This document shows positions 1 through 64,000 of a stretch of DNA of 64,000 nt, in pieces. Location of the stretch: assembly GCF_020037125.1 (NCBI RefSeq), contig NZ_JAIQDG010000001.1:124001-188000 (forward strand), written 5' to 3'. The first letter of the stretch is position 1; every line of letters starts with the position of its first letter. The notes below the pieces were generated by a model. The model searched no databases. It was not told the DNA's origin and saw nothing but the letters and a program-made list of their open reading frames with translations. The DNA is from Myxococcus sp. RHSTA-1-4. Its GTDB lineage: Bacteria; Myxococcota; Myxococcia; Myxococcales; Myxococcaceae. The position numbers were made by a program, and so were the translations under genes.

Positions 1-121
1 GAGCGGACGCTGACACCCCTCTTCCGGACATACGCGGGTGGCATCCGCCTTGCCAGACAGAGACGTGGGCACGGCTGCCCGCATCGGGCCAGCCGGATGG
101 TCTTTTTTCAGGATGGTGGCG

Positions 122-1714
122 ATGACGCGCGGATGGCGTTGGGCGGGCGCGCTCTTGATGGCGGGCGCGATGTGGACGGTGGGCTGCACCTCCGAGGGCA
201 GCGACGAGTCGGAGCGGGGCAACCCGGGGATGGACGACCCCGGCCCCCAGGACGAGCGGCCGGGCGACCCGCCGCCAACCCCGGACCCGCTTCCGGATGC
301 GGGAGGCGTGCCGGACGGAGGCCCGGGCGAGGAACCCGACTCGGGCACGCAGCCTCCGGACGGAGGGACGCAGGTGCCTCCCGACGGGGGCACGCAGACA
401 CCTCCTCCGGGAGGGAGCGTGGAGATTCCGCCCCTGCCCTCGGCACCGGGCTGGACGTTCTACGGCGTGGAGCAGGGCGGCCCGGAGCGGGTGTACGGGG
501 TGACGGCGGACGAGGGCGGCAACCTCTGGGTGGCCGGCGGCGTGCAGGGCCTCTTCCTGCTGCGGCCCGGCGCGGAGAAGCTGGAGCGCTTCGGCCTGGA
601 GCACGGCCTGCGGCCCTACGGCTACCTGCCGGATGGCAGCGCGCCTCCGGGGCCGAAGTACCTCAAGGTCATCTCCGTGTCCGGAGGCCCCGCGGGCACC
701 GTGTTCGTGGGCTACGAGGGCATGCCCGGCAATGGCACGGACCACTGCGAGAGCAACTGGGACGGCCCCACTCCGGACGCGGCGCGCTACAAGAGCGGCG
801 ACGCGGACAAGGTGACGCTGCTGAAGGACGGCTCGCTGAGCGTCGTCCACTACGACATCTTCTCCGGCCCCGGCGTGGTGCGGGACGAGCTGCGGGGGCG
901 GGAGAAGCTCTGCAGCATCCTCCGCATCCGCTACGACAAGAGTACGAAGAGCGTCTGGTTCGGAGGCAACCACGGCTTCGCGCGCGGCGAGGCCGAGTTC
1001 AAGGGCGCGCCCATGTGCAACGGGCAGCTCGGCTGCTCCGGCGTGCTGGAGCACGTACACCCGCACATCAACGCGCTGAACGCCGCGGGTGACGTGATTC
1101 TGCTGACGGACGCGTACTACGGCGTGGGGCTCGCGGAGAACGGCGACGTCTGGTTCGGCGGCTCGGACCGCTCCACGCGCTTCCTCTACGGCACGCACGG
1201 CGGCAACTTCTGGCGCGCGCAGGCGGGCACGGAGAACAACGCCTCCAACAAGCTGGACCTCTGGCCGGACGCGAAGCCCGAGTACTCCAAGCCGGGCGAG
1301 CGCGTGCCGGACCACGTCTCCGGCGTGGCGGTGGCGCGGGACGGCTCGGTGTGGGTGAGCTCGTTCAGCAACGGCCTGGCGCACCTGGACGCGAGCGGCA
1401 ACGTCACGCGCCGCATGGACCAGAGGTCGGGCCTGGTCGACAAGCACCTCTCCGCCATCGCCCTGGACCCGGCGGACGGCAGCATCTGGACGGGCGGAAG
1501 CTGGGGCGGCGGCCTCTCCCGCGTGAAGGGCGGGGCCGTCACCAACTACAGCCTGACGGTGTTCGACCGGAAGTACGTCATGTCGCGCATCAGCGACATC
1601 CAGGCGGACACCTCTGGCGGGAAGCGCCGCATGCTGGTGGCCTTCATGGGCCACGACGACCCCGTCACCAGGCGGTGGGTGACGGGCGGCATCGGCGTCT
1701 ACACGGGTGACTGA
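122..1714 (+). CDS. Beta-propeller-like surface lipoprotein
   Basis: A 530-residue predicted lipoprotein of unknown function. The chosen ATG gives a short basic N-terminus, a hydrophobic stretch and a lipobox ending TVGC with the lipidated Cys near residue 22; an ATG three codons upstream is possible. After the Cys comes a long low-complexity linker rich in Pro, Gly and Asp, then a domain with repeated short motifs such as VWFGG, DVWFGG and SVWVSS spaced at roughly blade length, as in two-component-regulator-type propellers (Reg_prop). No catalytic motif is visible. It is followed 143 bases later by an outer-membrane barrel gene on the same strand, so the two may be cotranscribed. The propeller assignment is inferred from the repeats; the lipoprotein assignment is firmer. 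Confidence 0.75.
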   Translation: MTRGWRWAGALLMAGAMWTVGCTSEGSDESERGNPGMDDPGPQDERPGDPPPTPDPLPDAGGVPDGGPGEEPDSGTQPPDGGTQVPPDGGTQTPPPGGSVEIPPLPSAPGWTFYGVEQGGPERVYGVTADEGGNLWVAGGVQGLFLLRPGAEKLERFGLEHGLRPYGYLPDGSAPPGPKYLKVISVSGGPAGTVFVGYEGMPGNGTDHCESNWDGPTPDAARYKSGDADKVTLLKDGSLSVVHYDIFSGPGVVRDELRGREKLCSILRIRYDKSTKSVWFGGNHGFARGEAEFKGAPMCNGQLGCSGVLEHVHPHINALNAAGDVILLTDAYYGVGLAENGDVWFGGSDRSTRFLYGTHGGNFWRAQAGTENNASNKLDLWPDAKPEYSKPGERVPDHVSGVAVARDGSVWVSSFSNGLAHLDASGNVTRRMDQRSGLVDKHLSAIALDPADGSIWTGGSWGGGLSRVKGGAVTNYSLTVFDRKYVMSRISDIQADTSGGKRRMLVAFMGHDDPVTRRWVTGGIGVYTGD

Positions 1715-1857
1715 GCACCCCCTCCCGGCGTGAAGGCACGGCGGCCGGCCTCCTCGTGGGGCGGCCGCCGTTGCGATTCCGCCCTTTGAGCTTCCGCGCA
1801 TTGCTAGGATGGCCCACGCAAATCATCCTGGGGGTTCTCCTGGTAATGGGTTGGCTC

Positions 1858-2436
1858 ATGCGTTTTGCGGTCCTGAATGCGGTCCTGCTGCTCCTGGTCT
1901 CTGGCAATGCCCACGCACAAGAGGATTCGGGCTCCTCCAGGGGCACCTCCGCCCTCCGCCAGCCGGGCGGGCTCTTCGACACGAGCAGCACCGAGCGAGG
2001 CCCGACGCTGTCGTTCTTCGGCATCCTGCCGTGGTGGTACGGATTCGGCGCCGGCGCCGGGGCGCGTTACACGCTGCCCATCGTCAAGGATGGGTTCATC
2101 TCCAACTTGAATGACTCCGTCGAGCTGGAGTTCGGAGGCGACTTCTGGTTCGCCAACTACGGGGCGCTCGGCGCGGACTACGGCTACACGGGGCTGGCGA
2201 TTCCCGCCGAGGGGCGCTGGACGTTCCACATCACGCCGAAGTTCTCGGCCTACGGCAAGGTGGCCCTCGGGTACGCGTTCCACTTCTGGTCGGACGACGT
2301 TGGTGACGACTTCGACACGGGCCACGTGTACTGGGACGCCACCTCGGGCGTCCTGTACCAGCTCAGCGACTCCATGTGGCTGCGTGGCGAAGTGGGCTAT
2401 GCCGGCCTCAAGGCCGGCATCGGCCTGAAGTTCTGA
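1858..2436 (+). CDS. Secreted outer-membrane beta-barrel-like protein
   Basis: About 192 residues with a clear signal peptide (hydrophobic LLLLV core, cleavage after AHA near residue 20). The mature part has alternating aromatic and polar residues, many Gly, Tyr and Trp, and ends in a beta-strand with a terminal Phe (GIGLKF). A C-terminal aromatic is typical of outer-membrane barrels recognised by the Bam complex. It is probably a small eight-stranded barrel of unknown role. Start choice: ATG at 1858 gives the best signal peptide; ATG at 1846 in frame is the alternative. A strong hairpin follows the stop codon at once, suggesting that transcription ends here. Confidence 0.75.
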   Translation: MRFAVLNAVLLLLVSGNAHAQEDSGSSRGTSALRQPGGLFDTSSTERGPTLSFFGILPWWYGFGAGAGARYTLPIVKDGFISNLNDSVELEFGGDFWFANYGALGADYGYTGLAIPAEGRWTFHITPKFSAYGKVALGYAFHFWSDDVGDDFDTGHVYWDATSGVLYQLSDSMWLRGEVGYAGLKAGIGLKF

Positions 2437-2439
2437 GGT

Positions 2440-2456
2440 CCCGGGCCCAGCCCGGG
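2440..2456 (+). terminator. GC-rich hairpin after barrel gene
   Basis: A perfect 7-bp inverted repeat (CCCGGGC, loop CCA, GCCCGGG) begins four bases after the stop codon of the barrel gene. There is no T-run, which is common in high-GC genomes, so termination is inferred from position and stem only. Confidence 0.45.
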
Positions 2457-2663
2457 TGTCCTACTCCGGCAGCGCCCTGTCCTTCTGGAACAGGGCCTGC
2501 TGGCGGCTGGTGAGAGGCAGCAGGGAGCGGTGACGCAGTGGGCCGACCGACCTGGCAGGTCCCCTTCCCGCCCGGAAACGCCCGCCCGCCCGCCTGGCGG
2601 GCGTCGGCCCGGGGTACAGGAAGTCACCACACGGCGTGAAGCCGTCTAGAATCCCCGCCCGTC

Positions 2664-4028
<1,365 letters not shown>

Positions 4029-4038
4029 CGCCCGGCCG

Positions 4039-4833
4039 TCAGCGCGGCGCGCACGCCGGGTCCAGCAGCTCCGGCCGGTATTCGAAGTGCATCGTGTCGT
4101 AGTGGTACCAGCGGCCTCCCCAGATGAAGCCCTCCGCCTCGAAGGCGTCCACGATGGCCTGGGGCACGGTGTTGGCCCAGCGCAACGGCTGGTGCTTCGG
4201 CTGCCACTCCCAGTAGTGCGCGCGTGACGGATTGAGGTCGATGGACACGCCGTAGGAGTGCGCGCTCTGCCGGTTCGTGTTGGCGATCTTCCGCCAGTGG
4301 AACGTGCCGCCCAGGTTCGTGAGGAAGGGCTTCAGCGACGCATCCTTCGCGAGCAGCGCCTCCAGCCGCGCGGCCACGCGCCGGAACGCGGGCGCCACCT
4401 TGCGATGCACCTTCAAGCGCTGGCCGAGGAAGCGGATGGGCACCACGTCCACCCGGTCCTCGGACGCGCCGTAGGCCGCGTGGAAGAGCGGGTCGAAGCG
4501 GATGCGGCCGGGGTCCTCGTCCTCGCGAGTCACCGGCGCCAGCGGGCCCGTGCGGTACGGAATGGACAGCGTGTCCTCCAGGTCCGGTGACTCCAGCTTC
4601 TCCTCGAAGGACTTCGCGCGCCCGTCGTTGAACGGGTATGTGCGCCCGTCCGGGAGCCGGAAGCCCCAGCCCGACTCCAGGCGCACCGGGCTCAGCACGG
4701 GGTACCACTTCGCCAGGCAGGCCAGGGGCGCGGGAGGTACGTCCACCGAAGGGACTCCGGCGTCGGTGGCCGGAGCAGCGCACGGCGCGAGCAGCAGTCC
4801 GCCCACCAGCAGGAGCGAGGAACGCGAGTTCAT
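4039..4833 (-). CDS. M15-family peptidase (D-Ala-D-Ala carboxypeptidase-like)
   Basis: A 264-residue secreted protein with the zinc peptidase signature of family M15: SAHSYGVSIDLN supplies His and Asp metal ligands, and a later YHYDTMHFEY supplies the third His. Such enzymes cut peptidoglycan cross-links or stem peptides. The N-terminus from the chosen ATG (MNSRSS) is a signal peptide; it contains LAPC, a poor lipobox because of the Pro before Cys, so cleavage by signal peptidase I after APA is as likely as lipidation. An upstream in-frame start would add 29 residues with no signal character. A divergent promoter region of about 130 bases lies between it and the DUF3332 gene. Confidence 0.88.
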   Translation of the reverse strand: MNSRSSLLLVGGLLLAPCAAPATDAGVPSVDVPPAPLACLAKWYPVLSPVRLESGWGFRLPDGRTYPFNDGRAKSFEEKLESPDLEDTLSIPYRTGPLAPVTREDEDPGRIRFDPLFHAAYGASEDRVDVVPIRFLGQRLKVHRKVAPAFRRVAARLEALLAKDASLKPFLTNLGGTFHWRKIANTNRQSAHSYGVSIDLNPSRAHYWEWQPKHQPLRWANTVPQAIVDAFEAEGFIWGGRWYHYDTMHFEYRPELLDPACAPR

Positions 4834-4964
4834 GCCCCACCCCCGCCGCCAGTCGCGGGGAATTGCCGACCAGCGGACGTCACCACGAACGGGCGGTGAC
4901 AGCGGCAGTGCCCGTGGCATGGTCTCACCGCACTCGCAGTCATGCCGCCCTCCGAGGAGGATCC

Positions 4965-5615
4965 ATGATGAAGCGTCCGTCCCCCTGGCTCGCCGTGCTG
5001 TGCGCGGGTTTCATTTCCATGCATGCCACCGGTTGCTTCGGCCAGTTCAAGCTCACGCAGGCCATCTGGAAATTCAACAAGAACATCTCGGGCGAGAAGT
5101 TCGTGCAGTGGTTGATGTTCCTCGTGCTCGTCATCGTCCCTGTCTACGAGATTGGCGCGCTCATCGACGCGCTCATCATCAACAGCATCGAGTTCTGGAG
5201 CGGCAGCAACCCCGTGTCGAGCAGCGTGGACGGCACGGACGATGGCACCCGCGTCGTCAAGCTCGGCCCCACGGACACGCTGCGCCTGTCCCGTGACGCG
5301 GAGAGCGGCGTGATGCGCCTGGAGCTGGACCGCGAGGGCCAGGAACCCATCGTGCGCTACTTCGAGCCGCTGGAGGACGGCATGGTCGTCCGCGACGAGG
5401 CCGGCGCCCTGCTCGTCCAGGCCCGCGAGGCGGCCGACGGCGCGGTGGCGGTGACGGACGCGGCCGGCACCACCCTGACGGTGCACTCGAGCGAGGCGCT
5501 CGCGGTCGCCCGCCGCGTGTACGAGGAGGGCGGCGCCGCGGCGCTCGCGAAGCACACCGTGGCGCGGACGGCCGTGTCCCATGGCCTCGCGCTCAGCGCC
5601 TGTGTGACTCCGTAG
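4965..5615 (+). CDS. DUF3332-family membrane-associated protein
   Basis: A 216-residue protein starting at ATG 4965 with a strong ribosome-binding site (GAGGAGG) just upstream. Residues 1-25 form a signal or lipoprotein-type segment ending in a Cys (TGCF), followed by the conserved block around FKLTQAIWKFNKNI and a second hydrophobic helix (WLMFLVLVIVPVYEIGALI). This N-terminal pattern is the DUF3332 signature found in delta-proteobacteria and Bdellovibrio, where function is unknown. The rest is an acidic beta-rich domain without recognisable catalytic residues. Confidence 0.8.
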   Translation: MMKRPSPWLAVLCAGFISMHATGCFGQFKLTQAIWKFNKNISGEKFVQWLMFLVLVIVPVYEIGALIDALIINSIEFWSGSNPVSSSVDGTDDGTRVVKLGPTDTLRLSRDAESGVMRLELDREGQEPIVRYFEPLEDGMVVRDEAGALLVQAREAADGAVAVTDAAGTTLTVHSSEALAVARRVYEEGGAAALAKHTVARTAVSHGLALSACVTP

Positions 5616-5645
5616 CCACGCCGGAAGCACCCGGTTCGTCAGAGG

Positions 5646-5675
5646 CCGGAGCGCTTCGCGCCTCGGACGCTCCGG
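5646..5675 (+). terminator. Inverted repeat after DUF3332 gene
   Basis: An 8-bp inverted repeat (CCGGAGCG and CGCTCCGG) with a 14-base loop lies 30 bases after the stop codon. It is a candidate factor-independent terminator without a T-tract. Confidence 0.35.
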
Positions 5676-5760
5676 CGGCGCCGACGGGTGGCGCGCCCGG
5701 CCCATCCCCTCGGGGGCCCGGTTTCCTCCGGGCCCAGGCCCCCTGCTACCGTGCATTGCC

Positions 5761-6819
5761 ATGTCGGCGCTGGTGCTCGGTGGTTCGGCGGTCGTCCCGT
5801 CGCTGTTGCTCTTCTGGTACGTCTACGCGCGGGACAAGCGGCCGGAGCCCCATGGCCTGCTGCTCCGCACGTTCCTCCTCGGCGCCGTCATCTGCATCCC
5901 CGTGGTGCCCACGGCCATGGCGCTCCAGTCGCTCGGCGAGCCCTTCGCCATGGGCATCTGGGGCTCCGCGCTGGTGCGGGCCTACCTCGGCGCCGCCATT
6001 CCCGAGGAGGTCTTCAAGTTCCTCGTCCTCTACGGCTACGTCTGGCGCAAGCCCGCCTTCGACGAGCCGCTGGACGGCGTGGTGTACGGCGCCACCGCCT
6101 CGCTCGGCTTCGCGACGCTGGAGAACATCCTCTACGTCGGTGAGCATGGCTTCGAGGTGGCCATCCTGCGCGCCCTCACCGCCGTGCCGGGCCATGCCTT
6201 CACCGGCGTGGTGATGGGCGCCTTCGTCGGCCGCGCGAAGCTCGCCGCGCCGGAGCAGCGCTTCGGCCTGCTCGCCGCCGGGCTCGGCTGGGCCACGCTG
6301 CTGCACGGCGCCTACGACACCTTCCTGATGACGAATACCGGGTACGCCGTGCTCGCGTTCGGCGTGCTCCTCATCGAGGTGCAGTGGGGCCGCAAGCTCT
6401 ACCGCAAGCTCCAGTCCGAGCAGCTCGCGCACATGGCCGCGCCCGTCCTCGTGTCCGAGAGTGTCCTCGTCGCCCGGGAGGCGATGGTGATGCGCGGCCC
6501 GGGTGTCCAGGTGGCCACCGCGAGCGCCGTCCTGGTGGGCACGGAGCGGTGGGAGACTCCGCCACCGCCCCGCTCCCTCGGAGCGCCCCGCCGCACGGCG
6601 GGCGCCTGGGTGAAGCTCGTCATCGGCGGACTGGGGCTGACGGCCTGCGGCCTCTGGTGGCTCGGCATCTACTCCGTCCTGTCCGGGTACTCATTCCGTG
6701 AGCCGGCGGAGTACGCCGCCTGGGGACTGATGTTCGCCTTCTCCCTCGGCTTCACGTTCCTGTTCTTCTGGCTGTTCCGCTCGGGACTGCGAGGGCCCAT
6801 GGCCCTCCCCGAGCGGTGA
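5761..6819 (+). CDS. PrsW-family intramembrane metalloprotease
   Basis: A 352-residue polytopic membrane protein. The PrsW/CPBP-type signature is present: PEEVFKF (Glu82, Glu83) in one helix, FATLENI (Glu121) in the next, PGHAFTG (His145) and LHGAYD (His near 183) in later helices; these are the expected metal-binding and catalytic positions. PrsW in Bacillus cleaves an anti-sigma factor at site 1; whether this protein does so is unknown and no anti-sigma gene is adjacent. The C-terminal 120 residues carry two further hydrophobic helices after a polar linker, making it longer than the minimal family core. The ATG at 5761 opens directly into a hydrophobic helix. Confidence 0.88.
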   Translation: MSALVLGGSAVVPSLLLFWYVYARDKRPEPHGLLLRTFLLGAVICIPVVPTAMALQSLGEPFAMGIWGSALVRAYLGAAIPEEVFKFLVLYGYVWRKPAFDEPLDGVVYGATASLGFATLENILYVGEHGFEVAILRALTAVPGHAFTGVVMGAFVGRAKLAAPEQRFGLLAAGLGWATLLHGAYDTFLMTNTGYAVLAFGVLLIEVQWGRKLYRKLQSEQLAHMAAPVLVSESVLVAREAMVMRGPGVQVATASAVLVGTERWETPPPPRSLGAPRRTAGAWVKLVIGGLGLTACGLWWLGIYSVLSGYSFREPAEYAAWGLMFAFSLGFTFLFFWLFRSGLRGPMALPER

Positions 6820-6833
6820 CAGCCCGCGGGCGC

Positions 6834-7391
6834 CTACGGAGGAGGTACGCCCGCGTCCAGCAGCTCTCCCGGCTCAGGACCGAAGCTCGCGTCCAGCGCC
6901 GTCGCGGCGAAGGTGCCCTCCAGGTTGCGGCCGGCGCCGTAGCCCTCGCCCTTGCGGAAGGACATGGAGAAGTTCCCCCGCGTGTTCTCCCCCGGGTTGC
7001 CGCCCTCCTCCAGCTCCAGGTCGCCCTTCTCCACCGGAGCGAAGACGCGCGCCGGCTCACCCGCGTTGAGGTGCACCACCGAGGCCCGCGCCTGCCCCGA
7101 CGGCGTGGTGCCCGCCAGGTCCACCTTCGCGCCGGGCCGCAGCTCCAGCCCCTCGGTGGCCACCGTGAGCCGCGCCACCAAGTCCACGTCGAGCTGGTTG
7201 TTCCGGTAGTAGCTCACCTGCAGCGCCTCGGCGTTGCGGAGCACCTCCACGCGGGAGATGTCCCCCAGCGGGAAGAGCTCCGACACGCTGCCGGCCAGCT
7301 CATTGTCCGACAGCCCGCACGCCGTCAGGCCCGCGCCGAGCGCCAGGCCCGCCAGCCCCACCGCCGCCAGTGCACGGACGGCCCGGCTCAT
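6834..7391 (-). CDS. Small lipoprotein, paralogue of a Glt/Nfs-like operon lipoprotein
   Basis: A 185-residue predicted lipoprotein (lipobox LTAC, Cys near residue 25) of unknown function. It shares, over nearly its whole length, a pattern with the lipoprotein encoded at 43085-43600: GSVSEL shortly after the Cys, PAR-F-P in the middle, and a final block of the form GNFSMSF...EGTFAATA against GDFHVTF...GSFEATV. The two are therefore likely paralogues. The start codon overlaps the stop of the upstream lipoprotein gene by four bases (ATGA), so both are translated from one transcript. The C-terminal PPP tail looks disordered. Confidence 0.8.
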   Translation of the reverse strand: MSRAVRALAAVGLAGLALGAGLTACGLSDNELAGSVSELFPLGDISRVEVLRNAEALQVSYYRNNQLDVDLVARLTVATEGLELRPGAKVDLAGTTPSGQARASVVHLNAGEPARVFAPVEKGDLELEEGGNPGENTRGNFSMSFRKGEGYGAGRNLEGTFAATALDASFGPEPGELLDAGVPPP

Positions 7392-8731
7392 TTCTCCACC
7401 GCGAGCTTCAGGGCGCCGTTGTCCGGCGCCACCACGGGCGCCCGGTACAGGACGACGCGCTTGCCGGTGGACAGGTACGCCAGCTTCGGAGACCAGCCGC
7501 CGCCGGCGTCCACCAGCGTCTCCCGCCAGATGCCGGCGATGCGCGTGGACACCACCAGCTCGTCGTCACCCGGGTTGCAGGACGTGTCGTTGCGGCCCGA
7601 CTCCAGCGCGCAGACGTAGTAGGCGATGGACGGCTCGTGGTTCACCGGGTCGAACGCCAGCGACGGGTACCAGCCGCCGGTGCCGGAGTTGTACACCGGG
7701 TCCGGCGTGGACCAGTCCGCGGCCGCGGTGCACTTCGTCGCCGAGCTCTCGTCGCACTCGATATACGTGAGCTTGTCTCCAATCTTGTCCAGCACCGCGA
7801 TGCCGAAGCCCACCGTGGCGTCGTACGCCATCGAGGGACCGAGCTGCGCGTTGGCCACCTGCTGCACCCGCACCGGTGTGCTCCAGGTGGTGCCGTCCGT
7901 GTTGCGCCGCTGGAAGACGACGTCCGACCCGCTGGCCAGCGCGGCCTCGGGAACCAGGTCGTGGACCAGCGCCGGCTGCGCCCCCGCCATGATGAGCGAG
8001 AGGTGGCCGCCGTAGCCCTGCTTGTCGTTGCCGCCCGCCGTCACCACGCGGGTCTGCCACGCCGTGGGGCCGCCAATGGCCATCTCCAGGTCGCTCGCCT
8101 CCCAGTCCTGGCGCCCGAAGTTGCCCTGGTGTCCGTCCCGGTACGCGACGAGCGCCTGGCTGCCGGAGAAGACGATGGAGGCATTGAGGCCCACCAGGAA
8201 GCCGCTGTCGCTCACCGGGTTGCCCGCCACCGCCTGGTCGGAGCGTGTCACCGCGATGCGCTCCGTCCACGTGCCATCGGCATTCCGGTACGACACCGCC
8301 AGGTCGCTCTGGTACCAGAACGTCGAGTCGTCACGGCCACCGCCCAGGTACGCAATCGCCGGCTGCCCGTTGGGCCCGAAGGCCAGGGACAGGCCGTACA
8401 CGCGCTGCACCTTCGCCACCACCGTCTCCACCGGCTTCAGCGAGCCGCCTTCGAACTCGTGGTAGCGCAACGCGAAGTCGGGCGCGTTGTTCGTCTGGGT
8501 GCCCAGCTTGACGTAGTACGCCATGCCGATGCGGTCCTGCGGGCCCACCGCCAGCGCGATGGAGGAAATCTGGTGGAACTCGCTGGGGCTCGTGTCCACC
8601 ACCAGCCGGGTGAAGTTCGAGTTCTGGTTGGGGTCATCCGGCGGCTTGGTGCCCGCGTCCGGGTTGGTCGGGCTGTCCTTGCCGCATCCCACCGCGAGCG
8701 CCAGGCCCAGTGCCCAGGCGTGCCGTTTCAT
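7388..8731 (-). CDS. Large secreted lipoprotein, probable beta-propeller
   Basis: A 447-residue lipoprotein. The ATG at 8731 is preferred because AAGGAG lies six bases upstream; an ATG two codons earlier would abut that site. The lipobox is AVGC (Cys near residue 16), followed by an Asp/Pro linker. The mature protein has repeated motifs of the type FGPNGQPAIAYLGG and SLAFDPVNHEPSIAYYV, spaced like blades of a propeller and resembling surface proteins with a sialidase-like or BNR-like fold. No catalytic residues were recognised. It is the first gene of a two-gene operon with the small lipoprotein downstream. The fold is inferred, not established. Confidence 0.78.
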   Translation of the reverse strand: MKRHAWALGLALAVGCGKDSPTNPDAGTKPPDDPNQNSNFTRLVVDTSPSEFHQISSIALAVGPQDRIGMAYYVKLGTQTNNAPDFALRYHEFEGGSLKPVETVVAKVQRVYGLSLAFGPNGQPAIAYLGGGRDDSTFWYQSDLAVSYRNADGTWTERIAVTRSDQAVAGNPVSDSGFLVGLNASIVFSGSQALVAYRDGHQGNFGRQDWEASDLEMAIGGPTAWQTRVVTAGGNDKQGYGGHLSLIMAGAQPALVHDLVPEAALASGSDVVFQRRNTDGTTWSTPVRVQQVANAQLGPSMAYDATVGFGIAVLDKIGDKLTYIECDESSATKCTAAADWSTPDPVYNSGTGGWYPSLAFDPVNHEPSIAYYVCALESGRNDTSCNPGDDELVVSTRIAGIWRETLVDAGGGWSPKLAYLSTGKRVVLYRAPVVAPDNGALKLAVEK

Positions 8732-8862
8732 GTGCATCTCCTTGCGTTGTCGGCCCTGCACGTCGTCGTGTCCATCCTACGCCAGCGAACCGTCATGGCG
8801 AGCAGCCGAGCAGGTTTCATCTTCAGCGCGATGCACGCCCCGCTGCGCTAGGCTTCCCGCCC

Positions 8863-9519
8863 ATGCCACGCACACGTTCCCCCCGCGGCCGCCTGTCCCG
8901 GCGCTCCTTCATCCAGCGGGCCTCCTTCCTCGGTGGAGGCGTGGTGCTGCTCGGCCCCGCCGCCTGCAAGCGCTCGGAAGAGAAGCCCAAGCCGCCACCC
9001 ACCGACACGGGCCCCCTGGGCGCCACCGCCGGCGGACAGGCGCTGCGCACCTTCTCAACCTTCGAGTACGCCGTGGTGGCCGCCGCCACCGAGCGCATCC
9101 TCCCCCGTGACGAGGACCCGGGCGCGCTGGACGCGGACGTGCCCGTCTACATCGACCGCATCCTCCAGACACCGGAGATGGAGCCCGTGCGGGACGACTT
9201 CATGGGGGGCGTGGCCGCGCTGGAGCGCCGCGCGCAGCGCACGTTCCAGAAGGGCTTCGCCGCCCTCACCCCCGCCCAGCAGGACGAGCTGCTCACCCTC
9301 TTCAAGGACAGCCCGCCCCGCAGCGGCGAGGCGCACTTCTTCGAGCTGCTCACGGTGATGACGCTGGAGGGCTTCCTCGGGGACCCGTCCTACGGCGGCA
9401 ACCAGGGGAAGGTGGGCTGGCGGCTGATGGGGTTCGACACCGTGGGCACCGTGGCCATGGCGCCCCCGGAAGGCCATGACGGGCCGAAGTGCCTGCGCAC
9501 GTGCGGAGTCCACAAGTGA
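8863..9519 (+). CDS. Gluconate 2-dehydrogenase subunit 3-family protein (Tat-exported small subunit)
   Basis: A 218-residue protein with a twin-arginine signal (SRRSFIQRASF, then a hydrophobic GGGVVLLGP segment and a Cys). The mature region matches the subunit-3 family (FSTFEYAVVAAATERILPRD, later VGWRLMGFD), the small gamma subunit that escorts the FAD catalytic subunit of periplasmic sugar or alcohol dehydrogenases through the Tat pathway. The catalytic GMC gene follows directly with a four-base overlap, so the two proteins should form one complex. No cytochrome c subunit gene is adjacent. The ATG at 8863 puts the twin arginines at residues 13-14. Confidence 0.9.
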   Translation: MPRTRSPRGRLSRRSFIQRASFLGGGVVLLGPAACKRSEEKPKPPPTDTGPLGATAGGQALRTFSTFEYAVVAAATERILPRDEDPGALDADVPVYIDRILQTPEMEPVRDDFMGGVAALERRAQRTFQKGFAALTPAQQDELLTLFKDSPPRSGEAHFFELLTVMTLEGFLGDPSYGGNQGKVGWRLMGFDTVGTVAMAPPEGHDGPKCLRTCGVHK

Positions 9520-11168
9520 GCCTGCCCGAGGTCGACGTCTGCATCATCGGAAGCGGCGCGGGCGGCGCGCCCATGGCGCTGGAGCTGGGCCGCGCCGGCT
9601 TCAAGGTGGTGGTGCTGGAGAAGGGCCGGCACTACCGCCCCCAGGACTTCATCCACGACGAAATCCTGAACAGCCGCCGCAACTTCTTCATGCCGCTGCC
9701 CTGGGATGAGCCGCACCTGGTGCGCCAGGGCGCGAAGGGCCGCTACGAGCGCTCCACCGCCGCGTGGACGGCCAACTGCGTGGGCGGCGGCACGGTGCAC
9801 ATGAGCGGCTTCTTCTACCGGCTCAAGCCGGTGGACTTCCGGCTGCGCTCCACGCTGGGCGCGGTGCCCGGCAGCACCGTGGCGGACTGGCCCATCTCCT
9901 ACGAGGAGCTGGCGCCCTTCTACGACAGGGCCGAGGCCGAGCTGGGCGTGTCCGGCGAGGCCGTGCCCCACCCCTTCGCCGAGCCCCGCGCCGCCCCCTA
10001 CCCGCTGCCCGCGCTGGACGTGCACCCGGTGGCGGGCGAAATCGACAAGGCCTGCAAGGCCATGGGCTGGCACTCGCTGCCCACCGCGCGCGGCATCATC
10101 AGCCGGCCCTACCGCGGGCGCGCGCCGTGCTCGTACTGCGCGCTGTGCGGAAGCTACGGCTGCGAGACGGGCGCCAAGAGCGGCACCGACGCCAGCCTCA
10201 TCCCCGCCGCGCTGGCCACCGGCAACGTGGAGCTGCGCCCCGGCTGCATGGCGCGCACCGTGGAGGTGGACAAGCAGGGGCGCGCGAAGAGCGTCGTCTA
10301 CCTGGACGACAAGGGCGTGGCACGGGAGCAGCCCGCGAAGGTGGTGGTGGTGTCCTGCACCGCCGTGGAGAGCGCGCGCCTGTTGCTCAACTCCACCTCC
10401 GGCCGCTTCCCACGAGGGCTGGCCAACGGCAGCGGGCTGGTGGGCAGGAATCTCATCTTCAGCTCCTTCGGCGAGTCGCAGGCCACCTTCCGCGTGTCGA
10501 AGCACGGCGAGGCGCGCCCGTGGCTGAAGGACCCGGCGCCCTTCGTCAACCGCAGCGTCCAGGACTTCTACCTCCTGCCCGACGCCCGGTACGGCTTCCG
10601 CAAGGGCGGCACGCTGGGCTTCATGTGGACGCACCCCAACCCCATCCACGCGGCGGTGGGGCTCGCGGGCAAGGGCGCCACGGCCGTCTTCGGCAAGGCG
10701 CTGAAGGACAAGATGCGGGACTACCGCGACTCGCGCATCCTCCAGTTCGAGGTGTACGCCGAGTACCTCCCCACGCCCGGCAGCTACGTGAGCGTGTCGG
10801 ACCAGGTGAAGGACAAATACGGCATCCCCGTGGCGGCCATCACCGTGGAGCGGCACCCCATGGACCTGGCCGCCACGCGCTTCCTCGTGGAGCGCGGCGA
10901 GGAAATCCTCCTGCGGCTGGACCCGGACGACGTGCGCCGCGGAACCACCAGCGGCGAGACGACCATCCTCCAGCACGGCACCTGCCGCTTCGGCAATGAC
11001 CCGGCCGCGTCGGTGCTGGACAAGCACTGCCGGGCACACGAGGTGCCCAACCTCTACGTGGTGGACGGCAGCTTCATGCCCACTGGTGGCAGCGTGCCGT
11101 CCACGCTCACCATCGCCGCGAACAGCTTCCGCGTGGCGCACCACCTGGTGCGCGCGCTCAAGGGCTGA
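9516..11168 (+). CDS. GMC-family FAD-dependent oxidoreductase, catalytic subunit
   Basis: About 550 residues from a GTG that overlaps the upstream stop codon (GTGA); an ATG at 9489 would add nine residues. The N-terminus has the FAD-binding Rossmann motif GSGAGGAPMALELGRAG followed by VVLEKG. The C-terminus has the GMC signature: HGTCRFG, then VPNLYVVDGSFMPTGGSVPSTLTIAANSFR. In the middle, a cluster of four cysteines in the form CxxCxxCxxxxC, then ETGAKSGTD, resembles the Fe-S ligand region of FAD-dependent glucose and fructose dehydrogenases. The protein has no signal of its own, so export probably depends on the Tat-carrying small subunit. The substrate cannot be read from the sequence: gluconate, glucose or an alcohol are all possible. 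Confidence 0.92.
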   Translation: MSLPEVDVCIIGSGAGGAPMALELGRAGFKVVVLEKGRHYRPQDFIHDEILNSRRNFFMPLPWDEPHLVRQGAKGRYERSTAAWTANCVGGGTVHMSGFFYRLKPVDFRLRSTLGAVPGSTVADWPISYEELAPFYDRAEAELGVSGEAVPHPFAEPRAAPYPLPALDVHPVAGEIDKACKAMGWHSLPTARGIISRPYRGRAPCSYCALCGSYGCETGAKSGTDASLIPAALATGNVELRPGCMARTVEVDKQGRAKSVVYLDDKGVAREQPAKVVVVSCTAVESARLLLNSTSGRFPRGLANGSGLVGRNLIFSSFGESQATFRVSKHGEARPWLKDPAPFVNRSVQDFYLLPDARYGFRKGGTLGFMWTHPNPIHAAVGLAGKGATAVFGKALKDKMRDYRDSRILQFEVYAEYLPTPGSYVSVSDQVKDKYGIPVAAITVERHPMDLAATRFLVERGEEILLRLDPDDVRRGTTSGETTILQHGTCRFGNDPAASVLDKHCRAHEVPNLYVVDGSFMPTGGSVPSTLTIAANSFRVAHHLVRALKG

Positions 11169-11189
11169 CGGGCCGCGTGGAAGGCGGCG

Positions 11190-11699
11190 CTACTGGGTGC
11201 GAAGGGGCGACACGTCCACCTTCACCACGTAGCGCGCCTGCATGTCGGACTCGAACTCGATGAGGTGGTCGCCCACGCCGGTGACGTCCGCCTCGCGGGT
11301 GAACTCGCCGGCCTTCTCCATCATGTCGAGCACCGTGCGCCCGTCCGCCGCCTCGCGCGTGCGCGCTCGGCAGCCCTCCTCGTGGAAGAGGACCACCGTC
11401 TCCTCGCCCGCGGCGGACACCTCCTCCAGGTAGAAGCTCACCTTGATGGTGGAGGCCTCCGGCACCTGGACGATGAACTGGCCCCGGCCCGGGAAGCGGC
11501 CCTCGGCATAACTTTCCGTGCCGAGAATGCAGCCGGCCACGCGGCTGCACACGGGCCAGGCCGCGTCACACGCGTCCTTCACACGCGGGCCGATGAAGTC
11601 ATCGCGCGAGTCGCCACACGCCACCGCGAGCACCGTGAAGAGCAGCACCGCGGCCCTCTGTGCGGAGCGGTGAAACACTGTTACAAACGACATCATCAT
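11190..11699 (-). CDS. Putative lipoprotein, PPC-like fold possible
   Basis: A 169-residue predicted lipoprotein: an N-terminal hydrophobic segment ends in a lipobox LAVAC. The start has three consecutive ATG codons (11699, 11696, 11693); all leave the signal intact. The mature protein has four further Cys and a beta-rich body (GQFIVQVPEASTIKVSFYLEE, later GVGDHLIEFESD) of the kind found in secreted pre-peptidase C-terminal-like domains. The function is unknown. It converges with the GMC gene (21 bases between stops) and diverges from the next lipoprotein, so the about 30 bases upstream must hold part of its promoter. Confidence 0.7.
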   Translation of the reverse strand: MMMSFVTVFHRSAQRAAVLLFTVLAVACGDSRDDFIGPRVKDACDAAWPVCSRVAGCILGTESYAEGRFPGRGQFIVQVPEASTIKVSFYLEEVSAAGEETVVLFHEEGCRARTREAADGRTVLDMMEKAGEFTREADVTGVGDHLIEFESDMQARYVVKVDVSPLRTQ

Positions 11700-11728
11700 C
11701 TGACCCTCAATCCGAGGAGTGGACGTCC

Positions 11729-12160
11729 ATGCGACTGCGTAACCGGTGGCTCCCCATCATCTTCTTCGCCCTGGCTGGCTGTGGGAACGAGACCGAGATT
11801 CCCAAGGAGCCCCAGCTCTTCACGGACCGCGACGAGATGGCCTTCAACCGCGAGTTCAACAGCGGCACCTACGTCGGGCAGGTGGGCTACAACTCGCTCA
11901 TGTTGGAGAACCGCGGCGAGGGCACGCTGCAAATCACCGACATCACCCTGGCCGGCCCCTCGCAGTTCAAGCTGGTGCTCCCCGAGGGCTTCACCCCCGG
12001 CACCCCGCTCCCGCTGGAGACGTACAAGCGCGCCTTCGTGACGGTGGAGTTCCGGCCCACGGACGACGTGGCGTACCAGGGCACGCTGACCATCAAGTCC
12101 AACGCGGCCAACACGCCGGAGAAGACCATCACCCTCAACGGCATGGGTGTGAATCCCTGA
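11729..12160 (+). CDS. Small lipoprotein with an Ig-like (ASH/choice-of-anchor) domain
   Basis: A 143-residue lipoprotein (lipobox LAGC, Cys near 18), started at ATG 11729 with GAGGAG about 11 bases upstream. The mature part is one immunoglobulin-like beta-sandwich: NREFNSGTYVGQVGYNSLMLENRGEGTLQITDITLAG followed later by VEFRPTDDVAYQGTLTIKSNA. This is the pattern of bacterial domains related to ASPM/SPD-2/Hydin (choice-of-anchor D), where FRP is followed by G-L-I-SN. Such domains serve adhesion or protein binding. It converges on the next gene, with a palindromic hairpin between them. Confidence 0.75.
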   Translation: MRLRNRWLPIIFFALAGCGNETEIPKEPQLFTDRDEMAFNREFNSGTYVGQVGYNSLMLENRGEGTLQITDITLAGPSQFKLVLPEGFTPGTPLPLETYKRAFVTVEFRPTDDVAYQGTLTIKSNAANTPEKTITLNGMGVNP

Positions 12161-12185
12161 GCCGGCGAAGGTCCTGAGTGCAACG

Positions 12186-12207
12186 GGCGGGAGCCGCGGC
12201 TCCCGCC
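12186..12207. terminator. Palindromic bidirectional terminator candidate
   Basis: A perfect 22-base palindrome (11-base arm GGCGGGAGCCG and its complement) lies between two convergent genes, 25 bases after the left stop and 15 bases before the right stop. The centre would open to give a loop of about four bases. Confidence 0.5.
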
Positions 12208-12222
12208 GTACCGCCGCCGCGC

Positions 12223-14568
12223 TCATGGCTGGCGGGTGAAGTTGCAGCCTCCGACCCACGTCCCGCCGTCCTGCACCGGCGCCGGGCACGACACGCTGGC
12301 CCCGCCGTCCACCGTGTAGCTGGTGGGGTAGACCGCGTAGCCGGTGCGCAGGGTGTAGTTGACGCGCTCGTAGTCGGTGCGGCTCTCCGCGGACACGTCC
12401 ACCCGCATGGTGCCGCCGCGGATGAAGCGCCGCTCCAGGCAGCCGCACGCGTACGGCGCCACGGTGACGACGGTGGAACCCGGCCGCTCCTCCCGCGTGT
12501 ACAGCGGCTGGAGGCTGCTGAACGACGCGCCGCTCGGCGTATGCCAGGCACGCAGCGAGTCCGAACGGTAGCCCATCGTCAACGGGAGGCTCCGGCTGCC
12601 CGTCGTCACCGGCGTGCACGTGCCGCCGTCCGTCACGTCTCCTTCGCAGAAGGTGAAAGCCAGCGAGATGCCGTGCGGCGTGCCGCCGTCCGCCAGCTTG
12701 TCCACCTCCCACTGCACCAGCCACGCCTTGTCCTCCGGGGCCGTCGCGGGGGGAAGCTGGAACTGGTACGAGTCAATGTCCGAGGGCACCGCGTCGTAGT
12801 CCCAGGGTCCACGCACGCCCATCCCGGTGGTGCGGTCATCGTTGTCGGAGCGAAGCCGGCCGTGGCCGTGGGAGAGCTGGCCCGTCACGGAGAAGTTGGT
12901 GTCACCGTATGGAGGGGCGGGGAAGCTGGGGCTGGCCTGCAGCGTGCGCGGCACCGGCTGCTCCGAGCCGGTCGATTGCCGGTTCCGCTCGTCCAGGTCC
13001 TCCTCCTCCCAGCTCACCTCCAGCCGGTAGTCGCGGTCATCCGCCCAGTTGGAGCCGTCGTCCTGGACGAGGAAGTAGTACTGCACGGCGGTCGTGTGCG
13101 GCGGCAACGGGATGACGCCGTGGAAGTTGCTCAGCGCGGTGAAGCGCGGGTTCTCCACCACCTCCTCGCGGTAGGAGTGCAGGCACATGGGCGCCGGCAG
13201 GTCCGTGCGGGTGCAGTAGCCCTCCGCCAGGGTCTTCGCGGGCTGGTTCTCCACGAAGTCGCGGGGACAGGCGCTGGCGTCGTTGAGGCAGTTGGTGCGC
13301 CACTCGGCCAGGTTGGCGCCCTTGGACACCAGGGTGAACACCTGCACCGTCCGGTCCGGCGTGTCCGGCAGCGCCGGGAAGCGTCCGCCCGAGCCCAGCG
13401 GCACCAGGCGGTAGCGCAGCAGCGTGGGCACGCCGGAGACCGGCAGCCGCACCGAGTACCAGTCCCGGTCCGGCACGTAGCCCAGGCGGCCGGTGAAGGA
13501 CGCCGACGCCTGCGGGGTGCCGGGCGAGGCCGTATCGAAGTTGCGCGCCGTGGCGTCCTGCACCCGGTCATTGCCGTTGCCCGTGCTGTCCTGTGCGTCC
13601 GCCTCGTCCAGGGCGCGCACCTCCACCTCGTAGCGCTGGCGCAAATCCCCCAGGGCGGTGTCCTTGTCGTTGATGCCCCGGTAGCCCTTCACCACCAGCA
13701 TCCACGTGCCCGTCTGCTTCACCTTGCGCGCCGTGGCCAGCTCGGAGCCCCTGAAGCCGGGCGGTGACTGGCCCTCGTCCTCCTTCTCCGCGAAGCCCGG
13801 GCGCCGCAGCTCGTAGGACAGGCGCCAGTTGGGGACGAACTGCTGGTCGGGCGCGTGGACGCGCACGTAGGCCACCTTCCCCGCTTCCAGGTTGAAGGTG
13901 TAGTGGTCCACGTCGTTGTCCGTGGCGAGGTAGCCCGTGGCGGTGCCCACCTGCTGCCCGTTGCCGGGGGCGAGCGTCAGCGGGGTGGCCGTGGCGTAGG
14001 TGTCGTTGGGCTCCTGCGAGTCCGGGTTCTGCGCAAGCTGCACCGTCAGCCGGTACTTGTTCTTCGCGTCGAAGTTGGGCCGGTTCACCACGGCGGGCGC
14101 GTCCTGCACCAGCACCAGCAGCGTCTGGCTCTTCAGGTCGTCGCGCAGCGGCAGCACCATGTCCACCGGCTTCGGCGCTCCCTGGCCGTGCTGGTCCTCC
14201 TTCTTGGCCAGCGCCCCCTCGCCCCCGGTGGGAAGGGGCCCCAGCACGGTGATGGACAGGTTCACCGCGGTGCTGGCCGCCAGGTAGGCGCCGTTGACGT
14301 TGAGCAGCGTGCGCGGGCTGGTGTCGGCGGGCAGGACGATGCGGTACCAGTCCTGGTCACCCGCCTTCACCTCGCCCTCCAGCACCAGGAAGCGCTCCAG
14401 CGGCTCGCCGGGCTTCAGCTCGCACTCGGGCAGCGACAGCGCCTCCTCGCGGCTGTTGCAGAGGTCCTCCACCGGGTTGGTGCCCGCGTCCGTGTCGCCG
14501 CCTCCTCCGGATTTGCAGGCGGCGAGGGCGAGCAGCGCGAGCGGCAGCAGTCGGGCTTGGATGGACAT
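12223..14568 (-). CDS. Large lipoprotein with PPC-like domains
   Basis: A 781-residue lipoprotein (lipobox LAAC, then a Gly-rich linker) from ATG 14568. It contains repeated beta-rich modules of the pre-peptidase C-terminal type: DWYRIVLPADTSPRTLLNV near the N-terminus, then EPNDTYATATPL with DVDHYTFNLEAGKVAYVRV, and later RDWYSVRLPVSGVPTLLRY and DSYQFQLPPA. Each has the DxDxY/F-x-F core of PPC domains, usually found in secreted and surface proteins. Several Cys in the C-terminal third could form disulfides. It lies 11 bases after a VWA lipoprotein gene and is the last gene of that operon, so it is likely part of the same surface assembly. No catalytic domain was found. Confidence 0.78.
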   Translation of the reverse strand: MSIQARLLPLALLALAACKSGGGGDTDAGTNPVEDLCNSREEALSLPECELKPGEPLERFLVLEGEVKAGDQDWYRIVLPADTSPRTLLNVNGAYLAASTAVNLSITVLGPLPTGGEGALAKKEDQHGQGAPKPVDMVLPLRDDLKSQTLLVLVQDAPAVVNRPNFDAKNKYRLTVQLAQNPDSQEPNDTYATATPLTLAPGNGQQVGTATGYLATDNDVDHYTFNLEAGKVAYVRVHAPDQQFVPNWRLSYELRRPGFAEKEDEGQSPPGFRGSELATARKVKQTGTWMLVVKGYRGINDKDTALGDLRQRYEVEVRALDEADAQDSTGNGNDRVQDATARNFDTASPGTPQASASFTGRLGYVPDRDWYSVRLPVSGVPTLLRYRLVPLGSGGRFPALPDTPDRTVQVFTLVSKGANLAEWRTNCLNDASACPRDFVENQPAKTLAEGYCTRTDLPAPMCLHSYREEVVENPRFTALSNFHGVIPLPPHTTAVQYYFLVQDDGSNWADDRDYRLEVSWEEEDLDERNRQSTGSEQPVPRTLQASPSFPAPPYGDTNFSVTGQLSHGHGRLRSDNDDRTTGMGVRGPWDYDAVPSDIDSYQFQLPPATAPEDKAWLVQWEVDKLADGGTPHGISLAFTFCEGDVTDGGTCTPVTTGSRSLPLTMGYRSDSLRAWHTPSGASFSSLQPLYTREERPGSTVVTVAPYACGCLERRFIRGGTMRVDVSAESRTDYERVNYTLRTGYAVYPTSYTVDGGASVSCPAPVQDGGTWVGGCNFTRQP

Positions 14569-14579
14569 GACGTGGGTTC

Positions 14580-16325
14580 TCAAGGCGTCTGGGACGGTGC
14601 GTTGACGCGGCCGGGGCAACCGTCGATGAACTGCTCGGGCTCCACGCGGATGATGCCGTCGGCGGGCGACTTGATGCCGCCCACCGGGTAGCGGACGGTG
14701 TCCACGCGGACGGTGCGCACCAGCGTGCGCGCGGTGGGGTCGTCCGCGGGCACCATGGCCACGGACAGGGACAAGTCATTGAAGCCCGCCCCACGCAGCA
14801 CCACGCCCGCGTCGTCCGGGTGGGCGGCGGTGGGCGCCAGCAGGATGTTGTCGACGCGGAGCTTGTAGCACTGGCGGCCCAGCGCGTCCGGCGCGCCGTC
14901 CGCCTCGAAGGAGTAACGGTAGCCGTCCACGGACAGGTTGGCGGTGTCTACCTCCAGCGGGCGGGTGTGCAGGCGCAGCTCCTGGCGGCTCGTCAGCCCG
15001 TCGTTGTCCGGGTCCTCGTCCAGATCGTCACTGGAGCCCTGGGTGCCGCCGCGCCACTCCACGCCGTCCGGCACGCCGTCACGGTCGCTGTCCGCGAGGT
15101 TGGCGTTGGTGCCGATGAACTGCTCGTCGCAGTCCAGCAGCCGGTCGCAGTCCGAGTCCTCGGCGCGCAGCAGCGGAGGGCAACCCTTGTCCAGTCCCCC
15201 CCCGTCCGGCAACGCCACCTGCGTGGGATTGAAGTCCACGCCGCGCTCGCGGAAGTACACCTCCACGCCGTCGCTGAAGCCGTCCCCGTCCGTGTCCATG
15301 AGGTTGGGGTCGGTGCCCACCTCCGCCTCGCGCGCGTCCGCCAGGCCGTCGCCGTCCGTGTCCGCCTCGTCCTGCGGGCTGCCCGGCGGCGCGGAGAAGT
15401 TGGTGGCGATGACCTCCTTCACGATGAAGGAGCGGCGCACCTGGCCGAAGGTGAAGTCCAGGAAGTTGATGGGCTCGTTGTTGCGGAAGTCGCGGAAGTT
15501 GCCGCCGCCCAGCCTCGCCATCTGCTCCAGCCGGTCCGCGTTGGCGTTGATGATGAGCAGCGGGCAGCCACCGTCCCCCTCGATGTCGCACGACGACACC
15601 GGCTGCGTGGGCAGGAAGACGTGCACGGTGTTGACGCGCACCTCCTCCACCAGGTCCCGGAGCTGGCGGATGCGCACCACGGCGTCACCGTCGATGAGCT
15701 CGTCGTCCTGGTCGGTGGTGGGCTTGCCGTCCGACAGGAAGATGACCGAGTAGCGCGCCTGCGCCAGCGCCTGGGCGCCGCCCGGCTCCAGCCGGCTGCG
15801 CGCGATGTCCGTGTTGATGAGCGAGTAGATGTCCGACAGCGGCTTGACGAAGTCCGTCGAGTCCCGGTTCGGGGAGTTGTCCGGGTTGCGGAAGGTGAGG
15901 AGCTGCTCGGTGAGCCGGCGCCGGGCGGCCTCGTCCATGCTGGACACCTGCACGAAGCCGTCCTGCGGCGGGTTGCCCGGCGCCTGGGTGAGGAAGGCCG
16001 TGGTGCTGCCCGCGAAGAGCATCACCGCGATGTAGACCTCGGGGTCCCTGGGCAGGTTGTCGATGAGCTCCACCAGCGCGGTGGCGCGCGTGCCGTCCGG
16101 GTCGCTCACGCGCATGGACTGCGACGCGTCCATGGCGACGACCAGCTTGATGGGCCGCACCACCTCGTTGGAGCCCACCGTGCAGAACCGGCCCTCGAAG
16201 GCCATGGCCCGGTCCACGGGCACTTCCGTGTCGCGGCGCGGGTCATAGAGATAGGAGTCGGTGCAGGCCACCACCACGGCGAGCGCGGTCAGCAGGCCCG
16301 CCAGGACTCGGCTGGCGCGGCTCAT
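14580..16325 (-). CDS. VWA-domain lipoprotein with thrombospondin type-3 repeats
   Basis: A 581-residue lipoprotein (VVACTDS lipobox, Cys near 21). A von Willebrand factor A domain follows, with the metal-binding DASQS at residues 66-70 (canonical DxSxS), so ligand binding through a metal ion is plausible. Next come several Asp-rich calcium-binding repeats of the thrombospondin type-3 kind (ADTDGDGLADAREAEVGTD, DTDGDGFSDGVEV, DSDRDGVPDGVEW), then a C-terminal domain with GYRYSFEADG and CYKLRVDNI that also occurs in the two paralogues nearby. The start overlaps the upstream gene's stop by four bases (ATGA), so it is translated from the same mRNA. It is probably a surface adhesin or scaffold; the ligand is unknown. 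Confidence 0.88.
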   Translation of the reverse strand: MSRASRVLAGLLTALAVVVACTDSYLYDPRRDTEVPVDRAMAFEGRFCTVGSNEVVRPIKLVVAMDASQSMRVSDPDGTRATALVELIDNLPRDPEVYIAVMLFAGSTTAFLTQAPGNPPQDGFVQVSSMDEAARRRLTEQLLTFRNPDNSPNRDSTDFVKPLSDIYSLINTDIARSRLEPGGAQALAQARYSVIFLSDGKPTTDQDDELIDGDAVVRIRQLRDLVEEVRVNTVHVFLPTQPVSSCDIEGDGGCPLLIINANADRLEQMARLGGGNFRDFRNNEPINFLDFTFGQVRRSFIVKEVIATNFSAPPGSPQDEADTDGDGLADAREAEVGTDPNLMDTDGDGFSDGVEVYFRERGVDFNPTQVALPDGGGLDKGCPPLLRAEDSDCDRLLDCDEQFIGTNANLADSDRDGVPDGVEWRGGTQGSSDDLDEDPDNDGLTSRQELRLHTRPLEVDTANLSVDGYRYSFEADGAPDALGRQCYKLRVDNILLAPTAAHPDDAGVVLRGAGFNDLSLSVAMVPADDPTARTLVRTVRVDTVRYPVGGIKSPADGIIRVEPEQFIDGCPGRVNAPSQTP

Positions 16326-18304
16326 GGATTGGCCCCCGGACCGGAGGGCGGGGTCCCCACACAGTCGTTCTGGTTGTTCCACGGGTTGCTGAGCTGGTCG
16401 GGCCGGCGGAAGTCGGCATCCGTCAGGGCGAGCTCGGGTCCAGCCGGCACGCGCACGCTGGGCGGCGCGTACTGGGCCCAGGCGCAGGCGGTGCGCCAGA
16501 CGCCGTAGTCGGAGGAGACGCCGCTCTCCGGCGCCTCGGCGAACCACACCTTGAAGAGGTTGTGGCCCTGCTTCACGCCCGCGCGGTCCGGCGGGGTGAC
16601 GAGCTGGATGTTGGACACGGTGAAGTCGTAGCAGACGCTGCCGTCCGCGCGGACCTCGGCGACGCGCGTCTCGTACTGGTAGCCATTGCGCTCATAGAAG
16701 GCGCGGTCCCTGCGCGTCGGGTTGCTCCCCGCGCGCAGCTCCGCGTCGTCCGGCAGCCCGTCCCCGTCCGTGTCCAGGCCCGCCACGTTCGGCTCCAGGG
16801 GGGGCAGGCCCCAGCGCGCCTCCATGCTGTCCGGAGCGCCGTCGCCGTCGCTGTCCACGATGCCGGTACGCGTGCCCAGGAAGGCCTCGGCGAACTGCGA
16901 CAGGCCGTCGCCGTCCGTGTCCCGGCACACGCAGTTGCGCGTCAGCGGGGACTGCGGGTCACACCCGCGCGCGTCCAGATCGTTGGCCGCCCGGAAGCCC
17001 TGGTCCTCGCGGCGGTCCTCGAAGCCGTCGTCCAGGCAGTCTCCGTCGCTGTCACCCAGGAAGGTGTTGGTGTTCAGCGTGAAGGCGTTGTCCCGCGCGT
17101 CCGGCACCCCGTCACCATCGCTGTCCAGCACGCGACCTTCCTCGCCAGGAGCGGAGCTGAGCGCCTCCACCACCAGCGACTTCATCACGTTGCGCGAGGC
17201 GAAGGACGAGTAGTCCAGCGCGCCCAGGCCCAGGTTGGAGATTTCGGCCGTGTCGTTGAACTCCTGGTACACGCCGTTGCCCATGTCCGCGAAGCGCCGC
17301 AGCAGCCAGGAGGCAATCGACTTCGCGGCCTCCGGATATTGCGCGGGGTCCACGCCCGGGTAGATGCCGTAGATTTCCTGGCAGATGGGGCCGCAGGCGC
17401 GCACCGCCTCCTGGTTGAAGAGCAGCACCGTGTGCATGCGCACGTCGCCCACGTTGTACTGGTCCTTCAGCTCCATCAGCCGCCGCACGTAGCTGAAGAG
17501 CTGGTAGTTCTGGTTGCGGTCCGTCCCGATTTCGAAGCCGTCAATCACGTCCGTGGTGTTGGTGGCGTTGCAGAAGCCGACGATGGAGTCCGCCCACGTC
17601 AGGTCCGGGCTGGACGGGCTGGCGTACACGCTGAGGTTGTCGGTGGCGGAGCAGCGCGGGTACGGCGTGCCGTCGGTGAGGAAGACGACGACGTAGCGGG
17701 TGCGCGGCAGAAGCTCCGGGTTGGACTGCGCCACCGCGTTGATGTCGCTGGAGATGATGCTGTACGCGTAGGACAGGGCGCCCTGGTAGTCGGTGCCCTT
17801 GCCGAGCTGGCTCTGCAGGCCGTCGATGTAGCTGTCGATGTTGTTGTCCGGCCGCGCGAAGCGGCTGCCCACGGTGGTGGGCGGCCACACGTTGCGCACG
17901 TTCGTCTCGAAGGGGGCGACGGAGACCTGCACGTTGCCGCCCTGCGCGTTGACCTGGCGGAACTGGGCCACCAGCCGCTTGAGGGCGCGCACGCGCGCGG
18001 GCTCGGTGACGCCGGGAGGGATGATGGCCTGCACCTCGGCGCGCTGGCAGAAGCCGCTGTCGAGCTGCGCGCCCGGCGGGTCCGAGATGCACATGCTGCC
18101 GGACTCGTCGATGACGACGACCACCTTCACCGGGAAGCCGGACGGGTTGGGCGGACGCGTGCACACCCGCCCCTGCAGCGTCAGCCGGTCGTCGAGCTGG
18201 GACTGCTCCTGGGCCCGGGGCTCGAGCATCGAGTCGGTACAGGACAGCAGGCCCAGGGCCAGGAGGCCCGCCGCGAGCAGCGGGGTACGAATGAAGCGGC
18301 GCAT
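16322..18304 (-). CDS. VWA-domain lipoprotein with thrombospondin type-3 repeats (paralogue)
   Basis: A 660-residue lipoprotein (LLSCTDS lipobox). AGGAGG sits a few bases upstream of ATG 18304. The VWA domain carries an intact metal site, DESGS, at residues 66-70, exactly where the downstream paralogue has its own. It is followed by calcium-type repeats (DSDGDGVPDARDNAF, DSDGDCLDDGFEDRR, DTDGDGLSQFAEAF, DSDGDGAPDSMEARW) and the shared C-terminal module (GYQYETRVAEVRADGSVCYDFTVSNI). The Cys-rich VWA insert has several possible disulfides. It starts 34 bases after the TSP3 protein gene and overlaps the next VWA gene, so it is in the same operon. The role is probably surface binding; no enzyme motif is present. 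Confidence 0.9.
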   Translation of the reverse strand: MRRFIRTPLLAAGLLALGLLSCTDSMLEPRAQEQSQLDDRLTLQGRVCTRPPNPSGFPVKVVVVIDESGSMCISDPPGAQLDSGFCQRAEVQAIIPPGVTEPARVRALKRLVAQFRQVNAQGGNVQVSVAPFETNVRNVWPPTTVGSRFARPDNNIDSYIDGLQSQLGKGTDYQGALSYAYSIISSDINAVAQSNPELLPRTRYVVVFLTDGTPYPRCSATDNLSVYASPSSPDLTWADSIVGFCNATNTTDVIDGFEIGTDRNQNYQLFSYVRRLMELKDQYNVGDVRMHTVLLFNQEAVRACGPICQEIYGIYPGVDPAQYPEAAKSIASWLLRRFADMGNGVYQEFNDTAEISNLGLGALDYSSFASRNVMKSLVVEALSSAPGEEGRVLDSDGDGVPDARDNAFTLNTNTFLGDSDGDCLDDGFEDRREDQGFRAANDLDARGCDPQSPLTRNCVCRDTDGDGLSQFAEAFLGTRTGIVDSDGDGAPDSMEARWGLPPLEPNVAGLDTDGDGLPDDAELRAGSNPTRRDRAFYERNGYQYETRVAEVRADGSVCYDFTVSNIQLVTPPDRAGVKQGHNLFKVWFAEAPESGVSSDYGVWRTACAWAQYAPPSVRVPAGPELALTDADFRRPDQLSNPWNNQNDCVGTPPSGPGANP

Positions 18305-18338
18305 GCGGAAGGGACCTCCTGGCGGGGGGACGGCGATG

Positions 18339-19664
18339 TTACTCCTGACGGCGACGGCGGCGCATCAGCACGCTGAGCAGCGCGGCGCCGAGCGCGGCGG
18401 CGCTGAAGCCCGCGGGCACCGAGCTGCAGTTGGTGCCGCCCGAGCCCTTGCCCACCTGCACGATGACACTGGAAGTGGAGACGCGCTGGTCCGGGAAGAC
18501 GCGGTCGGCGAAGGCCAGGCGCGCCGTCACCTGCAGCTCGTACTCACCCTCCTCGTCCGGGACGAAGGTGGGCACGCTGCCGTCCACGTAGGTGTACTGC
18601 CAGTCACGGCTGAGCGTCACCGCGCCCTGCGGGTTCTCCACCACCGCGTTGGAGCCCGAGGGGCGCTTGACCACCGTCCACTTGTACTCCATGGCCGCGC
18701 CGTTGCGGTTGGCGAACAGGGCCGGGCGGAGGACCGTGCCGGCCTCGTCCACCTGCACGAAGCCGCCGCCGCTGACGGTGAAGGGCGCCTTCGGGTCCAG
18801 GCAGTCCTCCGGGCGGGACGGGTCCAGCACGAGGCAGTAGCGCGTGTCGCAGGCGTCACCGCGGCCGTCGCGGTCGTCGTCGAGCTGCTCGCGGTTGGCG
18901 TTGGCCGGGCAGTTGTCCGCGGCGTTGGGGACGCTGTCGTCGTCGATGTCCGGGTCGCACGCGTTGCCCTGGCCGTCCGCGTCCGCGTCCGCCTGGTCCG
19001 GGTTGGCCAGACCGGGGCAGTTGTCGCCGTTGTCGGAGATGTTGTCGCCGTCCGCGTCCACGCGGCACTGGCTGCCGTCGGTGGGCATCACCTGGCTGGG
19101 GTTGGCCACGCGCGGGCAGTTGTCCTGGCCGTCGTTGACGCCGTCGTTGTCGTCGTCCAGGTCGCAGACGTCGCCGGCGCCGTCACGGTCCAGGTCGCTC
19201 TGGTCCGCGTTGGGCACCAGCGCGCAGTTGTCCGCGGCGTTGAGGTCGCCGTCGTTGTCCTGGTCCTCGTCGCAGTCGTCACCCTTGCCGTCACCGTCCG
19301 CGTCGCGCTGCTGGAAGTTGGAGAGGGCCGAGCAGTTGTCGCAGGCGTTGCCCACGTTGTCGCCGTCCTCGTCCGTCTGGTCGCGGTTGGAGACGAAGGG
19401 GCAGTTGTCGCGGTCGTCCGCGCGGCCGTCGCTGTCCGCGTCGTCGGTGTAGGCCAGCGTGTCGCCGTCGTCCGTGTAGTTCACCCACACGGAGCCGCCA
19501 CACCCGCAGCCGCAGCCACCGCCCTCCTCCCGCGGCGCGCCGCAGCTGTCACCGAGGCACTCCGGGTTGTCCGGGTTGTTGTTGGACTGCGCCTGCGCCA
19601 CCGAAGGACTGAGGAAGAGAAAGGCCCCCAGGGTGAGGACCGAGGCAATACGCGTGACTGTCAT
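18339..19664 (-). CDS. Thrombospondin type-3 repeat protein with MYXO-CTERM-like tail
   Basis: A 441-residue secreted protein. ATG 19664 follows AAAGGAG and gives a signal peptide cleaved after AQA. A short CGCGCGG segment is followed by six calcium-binding units of the form DNCPxxxNxxQxDxDxDGxGxxCD (residues 73-273, the fourth degenerate), then a beta-sandwich domain of about 130 residues. The C-terminus is a Cys in NCSSVPAG, one hydrophobic helix and a run of Arg (RRRRR), the layout of the MYXO-CTERM sorting signal processed by myxosortase in myxobacteria. The protein should therefore be displayed on the cell surface. It is the first gene of the operon with two VWA lipoproteins and a large lipoprotein. 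Confidence 0.88.
   Translation of the reverse strand: MTVTRIASVLTLGAFLFLSPSVAQAQSNNNPDNPECLGDSCGAPREEGGGCGCGCGGSVWVNYTDDGDTLAYTDDADSDGRADDRDNCPFVSNRDQTDEDGDNVGNACDNCSALSNFQQRDADGDGKGDDCDEDQDNDGDLNAADNCALVPNADQSDLDRDGAGDVCDLDDDNDGVNDGQDNCPRVANPSQVMPTDGSQCRVDADGDNISDNGDNCPGLANPDQADADADGQGNACDPDIDDDSVPNAADNCPANANREQLDDDRDGRGDACDTRYCLVLDPSRPEDCLDPKAPFTVSGGGFVQVDEAGTVLRPALFANRNGAAMEYKWTVVKRPSGSNAVVENPQGAVTLSRDWQYTYVDGSVPTFVPDEEGEYELQVTARLAFADRVFPDQRVSTSSVIVQVGKGSGGTNCSSVPAGFSAAALGAALLSVLMRRRRRQE
18846..19448. repeat. Coding repeats: six TSP3 units
   Basis: The stretch encodes six thrombospondin type-3 units of about 33 residues each within the TSP3 protein gene. The repetition is at protein level with diverged codons, so it is a coding repeat rather than a DNA-level array. 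Confidence 0.85.
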
Positions 19665-19776
19665 GGCGACTCCTTTCAGCCACTGGCCCCTAGCAAGGAA
19701 CGATCCGTACCGGACAAATGCGTGGAACCCAGGAGTTTCAAGGACTTGGGCACGGGTCGGGGTGAGGCGGGCTGGG

Positions 19777-19825
19777 GGGTGTGGGGGGCACTCCCCATGA
19801 CGGGCGAGGGGCAGACCCCACACCC
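19777..19825 (-). terminator. Inverted repeat between surface-protein operons
   Basis: A 10-bp inverted repeat (GGGTGTGGGG and CCCCACACCC) with a 29-base loop lies just after the stop of the third VWA-like lipoprotein gene and upstream of the TSP3 operon. It is a candidate terminator for the former. The strand bias of G (runs of six) is unusual for the window. Confidence 0.35.
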
Positions 19826-19834
19826 ATGGGTGGA

Positions 19835-21481
19835 TCAGGTACCGAGGATGAACTCGCTGGGGTCGAGGGAGATGACGCCGGCGGGCTCGCGGCCGGAGTC
19901 CTCGCTGTACTGGATGGGCTGGATGAGGAGCGAGCCGATGCCGGCACCGCGAGGGTCATTGTCCCGGCCGGCCTGGAGGTAGAGGTAGACCTCGTTGGTG
20001 CCCGCGGGGATGACCTCGCCCGGGATGAAGGGGTGGGGCCGCGCGCGGGTGGGGACGACGGTGATGTTCTCCGCGCGGGCGGCGTAGCAGGTGCGGCCGT
20101 CGGCGGTGGGCTCGGACTCGACGAGGTTGTAGCCGTAGCCGCGCTCCCGGTGGAAGTCGAGGTCGGCGCTGAGCGGGTCGCCATGGGCCTCCACCTCGGA
20201 GACGTTGGAGAGGCCATCACGGTCCGAGTCCAGCAGGTCCTCGGGCACGAGCGGATTCGTCATGGACAGCGTCTCCACCAGGTCCGGCACCGCGTCCCCG
20301 TCCGTGTCGCCGATGCACGGGTCGGTGCCCAGCACGCGCTCCTCGCAGGTGTTGAGCCGGTCGCCGTCCTCGTCCAGGGACACGTTGCAGCCGTTGATGG
20401 TGTCGAGCTGGAGCGGGTCCAACCCCATGCGGACCTCCAGGCCGTCCATCAGCCCGTCCTGGTCCGTGTCGAGCTGGAGCGCGTCGGTGCCGAGCGCGTC
20501 CTCGTCCACGTCGGGCAGGCCGTCGCCGTCGCTGTCGGGGAGCGACTGGCCGGCGCGGACCGCCACGTTGCGGTTGAAGGCGATGAAGCGCTTGAGCTTG
20601 AGGGTGTTCTGGCGCGCGGCGTACTTGATGTTGGTAAGGGCGCCGGGCAGACCCGCGAAGTCCACCTCGAGGGGCTCGGTGCCACCGGCGGCGGCGATGG
20701 CGGCCACGGCCTGGCGCGTATAGACGTCCGCGGTGGTGCCGCGCACGTAGATGGGCTGGACGACCACCTCGCCCGCGCCGAACTGCTCGGCCAGGGCCTT
20801 GATTTCGCCGGTGACGGCCGTCAGCTCACACTCGCCGCACGCGGCATCACAGGCGGTCTGGGCGCCCGTGTTCGCGTTGCAGCCCGTCGCCGAGGAGAGC
20901 GCCACGCACCGCGAGTCCAGTCCCGAGCGGAAGTCGTCACTCCCCCGGGCGCGGGCACACGTGGTGTCACGGTTGCGGACGATGACCACCACCATGTAGC
21001 GCGTGCGGGCCACCTCGCCGCGGCAGGACGTCTGCATGTCGCCGGACAGCAGCGTCTTGGCCAGCCGCAGGGCGGAGCGCACGCTGACGGGGCCCGACTC
21101 CTGGTAGGAGGCGTAGCGCGGCAGCGTGGCCTGGAACTCGGACGCGTCGGAGAAGCTGCCCAGGAGGCCGGTGGCGACGGTGTGGTACGCCACGAGGCCG
21201 AACTGGACGAAGGGGCCGGAGAAGCGGCTGGTGAGGGTGGAGAGGCCGTCGGTGGCATAACCGACCATCTCCGCCTCCACGCCGTCTCCCCCCTCGATGG
21301 CGAAGAGCACCTTGGTGGGGAAGGCCTCGCCGCCCGCCAGGGGGACGCACACATTGCCGGAGAAGCTGGCGCGGTCCTTCCCGCCAGGGCCTCGCCCGTC
21401 GAGGGCGTAAAGGCCCGCGTCGGAGCACGACATGAGCAGCACGGGAACGAGGAGCCAGGCACAACGCGAAAGAGCGCGCAT
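19835..21481 (-). CDS. VWA-like lipoprotein with TSP3 repeats and a degenerate metal site (third paralogue)
   Basis: A 548-residue lipoprotein (LLMSCSD lipobox) clearly related to the two VWA lipoproteins downstream: the same short N-terminal segment with a Cys-containing G-VC motif, a VWA-size domain, Asp-rich repeats (DSDGDGLPDVDEDALGTD, DTDQDGLMDGLEVRMG, DTDGDAVPDLVETL, DSDRDGLSNVSEVEAHG) and the C-terminal module (GYGYNLVESEPTADGRTCYAARAENI). Where the paralogues have DxSxS, this one reads EGGDG, so metal binding in the classical manner is lost. It is separated from the TSP3 operon by 170 bases with a hairpin and probably has its own promoter upstream of 21481. Surface display is likely; the ligand is unknown. 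Confidence 0.85.
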   Translation of the reverse strand: MRALSRCAWLLVPVLLMSCSDAGLYALDGRGPGGKDRASFSGNVCVPLAGGEAFPTKVLFAIEGGDGVEAEMVGYATDGLSTLTSRFSGPFVQFGLVAYHTVATGLLGSFSDASEFQATLPRYASYQESGPVSVRSALRLAKTLLSGDMQTSCRGEVARTRYMVVVIVRNRDTTCARARGSDDFRSGLDSRCVALSSATGCNANTGAQTACDAACGECELTAVTGEIKALAEQFGAGEVVVQPIYVRGTTADVYTRQAVAAIAAAGGTEPLEVDFAGLPGALTNIKYAARQNTLKLKRFIAFNRNVAVRAGQSLPDSDGDGLPDVDEDALGTDALQLDTDQDGLMDGLEVRMGLDPLQLDTINGCNVSLDEDGDRLNTCEERVLGTDPCIGDTDGDAVPDLVETLSMTNPLVPEDLLDSDRDGLSNVSEVEAHGDPLSADLDFHRERGYGYNLVESEPTADGRTCYAARAENITVVPTRARPHPFIPGEVIPAGTNEVYLYLQAGRDNDPRGAGIGSLLIQPIQYSEDSGREPAGVISLDPSEFILGT

Positions 21482-21658
21482 CGGCCGGATTCTACACCTC
21501 AGCCCCCCGAGGTGACGCAAGCGACAGCATGGGTACATCTCGGATTCGGCGCGGATGCGGCACAACTGGAGCCGAGATTTCAGCCCGCCGTGGAACAGTC
21601 TCGCCGGGCCGGCTGCCCTCCTGGCACCCCGGATGGATGGACGCGAGCGCGCGGTGAC

Positions 21659-23338
21659 TCACCCGTGCCCGGACCGGTACCGCGCCAGCGCTTCGCGTCC
21701 GGCGGCGCGATACAGCTCCTCCCACCGGCGCAGCTCATCGAGCGCGACGCCGTGCTCCGCGGCGAGGTCCTCCGGCACGCGCTGGCCGGTGAGCAGCGCG
21801 AGGATGGCCGCCTCCATCCCCTCCTCCGGCGCCATGGCACGCGGCGCGGGTGCACACGGGGGCGCTCCTCCGAAGCGAGGCCCCAGCAGCGCCCGCATCG
21901 CCACGCGCCCGTCCGTGGCGGGGGCGGACTCACGGGCGGAGGCCAGCGGCAGGCGGACGGCGGGGTCGCCCAGGAGGATGTAGTTGGCCAGGTCCTGGCG
22001 CAGCATCCACAGCCGGGCGCGCTCCACGCCGTCAATGGAGGACGGGCTCCCGTGCGCGCGCTCCAGCTCCTCCTGGTTGTAGAGCGACGTCAGCTCGCTG
22101 CTCGTCTCGTTGAGGACCTGTATCAGTGAGTGCAGTGCGACGCCCGCGCGGCTGCCCCGGGCCAGCTCCTTCAGCAGCTCGATGAAGCGCGAGGGCGTGC
22201 CACGGCCCCGGTCGCTGAAGCTGTGGGACCAGGCGAGGTCCACGTGTCCCATCACCGCCAGCGGCCCCTCGGGGTTGGCCAGCGCGGCCTGGGGCAGCGC
22301 GGCGATGAAGGGAGGCTCCCCGGCCTGGGGCGCCGCCTCCAGTCCCCTCCTCGCGTTCGGGTCGCTCTCCGGGAGCTTGCGCAGCCAGTGCGCGTAGCTG
22401 CTGCGCGCCGGAGTCCCCGCGCCGAAGCACGCGAAGCTGAACCAGATGCCGCCCGGCAGGAAGGGACGTGACGCAAGCGCCGCCGCCGGAAGGAAGCGCC
22501 CGTCCGGCAGCTTCAGCTCTCCCTGGTGCTCCCGCCGGGCCTCGGGCCGCTCCCAGCCCCCGGGGGGCCGCCCCCTGCCATGGCTCAACGTGAAGAGCAC
22601 ACCCGGCCCGGGCCGCGTCGCATGGTCCAGCAGGTGCTCGATGGGCACCGCCCCGCTGGCGCCCAGCTCGAGGATGTCCGCCGGAGGGAAGCCCGCCTCC
22701 TCCTGGCGCTCGCGGCAGGCCGTGACGCTGGGTGTGATGAGCGCGCGGTGTCCCAGCTCCGTCGCGGCGGAGCCGTCGCGCGCGGTGTAGAAGAGCATCC
22801 GCGCCCGCGTCTGGCTCGCGGCCGCGCGCTCCCAGCGCAGCACCTTCTCGGCATAGGCCTCGTAGCCCGCGTCGGAGGCGAAGGCCAGCCGCCCCACGAA
22901 GGCATCGGTGGACAGCGACTGCTGCAGCTCCAGCGGGACTTCGTGCAGGTCCCCCAGCAGCAGCAGGTAGCGCGGCCTGTCCTTCTCCGAGGTGCCCTCG
23001 TGCCGGAAGACCTCCTTCTTCCAGCGCATGGCATACGGCCCGTCCATGACGGACGGGACGCGGTGGACGATGACGGGCGCGCCGCCCTGCCCCTCCTGAC
23101 GCCACCGCCGCAGTGGCTCGACGAGCGCCAGCAACCGGTCGCCCCGAGGCCCTCGGGGCGCCACCAACCCCCAGCGCTGGCGGCCCAGGTCGTTCGGGTC
23201 TCCCGTCGCATCCCACAGCGCGTCGGGCTCCTCGACGGGCTCGGGCCGCGGAGCGCTCCGGAACGACTCCAGGGGAAGCCCGCGACGGGGCACGGCCCCG
23301 ACCTCAACGGCGTGGGCCAGCAGCAGCTCGACGGTCAT
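21659..23338 (-). CDS. Gingipain-like (peptidase C25-type) caspase-fold protease
   Basis: A 559-residue protein with the features of clan-CD cysteine peptidases. LLLLGDLHEVP followed by TDAFVGRLAF resembles the C25 core strands; TLSHGRG carries the presumed catalytic His253, and WFSFACFGAG the presumed catalytic Cys304. NYILLGDPAVRL near the end also recalls C25. Unlike secreted gingipains it has no signal peptide, so it should act in the cytoplasm. ATG 23338 is chosen; upstream in-frame TTG with a strong GGAGG is an alternative that would add 12 residues. It is the last gene of a block led by an ECF sigma factor, 57 bases after the duplicated-domain protein. Substrates are unknown. Confidence 0.78.
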   Translation of the reverse strand: MTVELLLAHAVEVGAVPRRGLPLESFRSAPRPEPVEEPDALWDATGDPNDLGRQRWGLVAPRGPRGDRLLALVEPLRRWRQEGQGGAPVIVHRVPSVMDGPYAMRWKKEVFRHEGTSEKDRPRYLLLLGDLHEVPLELQQSLSTDAFVGRLAFASDAGYEAYAEKVLRWERAAASQTRARMLFYTARDGSAATELGHRALITPSVTACRERQEEAGFPPADILELGASGAVPIEHLLDHATRPGPGVLFTLSHGRGRPPGGWERPEARREHQGELKLPDGRFLPAAALASRPFLPGGIWFSFACFGAGTPARSSYAHWLRKLPESDPNARRGLEAAPQAGEPPFIAALPQAALANPEGPLAVMGHVDLAWSHSFSDRGRGTPSRFIELLKELARGSRAGVALHSLIQVLNETSSELTSLYNQEELERAHGSPSSIDGVERARLWMLRQDLANYILLGDPAVRLPLASARESAPATDGRVAMRALLGPRFGGAPPCAPAPRAMAPEEGMEAAILALLTGQRVPEDLAAEHGVALDELRRWEELYRAAGREALARYRSGHG

Positions 23339-23395
23339 CGGGCTTCCCCCGCGCTCCGGGTTCAAGGTGGTTCCTCCTGCCTCCACGCCACCCCG

Positions 23396-24139
23396 CTAGA
23401 AGGCGGAGGCCGCCGCCTGGTTGTCGGAGAAGGCGCTCTCGGTGACGCGCACGAGCGGGGTGACCTGGGACAGGGTGATGGAGAAGTCGCGCCTGAGGTA
23501 CTCGAGGTAGTCCCGCAGGTACGACTCCGAGGGCTGCTCGGGGTACTCGACGGAGGCCCGGGCCAGCGTCATCCGGTCGGCGAAGCTCCCGAGGTCGGCC
23601 ATGTTGCCCCGGGCCGCGAACACGAACAGGGGCCCCGGCGAGCTGCACACGCCGAAGGCGAAGAACTCGTTGTCGTTCGGTTTCATGACGACGACCTTCC
23701 GGGTGGTCTCCGAGGGCCACCCCACGTTCTCGGTGGTGATGGACCTCGTCAGCGAATACTCCTCGGTCGCCCCCCCTCCGTAGCCCATGAGGCCGTTGAT
23801 GGGCGGAGGCTTGGGCCCGTCGGTCTCCCCACTCTCGTACGGCTCGTCGGAGGTGTAACGCTTCACCAGGGGCCACGGCAGCGGCGGCCGGGCGTACAGC
23901 TCCACGGTGGCGCCAGCCTGGGCCATCCGGGCGGTGAACTCGCCCAGGTGCTCGAGCGCCCGGCCCCGGGCCACGAAGTGCACCGTCGACGATGGGCCCA
24001 CCACGCCGAAGGCCAGGAACTCGGCGGGGTTGGGCAGCGGCATGAGAAAGGTGCGCCGCGCGGCGTCCCCGGCTCCGTTCCAGAATGGGGCATCCCCGAA
24101 GAACTCCAGGTTGTAGAAGGCTGGCTCCTGCTGGCTCAT
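23396..24139 (-). CDS. Unknown protein with an internal duplication
   Basis: A 247-residue protein that I do not recognise. Residues about 28-86 and 146-203 are two copies of one module: each has a basic pair, a hydrophobic strand, P-N-x-x-EF-x-AFGV, then F-x-ARG, L-G-x-F-x-x-RM and A-x-VE, ending in a proline-rich turn. A third, degenerate piece (EFFGDAPF) opens the protein. The C-terminal 40 residues look helical and amphipathic. There is no signal peptide or membrane segment. It lies between a caspase-like protease gene and a CHAT anti-sigma gene on the same strand, which suggests a substrate, inhibitor or adaptor role; this is inference from position only. Confidence 0.72.
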   Translation of the reverse strand: MSQQEPAFYNLEFFGDAPFWNGAGDAARRTFLMPLPNPAEFLAFGVVGPSSTVHFVARGRALEHLGEFTARMAQAGATVELYARPPLPWPLVKRYTSDEPYESGETDGPKPPPINGLMGYGGGATEEYSLTRSITTENVGWPSETTRKVVVMKPNDNEFFAFGVCSSPGPLFVFAARGNMADLGSFADRMTLARASVEYPEQPSESYLRDYLEYLRRDFSITLSQVTPLVRVTESAFSDNQAAASAF

Positions 24140-24245
24140 GACTTCGCGTCCCCCTGTGCTGGGTAGAGGAGATTTGCCCTACCCACTCCATAGGACGCAG
24201 CCACCGCGCTTTATTACTTCGCGAGATTCATTTCTTTTTCGCGCT

Positions 24246-27173
24246 TCACTCGAACAGCAGGACGCTTTCGAGCCACGCCGCCCCCTGCTTCTGCCCCAGC
24301 CACCGCACGCGCTCGTCGCGGAGCGCGATGGCCGGAGGCGCCCCGGAGCGGATGCGCTCACGGACCGCGTTGAAGAAGGACTCTGCCTCCAGGTCGGGAA
24401 TCTCCACCGTCGCCGCGAGCACTCCACGCGCGCCCGCCTCGATGAAGGAGACAGGAAGACTGAAGGGCGAGTCGAACGAGTAGGCCGTGTGGGCCGCGTG
24501 GCAGGCCGCGAGCACCACGAAGGGAGCGCCGCGCAGCGAGGCGCCGCGCACCTGTGGAACGCGCAGCTCCGCGCCCTCCGGCCCGGGAGCCAGCAGCAGG
24601 AATGAAGTGTTGGCGTGGCCGCTGATGATGCCATGGGTCACCAGGTCGATTTCGGTCGCGTCCTTCATGGCGGCGAGAACGCGGTGGGGCGTCGCCTCGG
24701 TCCCGGACAAGGTGACGCGCTGCTCATCGGGGCCGAAGCCGGGGGTCCATGCATTGAGCCGCTTGAGGGGACTGTCCGGCGACAACTCCACGGCCACGTC
24801 GGAGACGACGAGGTGGACCGCGGGCCCCGTGCGCTGCGCGGGAGGCGGAGTGGTGCGTGTCAGGTAGCTCCAGGCCAGCTCCGGAGGGAGCAGCCCCGCC
24901 CGGCCATGCAGGGGAGGCCGGGCCAGGACCTCCACCCGCGAGCACCCGCGCAGGACGGCCAGCAACTTCTCCGGCACCACGCCGTCCAGTCGCTCGGGCA
25001 GGGGATGACGCCGGGACTCATCAAAATGGCCGAGCAGCTCTCCGGAAGGACTCAACGCCAGGAGGAGGGTCCGCTCGGAGTCCGCGCTGATGGCCAGCAG
25101 GCACTGGCCAGGCGGCTTCAGCCCGCGCTCACGCGAGAACAACTCCAGCGCTTCCTTGAAGTCGCCGCGCCGGCCCGCGTCATGGAGGAGCGAGGTGTAG
25201 CTGTAAGCACGAGCACGCCGTGCCAACGAGTCTTCCTCCAGCCCCGGGACCTCCGCCTCCTGGATGGCACGCCAGAGCAGGTCGCGCCCGCGCCCGGCGT
25301 CCTGCTCGATGTAGAACCGCCCCAGGATGTGCGTGGCGACCGCGCGCCCGCCCGCGCTGAGCGAGGGACGGGCCGCATCCAGCGCGCGTTTCAGGTGTGC
25401 CTCGTCCCCTGGCGCGCGCTTCAACCGGGAGATGTCCGCCAGGACAAGGGCCCCAGCGGACGTCAGCGGCAGGCCCGTGGCCAGCGCGGCGTCCATCTCC
25501 CTCCGGGCTTCGTCCACACGCAGTTCCTGGAACGCCATGCTCGCGAGGTGCTGGTGGACGCGGTGCTCATCGACGGGATTCCCCCGGCCGCGCTCGAGGT
25601 ACTCGCCCAGGTAGGCGCGCGTCAGGGACGCGTCGTTCACGATGCGGGAGACCTGCGAGAGCATCCACAGCAGGTCACCCTCCAGGTTCCACTCGTTGGC
25701 GGCGCGCGCGTCGCTCCAGCCCTTCTTCGCGTGGGCGAGCGCGGCCTCCGCCATGTAGCGCTGGTTGTAGAGATGGGACAGGTCCCGCTCCAGGAAGAGG
25801 CAGCGGTATTCCATTCCGCGCGCCGGGCAGAGCTTGCGTGCGTCGAGCAGCGTCCGGATGGCTCGCTCCGTGTCTCCCGCGGCGAGCTCGGCCTTCGCCC
25901 GCTCCTGCGCCGCGTGGAGCTGGAACCAGAGGTCCCCGGTGGCCGCGGCCTTCGCCGTGTAGAGCTCCAGGTGGCGGGTCGAGGCGTCCCAGGTGGCGAG
26001 CGAGCCCAGGAGGATGTCGTCCTCGCGGGACTGGAGCAGCGCCTTGATGATGCGCTCCTGCTCCTCGCGCGGGGGATGCTCCCGGACGTGGGCCGCGTAG
26101 TGCCTCGCGAGCGGGGCGCGGCGGGAGAAGTCCGCCTCGGCGACACGGCGGACATAACCCTCCAGCACGCCGTTGCCCGCGCGAGCGTCCAGTTCCCGCG
26201 CCAGGGGCAGCAGTTCCAGCACGCGCTCGCGGTTCGGCGCGGCGCGGATGGCGTTGTAGAAGAAGAGGCGCGCAATCGGGAGCTGGCTGAAGCCCTCGGG
26301 GAGGATGGCCGGCGGCGCCTCGAGCAGGGCCAGGCCCGACTGGAACGCCGCCATCCACCGGTCCCTCCGCTCGAACGTGGTGCGCCGGAGGGCCTCGGCC
26401 TTCTGACGGGCTTCCTCGGACCAGCCGGGCTCGCGCAGGGCGGTGACCTCGGAGAAGGTGCGGGCCGCCATCAGCGACAGGCCCAGCTCGCGCAGCGCCA
26501 GCGCCCGGTTCCACAGGGCCTGTGCGTGGCGCGGGTGCTCCCGCAGCACGGCGTCCAGCAGCCTCAGCGCCTCGTCCGGCCTGCCCTTGAGCAGCAGCGC
26601 CACCGCGCGGTCGTTGTCCAGCTCCGGCGAGCGCCGCAGCTTCTCCAGCTTGCGGAGCGCCTGGTCCGCCAGGCCCGGGTCGTCGCGAACGAGAAAGGCC
26701 GCCGCCAGGCCGTGGGCGTCCTCGCGCTCCAGCCAGGCGAGCGCATCGAACGGAAGGTCCTCGAGAGGGCCGCCACCGCCCATCATCTTCGCGGCCAGGG
26801 GACGGTGGATGTCCGCGCCCGGGTGCCCGAGGCGTGCCTCCAGCAGGCGCTGGGGGCGCTGCGCCAGCCACACGTCGTGACTCGGCGCGGAGGGCCGCAG
26901 CAGTCTCACCCCGACCATGACCAGGAGGGCCGCGGCGAGGGCGGCCACCCCCAGCATGAAGGGGCGCCTCCGGAAGAGGGGAACGGGCGCGCGCGGGGGC
27001 TCGGCTTCCGCGAACTCGGCGTGGCGCCGGGACAGCAGCCTGAGCTGCATCAGGTCCGCGACCTCGCGCTGGCAGCGCATGCAGTCCGGCAGGTGCTGCC
27101 GGAAGGACTCCGCGTCCTCGGGAGCGAGCTCCCCGTCCACGAACAGCTCGACGTTCTCACAGGGGCTGGCCAT
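24246..27173 (-). CDS. Membrane anti-sigma factor fused to TPR and CHAT protease domains
   Basis: A 975-residue fusion. Residues 5-34 form a zinc anti-sigma domain: Cys5, then His27, Cys31 and Cys34 in HxxxCxxC. A single membrane helix (about 72-92) is preceded by RRR, so the N-terminus should be cytoplasmic and the rest outside. About 700 residues of tetratricopeptide-like helical repeats follow (for example ALWNRALALRELG). The C-terminal domain is CHAT: DLVTHGIISG with His847 and VVLAACHAAH with Cys891, the expected catalytic dyad of a caspase-like protease. The start overlaps the stop of the ECF sigma gene by one base (TGATG), so the pair is translationally coupled and this is the cognate anti-sigma factor. 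Only one membrane helix is visible, which places the CHAT domain outside the cytoplasm, an unusual location. Whether it is proteolytically active is unknown. Confidence 0.88.
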   Translation of the reverse strand: MASPCENVELFVDGELAPEDAESFRQHLPDCMRCQREVADLMQLRLLSRRHAEFAEAEPPRAPVPLFRRRPFMLGVAALAAALLVMVGVRLLRPSAPSHDVWLAQRPQRLLEARLGHPGADIHRPLAAKMMGGGGPLEDLPFDALAWLEREDAHGLAAAFLVRDDPGLADQALRKLEKLRRSPELDNDRAVALLLKGRPDEALRLLDAVLREHPRHAQALWNRALALRELGLSLMAARTFSEVTALREPGWSEEARQKAEALRRTTFERRDRWMAAFQSGLALLEAPPAILPEGFSQLPIARLFFYNAIRAAPNRERVLELLPLARELDARAGNGVLEGYVRRVAEADFSRRAPLARHYAAHVREHPPREEQERIIKALLQSREDDILLGSLATWDASTRHLELYTAKAAATGDLWFQLHAAQERAKAELAAGDTERAIRTLLDARKLCPARGMEYRCLFLERDLSHLYNQRYMAEAALAHAKKGWSDARAANEWNLEGDLLWMLSQVSRIVNDASLTRAYLGEYLERGRGNPVDEHRVHQHLASMAFQELRVDEARREMDAALATGLPLTSAGALVLADISRLKRAPGDEAHLKRALDAARPSLSAGGRAVATHILGRFYIEQDAGRGRDLLWRAIQEAEVPGLEEDSLARRARAYSYTSLLHDAGRRGDFKEALELFSRERGLKPPGQCLLAISADSERTLLLALSPSGELLGHFDESRRHPLPERLDGVVPEKLLAVLRGCSRVEVLARPPLHGRAGLLPPELAWSYLTRTTPPPAQRTGPAVHLVVSDVAVELSPDSPLKRLNAWTPGFGPDEQRVTLSGTEATPHRVLAAMKDATEIDLVTHGIISGHANTSFLLLAPGPEGAELRVPQVRGASLRGAPFVVLAACHAAHTAYSFDSPFSLPVSFIEAGARGVLAATVEIPDLEAESFFNAVRERIRSGAPPAIALRDERVRWLGQKQGAAWLESVLLFE

Positions 27174-27715
27174 CAGTGCTCTCCGGAATCATCATCAGTG
27201 GGGGCCAGGAACTCGCGCAGCCGGTGGCGCGCGTCGTGGATGCGCTTGCCGACGGTGCCCAGCTTCACGCCGAGGATGCGGGCAATCTCCTTGTACTTCT
27301 TCCCCGCCGTGAGCAGCTCATAGGTCTCCCGCTCCTTCTTGCTCAGCGTCCGCATGGCCGCGGAGAAGCGCTCGTCGGTGATGGACTCGAGGGCCGAGGG
27401 CGTGTGGTGCTCGTGCGCCTCCACGACCTCGTTCTGGAGGTGCGGGTCCTTCGCGTTCTGCTCCTGCACGCGCCGCCGGCGGCACTGGTCATAGAAGAGA
27501 TGGGTTGCGGTGCTGACCAGCCACGTCTGGCAGACGCGCTCGTTGGGGCGTGTCTCCATCGAGCGGAAGGTCTGGAGGAACCGGAACAGGGCTTCCTGCA
27601 CCAGGTCCTCCGCGTCGGTGGCGTTGCGGCAGACCTGGGTCATCTGGACGAGCAGCCACCGCCGCTCGCGCGCGACGAAGGCACTGGTCCAGTGCTCATC
27701 GCTTCCGTTGTCCAT
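27173..27715 (-). CDS. ECF-type RNA polymerase sigma factor
   Basis: A 180-residue sigma factor. Region 2 is seen as ATDAEDLVQEALFRFLQTF with RVCQTWLVSTATHLFYDQCRRRR after it; region 4 as LLTAGKKYKEIARILGVKLGTVGKRIHDARHRLREFL, a helix-turn-helix that recognises the -35 element. The ATG at 27715 gives a normal family length; an upstream in-frame start would add 96 residues of unlikely sequence. It is coupled to the anti-sigma/CHAT gene downstream. Its target promoters probably include the divergent promoter region and its own operon, as is usual for ECF factors, but I cannot point to a sure -35/-10 pair. Confidence 0.93.
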   Translation of the reverse strand: MDNGSDEHWTSAFVARERRWLLVQMTQVCRNATDAEDLVQEALFRFLQTFRSMETRPNERVCQTWLVSTATHLFYDQCRRRRVQEQNAKDPHLQNEVVEAHEHHTPSALESITDERFSAAMRTLSKKERETYELLTAGKKYKEIARILGVKLGTVGKRIHDARHRLREFLAPTDDDSGEH

Positions 27716-28133
27716 TGGCACGGAGGGCCCCCCGCGTTCCGCGTGCGATTGCCGGGAACGAACGGGCAACCTTATGACACGGGCACTACCCCGCGGGGAG
27801 GGGTCCGCACCGGCGGACTGCCCTCGCGGGTGAGGGGATTCCGAGGGTCGGTCCCCACCCAGCTGGAGAGGCACCTCTGGCGGTGGCTCTTCGCGAGCCT
27901 CGCCATCACATGGCAGCAGCGGTTCCTGGCCATCCATCCATCGCCTCGTGTCAGGGAGCCACGGAGAGCAGCGTGGGTGCTCCTCGATACGAGAGGACGG
28001 CATGCGAGGAATTAGTTACCCGCGGCAAGGTTCCCGGGCGCGTGCGCAAGAAATCCGCCCTTCAGCGTCGTGTTGTAAGGAGCGGGTAGGGTCGGCGCAC
28101 GGGTCCGCTCTCGCGGAGTGGAGGGGAGGCCTC
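27716..28133. other. Divergent intergenic region (418 bases), probable promoters
   Basis: The region separates the leftward ECF sigma operon from the rightward CHAT-ATPase gene, so it must hold both promoters. A GGGAAC near 27754 on the plus strand recalls the -35 of many ECF factors, but no convincing -10 partner was found. No gene with good coding character was seen in it. Confidence 0.5.
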
Positions 28134-31100
28134 ATGGGAACGGTGCGCCTGATGACGGTGAGCCCGTGGTCCGCATGCGGTGAAGGTGAGGGTGAGAAGC
28201 CGGAAGTCAGTGTGGAGGCCAATCCCTACGAGGTCGTGCTGGAGCTGGCGCGGGCGCAAAACGCGGGGGACCCCTACGGCTTCCATGACGTGAAGCCCCA
28301 GGAGTACCGGCTGCGGGTGGGCGAGGGAGGCCTCCGGTGCGCGACCTTCCCCTGGAGCGAGCGCGTGCTGGCGGACCTGGAGGCGCTGGCGGGACGGGTG
28401 CCGGACGCAGTGGCGGCGCGGCGGCTGGGCGAGGACATCCGCGGCTTCCTGGACGCGCTGGACTGGGGCGGGCACGAGGAGACGCTGGAGCGGCACGCGC
28501 GAAGCGGCCGGGCGGTGAGGCTGGTGCTGCGCTCTTCCGCGGCGGAGCTGTATTCGCTGCCGTGGGAGCTGGTGACGCTGAAGGACAGTGGGCAGCACCT
28601 GGCGGACATCCCCGGCTTCTCGCTGCGCTACGAGTGGCCGAGAGAGCATCTGGAGGTCGCATCCCTGGGCGAGGTGCGGGAGGGACGGGTGCTGATGGCC
28701 TGGTCCGAGGCGGGCGGCGCGGTGCCGGACGAGCGGCACCAGGAGGCACTGCTGAAGGCCAGCCTGGAGGGAGGCTTCGGCTTCGACCCGCGGCGCGACG
28801 TGCTGCCGAGAGTGTCTCTGGAGGGCCTGGAGCGGACGCTGAGCGCGGCCCGCGAGGCGCGGGAGCCGGTGTCCGTGCTGCACCTGCTCTGCCACGGGAC
28901 CCTCGTGGAGACGCCGACCTCCAGCCACTTCGGGCTGGCGTGGAACGCGCCGGGGGACTCTGGCGGCAAGCAGTGGGTGGACGCGGGGGCACTGGCCGCG
29001 GCGCTGGCACCGTACCGGGGCACACTCCGGCTGGTGGTGCTGTGCGCGTGTCATGGCGGGGACGGCGGCAGGCTGGCCAGCCACCTGGGCAGCATGGCGC
29101 AGGAGCTTCACCGGGCGGGCATCGAGATGGTGGTGGCCTCGCGGCTGCCCATGACGGCCGAGGGCTCGGTGCTGCTGGCGCGGACGCTGTACGAAAAGCT
29201 GCTGGTGGACTCCCGCTCGCTGGAGGAGGCCCTGGCGGCGGCGCGGCGCAGGCTGAGGGTGGAGGCGAAGGGCTTCGACTGGGCTTCGCTGCAGCTCTAC
29301 GCGCGCGGCACGGGCGAGGCGGACCTGAGGCCGGTGGTGCTGCGGCCCTACCGGGGGCTGCTGCCCTTCGGGCCGAAGAACCGGCGCTTCTTCTTCGGCC
29401 GGAGCCGCCTGGAGGCGGAGCTGCTGGCGCGGGTGGACGAGGCGGGACGGGAGAAGCGGCCCCGCTTCCAGGTGGTGGCGGGCGCGTCCGGCGCGGGGAA
29501 GTCCTCGGTGGTGATGGCGGGGCTGGTGCCCCGGCTCCCGGCGGAGACGTGGGACGTGGTGACGGTGCGGCCCACGGAGCTGGGGCGTCCCCAGCCGAAG
29601 GCGGCGGGCGTGCGCTCCGAGCCCCTGCGGGAGCTGCGGCAACGGCTGCACCGTGTCTGGGATTCGGAGCCGCTGCCGGACGGCGAAGGGGCCCAGCAGC
29701 AGGACGTGGTGGCGGAGGCGCGCCGGCTGAGGCAGGCGCGTCCGGACCACAAGCTGCTGCTGGTGGTGGACCAGCTCGAGGAGGTGTTCACGCACCTGGA
29801 GGGCGCCGAGCGCCAGGCGCTGATGCGGGCGCTCTGGGCCCTGACCCGGACGCCTGAGCTGGAGTGCGTGGTGGTGGCCACGCTGCGGGTGGACGCCTTC
29901 GAGCGCTGCGGAGAGGTGGCGCTGGACGACGGCACGCGGCTGGACGCCGTCGTGTACTCCGAGGCCCACCGGGTGTTCGTGGCGCAGCTCGGCCCGGAGG
30001 AGCTGGTCGAGGCCATCGAGAAGCCGGCGCGCCGGGTGGGGCTGGAGCTGGAAGCGGGGCTGGTGGACCGGCTGTGCCGCGACGTGGGGCAGGAACCGGG
30101 AGCGCTGCCGCTGCTGGAGCATGCGCTGGACCTGTTGTGGCAGGGGCGCGATGGCAACCGGCTGACGCACCGGATGTACGCGCAGATGGAGGGTGTCGCG
30201 GGCGCGCTGACGCGGACGGCGGAGCGGCTGTACGACACGCTGGCGGAGGACGAGCGCCAGCAGGCCCGGCGCCTGCGCGAGGAGCTGATTGCCCTGGGGG
30301 ATGAGTCCACGCCCGACAGCCGGCGGCGGGTGTGGCTGGAGGACATCCGGCCCGAGGAGCCTGACGCCCGGGCCGCCTTCGACCGCATGCTGGAGAAGAT
30401 GGTGACGGCGCGGCTGCTGATTCGAGGCAGCGAGACGGAGGGAGCCGGCCGCGTCTGGTTGGAAGTAGCGCACGAGGCGCTCATCCGCCGGTGGCAGCGC
30501 CTGCGGGGCTGGCTGCGGGAGAACCGCAAGCGGCTGCTCCGCTGGCGCGAGCTGCAAGCCATGGCGGAGACGTGGCACGCGCACCGTCGAGACCCGGACG
30601 GAGGCGTGTCCTACCTGGCCACCGGAGCGCGGCTGCGCTTCGCGCGCCTCATCCGCGACGAGCACCAGCGGCTGCTGACGGCGCCGGTGCGGGACTTCCT
30701 GGTGGCCTGCGAGGCCCGGGAGTACCGGAGGGGGTTGCGCCGGTGGCTGACGCGGGCGGGGACGCTGGTGGGCATGGCCCTCTGCGTGGCGGTGGCCCTC
30801 AGCGAGCATCACCAGCGCGCCGAGCTGGAGCGCCGCCTGTCCGGAGTCGTCGACGTGGTCCGGCGGCTCCACTTCAAGACCGAGAAGCTGGCCGCCATCG
30901 CCGGCACGGCCGAGGTGCGCGAGGACATCGGCCAGGAGGTGGAGCGGCTCCTGACGAGCCTGGGCGCGACCCAGGAGCCCGGCATCCTGATTGGCCGAAT
31001 CATCACCCACATGACGAGTGGCGACGCGGCCCTCATGAACAAGGACCTGGCAAGAGCGCGCGCGGAATACAGTCAGGCGCTCGAGCTCGCGACGCGCCTG

Positions 31101-31337
31101 CGCCAGTCCGACCCGGACCGCCAGTTCTTCACGGGCATCCTCATCACCATCCACTCCATGCTGGAGAAGATTGCCCATGAGCAGGGCCAGCTCGCGGAGG
31201 CCCACGAGCACCACCGGGTCCACGACGAGCTGGCCGAGGAGCTGCTGCGGGCGGACCCGGCGAACGCCGCCCTCCTGCGCGACCTGGCCCCGCATCCACG
31301 GGCGGATGAAGCCCCCGCCCCCGGAGCGAACGAGTAA
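28134..31337 (+). CDS. CHAT protease / STAND-type ATPase / transmembrane / TPR signalling protein
   Basis: A 1067-residue protein started at ATG 28134 behind GGGGAGG. The N-terminal third is a CHAT domain with HLLCHG (His254) and CACHGG (Cys306) as the probable dyad. A novel-STAND-type ATPase follows: Walker A GASGAGKSS (Lys456), Walker B LLLVVDQLEEV (Asp546), then a long helical part with LEVAHEALIRRW, typical of nSTAND1 proteins. A single membrane helix lies at about 877-895, and the last 170 residues form a TPR-like segment predicted to be outside. Proteins of this layout are switches: ligand sensing by the C-terminus, ATP-driven oligomerisation, then protease activation. It diverges from the ECF sigma operon and is followed by a secreted protein 55 bases downstream. 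The substrate and trigger are unknown. Confidence 0.88.
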   Translation: MGTVRLMTVSPWSACGEGEGEKPEVSVEANPYEVVLELARAQNAGDPYGFHDVKPQEYRLRVGEGGLRCATFPWSERVLADLEALAGRVPDAVAARRLGEDIRGFLDALDWGGHEETLERHARSGRAVRLVLRSSAAELYSLPWELVTLKDSGQHLADIPGFSLRYEWPREHLEVASLGEVREGRVLMAWSEAGGAVPDERHQEALLKASLEGGFGFDPRRDVLPRVSLEGLERTLSAAREAREPVSVLHLLCHGTLVETPTSSHFGLAWNAPGDSGGKQWVDAGALAAALAPYRGTLRLVVLCACHGGDGGRLASHLGSMAQELHRAGIEMVVASRLPMTAEGSVLLARTLYEKLLVDSRSLEEALAAARRRLRVEAKGFDWASLQLYARGTGEADLRPVVLRPYRGLLPFGPKNRRFFFGRSRLEAELLARVDEAGREKRPRFQVVAGASGAGKSSVVMAGLVPRLPAETWDVVTVRPTELGRPQPKAAGVRSEPLRELRQRLHRVWDSEPLPDGEGAQQQDVVAEARRLRQARPDHKLLLVVDQLEEVFTHLEGAERQALMRALWALTRTPELECVVVATLRVDAFERCGEVALDDGTRLDAVVYSEAHRVFVAQLGPEELVEAIEKPARRVGLELEAGLVDRLCRDVGQEPGALPLLEHALDLLWQGRDGNRLTHRMYAQMEGVAGALTRTAERLYDTLAEDERQQARRLREELIALGDESTPDSRRRVWLEDIRPEEPDARAAFDRMLEKMVTARLLIRGSETEGAGRVWLEVAHEALIRRWQRLRGWLRENRKRLLRWRELQAMAETWHAHRRDPDGGVSYLATGARLRFARLIRDEHQRLLTAPVRDFLVACEAREYRRGLRRWLTRAGTLVGMALCVAVALSEHHQRAELERRLSGVVDVVRRLHFKTEKLAAIAGTAEVREDIGQEVERLLTSLGATQEPGILIGRIITHMTSGDAALMNKDLARARAEYSQALELATRLRQSDPDRQFFTGILITIHSMLEKIAHEQGQLAEAHEHHRVHDELAEELLRADPANAALLRDLAPHPRADEAPAPGANE

Positions 31338-31392
31338 CAATCCCTCTCAGGCTCGTCCCTCAAGGTGCAACCACTCACAATGGAGGCACACA

Positions 31393-32100
31393 ATGAAGGG
31401 CTGTCAATCCGTGCTGTATTCGCTGTTCTCGCTCATGCTCCTATCCGCCACCCCGGCCATGGCTGACAATGATTCACCGAGAGGCGTCGACCCGCGGACG
31501 GCCTCCCAGCTGCTGCACCAGCTCGAGTCGTACGCCGAGGCCCTCATCCAGCGCGACTCCCAGGCGGCCACCAGGCTCATGTCCGGAAGCAAGCAGGAGC
31601 GCATCCAGCGCAAGCATCCCACCCGCGCGATGGCCCGCTTCATCGACCAGGACCGCGCCAACCTCATCGACGCGCTCGGGGGCGAGGTGGACTCCGTCCG
31701 AGGCCGCTTCTCGGTGCTGAAGGCCGAGTCCCGCCCCCAGGCCATCCTCCTCTACGTGGCCTTCGATGGGCGCCCCCTGGGCAAGCCGCTCTCCTTCGTC
31801 CTGGAGGGAGGCCAGTACAAGTTCGATGGCGGCAACATCCAGTCCCTGAGCGGCGACACCTATGCCATCAAGAGCTACTCGGACCTCTCCCAGTCGATCG
31901 AGTGCATCTATGACAACAAGATCGACGTGAAGCCCTGGGAGGAGCGGGGCCTCTGGTGCGCCGACGAATACGACATCTGCGATGGGAGCGGCACCCTGTT
32001 CAAGTACCACGAGCGCAATCACTACTGCGACTGGAACACCTGGGGCATCGACTTCTACATCAACCCCGACGGCAGCGGTCAGTGCAACGACCGCTGCTGA
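31393..32100 (+). CDS. Secreted cysteine-rich protein of unknown function
   Basis: A 235-residue protein from ATG 31393 with GGAGG upstream. A signal peptide is cleaved after PAMA near residue 24. The first half is a helical segment with many charged residues (AEALIQRDSQAATRLMSGS), then a beta-rich part with YVAFDGRPLGKPLSFVLEGGQYKFDGGN. The last 60 residues hold six cysteines (IEC, WC, DIC, HYC, GQC, RC-end), which suggests three disulfides outside the cytoplasm. No known family is recognised. It is the second gene behind the CHAT-ATPase protein and could be its periplasmic partner; that is inferred from the operon only. A perfect hairpin follows the gene. Confidence 0.72.
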   Translation: MKGCQSVLYSLFSLMLLSATPAMADNDSPRGVDPRTASQLLHQLESYAEALIQRDSQAATRLMSGSKQERIQRKHPTRAMARFIDQDRANLIDALGGEVDSVRGRFSVLKAESRPQAILLYVAFDGRPLGKPLSFVLEGGQYKFDGGNIQSLSGDTYAIKSYSDLSQSIECIYDNKIDVKPWEERGLWCADEYDICDGSGTLFKYHERNHYCDWNTWGIDFYINPDGSGQCNDRC

Positions 32101-32150
32101 CCCGGCGAGCTTCCGCGGTACGTTCCGGGAGGCATGAGCTCGCGGGGTGA

Positions 32151-32185
32151 TGGGCCCGGAACCCGATACGAGGGTTCCGGGCCCA
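32151..32185. terminator. Perfect 14-bp hairpin between convergent genes
   Basis: A flawless 14-base inverted repeat (left arm TGGGCCCGGAACCC, loop GATACGA of seven bases) lies between the stops of the secreted protein and the di-haem propeller gene. It is the strongest terminator-like structure in the window and should work in both directions. Confidence 0.72.
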
Positions 32186-32219
32186 GGCCATTCGAGCAGT
32201 CCCATCCAGGTCCGGCCGT

Positions 32220-34556
32220 CTACAGCGTCAGCAGGAACGCGAGCAGGTCATCGCGTTCCTCCGCCGTGAGCGCCTGCGCGTTGCCGTGCTTCGGCCCCGA
32301 GGTCTCCAGCACCGCGCGCAGCGGGAAGCGCGTGTCCACCACCAGCCGCCCGTCCTTCACCGCGTAGCCCGCCGTGGCGCTCGTCAAGAGGGGCCACACG
32401 TCCCAGGTGCCCACCAGCGACGGCGGCGCCGCGCCCACCACCAGGTCCTGCAGCTCCAGCCGCAGCGGCAGCGCCACCGGCGTGCCCACGTCCAGGTACT
32501 GCCCGCGCGTGGCCGCGTCCTGGTCCAGCGTGTAGAGCGGCGCGGGGTGGCACTCCACGCAGCGGCCCTTCCCCTCGAACAGCTCGCGCCCGCGCGCCGG
32601 CCGCCCCACCCTTCCGTCCGGCAGCTCCACCGTCTCCAGCGGCGCGCCGGCCGCGCCCCGGAAGGGGTTGGGCGGCGTGGGCATCAGCGCCGTGAAGAGG
32701 GAGAGCGCCTCCACCTCCTCGGGGGACGGGTCCGGGTTGTGGAAGCGGTTGCGCCCGCCCACGAAGCTCACCGTGTCCGCGAGGCTGTGGTGGCTGGCGG
32801 GTGTGAAGTACGGCGGCGTGTCCCGGCTGCCCAGCGCGGTGGTGGAGCGGTAGACGCGGTTGTTGGGCCGCATCTTCTCGTAGAAGACGCCCCCCGTGTG
32901 GCCCTCGATGTGGCAGCCGTCGCACGTAAGCCCCGTGCGCCCCAGGTCCACGTAGTAGAGGACCTGCCCCAGGCGGCGCTTGGCCTGCGCGCGGCCCTGC
33001 ACCACCGGGAGCTGGCGCACCACGCGGGCCTTGCCCGCGCGCGCCTCGCGCACGTCCACCAGCGCCACCGTACGCGTGAAGCGGTTGAGCACGTAGAGCG
33101 TGGCCCCGTCCGGCGACAGCGCCAGCGCGCGCGGCCCGGAGTGCAGCTCCTCTCCCGCACGGTCCTTCGCCGTGAAGTCCGCGGCAGGGCGGATGCGCGG
33201 CGTGCCCTCGGGGGGCGTCAGCGCCACCTCCTGCAGCACCGCGCCGCGCGCCGCCTTCTCGGCGCCCACCAGCGCGCGCGCGTCCAGCACCCGCACCCGG
33301 CCGAGGCCCACGTCCGCCGCGTAGAGCAGCCCCGCGGCGTCGTCCAGCGCCAGCCCCTCCGTCACGCCCGCGCCGAAGCCGCGGTGCCGCACGTAGGCGC
33401 CGCCCGCCGGGTCCACCACCGCCACGCCGCTGTTGGCGCTCACCTCCATGCGCCTCGGATTGGGGCCCACGTTCGGCCCCAGGCTCGCCATGAAGAGGCG
33501 CCCCAGCCGCTCGCTCGCCACCAGCGCCCGGGGCGCCTTGCCCCCCATCACCTGCTCGCGGAAGGGCTCCGTGTGGCCCCCCAGAATCGACACACCCGGC
33601 CCCGGCACCACCGTGGCCACCGGCGCGCCGTCCGCCTGGCGCAGCAGCTCCAACTGCCCCGTCTGGAGACTGCCCACCGCCAGCAGGTCCTTCCACCGCG
33701 CCAGCGCGCGGGGGTTGGGGTCCACCGCCGCGGACCACTTCACCGCCCCGTCGGCGAGCGACAGCGCGTGGACCCTGTCCCGCACGTGCTCCGCCACGAA
33801 GGCCACGCCGCTGACGCCATCCACTTCCAGCCCGTGCGCGCCCACCGGCGCGGGCAGCACCCTGGGCGCGCTCCCCGGCGCGTCGAGCGCGTACAGGCGC
33901 AGCTCCGGCTGGTACCGGTGCACCACGCCCAGCCACGGCCGGCCCTCCGCGTCCTTCCAGGTGGCCAAAGCGGACGGCCCGTCCCCCACCGCCAGCCGCT
34001 CCACGCGGCCCGACTCCACGTCCAGCGCGAACACCGTGTCCGTGGGCGGCGAGGCCATGAACAGCGTGCGCCCATCCGGGGACAGCGCCAGCCCCGTCAG
34101 GTCCGGGAAGGCCGTGTCGTTCACCACCGTCAGGCGCGCGGAGCCCTCGCCCTCCGGCGACAGCCGCGCCTCCACCACCGCCTGCGGAGAGTCCTCCGGC
34201 AGCGCCAGGCCGGCAGGCAGGCGGGCGTACGCGTGGCCCGCGTCCACCACCACCAGCGGCAGCTCGCGCGACAGCGGCGGCCCCAGCACCAGCTTCAGGC
34301 CCGGCACCAGCCGCTCGCCGTACACCGAGAGCGGCTGCGACGTCTCGTTGCTGGTGAGCTTCGGGCCCACGGACACGAGCTTCGGCCGCGAGGTGGACTC
34401 CACGGGAGTCGTGGGTCCGGCCGGCTCGGGCGTGGGTGCGCCCCGGCGCAGCACCACCACTCCCGCGGCGGCCAGCATCACTCCCAGCGCCGCGACCACT
34501 CCCCACTTGTGTGCCGTGCGTGTCACGTCGGGTCCGAGACCTCCTCGCCGCAGCAT
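32220..34556 (-). CDS. Membrane-anchored beta-propeller protein with two c-type haem motifs
   Basis: A 778-residue protein. An N-terminal helix (WGVVAALGVMLAAAGVVVL) anchors it; an extracytoplasmic face is expected because c-type haem is attached outside. The central 500 residues have repeated LALSPDGRTLFMAS, LALDDAAGLLYAADV and LALSPDGATLYVLNR motifs, the YVTN-like blades of a propeller. Two haem-binding CxxCH motifs follow: CDGCH near residue 543 and CVECH near 665. The arrangement resembles di-haem peroxidase/MauG-like or cytochrome-propeller fusions, though I do not see a specific substrate. It may move electrons or sense redox. Its promoter must lie in the divergent region to the right of 34556. 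Confidence 0.85.
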   Translation of the reverse strand: MLRRGGLGPDVTRTAHKWGVVAALGVMLAAAGVVVLRRGAPTPEPAGPTTPVESTSRPKLVSVGPKLTSNETSQPLSVYGERLVPGLKLVLGPPLSRELPLVVVDAGHAYARLPAGLALPEDSPQAVVEARLSPEGEGSARLTVVNDTAFPDLTGLALSPDGRTLFMASPPTDTVFALDVESGRVERLAVGDGPSALATWKDAEGRPWLGVVHRYQPELRLYALDAPGSAPRVLPAPVGAHGLEVDGVSGVAFVAEHVRDRVHALSLADGAVKWSAAVDPNPRALARWKDLLAVGSLQTGQLELLRQADGAPVATVVPGPGVSILGGHTEPFREQVMGGKAPRALVASERLGRLFMASLGPNVGPNPRRMEVSANSGVAVVDPAGGAYVRHRGFGAGVTEGLALDDAAGLLYAADVGLGRVRVLDARALVGAEKAARGAVLQEVALTPPEGTPRIRPAADFTAKDRAGEELHSGPRALALSPDGATLYVLNRFTRTVALVDVREARAGKARVVRQLPVVQGRAQAKRRLGQVLYYVDLGRTGLTCDGCHIEGHTGGVFYEKMRPNNRVYRSTTALGSRDTPPYFTPASHHSLADTVSFVGGRNRFHNPDPSPEEVEALSLFTALMPTPPNPFRGAAGAPLETVELPDGRVGRPARGRELFEGKGRCVECHPAPLYTLDQDAATRGQYLDVGTPVALPLRLELQDLVVGAAPPSLVGTWDVWPLLTSATAGYAVKDGRLVVDTRFPLRAVLETSGPKHGNAQALTAEERDDLLAFLLTL

Positions 34557-34765
34557 CCTTCAAGCACCGCCGCGCCGCGATGATCTCGAGCCTCTGCCTG
34601 CTCGGCAGCACTGCGGCTGCGGGAGCGGCACGGCACGCCATCCCACGCCATCTTTCCAGCGCTCCGGCAAAGCGCGGGCCGATCCGTGGAGGACGCGCCC
34701 CACATGGGGTGGAGTGCCCACCACACCTGTGTGTCGAGGCGTGCGAAATGACCCTGGAGTGTGCG

Positions 34766-34796
34766 TTGACAGCTCGGTACACGCATCGCTTAACCT
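34766..34796 (+). promoter_or_regulatory. Housekeeping-type promoter candidate, apparently leaderless
   Basis: TTGACA at 34766-34771 is a perfect -35 hexamer. TAACCT at 34791-34796 or TTAACC one base earlier could serve as -10 with an 18-19 base spacer. Transcription would then start at about the ATG at 34801, and no Shine-Dalgarno sequence precedes that codon. This fits a leaderless mRNA. The -10 match is poor. Confidence 0.4.
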
Positions 34797-34800
34797 GTTG

Positions 34801-35199
34801 ATGATGCGACGCTTCCTCCTCTGCATTGCCGTCGCCCAGCTCCTCGGAATCAGCACGCTGCTCATCCCGAGTGACACCTGGGCCCAGGGCCGCCGTTCAA
34901 CGCGCGCGGCGAAGGCCAAGGCCGGCAAGAAGGCCTCTTCCAAGGCTCCGCCGAAGATTGAGACGAAGAGCCCCGCCGTGGCGGATCCGGTGACGGGCGA
35001 GCCCGACGCCGCCGCCTCCGCGGCCCCGCCGCAGCGCGGCCCGGCCCGCATCGACTTCGATGACCGGCTCATCCAGGGACAGACGAACAAGTCCGGGGCC
35101 GTCTATCTCTATGACCGCAAGGAACTGAAGACGCGGTCGATGATCCGCGAACGCGAGAGCTTCCGCGCCGAGACGCTCTCCACGGTGTACGACCAGTAG
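34801..35199 (+). CDS. Small secreted protein, first gene of the Glt/Nfs-like operon
   Basis: A 132-residue protein. The first ATG (34801, followed by a second at 34804) opens a signal peptide cleaved after TWA near residue 28. The mature protein has a Lys/Ala-rich linker and then a compact segment with RIDFDDRLIQGQTNKSGAVYLYDRKEL and RERESFRAETL. I cannot place it in a named family; the position before the FHA/TonB-like gene is the one taken by small accessory proteins in the gliding and sporulation envelope machines of myxobacteria. It is the first of eight genes in one direction with gaps of 0-40 bases or short overlaps. Confidence 0.68.
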   Translation: MMRRFLLCIAVAQLLGISTLLIPSDTWAQGRRSTRAAKAKAGKKASSKAPPKIETKSPAVADPVTGEPDAAASAAPPQRGPARIDFDDRLIQGQTNKSGAVYLYDRKELKTRSMIRERESFRAETLSTVYDQ

Positions 35200-35238
35200 G
35201 GAAGCACCGCCCACCAGCCCTCGAAGGGAGCGTCACCG

Positions 35239-37530
35239 TTGAGCGGTCAGCCCAGCGTCCTGCAAGTTGTCATCCTCCGCGACGGTCTGCTCGTCGGGAC
35301 GGAGGTGTTCGTCCCCGGCACGTACTCGCTCGGGTCCGACCCCGCGTCCGACCTGCGGCTGGATGACCCGTCCGTGGAGCCGCGCCACGCGCTGCTCTAC
35401 TTCCAGAACGGGCGCGCGGCCGTCCAGGACGCGGGCTCCACCACGGGCCTGTTCGTCAACGGCCATCGCGTCTCCGCGTGTGAAATCCGCTCCATGGACG
35501 AGGTGCTCTGCGGCCCATTCGTCCTGAAGACCCGCGTGCTGGCGCAGAGGCCACAGGAGGCCAAGCCGCAGCCGCCTCCGGAAGTGGCCGCGCTGCTCGG
35601 CGCCGCCCAGCCGCCTCCGCCCGTGGCCCCCGCGCCCATGCCGCAGCAGTCCGCGTCCGTGCGGCAGCTCCGCCCGGCGGCGCCGGCCGCTCCTCCGGCC
35701 CAGCCGCTCGCCGCCACCGTCCCCGCGGTGCGCGCCGTGCCGCAGACTCCGGCGCCGGCCGCCGTGCGCGGCTCCAACGCGGTGACGCAGGCCGCCTACG
35801 CGCCGCCCGCGGCCCCGCAGGCCGTCGCTCCCGCCGTCATCCCCATGCCCGCGCCGCAGCCGCAGGCCGTCCCGCCCGTGGCCGCGCCGGGCACGCACGC
35901 GCAGTGGCCCTCGCAGCAGCAGGCCTCCGCACCCGCTCCGGGCACGCACGCGCAGTGGCCCTCGCAGCAGCAGCAGGCGCCCGCGCCCGTGCCGGCCAGC
36001 ACCCTTCCCTCGGTGCGCCGCCGTGCCGCGCAGGAGCCGAAGCCCGCCGCCAACCCGGGCGTGATGCTCGCGGACGACCTGATGGCGGACCTCGCGCTGG
36101 AGCCGCTTCCGGAGCCGGGGGGCCCGCTGCTCCAGGAGCAGCGCGTGGCCACGCGCCCCACGCACGCGCCGCGCATCGCACCGGGCAAGGGCACAGCGCA
36201 GCTCTACCTGGAGCTGTACTGGGGCGCCATCCGCCGTGACGCGCGCCGCTTCGCGCCGGACAAGAAGAAGCCCGTGCAGGCCTCGCTGGACCTCCCCGGC
36301 GCCATGCCCCTGTGGGGCTTCACGCTGCCGGAGACGGGCGCGCCCTTCACCCTCGCCGAGTCCCTCAACGGCGCCTTCCGCCTCTTCGTGCCCCCGGGCA
36401 CCGAGGTGGAGAAGAGCGGCAACGACGGCCGCTTCGCCCCCGTCACCGGCGCGGCGCTGGAGTCCGACGGCAGCCGCCGCTTCATCACCCTGCGCGAGGG
36501 CACCGCCGCGCGCCTGACGCAGGGACAGATGTCGCTGGTGGCCTACGCGGCCCCCAAGCCCGAGCGCGTCTTCGTCAACCCGCTCAGCGGCCTGCCCTGG
36601 CTGGCGCTGGCGTGCTTCGCCCTCTTCGGCGCCGCCTTCGCGTCCTTCATCGTCATGAAGCCGGAGACGCCGGAGACGGCGGACTTCACGCAGAAGAACC
36701 TGCCCCCCGTGGCCCTGCGCCTCATCGCCCCCGAGCCGAAGAAGAAGGAGGAGGCGAAGAAGAAGCTGGAGGCCCTGAAGGAGAAGGCGCCCAAGCCCAT
36801 CAAGGAGAAGGTGGCGGAGAAGGCCCCGCCCAAGCCGGTGGACAAGACGCCGCCTCCGCCTTCCAAGGCCGTGGCCGCCGCGCCGGAGAGCAAGGCGCTC
36901 AAGGCGCTGGCGAAGCTGTCCGCCGCCGGCCCCGCCACCAATGACCTGCTGGCCGCGGTGGACAAGCTGGGCAGCGGCCCCGGCAGCAAGAACGTGAAGA
37001 GCTCCAACTACAAGCTGTCCGGCCTCATCGGGAAGGCGCCCATCGCCAACGCGGGGCTGGGCACCTTCGGCCTGGGCGGCGGCGGCAAGGGCGGCGGCGC
37101 CACGCTGGGCGCGGAAATCCTGCGCGGCAAGGGCGGCGGCGGCATCGGCGCGCTGGGCGTGGGCGGCGTGGGCAAGGGCAAGGTGGGTGGCACCGTCACC
37201 CGCGCCACGGCCCGCAGCATCGCCTCCACCCAGGGCACCGTGGACCGCGAGGCGGTGGCCCGCGTCATCAACAGCCACCTCAACGAGGTGCACGGCTGCT
37301 ACGAGCGCGCCCTGCTCAAGGACCCGGGCCTGGCCGGCAAGGTGGTGCTGGAGTGGACCATCGGCGCCGCCGGCCGCGTCGTCGCCGCCAAGACGAAGTC
37401 CTCCACGCTGCGCAATGCCTCCGTCGAGGCCTGCATCCTCTCCAATCTGAAGTCCTGGACCTTCCCCGCCCCCAAGGGCGGCGTGGTCATCATCACCTAC
37501 CCGTTCCTCTTCAACTCGGTCGGCTACTGA
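35239..37530 (+). CDS. FHA-domain protein with AgmX/PglI TonB-like C-terminal domain
   Basis: A 763-residue protein, start codon TTG 35239 with GGGAG upstream; no ATG is near. The N-terminus is a forkhead-associated domain (YSLGSDPASDLRL, then EPRHALLYF and DAGSTTGLFVNG), which would bind a phosphothreonine protein. A long Pro/Ala/Gln linker with a 17-residue tandem repeat follows, then a membrane helix (LPWLALACFALFGAAFASFIVM), a Lys-rich and a Gly-rich periplasmic stretch, and the C-terminal TonB-like domain (HGCYERALLKDPGLAGKVVLEWTIG). This is the architecture of GltG/GltJ-type proteins that couple cytoplasmic signals to the outer membrane in myxobacterial gliding. It is the core scaffold gene of the operon. 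The TonB-like domain should contact the barrel or TPR proteins encoded downstream. Confidence 0.9.
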   Translation: MSGQPSVLQVVILRDGLLVGTEVFVPGTYSLGSDPASDLRLDDPSVEPRHALLYFQNGRAAVQDAGSTTGLFVNGHRVSACEIRSMDEVLCGPFVLKTRVLAQRPQEAKPQPPPEVAALLGAAQPPPPVAPAPMPQQSASVRQLRPAAPAAPPAQPLAATVPAVRAVPQTPAPAAVRGSNAVTQAAYAPPAAPQAVAPAVIPMPAPQPQAVPPVAAPGTHAQWPSQQQASAPAPGTHAQWPSQQQQAPAPVPASTLPSVRRRAAQEPKPAANPGVMLADDLMADLALEPLPEPGGPLLQEQRVATRPTHAPRIAPGKGTAQLYLELYWGAIRRDARRFAPDKKKPVQASLDLPGAMPLWGFTLPETGAPFTLAESLNGAFRLFVPPGTEVEKSGNDGRFAPVTGAALESDGSRRFITLREGTAARLTQGQMSLVAYAAPKPERVFVNPLSGLPWLALACFALFGAAFASFIVMKPETPETADFTQKNLPPVALRLIAPEPKKKEEAKKKLEALKEKAPKPIKEKVAEKAPPKPVDKTPPPPSKAVAAAPESKALKALAKLSAAGPATNDLLAAVDKLGSGPGSKNVKSSNYKLSGLIGKAPIANAGLGTFGLGGGGKGGGATLGAEILRGKGGGGIGALGVGGVGKGKVGGTVTRATARSIASTQGTVDREAVARVINSHLNEVHGCYERALLKDPGLAGKVVLEWTIGAAGRVVAAKTKSSTLRNASVEACILSNLKSWTFPAPKGGVVIITYPFLFNSVGY
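35887..35973 (+). repeat. Two 36-base identical units, 51-base period
   Basis: Inside the linker of the FHA/TonB-like gene, a 36-base unit coding for PGTHAQWPSQQQ occurs twice with identical DNA (35887-35922 and 35938-35973). The 51-base period keeps the frame. The exact match suggests a recent duplication or unequal crossing-over. Confidence 0.85.
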
Positions 37531-37558
37531 GCCAACCCCCTCCAGGAAGCCCCCCACC

Positions 37559-38194
37559 GTGCGATACGCCCTGCTCATCCTCTTGTTCCTGGTGCCCGGC
37601 CTTGCCCGCGCGCAGGCCGAGGCGCTGGAGAACCCCGGCGCCGTCTCCGCCATCCAGGAGCGCCGGTACCGGATGCACCATGAGCTGCTGCTCGGAGTCG
37701 GCGTGCTGCCGGATGACGCCTTCTACAAGGGCCTCATCGGCACCGTGGCCTACACGTACCACTTCAGCGACACCTTCGGCTGGCAGGTGGGCCGCGGCAC
37801 CTACAGCTACAACATCCAGACGAGCCTGCGCACCCAGCTCGAGCGCGACTTCGACGTGGCCCCCACCGCCTCCGCCTACGAGGACCAGGTGCAGTGGATG
37901 GTGGGCTCGGACCTCGTCTGGAGCCCGCTCTACGGCAAGGCGGCCGTCCTCAACAGCCAGGTGCTCCACTTCGAGGCCTTCCTGCTGGGTGGCGGCACGG
38001 TGGTGAAGATCAACCGCGCGGACGGCTTCCGGCCCGCGGTCAACCTGGGCCTCGGCCTGCGGCTGTTCTCCGGCCAGACGCTCTCCTTCCGTCTGGACGT
38101 GACGAACAACGTCGTCTTCGCCGGCGCGTCCAACATCAACAACGTCCTCTCGGTCCAGCTCGGCACCGCGTTCAACTTCGGCGCCACGGAATGA
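37559..38194 (+). CDS. Outer-membrane beta-barrel protein of the Glt/Nfs-like operon
   Basis: A 211-residue protein starting with GTG 37559. The signal peptide is cleaved after ARA near residue 19. The mature protein has the alternating pattern of a small outer-membrane barrel: YTYHFSDTFGWQVGRGTYSYN, LGLRLFSGQTLSFRLDVTNNVVF, LGTAFNFGATE. The family is annotated in myxobacteria as outer-membrane beta-barrel domain protein and includes GltA/GltB/GltH and their Nfs counterparts. Its stop overlaps the next start (ATGA). It probably forms the outer-membrane end of the machine. Confidence 0.83.
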   Translation: MRYALLILLFLVPGLARAQAEALENPGAVSAIQERRYRMHHELLLGVGVLPDDAFYKGLIGTVAYTYHFSDTFGWQVGRGTYSYNIQTSLRTQLERDFDVAPTASAYEDQVQWMVGSDLVWSPLYGKAAVLNSQVLHFEAFLLGGGTVVKINRADGFRPAVNLGLGLRLFSGQTLSFRLDVTNNVVFAGASNINNVLSVQLGTAFNFGATE

Positions 38195-39828
38195 CTCCCC
38201 GCTCACTCATCGCCGCGCTCGCCAGCGCCGCGCTCCTCGTGTCCCCAAGGCCCGCCACGGCGCAGTCCGGTGGCGGCGCCCTGCCCATGCCTCCGCCGCC
38301 CTCCGGTGCCCAGCGCCCGGCGGGTGCCGCGCCCTCCACGCCCGCCCCCGCGGCCAGCGGCACGCCCGCTCCCGCCGAGGCCGGCAAGCCCGCTCCGGAA
38401 GGTGGCGCCGCTCCGGCGAAGCCCGCCGAGGCCGCGGAGGCCGCCCCGCCCGCGCCGAAGAAGGTGGACCCCGGCGTCTTCGACGAGGCGCTCCAGGACT
38501 ACTTCGACGGCGACCCGCGCGCCGCCGCCGGCCCGCTGTACGCGTGGCTGCAGCAGGCGCCGAAGACGGACGAGAACTACGCCTGGGGGCAGTACTTCCT
38601 CGCCCGGAGCCTCATCGACCTGGGCCTGACGCACGCGGGCGCCTCGTACCTGGCCCGCATCGCCCGCGAGCGCTCCAACCCCAACGTGCTGCCCCGCGCG
38701 CTGGACGCGCTCAAGCAGCTCACCGACCGCCCGCACGACGAGGTGATGATCGACGAGCAGGTCTTCGGCGCGTTGGACCTCGGCTTCCTCCCGGAGGAGA
38801 CCGGCGCGTACGCCCACTACCAGCAGGGCCTGGTGGACCTGCGCGTGGGCAACGAGCGCTGGGCCAACACCCACTTCGCCAAGCTGTCGGAGACGAGCCC
38901 CGAGGCCAGCCACGCCCGGTTCGCGCTGCTCGTCACGCGGCTCAAGTCGGTGAAGGAGCCGTCGGACGAGCTCATCTCCGACTTCCTCGCCCTGTCCCAG
39001 GACGAGAAGCTCACCCGCGAGGCGCGCAACGAGGCGGCGCTCGCGGTGGCCCGCCTGCGCTACGAGCGCAAGGACTACAAGGGCGCGCTGGAGGCGTACA
39101 ACCTCGTCAAGCTGCCGGAGCTGGACCCGGGCCGCGCCAGCCTCTACCTGGAGGAGGCGTGGACCCGGTACAAGCTGGGCGAGCTGCGCGCCTCGCTGGG
39201 CATCCTCACCACGCTGGACGCGCCCTCCTTCCGGGACGAGTTCCTCCCGGACAAGTACCTCCTGCGCGCCCTCATCTACCGCGACCTCTGCCACTACCTG
39301 CCCGCCAAGCGCGCCGCCAAGGAGCTGACGCGCCGCTTCGCGGACTCGCTGGAGGCGGTGCGCAACCGCGAGGACCTCACGCAGGACGTGCGCCTGCGCC
39401 GCGCGGCCAACGCCCATGGCGGCACGAAGCGCGCCGCGCGCTTCGTGGAGGTGCTGGATTTGGAGGGCGAGCGGCTGGGCCGGTACGCCGGCAGCTTCGG
39501 CGACCAGCTCTTCTCGCACCTCACCAAGCTGTATGACCTTTCCCGCGCCGAGGCGGTCCGCGTCCATGACGCGCGGCTGGCCGAGGCCGTGCGCCAGGAG
39601 GCGGACACGCTCCTGCGCGCCGCCGAGCAGGTGCGCCTCATGGAGTACGAAGTGGGCCTGAAGCTGTACGAACGCGTGAAGAAGGGCGCGAAGGTGGTGG
39701 CGCCGGAGGACGAGCAGGAGATGTCCCCCGCCCAGGTCGCCTTCCGCTTCGACGGAGAGTACTGGAACGACGAGCTGAAGTCGTACCGGGTCCGCATCGA
39801 GAGCCGCTGCATCGAGGAGACCCCATGA
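38191..39828 (+). CDS. TPR-containing secreted protein, GltC-like
   Basis: A 545-residue protein with a signal peptide cleaved after ATA near residue 24. A Pro/Ala-rich stretch follows up to about residue 90, then a helical TPR-like body (for example AHYQQGLVDLRVGNERWANTHFAKLSE and YERKDYKGALEAYNLVKLPEL), and a coiled-coil C-terminus (RLAEAVRQEADTLLRAAEQVRLMEYEV). The linker plus TPR layout matches GltC/NfsC-type proteins of the gliding and sporulation machines, which sit at the outer membrane. It overlaps both neighbours by four bases. The specific homology to GltC is from recognition of the architecture and context, not from a search. Confidence 0.75.
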   Translation: MTPRSLIAALASAALLVSPRPATAQSGGGALPMPPPPSGAQRPAGAAPSTPAPAASGTPAPAEAGKPAPEGGAAPAKPAEAAEAAPPAPKKVDPGVFDEALQDYFDGDPRAAAGPLYAWLQQAPKTDENYAWGQYFLARSLIDLGLTHAGASYLARIARERSNPNVLPRALDALKQLTDRPHDEVMIDEQVFGALDLGFLPEETGAYAHYQQGLVDLRVGNERWANTHFAKLSETSPEASHARFALLVTRLKSVKEPSDELISDFLALSQDEKLTREARNEAALAVARLRYERKDYKGALEAYNLVKLPELDPGRASLYLEEAWTRYKLGELRASLGILTTLDAPSFRDEFLPDKYLLRALIYRDLCHYLPAKRAAKELTRRFADSLEAVRNREDLTQDVRLRRAANAHGGTKRAARFVEVLDLEGERLGRYAGSFGDQLFSHLTKLYDLSRAEAVRVHDARLAEAVRQEADTLLRAAEQVRLMEYEVGLKLYERVKKGAKVVAPEDEQEMSPAQVAFRFDGEYWNDELKSYRVRIESRCIEETP

Positions 39829-42800
39829 CCGGCCACCTGACCGGCCTGATTGCCGCCGCCCTGCTGGCGGCCGCCCCTGGAGCGCCCGGACGTGCCGGAC
39901 CGGGCCCCAATCCCATCGTCTCCAAGGCGAAGGAGCGCGAGGAGCTCATCGCCAAGCTCAAGCGCGACATCTTCAAGGTGGACCGCTCCATCGGCGAGAC
40001 GGAGAAGCTCATCTCCAAGAGCCGCAACGCGCCGTACCTGCCGGACCTCCAGTTCCGGCTCGCCGAGCTGTACGTGGAGAAGAGCCGCTACGTGTACTAC
40101 CTCCAGGCCGAGTCCCGGCCGGAGGGGGCCACCGGCGCCATCGTCTCCCCCGAGACGCGGCTGATGAAGCAGAAGGCCGTGCAGATGTACTACCGGCTGC
40201 TGCGCGAGTTCCCGGACTTCAAGGACAGCGACCAGGTGACGTTCTACCTGGCGCACGAGCAGCGCGAGCTCGGCCAGTTCGACGAGATGCTCAAGACGCT
40301 CGGCGACCTGACGCGCAAGTACCCCAACAGCCCGCTGCGGCTGGAGGCGGAGCAGATTCTGGGCGACCACTTCTTCGACAAGGCGGACCTCGTCCAGGCG
40401 GAGAAGCACTACCAGGCGATTCTCGAGGCACCGCCCTCGCCGGTGCACGACCTGGCCCGCTACAAGATGGGCTGGATTCGGGTGAACCAGGCCAAGCACG
40501 CCGAGGCCGTCACCTTCTTCGAGGCCGCCGCCGCCAGCGCTCCGCTGCCGGGCATGGACGTGAAGAAGGCGCTCAACGTCAAGCGCGAGGCGCTGCTGGA
40601 CCTGGTCTACAGCTACACCGAGGCGAAGCCCCCCAAGGGCGCGCTCAACTACTTCGAGAAGCTCAGCGACAGCCGCGCCACCTACGCGCTCGCGCTGGAC
40701 AAGCTGGGCAACCGCTACTTCATCAAGCAGCAGTACGAGTGGGCCATCCCCGCGCTGCGCAAGCTGATGGAAATCCAGTTCGACCCGGAGCTGGACCTGG
40801 AGCGCGGCCAGAAGCTCTATGACGCCCTCAAGGCGTCCAAGGGCAAGGTGCAGCCGGAGCCGGAGGACATCCGCTTCCTGGTGCGCGCGGCGGTGCAGAG
40901 CAAGACGGACCCGGAGCTGCCGGAGGTGGAGCGCAAGAAGCACCTGGCCGAGCTGGAGGAGATGGCGCGCGACCTCGGCACCCAGCTGCACCTGGCGGCG
41001 CAGAAGAAGGAGGACAAGGACCTCTACCTGCGCACGGCCGCGGCCTACGAGGCGTACCTGAGCCTCTTCCGCCCGGACCAGTACGTGCGGCCCATCATGA
41101 AGAACCGCGCGGACGCGCTGTTCGCCGCCAACGCCTTCCCGGAGGCCGCGCGCCAGTTCGAGGAGCTGGCCCGCTACGAGGCCCGCGCGAAGGACGCCAA
41201 GGGTGAGGAGGAGGCCCTCAACGCGGCGCTGCTCGCGCACTTCTCCACGCTCAAGCCGGAGGAGGCGCAGAAGCGCAACGCCTTCGAGGTGGCGGACGCG
41301 CGCCAGGCGATGAAGCTCCTGGGCGCCGAGTTCGTGTCGCGCTACCCGAAGAGCGAGAACGCCCTCAACGTGAAGTTCAACATCGCCCGCGCCTACTACG
41401 AGGACGGCGAGTACCCGAAGGCGGCGGAGCTGTTCACCGCCTTCGCGCTGAGCCACCCGCAGCACAAGGAGGCCACCGTCGCCGGCAACCTGGCGCTGGA
41501 CAGCCTGCGGCAGCTCAACGACTTCAAGGGCCTGGACGAGACGGGCAAGAAGTTCCTCTCCTCGCCGCTGCCGGCCAACTTCCGCGCGGAGGTGCAGAAG
41601 ATTCTCACCCAGAGCCGCGCCGAGGCGCTGGACGAGCTCGCCCTGGCGAGCGCCCAGGAGACGGGCGACGTCATCCAGGGCCTCGTCAAGGTGGCGGACG
41701 AGAACAAGAACACCGACATCGGCGAGAAGGCGCTGTACGGCGCCTTCACCGCGGCGCGCGAGAAGCGCGACATGCAGGCCGAGCGCGAGCTGGGCGCGAA
41801 GCTGGCGCAGGACTACCCGAAGAGCCAGTACCTGTCGGACGTGCTGCTGACGCTGGGCCGGCACGCGGCGGAGGCCGCGGCGTTCGGCGAGGCGGCGGGC
41901 TGGTTCGAGCAGGTGGGCCAGAAGCTGGGTGGCGACTTCGCCGCGGTGGACGGCTGGCTGGCCGGCGCCCGGCTGCGCATGGCCCTGGGCGAGTACAAGG
42001 AGGCGGCGCGCAACCTGGAGGCCGCGTCCGAGGTCGCCGGCGCGCGCAAGGGCGAGGTGCTGGTGCTGCTGGCGGAGGCCCGGCTGAAGCAGAAGGACTA
42101 CTCGCGCGCGAAGCTCGCGGCGGAGTCCGCGCTGAAGCTGGACCCGCGCAGCGCGGGCGCCGCGGCGGTGCTGGCGGAGGTGCAGGCCACCACCGCGCCC
42201 ACCGCGCCCGCCGACGCGCTCATCTCCACCCTCACCACCGCGGTGCAGGGCCCCAACGGGCAGACGGAGGAGGCGGCCAGGGGCCTGTGGTACCTGGGCG
42301 AAATCCTCTACCGCGGCTACCGGGATTTGCCGGCGGACAAGGTGGAGGAGAAGGTCGCCGCCCTGCAGAGCCTGGAGGGCATCTACACGCAGGCCGCGCA
42401 GCTCGGCTATCCGGAGTGGGCGGTGGCCTCGCTGTGGAAGCTGGCGCTGGCGTACGGCCACATCGCGGACGTGGTGGAGCAGACGCCGGTGCCCGCGGGC
42501 CTGTCCGCCGCGGAGTCGCAGCAGTTCCGGGCCGCGGTGAAGGAGCAGGTGACGCCGCTGAAGCAGCGCTCGGAGGAGGCCTTCAAGGCGTGCCTGTCCC
42601 GCGCCGAGTCGCTGGAGGTCTTCAACGCCGCGGTGCTGGGCTGCCGCACGCGCACCGAGACGGCGGCGCTGCCGGTGCCCCAGCCGGGCGCGCCCACGCA
42701 GCCGGCCTCCCTGGACGAGCTGCGAAAGAAGGCCGAGCGCGCGCTCAGCGCGGACTCGCTGGAGGCGCTGGGCCTGGCGTACCTGGAGGCGCGCCAGTAC

Positions 42801-43094
42801 GGCATGGCGCAGCTCACCCTGGGCCGCGTCACGGAGCTGCAGGACACGCGGGCCTCGGCGCACTCCGCGCTGGGCTGGGCGCTGCTCAACATGGGTGACG
42901 CCATGGGCGCGCGCGCCGCGTACGCCAAGGCCATGGACTCGGACCCCACCTACGACAAGGCCCGCCTCAACCTGGCCGCGCTGCGCTGCCGCTTCGGCGA
43001 CGTGGACGGGGCCCGCCGCGAGCTGGCCGTCCTCAAGGACGTGAACACGCTCACCGGCGCCGACGTGGACGGAGGGTGGAAGGCATGCAAGTAA
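39825..43094 (+). CDS. Large periplasmic TPR protein of the Glt/Nfs-like operon
   Basis: A 1089-residue protein with a weak signal peptide (HLTGLIAAALLAAAPGAPG). Almost all of it is helical repeats in the TPR class: FRLAELYVEKSRYVYYL, FYLAHEQRELGQFDEML, YKMGWIRVNQAKHAEAV, FNIARAYYEDGEYPKAAELF, LALAYGHIADVVEQ, and a final pair near SALGWALLNMGDAMGARAAYAKAM. The length and content recall GltD (AgmU)-type periplasmic proteins of the gliding apparatus. Its start overlaps the preceding stop (ATGA) and its end overlaps the lipoprotein gene after it by 10 bases. It is likely a periplasmic bridge between the inner-membrane and outer-membrane parts. Confidence 0.78.
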   Translation: MTGHLTGLIAAALLAAAPGAPGRAGPGPNPIVSKAKEREELIAKLKRDIFKVDRSIGETEKLISKSRNAPYLPDLQFRLAELYVEKSRYVYYLQAESRPEGATGAIVSPETRLMKQKAVQMYYRLLREFPDFKDSDQVTFYLAHEQRELGQFDEMLKTLGDLTRKYPNSPLRLEAEQILGDHFFDKADLVQAEKHYQAILEAPPSPVHDLARYKMGWIRVNQAKHAEAVTFFEAAAASAPLPGMDVKKALNVKREALLDLVYSYTEAKPPKGALNYFEKLSDSRATYALALDKLGNRYFIKQQYEWAIPALRKLMEIQFDPELDLERGQKLYDALKASKGKVQPEPEDIRFLVRAAVQSKTDPELPEVERKKHLAELEEMARDLGTQLHLAAQKKEDKDLYLRTAAAYEAYLSLFRPDQYVRPIMKNRADALFAANAFPEAARQFEELARYEARAKDAKGEEEALNAALLAHFSTLKPEEAQKRNAFEVADARQAMKLLGAEFVSRYPKSENALNVKFNIARAYYEDGEYPKAAELFTAFALSHPQHKEATVAGNLALDSLRQLNDFKGLDETGKKFLSSPLPANFRAEVQKILTQSRAEALDELALASAQETGDVIQGLVKVADENKNTDIGEKALYGAFTAAREKRDMQAERELGAKLAQDYPKSQYLSDVLLTLGRHAAEAAAFGEAAGWFEQVGQKLGGDFAAVDGWLAGARLRMALGEYKEAARNLEAASEVAGARKGEVLVLLAEARLKQKDYSRAKLAAESALKLDPRSAGAAAVLAEVQATTAPTAPADALISTLTTAVQGPNGQTEEAARGLWYLGEILYRGYRDLPADKVEEKVAALQSLEGIYTQAAQLGYPEWAVASLWKLALAYGHIADVVEQTPVPAGLSAAESQQFRAAVKEQVTPLKQRSEEAFKACLSRAESLEVFNAAVLGCRTRTETAALPVPQPGAPTQPASLDELRKKAERALSADSLEALGLAYLEARQYGMAQLTLGRVTELQDTRASAHSALGWALLNMGDAMGARAAYAKAMDSDPTYDKARLNLAALRCRFGDVDGARRELAVLKDVNTLTGADVDGGWKACK

Positions 43095-43600
43095 GCCCCC
43101 TCCTCCCACGGCGCTCCCGCGCCGCCGTGCTGTCCGCGGCGCTCGCGGGCCTCGGCGCCTGCGCGCCCGAAGGCACCCGGCTGGAGGGCAGCGTGTCCGA
43201 GCTGGTGGACCTGCGCTACGAGCGGGCCGAGGCCCAGTGGTCCCCGGGTGAGCTCTCCATCAACTTCGTCACCCCGCAGGGCACGGGGGTGAACACCATC
43301 CTCAAGGTGAGCGCCCAGGTGGGGGACATGATTCCGGAGGGCTACACGGGCCCGCTGGTCATCGACCTCGCGGAGGTCCTGGAGGGCGGCGCGCAGCGCG
43401 GCGCCATCGGCCGCAGCGTGCTGGACGAGCCGGCGAGGACCTTCCCCCCGCTCGCGCGCGGCAAGCTGACGGTGGGCGGCACGCCCGTCGAGCCCGGCAG
43501 CCGCATCACCGGCGACTTCCACGTCACCTTCGACAACGGCACCAACGTCTATTCCGGCCGCACCGTTTTCGGCAGCTTCGAGGCCACGGTCCAACAATGA
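43085..43600 (+). CDS. Lipoprotein of the Glt/Nfs-like operon, paralogue of the 6834-7391 lipoprotein
   Basis: A 171-residue predicted lipoprotein (GLGAC, Cys near residue 25) starting at ATG 43085 behind GGAGGG. A GTG three codons upstream is an alternative. The mature protein is beta-rich: GSVSELVDLRYERAEAQW, VSAQVGDMIPEGYTGP, ARTFPPLARGKLTVGG, GDFHVTFDNGTNVYSG and GSFEATV. The same series of motifs occurs in the lipoprotein at 6834-7391, so this machine has a second, unlinked copy of one component. It overlaps both neighbouring genes. The role is unknown; an outer-membrane anchor is the obvious possibility. Confidence 0.8.
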   Translation: MQVSPLLPRRSRAAVLSAALAGLGACAPEGTRLEGSVSELVDLRYERAEAQWSPGELSINFVTPQGTGVNTILKVSAQVGDMIPEGYTGPLVIDLAEVLEGGAQRGAIGRSVLDEPARTFPPLARGKLTVGGTPVEPGSRITGDFHVTFDNGTNVYSGRTVFGSFEATVQQ

Positions 43601-44232
43601 AGCGCATCGTCCTGCTCACCCTCCCCCTCCTGGCCGCCTGCGGCCCGCGCTACGGCATGCGCGTGCCCGACTCCCTGGAGAAGAAGCTCCCCTACGAGGC
43701 GCGCATCGAGCTGCTGGAGGCGGAGAACGACTTGGCGCTCGCCATCGACAAGGTGGACGAGGCCGACAACGAGATTGGCCGCGCCCGCGACAACATCCGC
43801 CGCGCCCGCTCCCGCCAGGAGGCGGCGGAGGACGAGGTGGACCGCGCCACGGACGAGGTGTCCCGCGAGGTGGCGAAGCTGGCCATTGAAGAGGCCGAGG
43901 CCCGCGTGGAGTACCTGCGCGCCCGCCAGCGCCTCAGCGTGGGGCTGCGCGACGTGGAGCAGCTGGCCCTGCGCTGTGCCTTCGCGAAGTTCGAGCTGGC
44001 CCGGCTGATGGTGGCCCGCAAGGCGAAGGTCGAGGGCAGCGAGCGGCTGGAGCCGAAGGAGTTCGAGGAGCAGGTGTCCGAGTGCGAGGCGGAGGTGAAG
44101 GAGGAGCGCGCCGACCTCGCCGAGGACGAGAAGGAGGAGAAGGCGGCGCGGGAGGCATGGGAGGCGAAGAAGTCGGCGCTCGCGAAGAAGACCTTCGACG
44201 CGCGCGCGAGTCCCTACGTGGAGAACCTCTAA
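43597..44232 (+). CDS. Coiled-coil lipoprotein of the Glt/Nfs-like operon
   Basis: A 211-residue lipoprotein (LLAAC, Cys near residue 14). The mature protein is almost all helix, with long heptad-like runs such as LEAENDLALAIDKVDEADNE and EDEVDRATDEVSREVAKLAI, then EVKEERADLAEDEKEEKAAR. It should form an extended coiled coil reaching from the outer membrane into the periplasm. The start overlaps the previous stop by four bases, and the next gene begins directly after its stop codon. I see no catalytic residue. Confidence 0.8.
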   Translation: MKRIVLLTLPLLAACGPRYGMRVPDSLEKKLPYEARIELLEAENDLALAIDKVDEADNEIGRARDNIRRARSRQEAAEDEVDRATDEVSREVAKLAIEEAEARVEYLRARQRLSVGLRDVEQLALRCAFAKFELARLMVARKAKVEGSERLEPKEFEEQVSECEAEVKEERADLAEDEKEEKAAREAWEAKKSALAKKTFDARASPYVENL

Positions 44233-46155
44233 ATGACGACGACAGGCGGTTTCCTCGTCCTCCAGCTCCTCACCGCGCAGGCCCCCGGGCCGGACGCCGC
44301 GGCCCTCGAGCGCACCGCCGCCGTGGAGAGCGCGCGGCTGGAGGCGTCCCCGGACGACGCGGACGCGCTGTACCGGCTGGGCACGGCCTTCCTCGCGCTC
44401 AACAAGCCGAAGAAGGCGGTGGAGCCGCTGACGAAGCTGGTGGAGGTGGCGCCGGACCTCGTCCCGCCCAAGCTGGCGCTGGCCCGCGCGCTGCGCCTGT
44501 CCGGTGACGCGGAGAAGGCGCGCACGGTGCTGGACACCGCCATCGCCGCCTTCCCGGAGGACTCCACGCTCCGGGCGGAGCGAGGCCTGCTGGCGCGCGT
44601 GCTGGACGAGACGGACGTGGCCATCAGCCAGTACTCGGTGGCCGTGGAGCTGTCTGCCCAGGACGCGGAGCTGCGCTTCAACCTGGGCGAGGCGCTGCAG
44701 CGCGCCGGCCGCACGGACGACGCCATCGAGTCCTACCGCGAGGCGCTGAAGCTGGACTCCAAGCTCAACGTCGCCCGCGTCAACCTGGGCAAGGCGCTGG
44801 CGGAGAAGGGCCTCAACGGAGAGGCCAAGGAGACGCTGCGCGAGGCCACACGCGAGAAGCTGGGCGACACGGAGGCGCACTACAACCTGGGCGTCCTCCT
44901 CATGCGGGAGAACGACCTGGACGGCGCCATCGCCGAGTACCAGCGCACGCTTGCCGCCGAGCCGAAGCACGCCCGCGCGCACAACAACCTGGGCGTGGCG
45001 CTGCAGGAGAAGGGCGACCCGCGCAAGGCCACCGAGGCCTTCCTCAAGGCCATTGCCGCGGACCCGAAGTACGCGGAGGCGCACTTCAACCTGGGCCTGG
45101 CGTACTTCCAGCTCGGCGACAACGTGCGGGCCACCAAGTCCTTCGAGAAGGCGCTGGTGCTGGAGCCGCGCCGCGCCAGCGGGCCGTACACCCAGCTCGG
45201 CCACCTGTACCTCGTGCAGGGCAAGAAGAAGCAGGCCGTGGAGGCCTTCAAGAAGGCGATTGAGAAGAGCACCGAGGACGGCCGGAAGACGACGGAGGCC
45301 TACCAGGGCCTCGCGCGGGCGTACCTCGGGCTGGGCAAGGCCGACGAGGCGGTGGCCACGCTGAAGACGGCGGTGGAGGCCTTCCCGAAGGACGCCAGCG
45401 CGCGGGCCGCCTATGGCGACGCGCTGAAGGCCAAGGGAGACCTGGACGGAGCCATTGCCCAGTACGAGGAGGGCGTGGCGCTGTCGCCCACCCCGGAGAA
45501 CCGGCTGGCGCTGGCGGACACGTACGCGAAGAAGCGGGTGGGCGCGAAGGCGCGGCCCCTGTACGAGGCGCTGCTGAAGGACGACCCGGGCAACCGCGCG
45601 GCGAAGCTGGCGCTGGCGGACCTGCTGATGGCCATGGGCGACTACGTGACGGCGGAGGGCCTGCTGAAGCCGAAGGAGGGCGAAGAGGCCGACACGGCGG
45701 CGCTGGCCAGGCTGGGCATCATCCACTCGCGGCGCGGACGGCCAGACCTGGCGGTGGCGGAGCTGGAGGAAGTGGTGGAGAAGGACCCGGCGCAGCTCGA
45801 GGCGCGGGCCGAGCTGGGCTTCCTCTACCTGCGCGGCGGTGACGGCGCGAAGGCGAAGAAGGTGCTGACGTCCGTGCTGGCGGTGGAGCCTCGCAACGCG
45901 CTGGGGCTGCTGTACCTGGGCCACGCGCTGTACCAGCAGGGCAACACCAAGGACGCGGAGAAGTCCTTCCGGGGCGCCGCCCAGGTGGACCCGAACTTCG
46001 CCGAGCCGCACAACGCGCTGGGGCAGTTGCTGGAAGCCGCGAAGCGCGTGGACGAGGCGAAGCAGGCCTACGAGACGGCGCTGAAGCTCCAGCCCGACCA
46101 CGAGGACGCGAAGGCCGCCCTGAAGCGGCTGACGGCGTCGGCGCCGACGCCGTAG
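44233..46155 (+). CDS. TPR protein, last gene of the Glt/Nfs-like operon
   Basis: A 640-residue protein beginning immediately after the stop of the coiled-coil lipoprotein. About 15 canonical TPR units run from residue 30 to the end: LYRLGTAFLALNKPKKAVEPL, LRFNLGEALQRAGRTDDAIESY, AHYNLGVLLMRENDLDGAIAEY, AHNNLGVALQEKGDPRKATEAF, AHFNLGLAYFQLGDNVRATKSF, and so on, with the typical G-A-P pattern. The N-terminus (GGFLVLQLLTAQAPG) is a short hydrophobic segment that could be a weak signal peptide. The likely role is a scaffold for the envelope machine. A hairpin follows the gene. Confidence 0.87.
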   Translation: MTTTGGFLVLQLLTAQAPGPDAAALERTAAVESARLEASPDDADALYRLGTAFLALNKPKKAVEPLTKLVEVAPDLVPPKLALARALRLSGDAEKARTVLDTAIAAFPEDSTLRAERGLLARVLDETDVAISQYSVAVELSAQDAELRFNLGEALQRAGRTDDAIESYREALKLDSKLNVARVNLGKALAEKGLNGEAKETLREATREKLGDTEAHYNLGVLLMRENDLDGAIAEYQRTLAAEPKHARAHNNLGVALQEKGDPRKATEAFLKAIAADPKYAEAHFNLGLAYFQLGDNVRATKSFEKALVLEPRRASGPYTQLGHLYLVQGKKKQAVEAFKKAIEKSTEDGRKTTEAYQGLARAYLGLGKADEAVATLKTAVEAFPKDASARAAYGDALKAKGDLDGAIAQYEEGVALSPTPENRLALADTYAKKRVGAKARPLYEALLKDDPGNRAAKLALADLLMAMGDYVTAEGLLKPKEGEEADTAALARLGIIHSRRGRPDLAVAELEEVVEKDPAQLEARAELGFLYLRGGDGAKAKKVLTSVLAVEPRNALGLLYLGHALYQQGNTKDAEKSFRGAAQVDPNFAEPHNALGQLLEAAKRVDEAKQAYETALKLQPDHEDAKAALKRLTASAPTP

Positions 46156-46170
46156 TGCATTCCGCGCGCT

Positions 46171-46189
46171 GGCGGCGTCATGCGCCGCC
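46171..46189. terminator. Hairpin between convergent genes
   Basis: A 7-bp inverted repeat (GGCGGCG, loop TCATG, CGCCGCC) begins 15 bases after the stop of the last TPR gene. It is placed to terminate the Glt/Nfs-like operon and possibly the leftward gene that ends at 46261. Confidence 0.45.
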
Positions 46190-46260
46190 GCGCCACCTCG
46201 GTGCCGAGGCCGGGCCCCACTCCGGGCGCGCACCGCCCCGCCCGGAAGACGTGGTCCGCC

Positions 46261-47148
46261 TCAGGGCGCCGTTCCTCCACCCTCACTGCCCTGCGTCCCG
46301 GGTTCCTCGCCCAGCATGAGCGCACCTGGCAACACGGGGCCGGAGGGCATGGGGCGCGGCTCGGCGGTGGGCTCGCGGCCAAAGGAGTAGCGCGCCTCCG
46401 CGTGGGCGCCGAACGACGCGCCCTCCGCATGGGCCACCAGCACCAGGTCACCGGAGGGCAGTGCCCCGGCCTCGAAGGCGACGACGTACGACACGGCACG
46501 GACATCCCCACCCGGGCCCTCGGGCACGGTGAAGCGCGCCGGCCCTTCGAGGAGCGACGCCTCGCGTGGCAGGGAAAGGCGCACCTCCACCGGAGCACCG
46601 AAGCCCAGCCGCCGCTCCACCTCCGCCACGAGCCGCACGCGCCCGGCGGACGACTCCACCACCGTCCAGCCCACGTGCATTGGCGCGGGGATGCGCGTGG
46701 TGAGCCCCGGCACCGGCCCCTCATGCCCAGGGGGCCCGGGCGCCTCCGGCCGCGCGGCCGTCTCATGCGACGCCACCTCCCCGGGAGCTCCTCCGGCCAC
46801 CGGCCTCGCCTCAACCTCGGTGACCCGCCCTCCCCCCGTCTCCGACGACAGGTCCGGGGCGGACACCTCGGCCACGACAGCCCCGTCCACGGCCGGCGGC
46901 TTCGTGGCCTCCGGGCGAGTTCCACACGCGAGAGCGCTCTCTTCCCGCGCCTTGTTCCGCTGTGAGAACGGCGGCGGCGGCTCCGGCCGCTTGCGCACCC
47001 TGCCCCGGGCGCGCTCCACGCTGGAGGCCACTCCCGCGGAGAGCGCTCCCGCCAGGGCGAGGGCCAGCGCGACTCCGACGAGCCGCCGTCGCGTCAGCGG
47101 CAAGAGACCTCCCACGAGGAGCGCGGCTTCATCCCGGGCATCGGGCAC
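46261..47148 (-). CDS. Membrane-anchored protein of unknown function
   Basis: A 295-residue protein starting with GTG 47148, immediately after the stop of the metalloprotease gene. A polar N-terminus is followed by a membrane helix (RLVGVALALALAGALSAGVASSV), then a Pro-rich disordered linker of about 90 residues and a C-terminal beta-sandwich-like domain (MHVGWTVVESSAGRVRLVAEVERRLGFGAPVEVRLSLP, later LVLVAHAEGASFGAHAEARYSFG). The topology is probably with the domain outside. I do not recognise the family. It is coupled to the protease lipoprotein gene and could act on the same process. Confidence 0.65.
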   Translation of the reverse strand: MPDARDEAALLVGGLLPLTRRRLVGVALALALAGALSAGVASSVERARGRVRKRPEPPPPFSQRNKAREESALACGTRPEATKPPAVDGAVVAEVSAPDLSSETGGGRVTEVEARPVAGGAPGEVASHETAARPEAPGPPGHEGPVPGLTTRIPAPMHVGWTVVESSAGRVRLVAEVERRLGFGAPVEVRLSLPREASLLEGPARFTVPEGPGGDVRAVSYVVAFEAGALPSGDLVLVAHAEGASFGAHAEARYSFGREPTAEPRPMPSGPVLPGALMLGEEPGTQGSEGGGTAP

Positions 47149-48774
47149 TCACCGGCACAGGGGCTCATGGCTGGGATACGGGTACGCCACGGCGGGCTCG
47201 GTGGCCGCGTCCATCACCGAGCGGGGAAAGCCCCCGCACATCAACGCGTCCAGGAAGTCCGCGAGACACGGCGCGGGGTCCTCCGTCTGCCGCACGTCCA
47301 CCACCTTGCCGTCCTCCAGCCGCCACCGGTGCCGCAGGTAGCCGCGGGCCCACGGTGAGGCCTTCATCGCCGGCGCGGCGAGCGCCTCGTACAGCGGCTG
47401 CCGGGACAGCGTGCCCCGGCCGAGCTTGTAGAGGATGGCGGACACCTCGCTCTCCTCGATGCGCTGGAGCAGCCCGTCCCAGGGCTTGGGGCGCGTCCAC
47501 GTGCCCACCGCGGGCACGCGCGACTCCAGGTCCATCCAGAACATCGTCCCGCCCTGCCGGTCGTAGTACCGCGAGCTGCTCCGCGCGTCCGCGCTGAACC
47601 ACGTGGCCCAGCCCTCGCTCCACGCCTGTCCGGGGAAGGTCGGCACACCGATGAAGTGCGGGCCGCCCTCCTCCGGGCTGGTGCCATGGCTGGCCATCAC
47701 CCAGTGCCCCAGCTCGTGCAGCACCATGGCCTCGGACCACCACGCCGCGTCGGCGTCACCGGGCAGCCACACCTGCGCCGCCCACTTCCGCCCCGCCGCC
47801 GTCACCGGCGCCGCGGAGAAGCAGGCGCCACAGGACCACGTGGTGCCGAAGCCGAGCCACGCCACCACCGGCAGGCCGGTGCGCCCGTAGCGCTCCCGCG
47901 AGCGGTGCCACGCCAGGCGCAGCGCATCGAAGACGGCCGCGGCGCCCGAGCCCTCCGACTCGTGGATGGTGAACACCGGCCGCTCGGCCAGCGACCGCCG
48001 GGAGCGGGACCAGCTCCAGATGCGCGCCGACGCGCCGGGCACCGCCGGCACGCGCTGAGCGCCGGACAGCGCGGGGTCCGCCACCGCGTACTCCACCGCG
48101 CCGGTGCTCCCTCGTCCGGCCGCGTAGACCACGATGCGGTCCTCGTCCTCCCTCCTGGCCGGCACGCGCACCGTGAACCGCCCGTCGGCGTCCGTCACGC
48201 CCAGGTCCAGCAGCCACTCGCCCCGGAAGGAGGCGACGAGGAAGCCCCTCGCCGGCACCAGCTCCGCCTCCGGCGTCCAGCCCTGGTACGCGGCATCGGG
48301 CCCGCGGCGCGCGTAGCGCACGCTGCCGCTCAACGTCGTCCCCGGCCCGCCACACCAGCCGCGTTGCCCTTCCTCCACGCAGCCCGCCTCGCACTCGCGC
48401 GGACGCCAGCGTCCATCCGTGCACACCTCCAGGAGCGAGCCCGAGCAGCGCGTGACGCCGTCCACGCAGGCCGCGCCCTCCACGCAGCGCGCCGCACCGT
48501 CCTCCTCCACGCACGACTCCCCCACGCCGCAGTCCTCGCGCAGGAGCACGTCGAGCACGCACCGCTCCACCACGCGCGTGCCCAGACACCGGCCGCCTTC
48601 GGGCAGCGAGGAGCAGTCGAGCGCGGCGCGCATCAGCTCGTTCGTGGCGCCGGCACAGACCCGCTCGCGACAGGCGTCATCGTCCTTCACACACGCGGCA
48701 TCACACGGCGCGTCCCCCTGCCCGCATGCCACCAGCAGCAGGCCCAGGCACAGCCATGACACATTGAAACGCAA
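47149..48774 (-). CDS. Lipoprotein zinc metalloprotease with a cysteine-rich N-terminus
   Basis: A 541-residue lipoprotein (LLLVACGQ lipobox). The N-terminal 140 residues contain about 17 Cys in small loops (DAACVKDDDACRERVC, EDCGVGESCVEED, CEAGCVEEGQRGWC), a pattern common in myxobacterial surface proteins. A beta-rich domain with GRFTVRVPARREDEDRIVVYAAGRG follows, resembling a carboxypeptidase-regulatory fold. The catalytic part has the zinc-binding HELGHWVMASHG, then a downstream SEGWATWFSADA in which the Glu could be the third ligand (gluzincin-like). Surface location is expected. The target is unknown; predation or extracellular processing are plausible. Confidence 0.85.
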   Translation of the reverse strand: MRFNVSWLCLGLLLVACGQGDAPCDAACVKDDDACRERVCAGATNELMRAALDCSSLPEGGRCLGTRVVERCVLDVLLREDCGVGESCVEEDGAARCVEGAACVDGVTRCSGSLLEVCTDGRWRPRECEAGCVEEGQRGWCGGPGTTLSGSVRYARRGPDAAYQGWTPEAELVPARGFLVASFRGEWLLDLGVTDADGRFTVRVPARREDEDRIVVYAAGRGSTGAVEYAVADPALSGAQRVPAVPGASARIWSWSRSRRSLAERPVFTIHESEGSGAAAVFDALRLAWHRSRERYGRTGLPVVAWLGFGTTWSCGACFSAAPVTAAGRKWAAQVWLPGDADAAWWSEAMVLHELGHWVMASHGTSPEEGGPHFIGVPTFPGQAWSEGWATWFSADARSSSRYYDRQGGTMFWMDLESRVPAVGTWTRPKPWDGLLQRIEESEVSAILYKLGRGTLSRQPLYEALAAPAMKASPWARGYLRHRWRLEDGKVVDVRQTEDPAPCLADFLDALMCGGFPRSVMDAATEPAVAYPYPSHEPLCR

Positions 48775-48910
48775 CGTCGTGGGCCCCTCCGGCCACCGCC
48801 GCGCCCGCGACGGATTCCGGGCAGGACAGCATGCGTCACGTGCCGGACCGCAGGAGCGGGGAGCCCACGGGTCCCCTGCCCGCTTGCTGGGTATTCAGAA
48901 CCACGGACCT

Positions 48911-48932
48911 CCCCAGACCCGGGGGGCTGGGG
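48911..48932 (-). terminator. Hairpin after the immunity gene
   Basis: A 6-bp stem (CCCCAG and CTGGGG) with a 10-base G-rich loop lies just after the stop codon of the Imm52 gene on the minus strand. It is a weak terminator candidate. Confidence 0.3.
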
Positions 48933-48939
48933 CCCTCTG

Positions 48940-49689
48940 TCAGCCAGGGATGACAGGCTGCATGAGTCCCGCGCGGTCCAGTAGCTCGTGAACCCGCTTG
49001 CCCAGCGCCACGTGCGCGGGGTTGCTCGCTGTGATGCGTTCGGGGGTGAGGACCACCAGCGTCCCCCGCTCCTCTACGGGCTCGATGCGCGCGGGCGCGG
49101 GTAGAGGAGGCACCACCCCCCGCCGCCGCGACAGGTACGTCACCCAGCCTACGAATGTGCCGGTATCGCCCTCCCCTGAAAGCAGGTCCCGGTGATCGCG
49201 TGACGTCGCCATGGCCCAATCAGGCTCCCAGGCCAGGGCCATGCCGCGCACCACATGGGCCAGTACGGTCGCGGTGAGTACCCGGTCCGCGTTCGGCCCG
49301 CCCCAGGGCAGGGTCAATACGCAGTGATTCGGGCTGCTGCCCGCGTAATCACCACAGGTGATTCGCAGGGCCGCACGATCCCTATCGGGCCCGCCGTTGT
49401 CGAACCAGAAGGTGAAACCCAAGTCTTCAAAGACGGGCCCTCCCTTCTCGCGGTTGACGCCGCGTCGGAACAGTTCGGTGAGAGTGGGCAGGTCGGGCGG
49501 CATGAGCGAGTGCTTGCGCGCATCCTTCTGGGACCTGGTGGGCTTGTACCACTGAGCCAGGAAGGGGTCGGCCGGAGCCAACAGGGTGAGAAAGTGCGCC
49601 GTGCGCTGGGCGCATTCCTCAGCCGACTCCTTGCGCGGCCCCCAATAAGCACCCGCGTAGTAGGTTTCCGGGTAGGGCTTGGAACTCAC
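48940..49689 (-). CDS. Imm52-family immunity protein
   Basis: A 249-residue protein without signal peptide. The opening YYAGAYWGPRKESAEECAQRTAHFL is the signature of immunity protein 52 of polymorphic toxin systems; the middle holds GFTFWFDNGG and VLTLPWGGPN and the later part AHVVRGMALAWEPDWAMATS. Imm52 proteins neutralise Tox-REase-5 nucleases, and that toxin domain is encoded directly upstream on the same strand with 12 bases between the genes. It acts in the cytoplasm of the producing cell to block self-killing. The start at 49689 is the only ATG that retains the conserved N-terminus. Confidence 0.9.
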   Translation of the reverse strand: MSSKPYPETYYAGAYWGPRKESAEECAQRTAHFLTLLAPADPFLAQWYKPTRSQKDARKHSLMPPDLPTLTELFRRGVNREKGGPVFEDLGFTFWFDNGGPDRDRAALRITCGDYAGSSPNHCVLTLPWGGPNADRVLTATVLAHVVRGMALAWEPDWAMATSRDHRDLLSGEGDTGTFVGWVTYLSRRRGVVPPLPAPARIEPVEERGTLVVLTPERITASNPAHVALGKRVHELLDRAGLMQPVIPG

Positions 49690-49701
49690 GCCGTGCGCTC
49701 C

Positions 49702-51297
49702 TTATTTCGCGGGGGTGTGGACGACCTTGAATTCCCCCAACCTGGCTCCTGTCAAGAGCTTCTCAATCGCCTTCGCTGCATCGGCTTCGGCCACATGCCA
49801 CTCGATGCGGAGCCCCATGCCCCGAACCCTCTCGGACTGCCGCCTCGCCTGTTCAATGAGCGCCTTGGCTCCCGAGTTCTGGAACCACCTCTTGGGTTCC
49901 AAGCCGTCAAAGAACTTCGCATAGCCGGGGCCCTTGGCCTTCAGTAGGACGCCGTCCTTGAAGCCGTCGAACTTCACACCGCCGGCCTGCGTGCTCATGC
50001 CTCCAACCCAGTAGGCTTCATCGGCCGGGTGCCCCGAAATCTGCTCCTGGTAGCGCCGGGCACGTGGCTTCAAGGATTCCTTCGCCGGTCCCCACTGGCC
50101 CGGGCCGTTGGAGGGCGCGGAGCCCTGGGTTGCCGTGTTGGCGCGGTGGAGAATGACGGCGGCTCCCGGCCCGCCGCCCAGCACCGCCGCCGCCCGGCCC
50201 ACGGGCACCGCGACGCGCTCCAGCACCAGTGCGCCTTCCGCCGAGAGTGACAGCACCGGCACGGTGGCCTCCGCGCCCGCCAGGGCCCCCGTCAGCGTGC
50301 GCGTGGTGGCCGAAGCGGCGCCCCAGGTAGCAATGAGGTTTGTCAGCAGGCGGGAGACTTCCCTCACCTGCTCGCCCTCCGTCATGTACCGGAAGCGCTC
50401 CAGGTACTCGGGCGAGGAGGCCACCAGGGCGGCCAGTCCCGAGGGCAACTGGCGCAACGCGGCCCAGGTGTCAGCAGGGTGCGTGGTGAGAAGCTGGCCC
50501 ACGGCCAGCCCCACGAATGCCTCCTCGGCACCGTCCAGCGTGCGGCTGATGACGTCCGCGTCATCGTAGACCTCCGCCAACAAGCGCCCGTCAGATTCCC
50601 GCAGCCCGTCATCCAGCAGGCGGAAGGCCCCGCCCTGGCCGGAGTAGAAGCGACCCATCTCGAAGGGGCCGGCGCGCAGGGCGCCCTCCTTCCACTCCAC
50701 CGGTCCGACGCGCTGCTGCTGGGTGCGCCCGCTGCGCGTCCAGGCAAGGCAGCCATCCGGGCGCAGCACGGCCACCAGCGAGAAGCGCTCCACCCGGCGC
50801 AGGAGTTCCCCGCGTGAGGCCGCGCCGCCCTCCAGCACCTCTCGCAAGAGGTGCCCGGCGGCCATGCGCGGCGGGAAGGTGCCCAGCGTCACCGGGCGTT
50901 GCGCCAGCAGCCGCCCCGCATCCCCGGGCGTCAGGGGCTCGTCTCGCGGCGGCAGTGCTTCCGTGTCCTCCAGGCCCGCGCGCACCAGCAACGCCTCGAA
51001 GGCGTCCATGTCCAGCAGGCCCAGCTCCACCGCGCGCCGTGTCCGCTCCTCCGCACGGAAGGTGAGCACCACCGTGCTGGGCAGGCGGGAGGCCCTTCGG
51101 TGGCGGCTGCGCGCCTTTTCACCTGTCACCGCGCTGGCCTGTGATGAAGCGGGCGCGGGGTGTCCATTCTCCGCCAGCCCCGGCGAGGCGGCGCGCTGGT
51201 GCAGAATCAGCGTTCCAGCAGGGAGTGAAGGCGCGTGCAGCGAAGCGCATCCAGTGGCCAGGAGCACCACACCCAACAGCAGGGCCTCAGCGCGCAT
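49702..51297 (-). CDS. Lipoprotein polymorphic toxin with a Tox-REase-5 nuclease domain
   Basis: A 531-residue toxin. ATG 51297 gives a lipoprotein signal (LLATGC, Cys17); a TTG six codons upstream is possible. Residues 60-400 form a helical body with a conserved TVVLTFRAEERTRRAVELG start. The last 100 residues are the restriction-endonuclease-fold toxin 5 domain: EAYWVGG, GVKFDGFKDGVLL, then AKGPGYAKFF, IRIEWHVAE-like RIEWHVAEADAA and KVVHTPAK. A lipid-anchored nuclease followed by Imm52 fits toxins passed between myxobacterial cells by TraA-dependent outer-membrane exchange (SitA type). The (D/E)xK motif reads KAK here (Lys453, Ala454, Lys455) rather than the EAK I expect, which may weaken activity. 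The start lies inside the end of the upstream secreted-protein frame. Confidence 0.88.
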   Translation of the reverse strand: MRAEALLLGVVLLATGCASLHAPSLPAGTLILHQRAASPGLAENGHPAPASSQASAVTGEKARSRHRRASRLPSTVVLTFRAEERTRRAVELGLLDMDAFEALLVRAGLEDTEALPPRDEPLTPGDAGRLLAQRPVTLGTFPPRMAAGHLLREVLEGGAASRGELLRRVERFSLVAVLRPDGCLAWTRSGRTQQQRVGPVEWKEGALRAGPFEMGRFYSGQGGAFRLLDDGLRESDGRLLAEVYDDADVISRTLDGAEEAFVGLAVGQLLTTHPADTWAALRQLPSGLAALVASSPEYLERFRYMTEGEQVREVSRLLTNLIATWGAASATTRTLTGALAGAEATVPVLSLSAEGALVLERVAVPVGRAAAVLGGGPGAAVILHRANTATQGSAPSNGPGQWGPAKESLKPRARRYQEQISGHPADEAYWVGGMSTQAGGVKFDGFKDGVLLKAKGPGYAKFFDGLEPKRWFQNSGAKALIEQARRQSERVRGMGLRIEWHVAEADAAKAIEKLLTGARLGEFKVVHTPAK

Positions 51298-52007
51298 CGT
51301 CCAGCCCCAGGCCAAACGGCGGAGAGGGAAACCGTGTAGCGCTGGCGTTGGCGGGGTCGGCCGAAAAGGGCGTGCTCCACGTCCACCTCCACCTCGGCGC
51401 CCATGAGGCGCGCGCCCAGCACGTCCGAGGTGAAGGCTTCCACATAGAAGGGTGCCGCCCAGCCGGTGAGGAAGGCGCCCGCCGGGTGGTAATCGGGATT
51501 CATCCGGTTGGAGTAGCGGCGCACCAGGTGCGCGGAGAGGAGGCTGTAGCGCTCCAATGCACCCACCCAGACGCCCAGCGGCGCGTGGTCGGAGCCCAGC
51601 TTGAGAGCACGCACCACCTGCCCGAAGTCCGAGAGGCTGTCCCAGTCCTCCCGCCGCACCCAGCCGCCGTTACCGCCCCACAGCCGCAAGCGCAGCGGCG
51701 CGCCCACGTTGACACCGAAGTCCTCGTCCCGCTCCACCACCAGCAGGGGCGCCACCTGCAAGTACCCGGCGTCTTCGCCCGAGCCCCGCCGGGGCAGCAG
51801 TGCCAGCGTGCTGGCCTCCAGTCGCATCAAGTGGCCCCACCGGGGAGTGGGCGCAGAGACAAGCAGGGGCGTCGCGGCGCCAGACGGCGCGGTCTCGACC
51901 GGTCCACTCGTACTCCCGTCCTGGAGCAGCACGCTCGCCGCTGCTCGGCCCGGTTGCAGCAAGAATGGCAACCCCAGCAGCACGGCCCCACAACGCTTCA
52001 TGCGCAT
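51207..52007 (-). CDS. Secreted protein encoded upstream of the toxin (SitB position)
   Basis: A 266-residue protein from ATG 52007 (MRMKRCG, preceded by AGGGGA). The signal peptide is cleaved after RAAA near residue 27. The body has RWGHLMRLEASTLALLP, a pair of beta-rich segments (LLVVERDEDFGVNVGAPLRLRLWGG) and later PFYVEAFTSDVLGARLMGAEVEVDVEHALFG, reminiscent of a small barrel-like protein. The last 30 residues, rich in Cys and Trp, overlap the toxin gene's signal-peptide coding region by 91 bases and look unlike protein coding; a frameshift near the end or a truncated natural end is possible. The position before the toxin is that of SitB, a helper in known toxin cassettes, but no sequence likeness is claimed. 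Confidence 0.65.
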   Translation of the reverse strand: MRMKRCGAVLLGLPFLLQPGRAAASVLLQDGSTSGPVETAPSGAATPLLVSAPTPRWGHLMRLEASTLALLPRRGSGEDAGYLQVAPLLVVERDEDFGVNVGAPLRLRLWGGNGGWVRREDWDSLSDFGQVVRALKLGSDHAPLGVWVGALERYSLLSAHLVRRYSNRMNPDYHPAGAFLTGWAAPFYVEAFTSDVLGARLMGAEVEVDVEHALFGRPRQRQRYTVSLSAVWPGAGRCALRPCCWVWCSWPLDALRCTRLHSLLER

Positions 52008-52238
52008 ACACGTCCCCTGGGCAAGCCCCCGAGCAGGGAGAAGAGGACGGATGCTCCCCCGCCGGTCCGACGCCAAGGCACCGAGGGCGGGGGCGTTGCC
52101 CCCTTCCAGCTCGCGCGCTGCCGCCTACGGCGCGGGCCCGGCCAGGGCGTGACGGGCGGACGGTGCTACCGCGGTCGCGGCGGGCGCCGGGGTTGGAGCC
52201 TCACGCCCGCTGCTTCCCGGGGGCCTTTGAGGGCGCCG

Positions 52239-53408
52239 TTACGCCTCACAGCTTCCGGGGGAAGGCTCGGTGGAAATGTCGTCCGGATGCAGGACACGCC
52301 GCGCGCCGTACTCCTCGGCGGCCAACGCTTCTCCGGCTTCCTCCAGCGCCGCTTGCAGCTCCGCCGCCGCTCTTGCGTGGCCGTAATCGTCGCGCTCGTG
52401 CAGCAGCTTGCGCATCCGGTCCTCCGCTTCCGCTGCGGAAGCGAAGCGCTCTGCGGGGTTGCGACGTAGCAGCTTGAGAAAGAGGGCCCGCACCGGCTCG
52501 GACAGGTTCTCGGCTGCCTTGGCCACGTCCGCGGGCGTGAAGGTGGCGGCCCGCAGCACGATTTCGCCCATGTCGGGTTCTGCCCAGACATCTTGCGCCC
52601 GCCCGATGGCATGCCCAAGTCGCTCCCGTTCCGCTTCCGGAAGGCGCGCCCACACCTCGCGCGGTAGCAGGTCCGGTGGATTGAGCAGGTGGCGGCCGGT
52701 GGCGAACTCCAGCAGCACCAACCCCAACACGAACAAGTCGGAGCGCGCGTCCTCGGGCTCTCCCAGCAGTGCTTCCGGGGACGTGTAATAGGCGTCCCCT
52801 CTGGGACGCGGCACGCGCACGGTGCGCCGCCCCGGAAGGTGCGCGGAGGCCAACCCGAAGTCCATCAGCTTCGCCTTGCCGCTGAGCTTCACGCGGATGC
52901 GGGTGGGGTCGATGGCCCGGTGGACGATGTGCAGCGGCTGGCCCTTCGTGTCTCGGCGGCCATGCGCGTGGGCCAGCGCGCTCGCCACCTGCGCGCCCAC
53001 ATGGAGCATGAAGGATTCCGAGAAGTAGCGCCCGCGCCCATGCGCCAGGGTGAGAAGACTTTCCAGGGAGCGACCGCTGACGGCCTCCATGATGACGTGC
53101 AGGGCCCCTCTGACCTCGTGCAGTCCGTGGACGCGGGCGATATTCGGATGCTGGAGGAAGGTGGCCAACTGCACTTCCTCCTCGAGCCGCTTCCGCGCCT
53201 CCTGCGTGGCGCGGGTGAGAACCGGGAGCGCCAGCGTCTTGACAATGACCCGGCCCAGGTCCTTCCCGCTCCTGTCACGTTTCAGGGCCAGGACGATGCG
53301 CTCGCCATGGCTGCCCGGCCCCAGGTCTTGAACCAGCTCGTAGGCGATGCCATCACGGCGAAAAAGGACATTGCCCGGCGGGAACGCCGGGGGGCGCGAG
53401 AACACCAT
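52239..53408 (-). CDS. Ser/Thr protein kinase-like protein, probable pseudokinase
   Basis: A 389-residue kinase-fold protein without membrane helix. ATG 53408 is preferred because GGAGG lies eight bases upstream; a GTG five codons earlier is possible. The Gly-rich loop is LGPGSHGERIV, the ATP-binding Lys is in VIVKTL (Lys57), and the DFG motif is intact (LMDFGLAS, 183-185). The catalytic loop reads HRAIDPTRI at 163-171: the catalytic Asp of HRD is Ala, the following Lys is Asp and the Asn is Arg. Phosphotransfer by the standard mechanism should be lost. It lies upstream of the toxin cassette on the same strand, with a 231-base gap, and diverges from the DUF2381 gene. A regulatory or scaffold role is inferred. 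Confidence 0.85.
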   Translation of the reverse strand: MVFSRPPAFPPGNVLFRRDGIAYELVQDLGPGSHGERIVLALKRDRSGKDLGRVIVKTLALPVLTRATQEARKRLEEEVQLATFLQHPNIARVHGLHEVRGALHVIMEAVSGRSLESLLTLAHGRGRYFSESFMLHVGAQVASALAHAHGRRDTKGQPLHIVHRAIDPTRIRVKLSGKAKLMDFGLASAHLPGRRTVRVPRPRGDAYYTSPEALLGEPEDARSDLFVLGLVLLEFATGRHLLNPPDLLPREVWARLPEAERERLGHAIGRAQDVWAEPDMGEIVLRAATFTPADVAKAAENLSEPVRALFLKLLRRNPAERFASAAEAEDRMRKLLHERDDYGHARAAAELQAALEEAGEALAAEEYGARRVLHPDDISTEPSPGSCEA

Positions 53409-53813
53409 TCGGGAAGCCTCCACCTTGCGCGCGGGAGCGGGGCACCGCGTGACAATGACGGAAAAGGTAGCGCGGGGTTGGGTCGCGAATGAAGGACGTT
53501 CAAGGTCAGATGCCGAGCCTGTTGCAACAAGACTGCAAGAAGCCCCATGGCCTACCTTGATGGTGGGTTTTGCAAAGCGCCTTTACGTGAAGTGCACATG
53601 CTCACCGCATGAAGTCACGCTGGCTTGAATCGCTTGGCGACACGAGGCGCCATGGCGCACAGGGACGAACGACCCATGGGACTCCGGCTGCCGCACGTAC
53701 CACCCCAACAAGCGGCGCGCGTGAGTTGAACAGGGCCGCCGCTCCGGGTGCGGCGGAAGCACGCTCGTGGCGGGCGCCGTCTGGTACGGTCCAACACAGG
53801 AGGTCATCCCCGA
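53409..53813. other. Divergent intergenic region (405 bases)
   Basis: The region separates the leftward pseudokinase gene from the rightward DUF2381-kinase operon. A 12-base palindrome (GCGCCATGGCGC, 53647-53658) and an 8-base one (GTTGCAAC near 53521) could be operators. No convincing promoter hexamers or coding sequence were found, and the few short frames have no signal or ribosome-binding site. Confidence 0.4.
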
Positions 53814-54740
53814 GTGTCACAACTTCCCGGGCTGGGTCTGGCGCTGCTATCCCTCGTGGCGTGGACTGCGGCGGCGCAGCCGCCTTCCGAGCGCACGGTA
53901 CGTGTGCGCCGTGTCCCGCTGACCGGAGCGCCCGTTGACGTGCGCGTGGCTCCCGGCATCCCCACCACGCTCAACTTCGACGCGGACATCAACCCGGGGA
54001 CGGTGGAGCTGGGCGACTCGGGGCATGTGAGAGTGCTCGACGTGGGCGCGAGGTCCATCACGCTGACTCCCGGGACCGAGCTGGGCGAAGCGGTGGCGTT
54101 GCGCGTGCGCTTCGCGGACGCCTGCCTCCCCCTGGAGCCCGTCCTCTCGCTGCGCGCGGACGCGGCGGAGGTGGACGCGCAGGTCACGGCCTACCGGGAC
54201 GCACGCGCCCCGGAATGGCTGCGCGCGCAAGTGGCCGAATTGGAAGCGCGCAATGCCACATGTCAGGCGGAACTGGCCGCCCTGCGCGAGCGCGGCAGGG
54301 CCACCAGCCCGGCCGCCCTGGTGCTTTCGGGCCAGCTCGAGAAAGGTGTCCAGGTGGACCGGCCGAGGTGCGAGCCGGCCATCCTCGAGGGCGGGTTGGC
54401 GTGCGACACGGAGCGGCGCCACCTCGCGGCGACGTGGGTGGTGGTGTCCGTGCGGCTGCGAAACCCGCCGGGGCAGCCGGTGTGGCGGCCCGGCGCGGCG
54501 TGGCTGGTGAGCGAATCCACCCGGGAGCGTTTCCCGGCGCGAATGGTGGCCCTGGAGCCCGAGGCGCCGGCGCCGGGCACGGAGGGAACGGTCGCGCTTG
54601 AATTCGCGCGCCCGCCCCGGCGCCCCGGGGAAGTCTTCCGGGTGGAAGCGCGGGAGGCGGAAGGCACCCGGCACCTGTCCGTCAGGGGCGTGAAGGTGCA
54701 AGATGCGGACCGGCCCGCACCGAAGAAGGACGAACCATGA
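53814..54740 (+). CDS. DUF2381-family secreted protein
   Basis: A 308-residue protein starting with GTG 53814; AGGAGG lies 10 bases upstream. A signal peptide (LGLALLSLVAWTAAAQ) is followed by a beta-rich domain with RTVRVRRVPLTGAP, PGIPTTLNFDADI and SITLTPGTELGEAVALRVRFAD, then a coiled-coil segment (EWLRAQVAELEARNATCQAELAALRE), then a second beta domain (VVVSVRLRNPPGQPVWRPG). This is the DUF2381 (TIGR02268) family of myxobacteria, whose members often sit beside Ser/Thr kinases, as here. It probably acts in the periplasm as a partner of the membrane kinase downstream. The stop overlaps the kinase start by four bases. Confidence 0.88.
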   Translation: MSQLPGLGLALLSLVAWTAAAQPPSERTVRVRRVPLTGAPVDVRVAPGIPTTLNFDADINPGTVELGDSGHVRVLDVGARSITLTPGTELGEAVALRVRFADACLPLEPVLSLRADAAEVDAQVTAYRDARAPEWLRAQVAELEARNATCQAELAALRERGRATSPAALVLSGQLEKGVQVDRPRCEPAILEGGLACDTERRHLAATWVVVSVRLRNPPGQPVWRPGAAWLVSESTRERFPARMVALEPEAPAPGTEGTVALEFARPPRRPGEVFRVEAREAEGTRHLSVRGVKVQDADRPAPKKDEP

Positions 54741-56551
54741 CTGCGGCGCAACCCTTCGGCTTCCTCAAACCCGGCGCACGCATTGACTCGTTCCGTGTCG
54801 TCAAGGCGCTCGGGGAGGGCGCGAACGGGTTGGTGCTGCTGGTGAAGCGGCGCGGCCGGCAATTCGCCCTCAAGCTGGCCCGGCACCGGGAGGTCAGCGA
54901 CGACGCCGCGAAGACCAGCCAGCGCATGACGCGGGAACTGGGCTGCCTCATCCATCTGGAGCACCCCAACATCATCCGCGCCCGGGCCTGGGGCCGCTTC
55001 CCCGACCTGATTGGGGATTACTCCTACCTCGTGCTGGACTACGTGGACGGCTGGACGCTGGCCGAGTGGCTGGAGAAGACACGGCCCACCTTCAAGCAGG
55101 TGGCGCGCGTGTTCATGAAGCTGGCGGACGCGCTGGACTACATGCACCGCCAGGGCGTATTCCACCGGGACATCTCCCTGTCCAACGTCCTCATCCGCAA
55201 GGACGACGGGGAGCCCTTCATCGTGGACTTCGGCGCGGGCGACTTCGCCAACGCGCGGGATTTGACCGAGGGGCCCCTGCCCCCGGGCACCAACCGCTTC
55301 CGCGCACCCGAGGCCGTGACTTTCTGGAACGACCACCGGCTGGACTTCAGCGCGCGCTACCCCTTCCAAGCGAAGGATGACCAATACGCGCTCGCGGTGT
55401 GTCTGTACGACGCGCTGACGGACGCGGAAGCAGCGAAGGAGCCGGAGCAGCGCGCCGCGCGGCGCATCACCATCAACAGCCCCGCCATGGGCCCACCTCC
55501 CGCGCCCCGGGCGGTGAACCCGCGCGTCCCCGAAGCCCTCAGCGCCCTGGTGAGCCGGGCGGTGGAGCACGACACCGCGAAGCGGCTGCCCACGCTGGAA
55601 TCCCTGCGCAGCGGGCTGGAAGCCATGGCCGACAACGGAGGTGAGGAATGGGAGGCGCCGGTCTTCGCGCCCGCTATACCGGCGCCAAGCGCACCCCCGG
55701 AGGATGAGGGCGCACGAGCGAGGGCCCGGAGGCAGCGTGCGGTAGCGGCGGCGGGCGCGGTGGTGGTGGGGGCCGCCGCGACACTCGCATGGCTGCGTGA
55801 CGCACCCACGCCGCGTGAAGCGTCCGCGCCCGGCCTCTTGGTGCCCGCTGGCGGTCCTCCCGCGCGAGCGCCCGACGCGCCACCTCCTTTCCCCGCTGCG
55901 CCGCCCGCTGGTGAAGTACCGTCGTCGGCCCCCGTGGCCCCTGCAAAGAAGGAAGCTCCCACCGTGAGTGTTCCCAAGCCGCCTCCGCGTCCGCCCGCCC
56001 CGAAGCAGTCCAAGCCCGCTCCCCGCCCCACCTTCACTCCCGAGTTCCTGGCCAAGTGCGCCGGACTCGGACTGGCAGCCAAGATGCAGTTGGGTTGCCC
56101 GGCGGCCCAGGTGCAGCCGGAGCGGGAGCGTTGCCCCCAGGAAGCTCGGGAGTGGATGGCCAAGATGGGGGCGGACCATGACCTCGGCTTCGACCTGGCG
56201 CCCGACGTGAACCAGCCCGGGACGAGCAGCGGGCGGGGCGTGTACCGCACCGGGAGATACGTGGGCCGATTCATGGAGGACGTGGGCGACTTCAAGGAGG
56301 GGTGGCAGGTCGAGGGGTACATCTGGACGGAGGGAGAGAGGGTGGTTGGCCGGTACACCACGGTGTTTCCTCCGGACGGAGCCAGGGCTGGCACCGGCGA
56401 CCTGTTGCCGCGCGAGGTTCCCGTCTGCATCGTCCCTGGCAACCGATACGACTACGGCTGGGAGAAGAGTGAGGGGTCCAAACCCGGGGCCGTGGTGCTC
56501 CGGACCACGGACGCGGCCCGGTTCATCTGGGATGAGTGGCCACAGCCCTGA
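54737..56551 (+). CDS. Membrane Ser/Thr protein kinase
   Basis: A 604-residue kinase coupled to the DUF2381 gene (ATGA overlap). Catalytic parts are intact: P-loop LGEGANGLV, Lys46 in FALKLA, the HRD loop VFHRDISLSNVLI with Asp145, and DFG at 164-166 (IVDFGAGD). The Lys after HRD is Ser, which some active kinases tolerate. A membrane helix at about 334-355 (AVAAAGAVVVGAAATLAWL) follows a Pro/Ala linker; beyond it lie a Pro-rich stretch and an about 150-residue extracytoplasmic domain with several Cys (FLAKCAGLGLAAKMQLGCP, RCPQEAREW, later EVPVCIVPG). The external domain probably senses a signal or binds the DUF2381 protein. It could phosphorylate FHA-domain partners elsewhere; none is adjacent. 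Confidence 0.9.
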   Translation: MTAAQPFGFLKPGARIDSFRVVKALGEGANGLVLLVKRRGRQFALKLARHREVSDDAAKTSQRMTRELGCLIHLEHPNIIRARAWGRFPDLIGDYSYLVLDYVDGWTLAEWLEKTRPTFKQVARVFMKLADALDYMHRQGVFHRDISLSNVLIRKDDGEPFIVDFGAGDFANARDLTEGPLPPGTNRFRAPEAVTFWNDHRLDFSARYPFQAKDDQYALAVCLYDALTDAEAAKEPEQRAARRITINSPAMGPPPAPRAVNPRVPEALSALVSRAVEHDTAKRLPTLESLRSGLEAMADNGGEEWEAPVFAPAIPAPSAPPEDEGARARARRQRAVAAAGAVVVGAAATLAWLRDAPTPREASAPGLLVPAGGPPARAPDAPPPFPAAPPAGEVPSSAPVAPAKKEAPTVSVPKPPPRPPAPKQSKPAPRPTFTPEFLAKCAGLGLAAKMQLGCPAAQVQPERERCPQEAREWMAKMGADHDLGFDLAPDVNQPGTSSGRGVYRTGRYVGRFMEDVGDFKEGWQVEGYIWTEGERVVGRYTTVFPPDGARAGTGDLLPREVPVCIVPGNRYDYGWEKSEGSKPGAVVLRTTDAARFIWDEWPQP

Positions 56552-56902
56552 CGGAAGCAGGAGAGGGAGGCGCCACGCGATGCGAGGCGGTCTGCCCGCT
56601 CTTCGTGCGTCCCACGGCATGGGCCGACCTCTCACTCCGGTCATCCGCCGTGCTCCAGGCGAGCATTACCGGCCGGGCCCCTGTCCCCTTCGCGGGCTTG
56701 CCGTGGCTGTGCTCCAGGCCCGCTGGCCCGTGCCCCGGTGCGAATGCCCGCGTGCATGGAAGGCAGCAGCGCGGGCGCGACATGTGGTGGGGCAAGTGGC
56801 CCGGTCTCAAGACGACGACAGCTTTCCTGGCCCGCCGCGTGAACACCGTGCTGACGACTTGCAGGGTTGTGCGGTCCTGCTGGAGCCAATACGTTGCACG
56901 GG
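56552..56902. other. Gene-free stretch of 351 bases
   Basis: No coding frame here has plausible codon use, signal or ribosome-binding site, and no tRNA-like fold or strong repeat was seen. It probably holds the end of the kinase transcript and the promoter of the zinc-ribbon gene. Confidence 0.4.
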
Positions 56903-57445
56903 ATGGGAGACTCCTTTCAGATCATCGTCGACAAGGACGTGTCCGCGGAGGACGCGCCGCGCCTCGCGGGGCAGGTGCGCGAGTGGCTTGTCGCGCGGCG
57001 CATCATCGAGCCCGAGCTGACGGACTCCGCGTTGGGGAGCCCAGGCCATCGGCCGGGGGCCGCTCACACGGAAGCGTTGAAGACGCCCGACTCCAGCGCA
57101 TTCCTGGGCCTGGCGACGAATGGCCTCGCAATCGACGTGGGACGGACCGTCTTCTTCACCATCGGTGGTGAGCTGACATGCCGGGCCTGCGGGGCACAAG
57201 TAGAGCCCGAGGACGAGTGGACCGAGGCAGTGGACGCCTGGTACGAGGGTGATGACGGCGTGATGTTCGCCTGCCCTGAATGTCGGCAGCCTGAGCGATT
57301 GACGGAATGGAGCGGAAGATTCCCATGGGGCTTCGGCAAGCTGGGATTCAAGTTCTGGAACTGGCCGCCGCTGTCAGAGCGCTTCGTTCAAGAAGTCGCG
57401 GAGAAGCTGGGGCACCGGATTGTCGTGGTGCGCGGAAAGCTGTGA
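56903..57445 (+). CDS. Zinc-ribbon protein of unknown function
   Basis: A 180-residue cytoplasmic protein starting at ATG 56903 (MGDSFQIIVDKDV). Two CxxC knuckles, TCRACGAQ and ACPECRQP, spaced about 40 residues apart should bind one zinc ion. The segment between is acidic (EPEDEWTEAVDAWYEGDDG). The C-terminus has FGKLGFKFWNWPPLS and VAEKLGHRIVVVRGKL. I recognise it as a family of small conserved proteins in myxobacteria without assigned function. It has no close neighbour on either side: 351 bases upstream and 429 downstream are empty of genes. Confidence 0.65.
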   Translation: MGDSFQIIVDKDVSAEDAPRLAGQVREWLVARRIIEPELTDSALGSPGHRPGAAHTEALKTPDSSAFLGLATNGLAIDVGRTVFFTIGGELTCRACGAQVEPEDEWTEAVDAWYEGDDGVMFACPECRQPERLTEWSGRFPWGFGKLGFKFWNWPPLSERFVQEVAEKLGHRIVVVRGKL

Positions 57446-57874
57446 GCGGCGCGGCGAAATGCCCCGACGCGACGGGCCGCCCGGGTACTGTCGCGGAGCA
57501 GGACTGAAGTCGCTGCGGGTCCGCTGCATGCGCTCCGAGCGGGTGTCACGGCTCGGGGCGCCGACGGGCGCGCAAGCGGGCTCCTGGCGAACGCAACGGC
57601 GCGGGCTGCTCTCCGCGCGCCGGACGGCCCCACGCGGTGCCGCCGCACTCCGGGCGAGCGCACCACTGGCTGGTGCGGCCTGGGGTGTTCTTCACCCGAC
57701 ATGGGTCACTCAGCCGCGCCTGATTGCCTGCCCATGCAGGCACCCGTTCGAGACGCAACGACGACGCGAAGAGTCAATGTCTGGCAGCCAGTGAAAGCCC
57801 TGGGGTGCATTCGCGAGGACCCGCCTGGTTGCTACAGTCGGCGGGCTTCTCTCCGGGCAGGCAGGAGCCCATCC
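57446..57874. other. Gene-free stretch of 429 bases
   Basis: A 6-bp hairpin (TGCCTG, loop CCCATG, CAGGCA, 57725-57742) lies in the second half. No frame with credible coding character was found, and nothing resembles a tRNA. The last 100 bases probably carry the promoter of the desaturase gene. Confidence 0.4.
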
Positions 57875-58756
57875 ATGACCAGGACCGACACGAATGCCTC
57901 GCGGGTGGACCCGAGGCTGGACCTCCCGAGTCTCGCGGTGCACGCGCTATGGGCCGCGTGGCTGGTAGCCACCGTCGTGCTCTGGGGCGGTGCGTCCGTG
58001 CCGGCGCGCGTGGGGGCCATGGCGCTCGGCTGGGCGGTGATGTTCTGGAACTACGCCGTGCTCCACAACCACATGCATGTGCCCATCGCGAAGCCGAAGG
58101 CGCTCAAGTGGCTGGTGTCCCGCACGCTGGGGCTGGCGTGTGGCTTCGCGTACCGCGGCTACTACCTCCACCACTTCAACCACCACCGCTACAACGACGG
58201 CGAGGGTGACTGGGGACGGCGCCACCCGGGCGAGGGGGCGCTGCGCTACTGCGTGCGCTGGGCCCTCACCCCGTGGCTCTGGCCCTTCGACACCGTCGTC
58301 AAGGTGTGGAGCGCGTGCAAGACGCGCGGGCAGAAGGTGGAGCTGCTCCTCGACTTCGCCGTGGTGGACGGCACGCTGCTGGCGCTGACGCTCTGGCAGC
58401 CGTCGCTCGGCCTGTCGCTGCTGGGCACGCTCATCGTCACCCAGGCCTGCATCCACTACCTCAACCTCGCGGCGCACCTGGGCTCGGACGCGCGGGAGCG
58501 CTCGCGGCTCGCGGTGACGTCCACCTCGCGCTTCTACAATCGCTGGTTCTTCAACGCCGGCTACCACCAGGCCCACCACCTGAAGCCGCAGACGCCGTGG
58601 CGCGCGCTGCCCGAGGTCACCGCGGCGCTCGACGGCCAGGGACAGCTCCCCGCCGAGCTCCAGACGGACGTGTCGCCCATCAGCCCCGTGTGGGCCGCCC
58701 AGGTGGTCTCCCGCATGGGCGCCGCGCCCCGGCCCAGCCCCGGGGCGGGCGCGTAG
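57875..58756 (+). CDS. Fatty acid desaturase-family membrane protein
   Basis: A 293-residue polytopic protein from ATG 57875 with GGAG upstream. The diiron histidine boxes are visible: HNHMH in the second helix pair, HHFNHH soon after, and HQAHH near the C-terminus. Two pairs of membrane helices flank them (VHALWAAWLVATVVLWGG, ALGWAVMFWNYAVL, later TLLALTLWQPSLGLSLLGTLIV). The enzyme would use O2 and electrons to oxidise an alkyl chain: a desaturase, or a related hydroxylase or carotenoid ketolase-type enzyme. The specific reaction is not fixed by the motifs. It converges on the hemerythrin gene with nine bases between. Confidence 0.9.
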   Translation: MTRTDTNASRVDPRLDLPSLAVHALWAAWLVATVVLWGGASVPARVGAMALGWAVMFWNYAVLHNHMHVPIAKPKALKWLVSRTLGLACGFAYRGYYLHHFNHHRYNDGEGDWGRRHPGEGALRYCVRWALTPWLWPFDTVVKVWSACKTRGQKVELLLDFAVVDGTLLALTLWQPSLGLSLLGTLIVTQACIHYLNLAAHLGSDARERSRLAVTSTSRFYNRWFFNAGYHQAHHLKPQTPWRALPEVTAALDGQGQLPAELQTDVSPISPVWAAQVVSRMGAAPRPSPGAGA

Positions 58757-58765
58757 CCAGCGGCC

Positions 58766-59248
58766 CTATCGCTTCACCCGCGCGAGGAACGCCGCGAGCA
58801 GCTCGCGCCGCTCCGCCTCGTCCGTCACGCGGTCGAGCGTGGGGAAGAGGTACGTCTCCTCCCGCAGTTCGTGGTGGTGGGAGAGGTGCTTGAACGTGGT
58901 CTCCGCGTCCAGCAGCCGCAGCACTCCGCGACGGAGCCCCGTGGAGCCCGGCTGGAGTGAGGCGAGCTCCGAGCGGAAGCGCGCGAGGAACTCCAGCAGC
59001 CGCTGATGCTCACTGGTGAAGAGGTCCGGGGAGGCGCCGCGGATGCGCTCCGCCCGCGAGAAGACAGGGAGCAGGAGCGCCTCCTCCGCCTCCAGGTGGA
59101 GGCGCTGCGCCGCCTCGAAGCGGTCGAGCCGCTCCGCCGCCAGCGGCAGCTCGAGGTCGAGCAGCGCGTCCTGGTGCTGGAGGAACAGCTCCTCCAATTC
59201 GCGGTGGAGTGCGGCCAGGCTGGCGAAGTCGGAGAAGGGCGGGCTCAT
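58766..59248 (-). CDS. Hemerythrin-domain protein
   Basis: A 160-residue helical protein with hemerythrin-type metal-binding residues: LAALHRELEELF, AAQRLHLEAEEALLLPVF, TSEHQRLLEFL, and HLSHHHELREETYLFPTLD. These supply His and Glu ligands of a diiron site that binds O2 or senses NO. It is the last gene on the minus strand after the nitrous-oxide reductase cluster, 98 bases from the membrane-protein gene. NO or O2 handling beside N2O reduction would make sense. ATG 59248 gives normal domain length; the upstream in-frame sequence is Pro/Arg-rich and unlikely. Confidence 0.87.
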   Translation of the reverse strand: MSPPFSDFASLAALHRELEELFLQHQDALLDLELPLAAERLDRFEAAQRLHLEAEEALLLPVFSRAERIRGASPDLFTSEHQRLLEFLARFRSELASLQPGSTGLRRGVLRLLDAETTFKHLSHHHELREETYLFPTLDRVTDEAERRELLAAFLARVKR

Positions 59249-59346
59249 GGGGGAACCACGCCGCACCTTCGCCGGAGGCTCGCGGCGCCGCAACCCCGGC
59301 GGCTCCGCCGACCGCCAGCCCGGCGCACAGCGTGGAGAACCCGTGC

Positions 59347-60009
59347 TCATGCCTGGAGGAACAGCAGGGACGCATCCTGGCGTACCGCGCGCTGCCTCCC
59401 CGCCATCAGGTGCCACGCCGTGAGGGCCACCACGCCCGTGGCGAAGAGGCCCAGGTACAGGCTGCCCAGGAGCGGGTAGCTGGCCGTGGTGAAGTTGGCG
59501 ATCTGCTTCGTCCCCAGCAGCACGGGCATGAAGGGCTCCACCTTCACGGGCGCCGTCGGCGACAACTCATGTCCGAAGACGTAGAGCTTGTAGGCGAAGC
59601 GCCCCAGCCCGAAGAGGGACACGTAGGCGGTGAGGACGGCCAGGTCCATCAGCGAGCGCACGTTGCCGAGCGCCGCCACGCGCAGCGCCAGCAGCACCAG
59701 GCCCCCCACCGCGAAGGGAAGCCAGTCCAGGTCTGACAGCGCCGCGCGGTCGATGGGGCGCATGCCGATGTAGTGGTTGAGGGTGTTGATTTCCTGGATG
59801 TGCTGCCCGTCCCCGCCGCCCTCCAGCTTGTAGGACCAGATGTCCATGAAGAGCCCATCCGGGTACTGCGGGGCGCTCAGGTCGATTCTCCACAGCGGCG
59901 CCGTGAAGGTGAGCAGCAGCGGGACGACGAGCAGCGCGAGCGCCACCCGGGCCCGGGGGAAGAGCGGCTGGTCGAGGAAGGCGTAGAACTTCCTGAGAGG
60001 TTGTCGCAT
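59347..60009 (-). CDS. Membrane protein of the nos cluster, function unknown
   Basis: A 220-residue protein with four predicted membrane helices (VALALLVVPLLLTFTAPLW, WLPFAVGGLVLLALRVAAL, LMDLAVLTAYVSLFGLGRF, YLGLFATGVVALTAWHLM). A periplasmic loop between helices 1 and 2 holds DIWSYKLEGGGDGQHIQEINTLNHYIGM; later VEPFMPVLLGTKQIANFTTASYP. ATG 60009 is preferred because GAGGAG lies six bases upstream; an ATG at 60033 overlapping the nosY stop is an alternative. Accessory membrane proteins of unknown role are found in N2O-reductase clusters of non-proteobacterial (clade II) type, and this may be one, but the assignment rests on context. Confidence 0.75.
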   Translation of the reverse strand: MRQPLRKFYAFLDQPLFPRARVALALLVVPLLLTFTAPLWRIDLSAPQYPDGLFMDIWSYKLEGGGDGQHIQEINTLNHYIGMRPIDRAALSDLDWLPFAVGGLVLLALRVAALGNVRSLMDLAVLTAYVSLFGLGRFAYKLYVFGHELSPTAPVKVEPFMPVLLGTKQIANFTTASYPLLGSLYLGLFATGVVALTAWHLMAGRQRAVRQDASLLFLQA

Positions 60010-60029
60010 CGCGTTCTCCTCACCACGGG

Positions 60030-60872
60030 TCATACGAGGTCACTCCGCTGGAAGCGGCGCAGCGCATGGGCCCAGGCCCCGAGCCCCACCGCCACGGGCC
60101 AGAGCGTCCCCACCGCGAAGAGCCCCGCGCCGCCCAGGCGGTGGGCGAGGAAGAAGCCCACCGGCCCGAGCACCGCCAGGTCCGGCGTCACGCCCGACAG
60201 CAGCGCCATGCGCGCCGCCTGCACCGGGTTGAGGGCGGCCAGCAGGAACACCGTCCGGGGGTCCAGCCGCCACTGGAGCATCAGCCCCACCAGCCCGAAG
60301 TCGATGAGCGCCACGCCCAGGGCCCACAGCGTGAGCAGCCATATCATCGCCCGCGCCTGACTTCGCACCAGCGTGCTCACCGCGATGCCCAGCCCCACGA
60401 AGGCCAGCAGCAGCGCGGCGCTCACCGCCACCGCCCTCAACAGGAAGCCCCAAGGCACCTCCTGCCCGAAGGCGAGCCGGCCCAGCACGGCCATGCCCAG
60501 CATCAGCACCACCAGCGGCACCACCAGCGCCGCGTAGCGCACCGCGCTCACCGCGATGAAGAAGGCCCCACGGCGCACGGGCAGGCTGAAGAGGAGCTCC
60601 AGCGTGCCGTCCTCGCGTGCCCGGTTCACCACCTGCCCCGTCGCGGTGAGCGCCAGCAGCGGCAGCAACAGCACCAGCGCGTGACAGAAGGACAGCAGCA
60701 CCCGCCCCATGCCGGAGAAGCCCAGGAGCGACGACTCCCTCAGTCCCACCAGCACGAAGGCCCCGGCCAGCAGCGCGTACACCGCGCCGCAGAACACCAT
60801 CCACCGCGAGCGCAGCACCTCCGCCAGGTCCAGCCGGGCCACCGAGGCCACCTCTCGCGCGAGTGAAGTCAT
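60030..60872 (-). CDS. nosY: NosY-type ABC transporter permease
   Basis: A 280-residue membrane protein with six helices in the pattern of ABC-2 permeases: RSRWMVFCGAVYALLAGAFVLV, LLSFCHALVLLLPLLALTATG, AVRYAALVVPLVVLMLG, ALLLAFVGLGIAVSTLV, MIWLLTLWALGVALIDFGLV, and a last one near GGAGLFAVGTLWPVAVGLG. VVNRAREDGTLELLFSLPVRR is the conserved cytoplasmic loop that meets the ATPase. It pairs with NosF encoded upstream to move sulfur or another component for the copper centre of N2O reductase, and NosD is the periplasmic partner. The start overlaps the nosL stop by four bases. Confidence 0.9.
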   Translation of the reverse strand: MTSLAREVASVARLDLAEVLRSRWMVFCGAVYALLAGAFVLVGLRESSLLGFSGMGRVLLSFCHALVLLLPLLALTATGQVVNRAREDGTLELLFSLPVRRGAFFIAVSAVRYAALVVPLVVLMLGMAVLGRLAFGQEVPWGFLLRAVAVSAALLLAFVGLGIAVSTLVRSQARAMIWLLTLWALGVALIDFGLVGLMLQWRLDPRTVFLLAALNPVQAARMALLSGVTPDLAVLGPVGFFLAHRLGGAGLFAVGTLWPVAVGLGAWAHALRRFQRSDLV

Positions 60873-61336
60873 GGCGTGCCCTCCCGCCCTTCCCGCATGC
60901 CGGTCATTCCAGCCAGCACCTCGGCGGGAGCACGAGCCCCCGGCGCCCCCGCCTCCACCGCGCCCACCCCGTAACCCATGGGCGTGGGGCTCACCTGCAC
61001 GAAGGCCACCCGCGCGCCCGGAATCCACCGGTCCTCCCGCACGTGGCGGAACCAGGCCGCGTGCACCGCCGGCCGGGCCTCCGCCTCGTAGCGCAGCAGG
61101 CACCCCGGGTCGTCGAAGTTCAGCACCCGTCCGTCCGCGAGCTGGAGCTGGGCCGCGAAGGCCGGCTCGCCCACGTGCATCCGGCAGTGCGCGCAGGCCT
61201 CGCGGTCCCACGCCACGGGCACCGGCCCCTCGGGCAGCCGCTCCGTCCAGGCGAGCGCGAGCCCCAGCCCGCCCCCGGCCCCCAACACCACCGCCCCGCG
61301 CGCCAGCCACCGCCACGGGCTCCTAGTTGCCGCCAT
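60869..61336 (-). CDS. nosL: NosL-like copper chaperone
   Basis: A 155-residue protein with a single N-terminal membrane helix (LARGAVVLGAGGGLGLALAW). The signature CAHCRMHV gives the Cys and Met copper ligands, and VLNFDDPGCLLRY matches the conserved FDDxxC block of NosL. Classical NosL is a lipoprotein; this one appears membrane-anchored instead. Its role is delivery of Cu(I) to N2O reductase. The ATG at 61336 overlaps the end of nosF by 14 bases, with GGAGGTG just upstream. Gene order F-L-Y differs from the common F-Y-L. Confidence 0.85.
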   Translation of the reverse strand: MAATRSPWRWLARGAVVLGAGGGLGLALAWTERLPEGPVPVAWDREACAHCRMHVGEPAFAAQLQLADGRVLNFDDPGCLLRYEAEARPAVHAAWFRHVREDRWIPGARVAFVQVSPTPMGYGVGAVEAGAPGARAPAEVLAGMTGMREGREGTP

Positions 61337-62201
61337 GGGGCACCTCCACCGTCTCCAAATCACGCACCAGCAGGTCGCTCATCCGGGGCCCCAGCTCGCG
61401 CGCCAGCTCGGGGACCAGCTCCCGCTTCTCCGCCTGCGACAGGGTGCGCACCCACCAGCCGCGCAGGCCCGTGCGGAAGCCGCGCGCCTGGAGCCAGCCC
61501 GCGGCCTCCAGGGACGTGGTGGCCACCTCCACCACCGCCAGCCCCCGCCCCCCGAGGAAGTCGCCCGCGGGCCCGTCGTACGTGACGCGTCCTTCCTCGA
61601 GCGACACCACGTGGCCGGCCAGGTGCCGCAGCTCCTCCAGCCGGTGTGAGCACAGGACGAGCGTCCTGCCCGGAGCCAGCTCGTCGCACAGCGCGAAGAA
61701 GCGCTCACGCGCCCTCGCGTCGAGGCTGGCCGTGGGCTCGTCCATCACCAGCAGGCTGGCGTCCGCCGCGAGCGCGAGGGCGATGAGGAGCTTCTGCTTC
61801 ATGCCCCCCGACAGCGCGCGGAAGGGACGGCCCCGCAGCGCCTCCACGTCCAGGTCCAGCCGCTCGGCGAGGCGGACGATGGCCGCGGGGGCCAGCTCCC
61901 GCGTCCGCGCCACCAGGGACACCACGTCCTCCACCGAGGCACCGAGCTGCGGCGCCACCTGCGGCACGTAGGCCAGCCGGCGGGCCACCTCGCGGCGGTC
62001 GTCGAAGGGCGAGCGTCCGTCGAGCCGCACCTCGCCCTCGCACTCCACCAGTCCCAGCAGCGAGCGCAACAGGGTGGACTTCCCGCTGCCGTTGGGTCCG
62101 ATGAGGGCCACGCGCCGCCCGGCCGGCACCGACAGGTCGATGCCCTTGAGCACCTCCGCCGCGCCGAAGCGCTTGCGCACCGCTCTCAGCTCAATCCGCA
62201 T
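61323..62201 (-). CDS. nosF: NosF-type ABC transporter ATPase
   Basis: A 292-residue ATPase. Walker A is GPNGSGKST, the signature is LSGGMKQK, Walker B is LLVMDEP and the H-loop is CSHRLEE; the Q-loop is YVPQVAP. All are intact. The C-terminal 70 residues are the accessory domain found in NosF proteins. Together with NosY and NosD it forms the machinery for assembly of the catalytic Cu-S centre of N2O reductase. The start overlaps the nosD stop by 11 bases. Confidence 0.93.
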   Translation of the reverse strand: MRIELRAVRKRFGAAEVLKGIDLSVPAGRRVALIGPNGSGKSTLLRSLLGLVECEGEVRLDGRSPFDDRREVARRLAYVPQVAPQLGASVEDVVSLVARTRELAPAAIVRLAERLDLDVEALRGRPFRALSGGMKQKLLIALALAADASLLVMDEPTASLDARARERFFALCDELAPGRTLVLCSHRLEELRHLAGHVVSLEEGRVTYDGPAGDFLGGRGLAVVEVATTSLEAAGWLQARGFRTGLRGWWVRTLSQAEKRELVPELARELGPRMSDLLVRDLETVEVPHGGN

Positions 62202-63525
62202 GACCCGGCTCCAATTCGAGAGGCGCCATGCGCGGCGCCGCGTCCCGCATCACCGGCTTCGGCGAGAAGAGGGGCAGCAACTCGCCCGCGGCACGCACCA
62301 GCGACAGCGTGGGCGAGCCCCGGAAGAAGGCGAGGTCCGGGTAGCGGGCCACCAGGTCGCCGGACAGGCTGCGCAGCTCGTAGGGCACGTCCCCCACGCC
62401 GTCGGCGTCCAGGTCGTAGCCCGCGTAGTCGTCGAAGTCGTTTCCGCGCCACTCCACCGCCAGCGCGTCGCCGCCGCCCTCCACCTGCACCTGCGCGTGG
62501 TTGTCCCGGAAGCTGTTGGCGCTGAAGGTGTTGCGCCGCTCGCTGCTGTGGAACACCACGCCCACGTCACCCAGGCGGAAGTGGTTGCCCTCGAAGAGGT
62601 TGGTGTCGCCCTCCTGCAGCGGCGACGTGTCCAGGTAGAGGCCCACCGTGTTGTGGACCAGGAGGTTGTCCACCGCGGTGACGTTGCCGCTCTCCTTCAG
62701 GCCCAGGCCGATGCCGGCCGCGCCCGTGGCCCCCGCGAGGACGTTGCGCCGCAGGGCGATGCCGCGGCTGTACATGACGAAGATGCCCACCTCGTTTCCG
62801 GCGTAGCGGTTGTCCTCCACCACGTTGTCGTGGCTGTACATGAAGTGGGTGCCGTACCGGCCGCCGGTGACGGTGTTGCGGCGCACGGCATTGTGGCTGG
62901 AGTACCAGACCACCACGTCGCGCCCGGCCTCCACGAGGTTGTCCTCGACGCGGGAGTGCTTCGTCTCCCACAGCCGGATGGCATCCCCGCGCATGCCCAG
63001 GGCCGCCCCGCCCGAGCCCACGACGTGGTTGCCTCGCACGGTGACGCCTTCCGTCCGCTCCACCAGGATGCCGAACACCGCGTTGCGCACCGTGACGCCC
63101 TCCACCAACGCGCCGTGCCCGCGCACGTGGACGGCGGCGTCCAGCGTGTCGAACCGGCCGCCGCTGCCGTCCACGGTGAGCCCGAGCAGCCGCGCGCCCT
63201 CCCCCTCCACGCGCACCGTGGTGCCCTCGCCGGAGGAGCGCACCACCGCCCCGCGCGGCCCCCACAGGGTGACGTGCGGGGGAAGGCGCAGCGGGCCCGG
63301 ATACGTGCCCGGCGCGAGGCAGAGCGCATCCCCCGCTCGCGCCGTGTCGAGCAGGGGCTGCACGGCGGTGCCCGCCTCCACCGGCCGGCACCCGGTGGGG
63401 CGCGCGGGCGTCGCGAGGACGGTGCCCTGACGCTCCCCTCTCGCGGGAGCGGGCCGGGCACAGCCGGCGAGGGTGAGTCCAACCGCGAGGACGGCACCGG
63501 CGGGAATGTGGGGAAGGAAGGCCAT
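62191..63525 (-). CDS. nosD: NosD-type right-handed beta-helix lipoprotein
   Basis: A 444-residue protein with a lipobox LAGC near residue 22. The mature part opens with CRPVEAGTAVQPLLDTARAGDALCLAPGTYPGPL, then more than ten turns of a parallel beta-helix of the carbohydrate-binding/sugar-hydrolysis type: VTVRNAVFGILVERTEGVTVRGNHVVGSG, VEDNRYAGNEVGIFVMYSRGIALRRNVLAG, NHFRLGDVGVVFHSSERRNTFSANSF. NosD is needed to mature the copper site of N2O reductase. It follows the nosZ gene by about 66 bases. The lipoprotein form anchors it near NosZ in the periplasm. Confidence 0.9.
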   Translation of the reverse strand: MAFLPHIPAGAVLAVGLTLAGCARPAPARGERQGTVLATPARPTGCRPVEAGTAVQPLLDTARAGDALCLAPGTYPGPLRLPPHVTLWGPRGAVVRSSGEGTTVRVEGEGARLLGLTVDGSGGRFDTLDAAVHVRGHGALVEGVTVRNAVFGILVERTEGVTVRGNHVVGSGGAALGMRGDAIRLWETKHSRVEDNLVEAGRDVVVWYSSHNAVRRNTVTGGRYGTHFMYSHDNVVEDNRYAGNEVGIFVMYSRGIALRRNVLAGATGAAGIGLGLKESGNVTAVDNLLVHNTVGLYLDTSPLQEGDTNLFEGNHFRLGDVGVVFHSSERRNTFSANSFRDNHAQVQVEGGGDALAVEWRGNDFDDYAGYDLDADGVGDVPYELRSLSGDLVARYPDLAFFRGSPTLSLVRAAGELLPLFSPKPVMRDAAPRMAPLELEPGHAD

Positions 63526-63591
63526 GGCGTGGGGTGTGGGAAGAAGTTGGCGCCCGGGACGGGGGGTGGTTCGTCCCGGGCGCCGGGAGGG

Positions 63592-64000
63592 TCACTTCGG
63601 CTCAACGAGGAAGTAACCCGCCATCTCGAGGTGCAGCGCCGAGCAGAACTCCGTGCAGTACATGGGGTACACGCCCGGCCTGTCGGCCACGAAGGTGACG
63701 TTGGCGTGTTTGCCCGGCTCCAGGCTCAGGTGGATGTTCTGCGAGCCGATGGTGAAGCCGTGCGTGGCGTCCTTCGCCTGCTCGATGTTGGTGATGTGCA
63801 GGTGGACCGTGTCCCCCTCCTTCACGCGGACGATGTCGGGCGTGAAGTGGCTGCGCACCGCCGTCATGTAGACGTGGACACCGTCCGCCGCGCGCACGAT
63901 GCGCTCCTTGCCCCCCTCCACCGCGTGCTCGTCCTTCTGGTGGGTCAGGGCATTCGTCCCGGCGGGCTTGTAGATGTCGACGGCCTTGATTTTGTCGGCC
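63592..64000 (-). CDS. nosZ: Nitrous-oxide reductase, C-terminal part (cut by window edge)
   Basis: The window contains the last 136 codons of a gene that continues beyond base 64000. The fragment is the cupredoxin (CuA) domain of N2O reductase: VKEGDTVHLHITNIEQ, THGFTIGSQNIHL supplies a His, and YCTEFCSALHLEMAGYF holds the two Cys, His and Met of the binuclear CuA site. The enzyme reduces N2O to N2 in the periplasm. The upstream part, with the Tat or Sec signal that distinguishes clade I from clade II, is outside the window. nosD, nosF, nosL and nosY follow on the same strand. Confidence 0.93.
   Translation of the reverse strand, partial: ADKIKAVDIYKPAGTNALTHQKDEHAVEGGKERIVRAADGVHVYMTAVRSHFTPDIVRVKEGDTVHLHITNIEQAKDATHGFTIGSQNIHLSLEPGKHANVTFVADRPGVYPMYCTEFCSALHLEMAGYFLVEPK

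Follow-up and report, generated by a model that had tools for sequence, protein, structure and literature searches.

A putative STAND-sensor version of the DdvS/DdvA-controlled protease module in a Myxococcus genome

RESULTS

A six-gene module with a DdvA-type anti-σ factor

A 10.4-kb cluster of six genes in Myxococcus sp. RHSTA-1-4 appears to be a STAND-sensor version of the DdvS/DdvA-controlled protease defense module of Myxococcaceae, acting by the mechanism proposed below. We give this reading a probability of roughly 60%, and comparison with related loci suggests that the cluster is probably an anti-phage system whose sensor can be swapped. It lies in the window, i.e., the whole stretch of 64,000 nucleotides that was analyzed, and encodes an ECF σ factor, its anti-σ factor, a duplicated-domain protein (DUP), a C25-type caspase-like protease, a divergent CHAT-nSTAND1 protein, and an exported-looking protein. 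Each of these had been named in a sequence-only reading of the same DNA, and gene calls together with Pfam or sequence comparisons backed the complete set, including σ regions 2 and 4 and the zinc anti-σ motif, which score above Pfam cut-offs, and the three catalytic His/Cys pairs, all of which are conserved in aligned relatives. Beyond the domain make-up and the dyads, sequence comparison supports the kinship with DdvA, the linkage of CHAT and C25 genes, the exchange of CHAT-nSTAND1 for CHAT-SAVED with CBASS, and a local promoter motif.

The ECF σ factor (27173..27715, minus strand; about 180 amino acids) carries the Sigma70_r2 and Sigma70_r4_2 domains. As listed, its open reading frame (27173-28003) overlaps that of the CHAT-STAND protein (27948-31337), the 5' ends being over-extended; the true starts are probably ATG 27715 for the σ factor and ATG 28134 for CHAT-nSTAND1. 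The anti-σ factor (24246..27173, minus strand) consists of a zf-HC2 domain (about residues 1-50; 25.2 bits, cut-off 22.2), a single predicted membrane helix (71-89), a TPR region, and a CHAT domain (59.2 bits, cut-off 24), the TPR-CHAT part being predicted to be exterior, which is the architecture of the DdvS/DdvA type. Its catalytic H847 is kept in 150/150 aligned rows and C891 in 149/150, the remaining row having a gap. A sequence profile matched DdvA (8rot/8rw5) over the whole length (E = 4.5e-280), and the predicted model aligned with the DdvA structure over 867 residues (Z = 48.7, 41% identity), followed by the Craspase TPR-CHAT/Csx29 entries at Z of about 20. Judged by sequence, the σ/anti-σ pair of the window is DdvS/DdvA-like, a kind already studied. 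Following the predicted helix topology, the TPR-CHAT part of the anti-σ factor would lie outside the cytoplasm, apart from the two other proteases, which makes direct contact between this CHAT domain and the cytoplasmic proteases unlikely. A single linear cascade of all three proteases is not supported for the same reason, the anti-σ CHAT being predicted across the membrane.

This anti-σ family is large. Its profile gave matches in 31/61 genomes, and genomes of the genus Myxococcus carry a minimum of 4 to 11 copies each (lower bounds, with up to 13 candidates scored per genome). The best 80 of 123 anti-σ loci comprise 79 distinct ones, from Myxococcus, Corallococcus, Pyxidicoccus, Archangium, Hyalangium, Citreicoccus, unclassified Myxococcaceae metagenome-assembled genomes (MAGs), and one Kofleriaceae MAG. 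A σ gene lies within 400 bp upstream of 115 of the 118 zinc-finger anti-σ genes, as it does in the window. Some paralogues without a zinc finger begin at an N-terminal hydrophobic anchor, so that their CHAT domain would again be outside.

The C25-type protease (21659..23386, minus strand; 575 amino acids as called, with the conserved start probably at ATG 23338) matches Peptidase_C25 at 31.7 bits (Pfam cut-off 23), keeps its dyad H269/C320 in 22/22 aligned rows, and ends in a C-terminal HTH-like tail. The domain and the dyad place it with the gingipain-like peptidase family C25. Unlike the secreted gingipain type, it lacks a signal peptide as judged by hydropathy, by which no hydrophobic signal or membrane segment exceeded the threshold anywhere in the protein, and a sequence search for PDB relatives found none at E up to 1. 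Next to it, DUP (23396..24139, minus strand; 247 amino acids) is predicted, with low confidence (pLDDT 61.5), to form two beta-beta-beta-alpha-beta repeats. Fold searches gave a best E of 1.0e-3 with low TM-scores in Foldseek and a best Z of 7.3 in VIA-align, where 60 residues aligned with a ribosomal protein. DUP was found only beside an anti-σ gene (13/13 loci in a first survey and 21/21 in the survey with neighbor HMMs); it is probably a regulator of C25, co-transcribed with the adjoining C25 gene.

On the plus strand, CHAT-nSTAND1 (28134..31337; open reading frame open from 27948) combines nSTAND1 (329.9 bits) and CHAT (64.7 bits) domains with a Walker A motif (GASGAGKSS), a single predicted membrane helix, and a C-terminal region that resembles TPRs. 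The PADLOC model SAVED_CHAT recognizes its CHAT part (2.5e-32, model positions 4-285 of 498), and the catalytic His and Cys are kept in 12/12 rows of an alignment of CHAT-nSTAND1 with CHAT-SAVED proteins. Pfam and sister-module models found no SAVED domain in it, and three sister-module HMMs found no CD-NTase in the whole window at 1e-8, a threshold that distant CD-NTases could escape. The window as a CBASS system per se was rejected on these grounds. The exported-looking protein (31393..32100, plus strand; 235 amino acids from ATG 31393) has a signal-peptide-like N terminus by eye. It has one weak relative (G012) among 60 other genomes searched and none in the fetched sister loci. Neither this protein nor DUP belongs to a family in Pfam or NCBIfam, and none of the PADLOC models matched C25, DUP, or the anti-σ factor. 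The window held no Rfam match at gathering scores and no tRNA, and the repeats at positions 20000-34000 included nothing resembling a regular array.

The CHAT-C25 pair recurs with different sensors

To place the module among its relatives, we compared 81 C25 loci, namely those fetched as C25 search rows, as high-scoring rows of the phylum search, or along with anti-σ loci. From a low-scoring C25 subfamily of Corallococcus (about 17 rows, E of 1e-51 to 1e-19), L271 alone was included. Before counting, we removed ten fetched loci that duplicated a site already present, and any locus with a second C25 gene entered only once. Neighbors were called at 1e-8 with HMMs built from 2 to 54 sequences, by which the weak DUP of G010 was missed. 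In 67/81 of these loci, C25 has a SAVED-CHAT-type CHAT gene within 9.5 kb, which sets them apart from gingipain-like C25; the other 14 have no CHAT gene in view, some of them being on short contigs. The anti-σ gene is present in 32/81 loci. CHAT-SAVED accompanied by a CD-NTase (CBASS) is found in 18 of these, and CHAT-nSTAND1 in 8, the window among them. In 16 of the 18 CBASS-type loci, HORMA/TRIP13 or E1E2 is seen as well; L255 and L264 have only the CD-NTase besides CHAT-SAVED. DUP occurs in 21/81 loci, all with the anti-σ gene. The σ pair is missing from 49/81 loci, and the σ arm is therefore optional.

That the gene set would co-occur in other genomes, as the earlier reading anticipated, thus agrees with the strict association of DUP with the anti-σ gene and with the pairing of zinc-finger anti-σ and σ genes. 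As a control, 109 anti-σ loci without C25 gave 0 matches to the CHAT, nSTAND, SAVED, CD-NTase, or DUP models; together with the co-occurrence, this rejects a chance cluster of genes.

In the C25 tree, the eight STAND modules form one clade (100/97) nested in a clade of 21 rows (100/98) with 20 anti-σ modules, 9 of these CBASS. The other 9 of the 18 CBASS modules, including the DdvA island, fall outside this clade, which holds the window. In a quick tree of the anti-σ factors, the eight STAND modules group with only 48% support.

The DdvS/DdvA locus of Myxococcus xanthus was recovered among our loci as L179, which reproduces 204 residues of the published DdvA sequence with 100% identity. Its order is CD-NTase, CHAT-SAVED, σ, anti-σ, C25, CD-NTase, ThiF (E1), and JAB, with type III-B cas genes downstream. 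According to the available portions of a review (PMC12288465), the antiphage island under DdvS control comprises two CBASS and one III-B CRISPR-Cas system; background on DdvS/DdvA and the SAVED-CHAT cascade was taken from portions of the same review and of PMC4374960, PMC11237760, PMC11229360, and PMC11417357. The window shares with this island the anti-σ architecture, the σ gene directly upstream, C25 downstream, and an adjoining CHAT protein. It differs in having CHAT-nSTAND1 instead of CHAT-SAVED and CD-NTase, in having DUP and the additional exported protein, and in showing no cas family among its proteins scanned. The possible defense role suggested from the window alone gains support, at the level of gene content, from this island and from the sister modules with CBASS cores.

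Predicted σ-dependent promoters precede the module genes

We derived a strict promoter pattern, fixed after inspection of sister loci, and a position weight matrix (PWM) from 34 training sites in 15 module loci, which excluded the window but included its close relatives, the sites being partly non-independent. The spacing within the motif is 12 in 34/43 counts. In the 64-kb window, the top four PWM matches all lie inside the module. The best one precedes σ/anti-σ (27996..28019, minus strand; 30.4 bits), followed by those before DUP-C25 (24194..24217, minus strand; GTAATAAA-N12-CGTC, 26.6 bits) and before CHAT-nSTAND1 (28046..28069, plus strand; 20.9 bits), the first and the third forming a pair of divergent predicted promoters. 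The site before DUP-C25 matches the strict pattern exactly, while those before σ and CHAT-nSTAND1 rest on the PWM, each missing the pattern by one base. The fourth, before the exported protein (31334..31357, plus strand; GTAACAAT-N12-CGTC), is again an exact match and reaches only 10.4 bits, at a level where a Markov sequence yields 0.23 hits above 10.3 per window. A predicted promoter of the same kind precedes the σ gene of the DdvS/DdvA island.

Within the modules, the strict pattern precedes σ genes in 16/31 cases, CHAT genes in 12/29, and DUP in 13/21 (anti-σ genes, 0/32; C25, 0/32); outside the modules, it precedes 4/109 σ genes and 1/42 CHAT genes. Exact matches in related genomes cluster at the modules. 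PWM scores above 16 bits occur in 24/31 loci with both anti-σ and C25 (9/16 outside the training set) versus 0/49 C25 loci without an anti-σ gene; the seven loci without such a score are L037, L086, L245, L247, L263, L264, and L265. The proposal that the σ factor controls its neighbors is thus consistent with the predicted σ-type promoters that precede them.

DISCUSSION

In the mechanism that we propose, the membrane-bound anti-σ factor, with its zinc finger inside and its TPR-CHAT part outside the cytoplasm, would hold the ECF σ factor at rest. An envelope event, e.g., phage attack, would alter or cut the anti-σ factor and free the σ factor, which would then transcribe the operon that encodes it; additional promoters would let it express DUP-C25, CHAT-nSTAND1, and probably the exported protein as well. 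Expression would arm the cell with a cytoplasmic protease pair, CHAT-nSTAND1 and C25. We infer that CHAT-nSTAND1 acts as the trigger, sensing a ligand of its own and assembling via its STAND ATPase, and that its CHAT domain then activates C25 by cleavage. Activated C25, on which DUP may act as a regulator, would cut cell proteins and stop phage growth. A more tentative extension is a two-key defense, in which the outer anti-σ factor is tripped first and arms the module, and the inner STAND-CHAT protein then recognizes a phage part and fires C25; CHAT-C25 would here be a general executioner cassette of myxobacteria that accepts sensors of the CBASS, membrane STAND, or STAND-WD40 kind and to which the DdvA-type σ switch is an optional addition.

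The anti-σ factor might be cut by its own CHAT domain, or this domain might act on a partner in the periplasm. The sensor would then serve as its own site-1 protease, with the cytoplasmic pair forming a separate arm. This is compatible with the proposed mechanism, and we consider it possible, if somewhat unlikely. The almost invariant dyad, the single predicted membrane helix, and the anchored zinc-finger-less paralogues, which again place CHAT outside, fit such a role, while in Escherichia coli RseA is cut by a separate protease, DegS, as mentioned in the consulted part of PMC10028731.

Signaling could also run from protease to σ factor, in the style of Craspase or CalpL/T/S: activated cytoplasmic CHAT-nSTAND1 or C25 would cut the cytoplasmic stem of the anti-σ factor, making the σ factor an output, not an arming step. 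Craspase TPR-CHAT entries stand next to DdvA among the structural relatives of the anti-σ factor. In that system (Cas7-11, the TPR-CHAT protein Csx29, Csx30, and CASP-σ), Csx29 cuts Csx30, an inhibitor of an ECF σ factor, and the locus has three σ motifs (PMC10028731, in the part consulted), so that both systems couple a TPR-CHAT fold to an ECF σ factor and show local σ motifs. The anti-σ factor CalpT is similarly cut by CalpL, with protease, anti-σ, and ECF σ sharing one defense locus as in the window (PMC11417357, in part). Unlike in Craspase, the TPR-CHAT part in the window is fused to the anti-σ factor and predicted to lie across the membrane, and Pfam scans covering part of the window proteins showed no Cas7-11 or Csx30 family; CalpL, in turn, is a SAVED-Lon protein whose anti-σ factor is a separate substrate (available text of PMC11417357). 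Speaking against the protease-to-σ route, 39 of the 49 C25 loci without a σ pair have a CHAT gene in view, which excludes the anti-σ factor as sole substrate there; in the window, the CHAT gene itself follows a predicted σ promoter. We regard this direction of signaling as rather unlikely.

A regulator of envelope stress or development, in which the σ factor answers damage to the envelope while the proteases remove damaged proteins, seems quite improbable. The anti-σ family is mostly unlinked to C25 (142/174 distinct members, counting short ones without CHAT), so that its core function may be to sense the envelope, and the exported protein follows a weak predicted σ site. However, 18 of the 32 C25-linked anti-σ loci hold CHAT-SAVED and a CD-NTase, C25 is patchy (41/195 genomes of the phylum), and, where modules occupy the same chromosomal site, their proteins diverge more (46-73%) than those of the flanks (71-91%). 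On these sequence-based grounds, CBASS linkage, patchiness, and divergence appear to fit defense better than housekeeping.

The proposed protease pair resembles the SAVED-CHAT proteolytic cascade of type III-B CRISPR/CBASS, reportedly described by Steens et al. in 2024, in that the window has a CHAT protein of the SAVED-CHAT kind with an intact dyad, paired with a second caspase-like protease; it differs in lacking a SAVED domain, the sensor being a STAND ATPase. C25 may be likened to the PCaspase of that system by its pairing, no PDB match to C25 having been found, and the myxococcal CHAT-SAVED profile matched 8tl0, which we take to be the structure entry of the cascade, weakly (9.6e-6). In EACC2/TRADD-N caspase conflict systems, a caspase-type gene likewise adjoins an ECF σ gene in predicted immunity loci and a transcriptional step has been proposed; in the portions of PMC8195603 at hand, these systems have no CHAT anti-σ factor, C25, SAVED, or CBASS link, and the word CHAT is absent from the main text. 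A limited collection of literature yielded no published STAND version or C25 link.

If the STAND-sensor reading is right, myxobacterial caspase-type proteases would form a common execution cassette with varied sensors (cyclic-nucleotide or STAND), armed by an envelope-gated σ factor, and a single-protein STAND trigger would spare the cell from making cyclic nucleotides. The 32 linked loci provide a comparative set for asking what inactivates DdvA and what purpose its CHAT domain serves, and the promoter motif is testable.

A further element, GTGTCATAA-NN-YTGCCC (27764..27780, minus strand), lies about 50 bp upstream of the σ start. The 17-mer occurs once in the genome, and GTGTCATAA is intact in 7/8 STAND-type loci, the exception being L092.

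Kinship of the σ/anti-σ pair with DdvS/DdvA

In the 11.24-Mb genome that contains the window, which has relatives named, among others, Myxococcus, Pyxidicoccus and Corallococcus, gene calls and domain searches place the genes for the caspase-like protease C25, the duplicated-domain protein (DUP), the anti-σ factor (ASF) and the ECF σ factor (SIG) on the minus strand within 21659-32100, and those for CHAT-nSTAND1 and an exported-looking protein on the plus strand. Since the predicted promoters fall within longer open reading frames, the most likely start codons are ATG 27715 for SIG and ATG 28134 for CHAT-nSTAND1. When the ASF profile was compared with solved structures, a single full-length relative was recovered, 8rot/8rw5, titled transmembrane anti-sigma factor DdvA. 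The predicted ASF model aligned to this entry over 867 residues (Z 48.7), followed by Craspase TPR-CHAT entries (Z about 20). We also recovered the Myxococcus xanthus DdvA island, in a locus (L179) containing a 204-residue stretch of the solved DdvA sequence at 100% identity, with the gene order CD-NTase, CHAT-SAVED, σ, anti-σ, C25, CD-NTase, ThiF (E1) and JAB, and with Cmr2/Cas10, Cmr3, RAMP and Cas6 genes in about 8 kb beyond this run. Given the match to DdvA and the recovery of its island, the σ switch of the window is, judging from these comparisons, a member of an already studied kind. DdvS has been reported to control its own antiphage island, made up of two CBASS and one III-B CRISPR-Cas system (excerpt of PMC12288465); the ddvS promoter requires DdvS, and the signal that inactivates DdvA is unknown (excerpt of PMC4374960).

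ASF has a single predicted membrane helix (residues 71-89), and its TPR-CHAT part is predicted to lie outside the cytoplasm because positive charge is greater before this helix than after it. This agrees with the N-terminal hydrophobic anchor that opens some ASF paralogues lacking the zinc finger. Four near-invariant cysteines of the family (149 to 150 of 150 aligned rows) would suit disulfides, again in agreement with this location.

Distribution of ASF and linkage of CHAT with C25

The genus of the window carries at least 4 to 11 ASF family members per genome. Among 174 distinct members, 118 have the zinc motif, with SIG at most 400 bp upstream in 115 of them; the motif is absent from the remaining 56, none of which has SIG within that distance. 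Most members (142/174) are located outside C25 loci. Free TPR-CHAT proteins without a zinc finger were also seen near SIG (e.g., L034, L041, L062, L065 and L126), where the anti-σ factor combines the zinc finger with a portion of the TPR region and gives no CHAT match; such pairs are a split version of the ASF protein.

The C25 family was found in 41 of the 195 phylum genomes searched, all within one family. A SAVED-CHAT-type CHAT gene lies at most 9.5 kb from C25 in 67 of 81 C25 loci, associated with nSTAND1 (43), SAVED (18) or neither (6). ASF is present in 32 of the 81 loci, which comprise 18 with CHAT-SAVED and CD-NTase (HORMA/TRIP13 or E1E2 also present in 16), 8 with CHAT-nSTAND1, 2 with CHAT alone and 4 with no CHAT in view; two of these last (genomes G011 and G017) have a CHAT-SAVED gene elsewhere in the genome. 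DUP occurs in 21/81 C25 loci, every one with ASF. As a control, 109 ASF loci without C25 gave no matches to the CHAT, nSTAND, SAVED, CD-NTase or DUP models. CHAT and nSTAND1 accompany C25 in 35 of the 49 C25 loci without ASF, and these σ-free modules are thus common (35/81; e.g., L173-L178, L231, L237, L241-L244 and L257-L260); the nSTAND1 protein carried WD40 repeats in all seven σ-free loci scanned.

Descent of the modules and putative exchange of the sensor gene

When 85 C25 domains were placed in a tree by maximum likelihood, the 8 STAND-type modules with ASF formed a single clade (100/97), nested in a 21-row clade (100/98) of 20 ASF modules, 9 of them CBASS modules, and one long-branched row without ASF. 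The other 9 CBASS modules, including the DdvA island, fall outside this larger clade, and the σ-free STAND-WD40 loci lie mainly in other clades. A quick tree of ASF clustered the window with 19 other C25-linked members (100%), some from CBASS modules, with the DdvA group again separate. STAND-type CHAT domains share 47-71% identity with that of the window, versus 33-38% for SAVED-type ones. Taken together, the two trees and the CHAT identities suggest an exchange of the entire sensor gene, in either direction, with the σ/anti-σ/DUP/C25 part kept.

Genes on both flanks are common to the window and three relatives' loci (L036, L045 and L052). Identity between the window and these loci is 71-91% for flanking proteins (those matched over at least 47% of their length) and 46-73% for module proteins. 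By this comparison the four genomes share a chromosomal place, at which the module appears to be fast-changing or to have been replaced. Four further loci (L044, L212, L213 and L092) gave no flank-gene matches within the fetched stretch, and the module therefore probably lies elsewhere in those genomes. The flanking genes common to the four genomes include three with thrombospondin type 3 repeats (window 16322-21565; one also with VWA). Farther along, the window encodes a protein ending in a Tox-REase-5 domain, a polymorphic-toxin type nuclease (49702-51315), and a DUF2381 protein whose gene precedes one for a protein kinase (53748-56551). The C25 protease of the window ends in an HTH-like tail (residues about 527-575) that, among 22 aligned sequences, occurs only in CHAT-nSTAND1 modules (window, L036, L045, L052 and L092); the L044 C25 lacks it.

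A shared putative promoter element and the predicted regulon

By inspection, we found an element shared among upstream regions, GTAA[CTG][AG]A[AT]-N12-CGT[CT]. With the spacing left free (9 to 16), it precedes SIG in 16/31, CHAT in 12/29 and DUP in 13/21 cases in modules, and never ASF or C25 (0/32 each). Outside modules it precedes SIG in 4/109 and CHAT in 1/42 cases, and it occurs in 2.2% of random 470-bp pieces from module loci. When spacings of 6 to 19 were tried, 34 of 43 counts fell at 12. Of the window's sites, only those upstream of DUP and of the exported protein match the strict pattern; those upstream of SIG and CHAT-nSTAND1 are each one base off.

A position weight matrix (PWM) trained on 15 module loci, with the window left out, ranked the sites before SIG (30.4 bits), DUP (26.6), CHAT-nSTAND1 (20.9) and the exported protein (10.4) highest in the 64 kb, the next hit scoring 9.8. 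Since 60 Markov copies of the window reached at most 15.9 bits and gave 0.23 hits above 10.3 per copy, the first three predicted sites are firm against this control and the fourth, 36 bp ahead of a start codon that has a plausible ribosome-binding site, is marginal. Scores above 16 bits were found in 24 of the 31 other loci that have both ASF and C25 (9/16 among those outside training) and in none of the 49 C25 loci without ASF. The DdvA island, also outside training, has predicted sites before ddvS (21.6) and the second CD-NTase gene (24.1).

Across the genome of the window there are 6 exact matches to the pattern, two of which are in the module (reversed control, 2). Seven related genomes together have 54, with 32 at most 22 kb from a module C25 (reversed control, 24). 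This concentration near modules argues that the predicted regulon would be largely local. Near-identical copies lying outside the module in two congeneric genomes (G033:C1:6622067 and G106:C3:613527) possibly mark a further regulon member. Predicted sites also precede an exported-looking protein in L213 (about 7112-8157) and two divergently arranged PPIC/SurA-like proteins in L092 (16341-18637), which may extend the regulon to envelope proteins. Between two CHAT genes and downstream of a predicted site (19.9 bits), L044 encodes a protein of 224 residues (17439-18113) whose C-terminal tail is strongly hydrophobic; it is a possible membrane-acting effector.

A separate element, GTGTCATAA, lies within 27764-27780, about 50-60 bp upstream of the SIG start, and at the same place in L036, L044, L045, L052, L212 and L213. 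It is intact in 7/8 STAND-type loci (the exception is L092), CBASS modules being at least two mismatches off, and a 17-mer extending it has one match in the genome of the window; it may represent a second promoter or a leader element.

Proposed order of events

Earlier work covers the DdvS/DdvA switch, the CBASS-CRISPR island under its control and the protease cascade of SAVED-CHAT, and ECF σ genes have been reported in caspase loci of other proteins (excerpt of PMC8195603). New, as far as the literature searched shows, are the version with a STAND sensor, the widespread linkage of CHAT to C25 in which the sensor is exchangeable, DUP, and the local regulon predicted here. Sequence comparison supports the module parts, the intact dyads, the CHAT-C25 link and the local promoter motif. 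We infer that the σ factor would arm the module rather than report on it, because its predicted sites precede protease and sensor genes, because CHAT-C25 pairs occur without σ, and because of the reported control by DdvS of its island. By analogy with the SAVED-CHAT cascade (mentioned in an excerpt of PMC11229360), CHAT would then cut C25. The reverse order, in which a protease cuts the anti-σ factor as in Craspase (excerpt of PMC10028731) and CalpL (excerpt of PMC11417357), may apply here instead. CHAT-nSTAND1 may also monitor the envelope, a weak suggestion drawn from the membrane helix predicted to follow the ATPase in the window protein and in 5/7 of the relatives compared (absent in L045 and in L213, a piece whose frame is unchecked; at the very end in L092).
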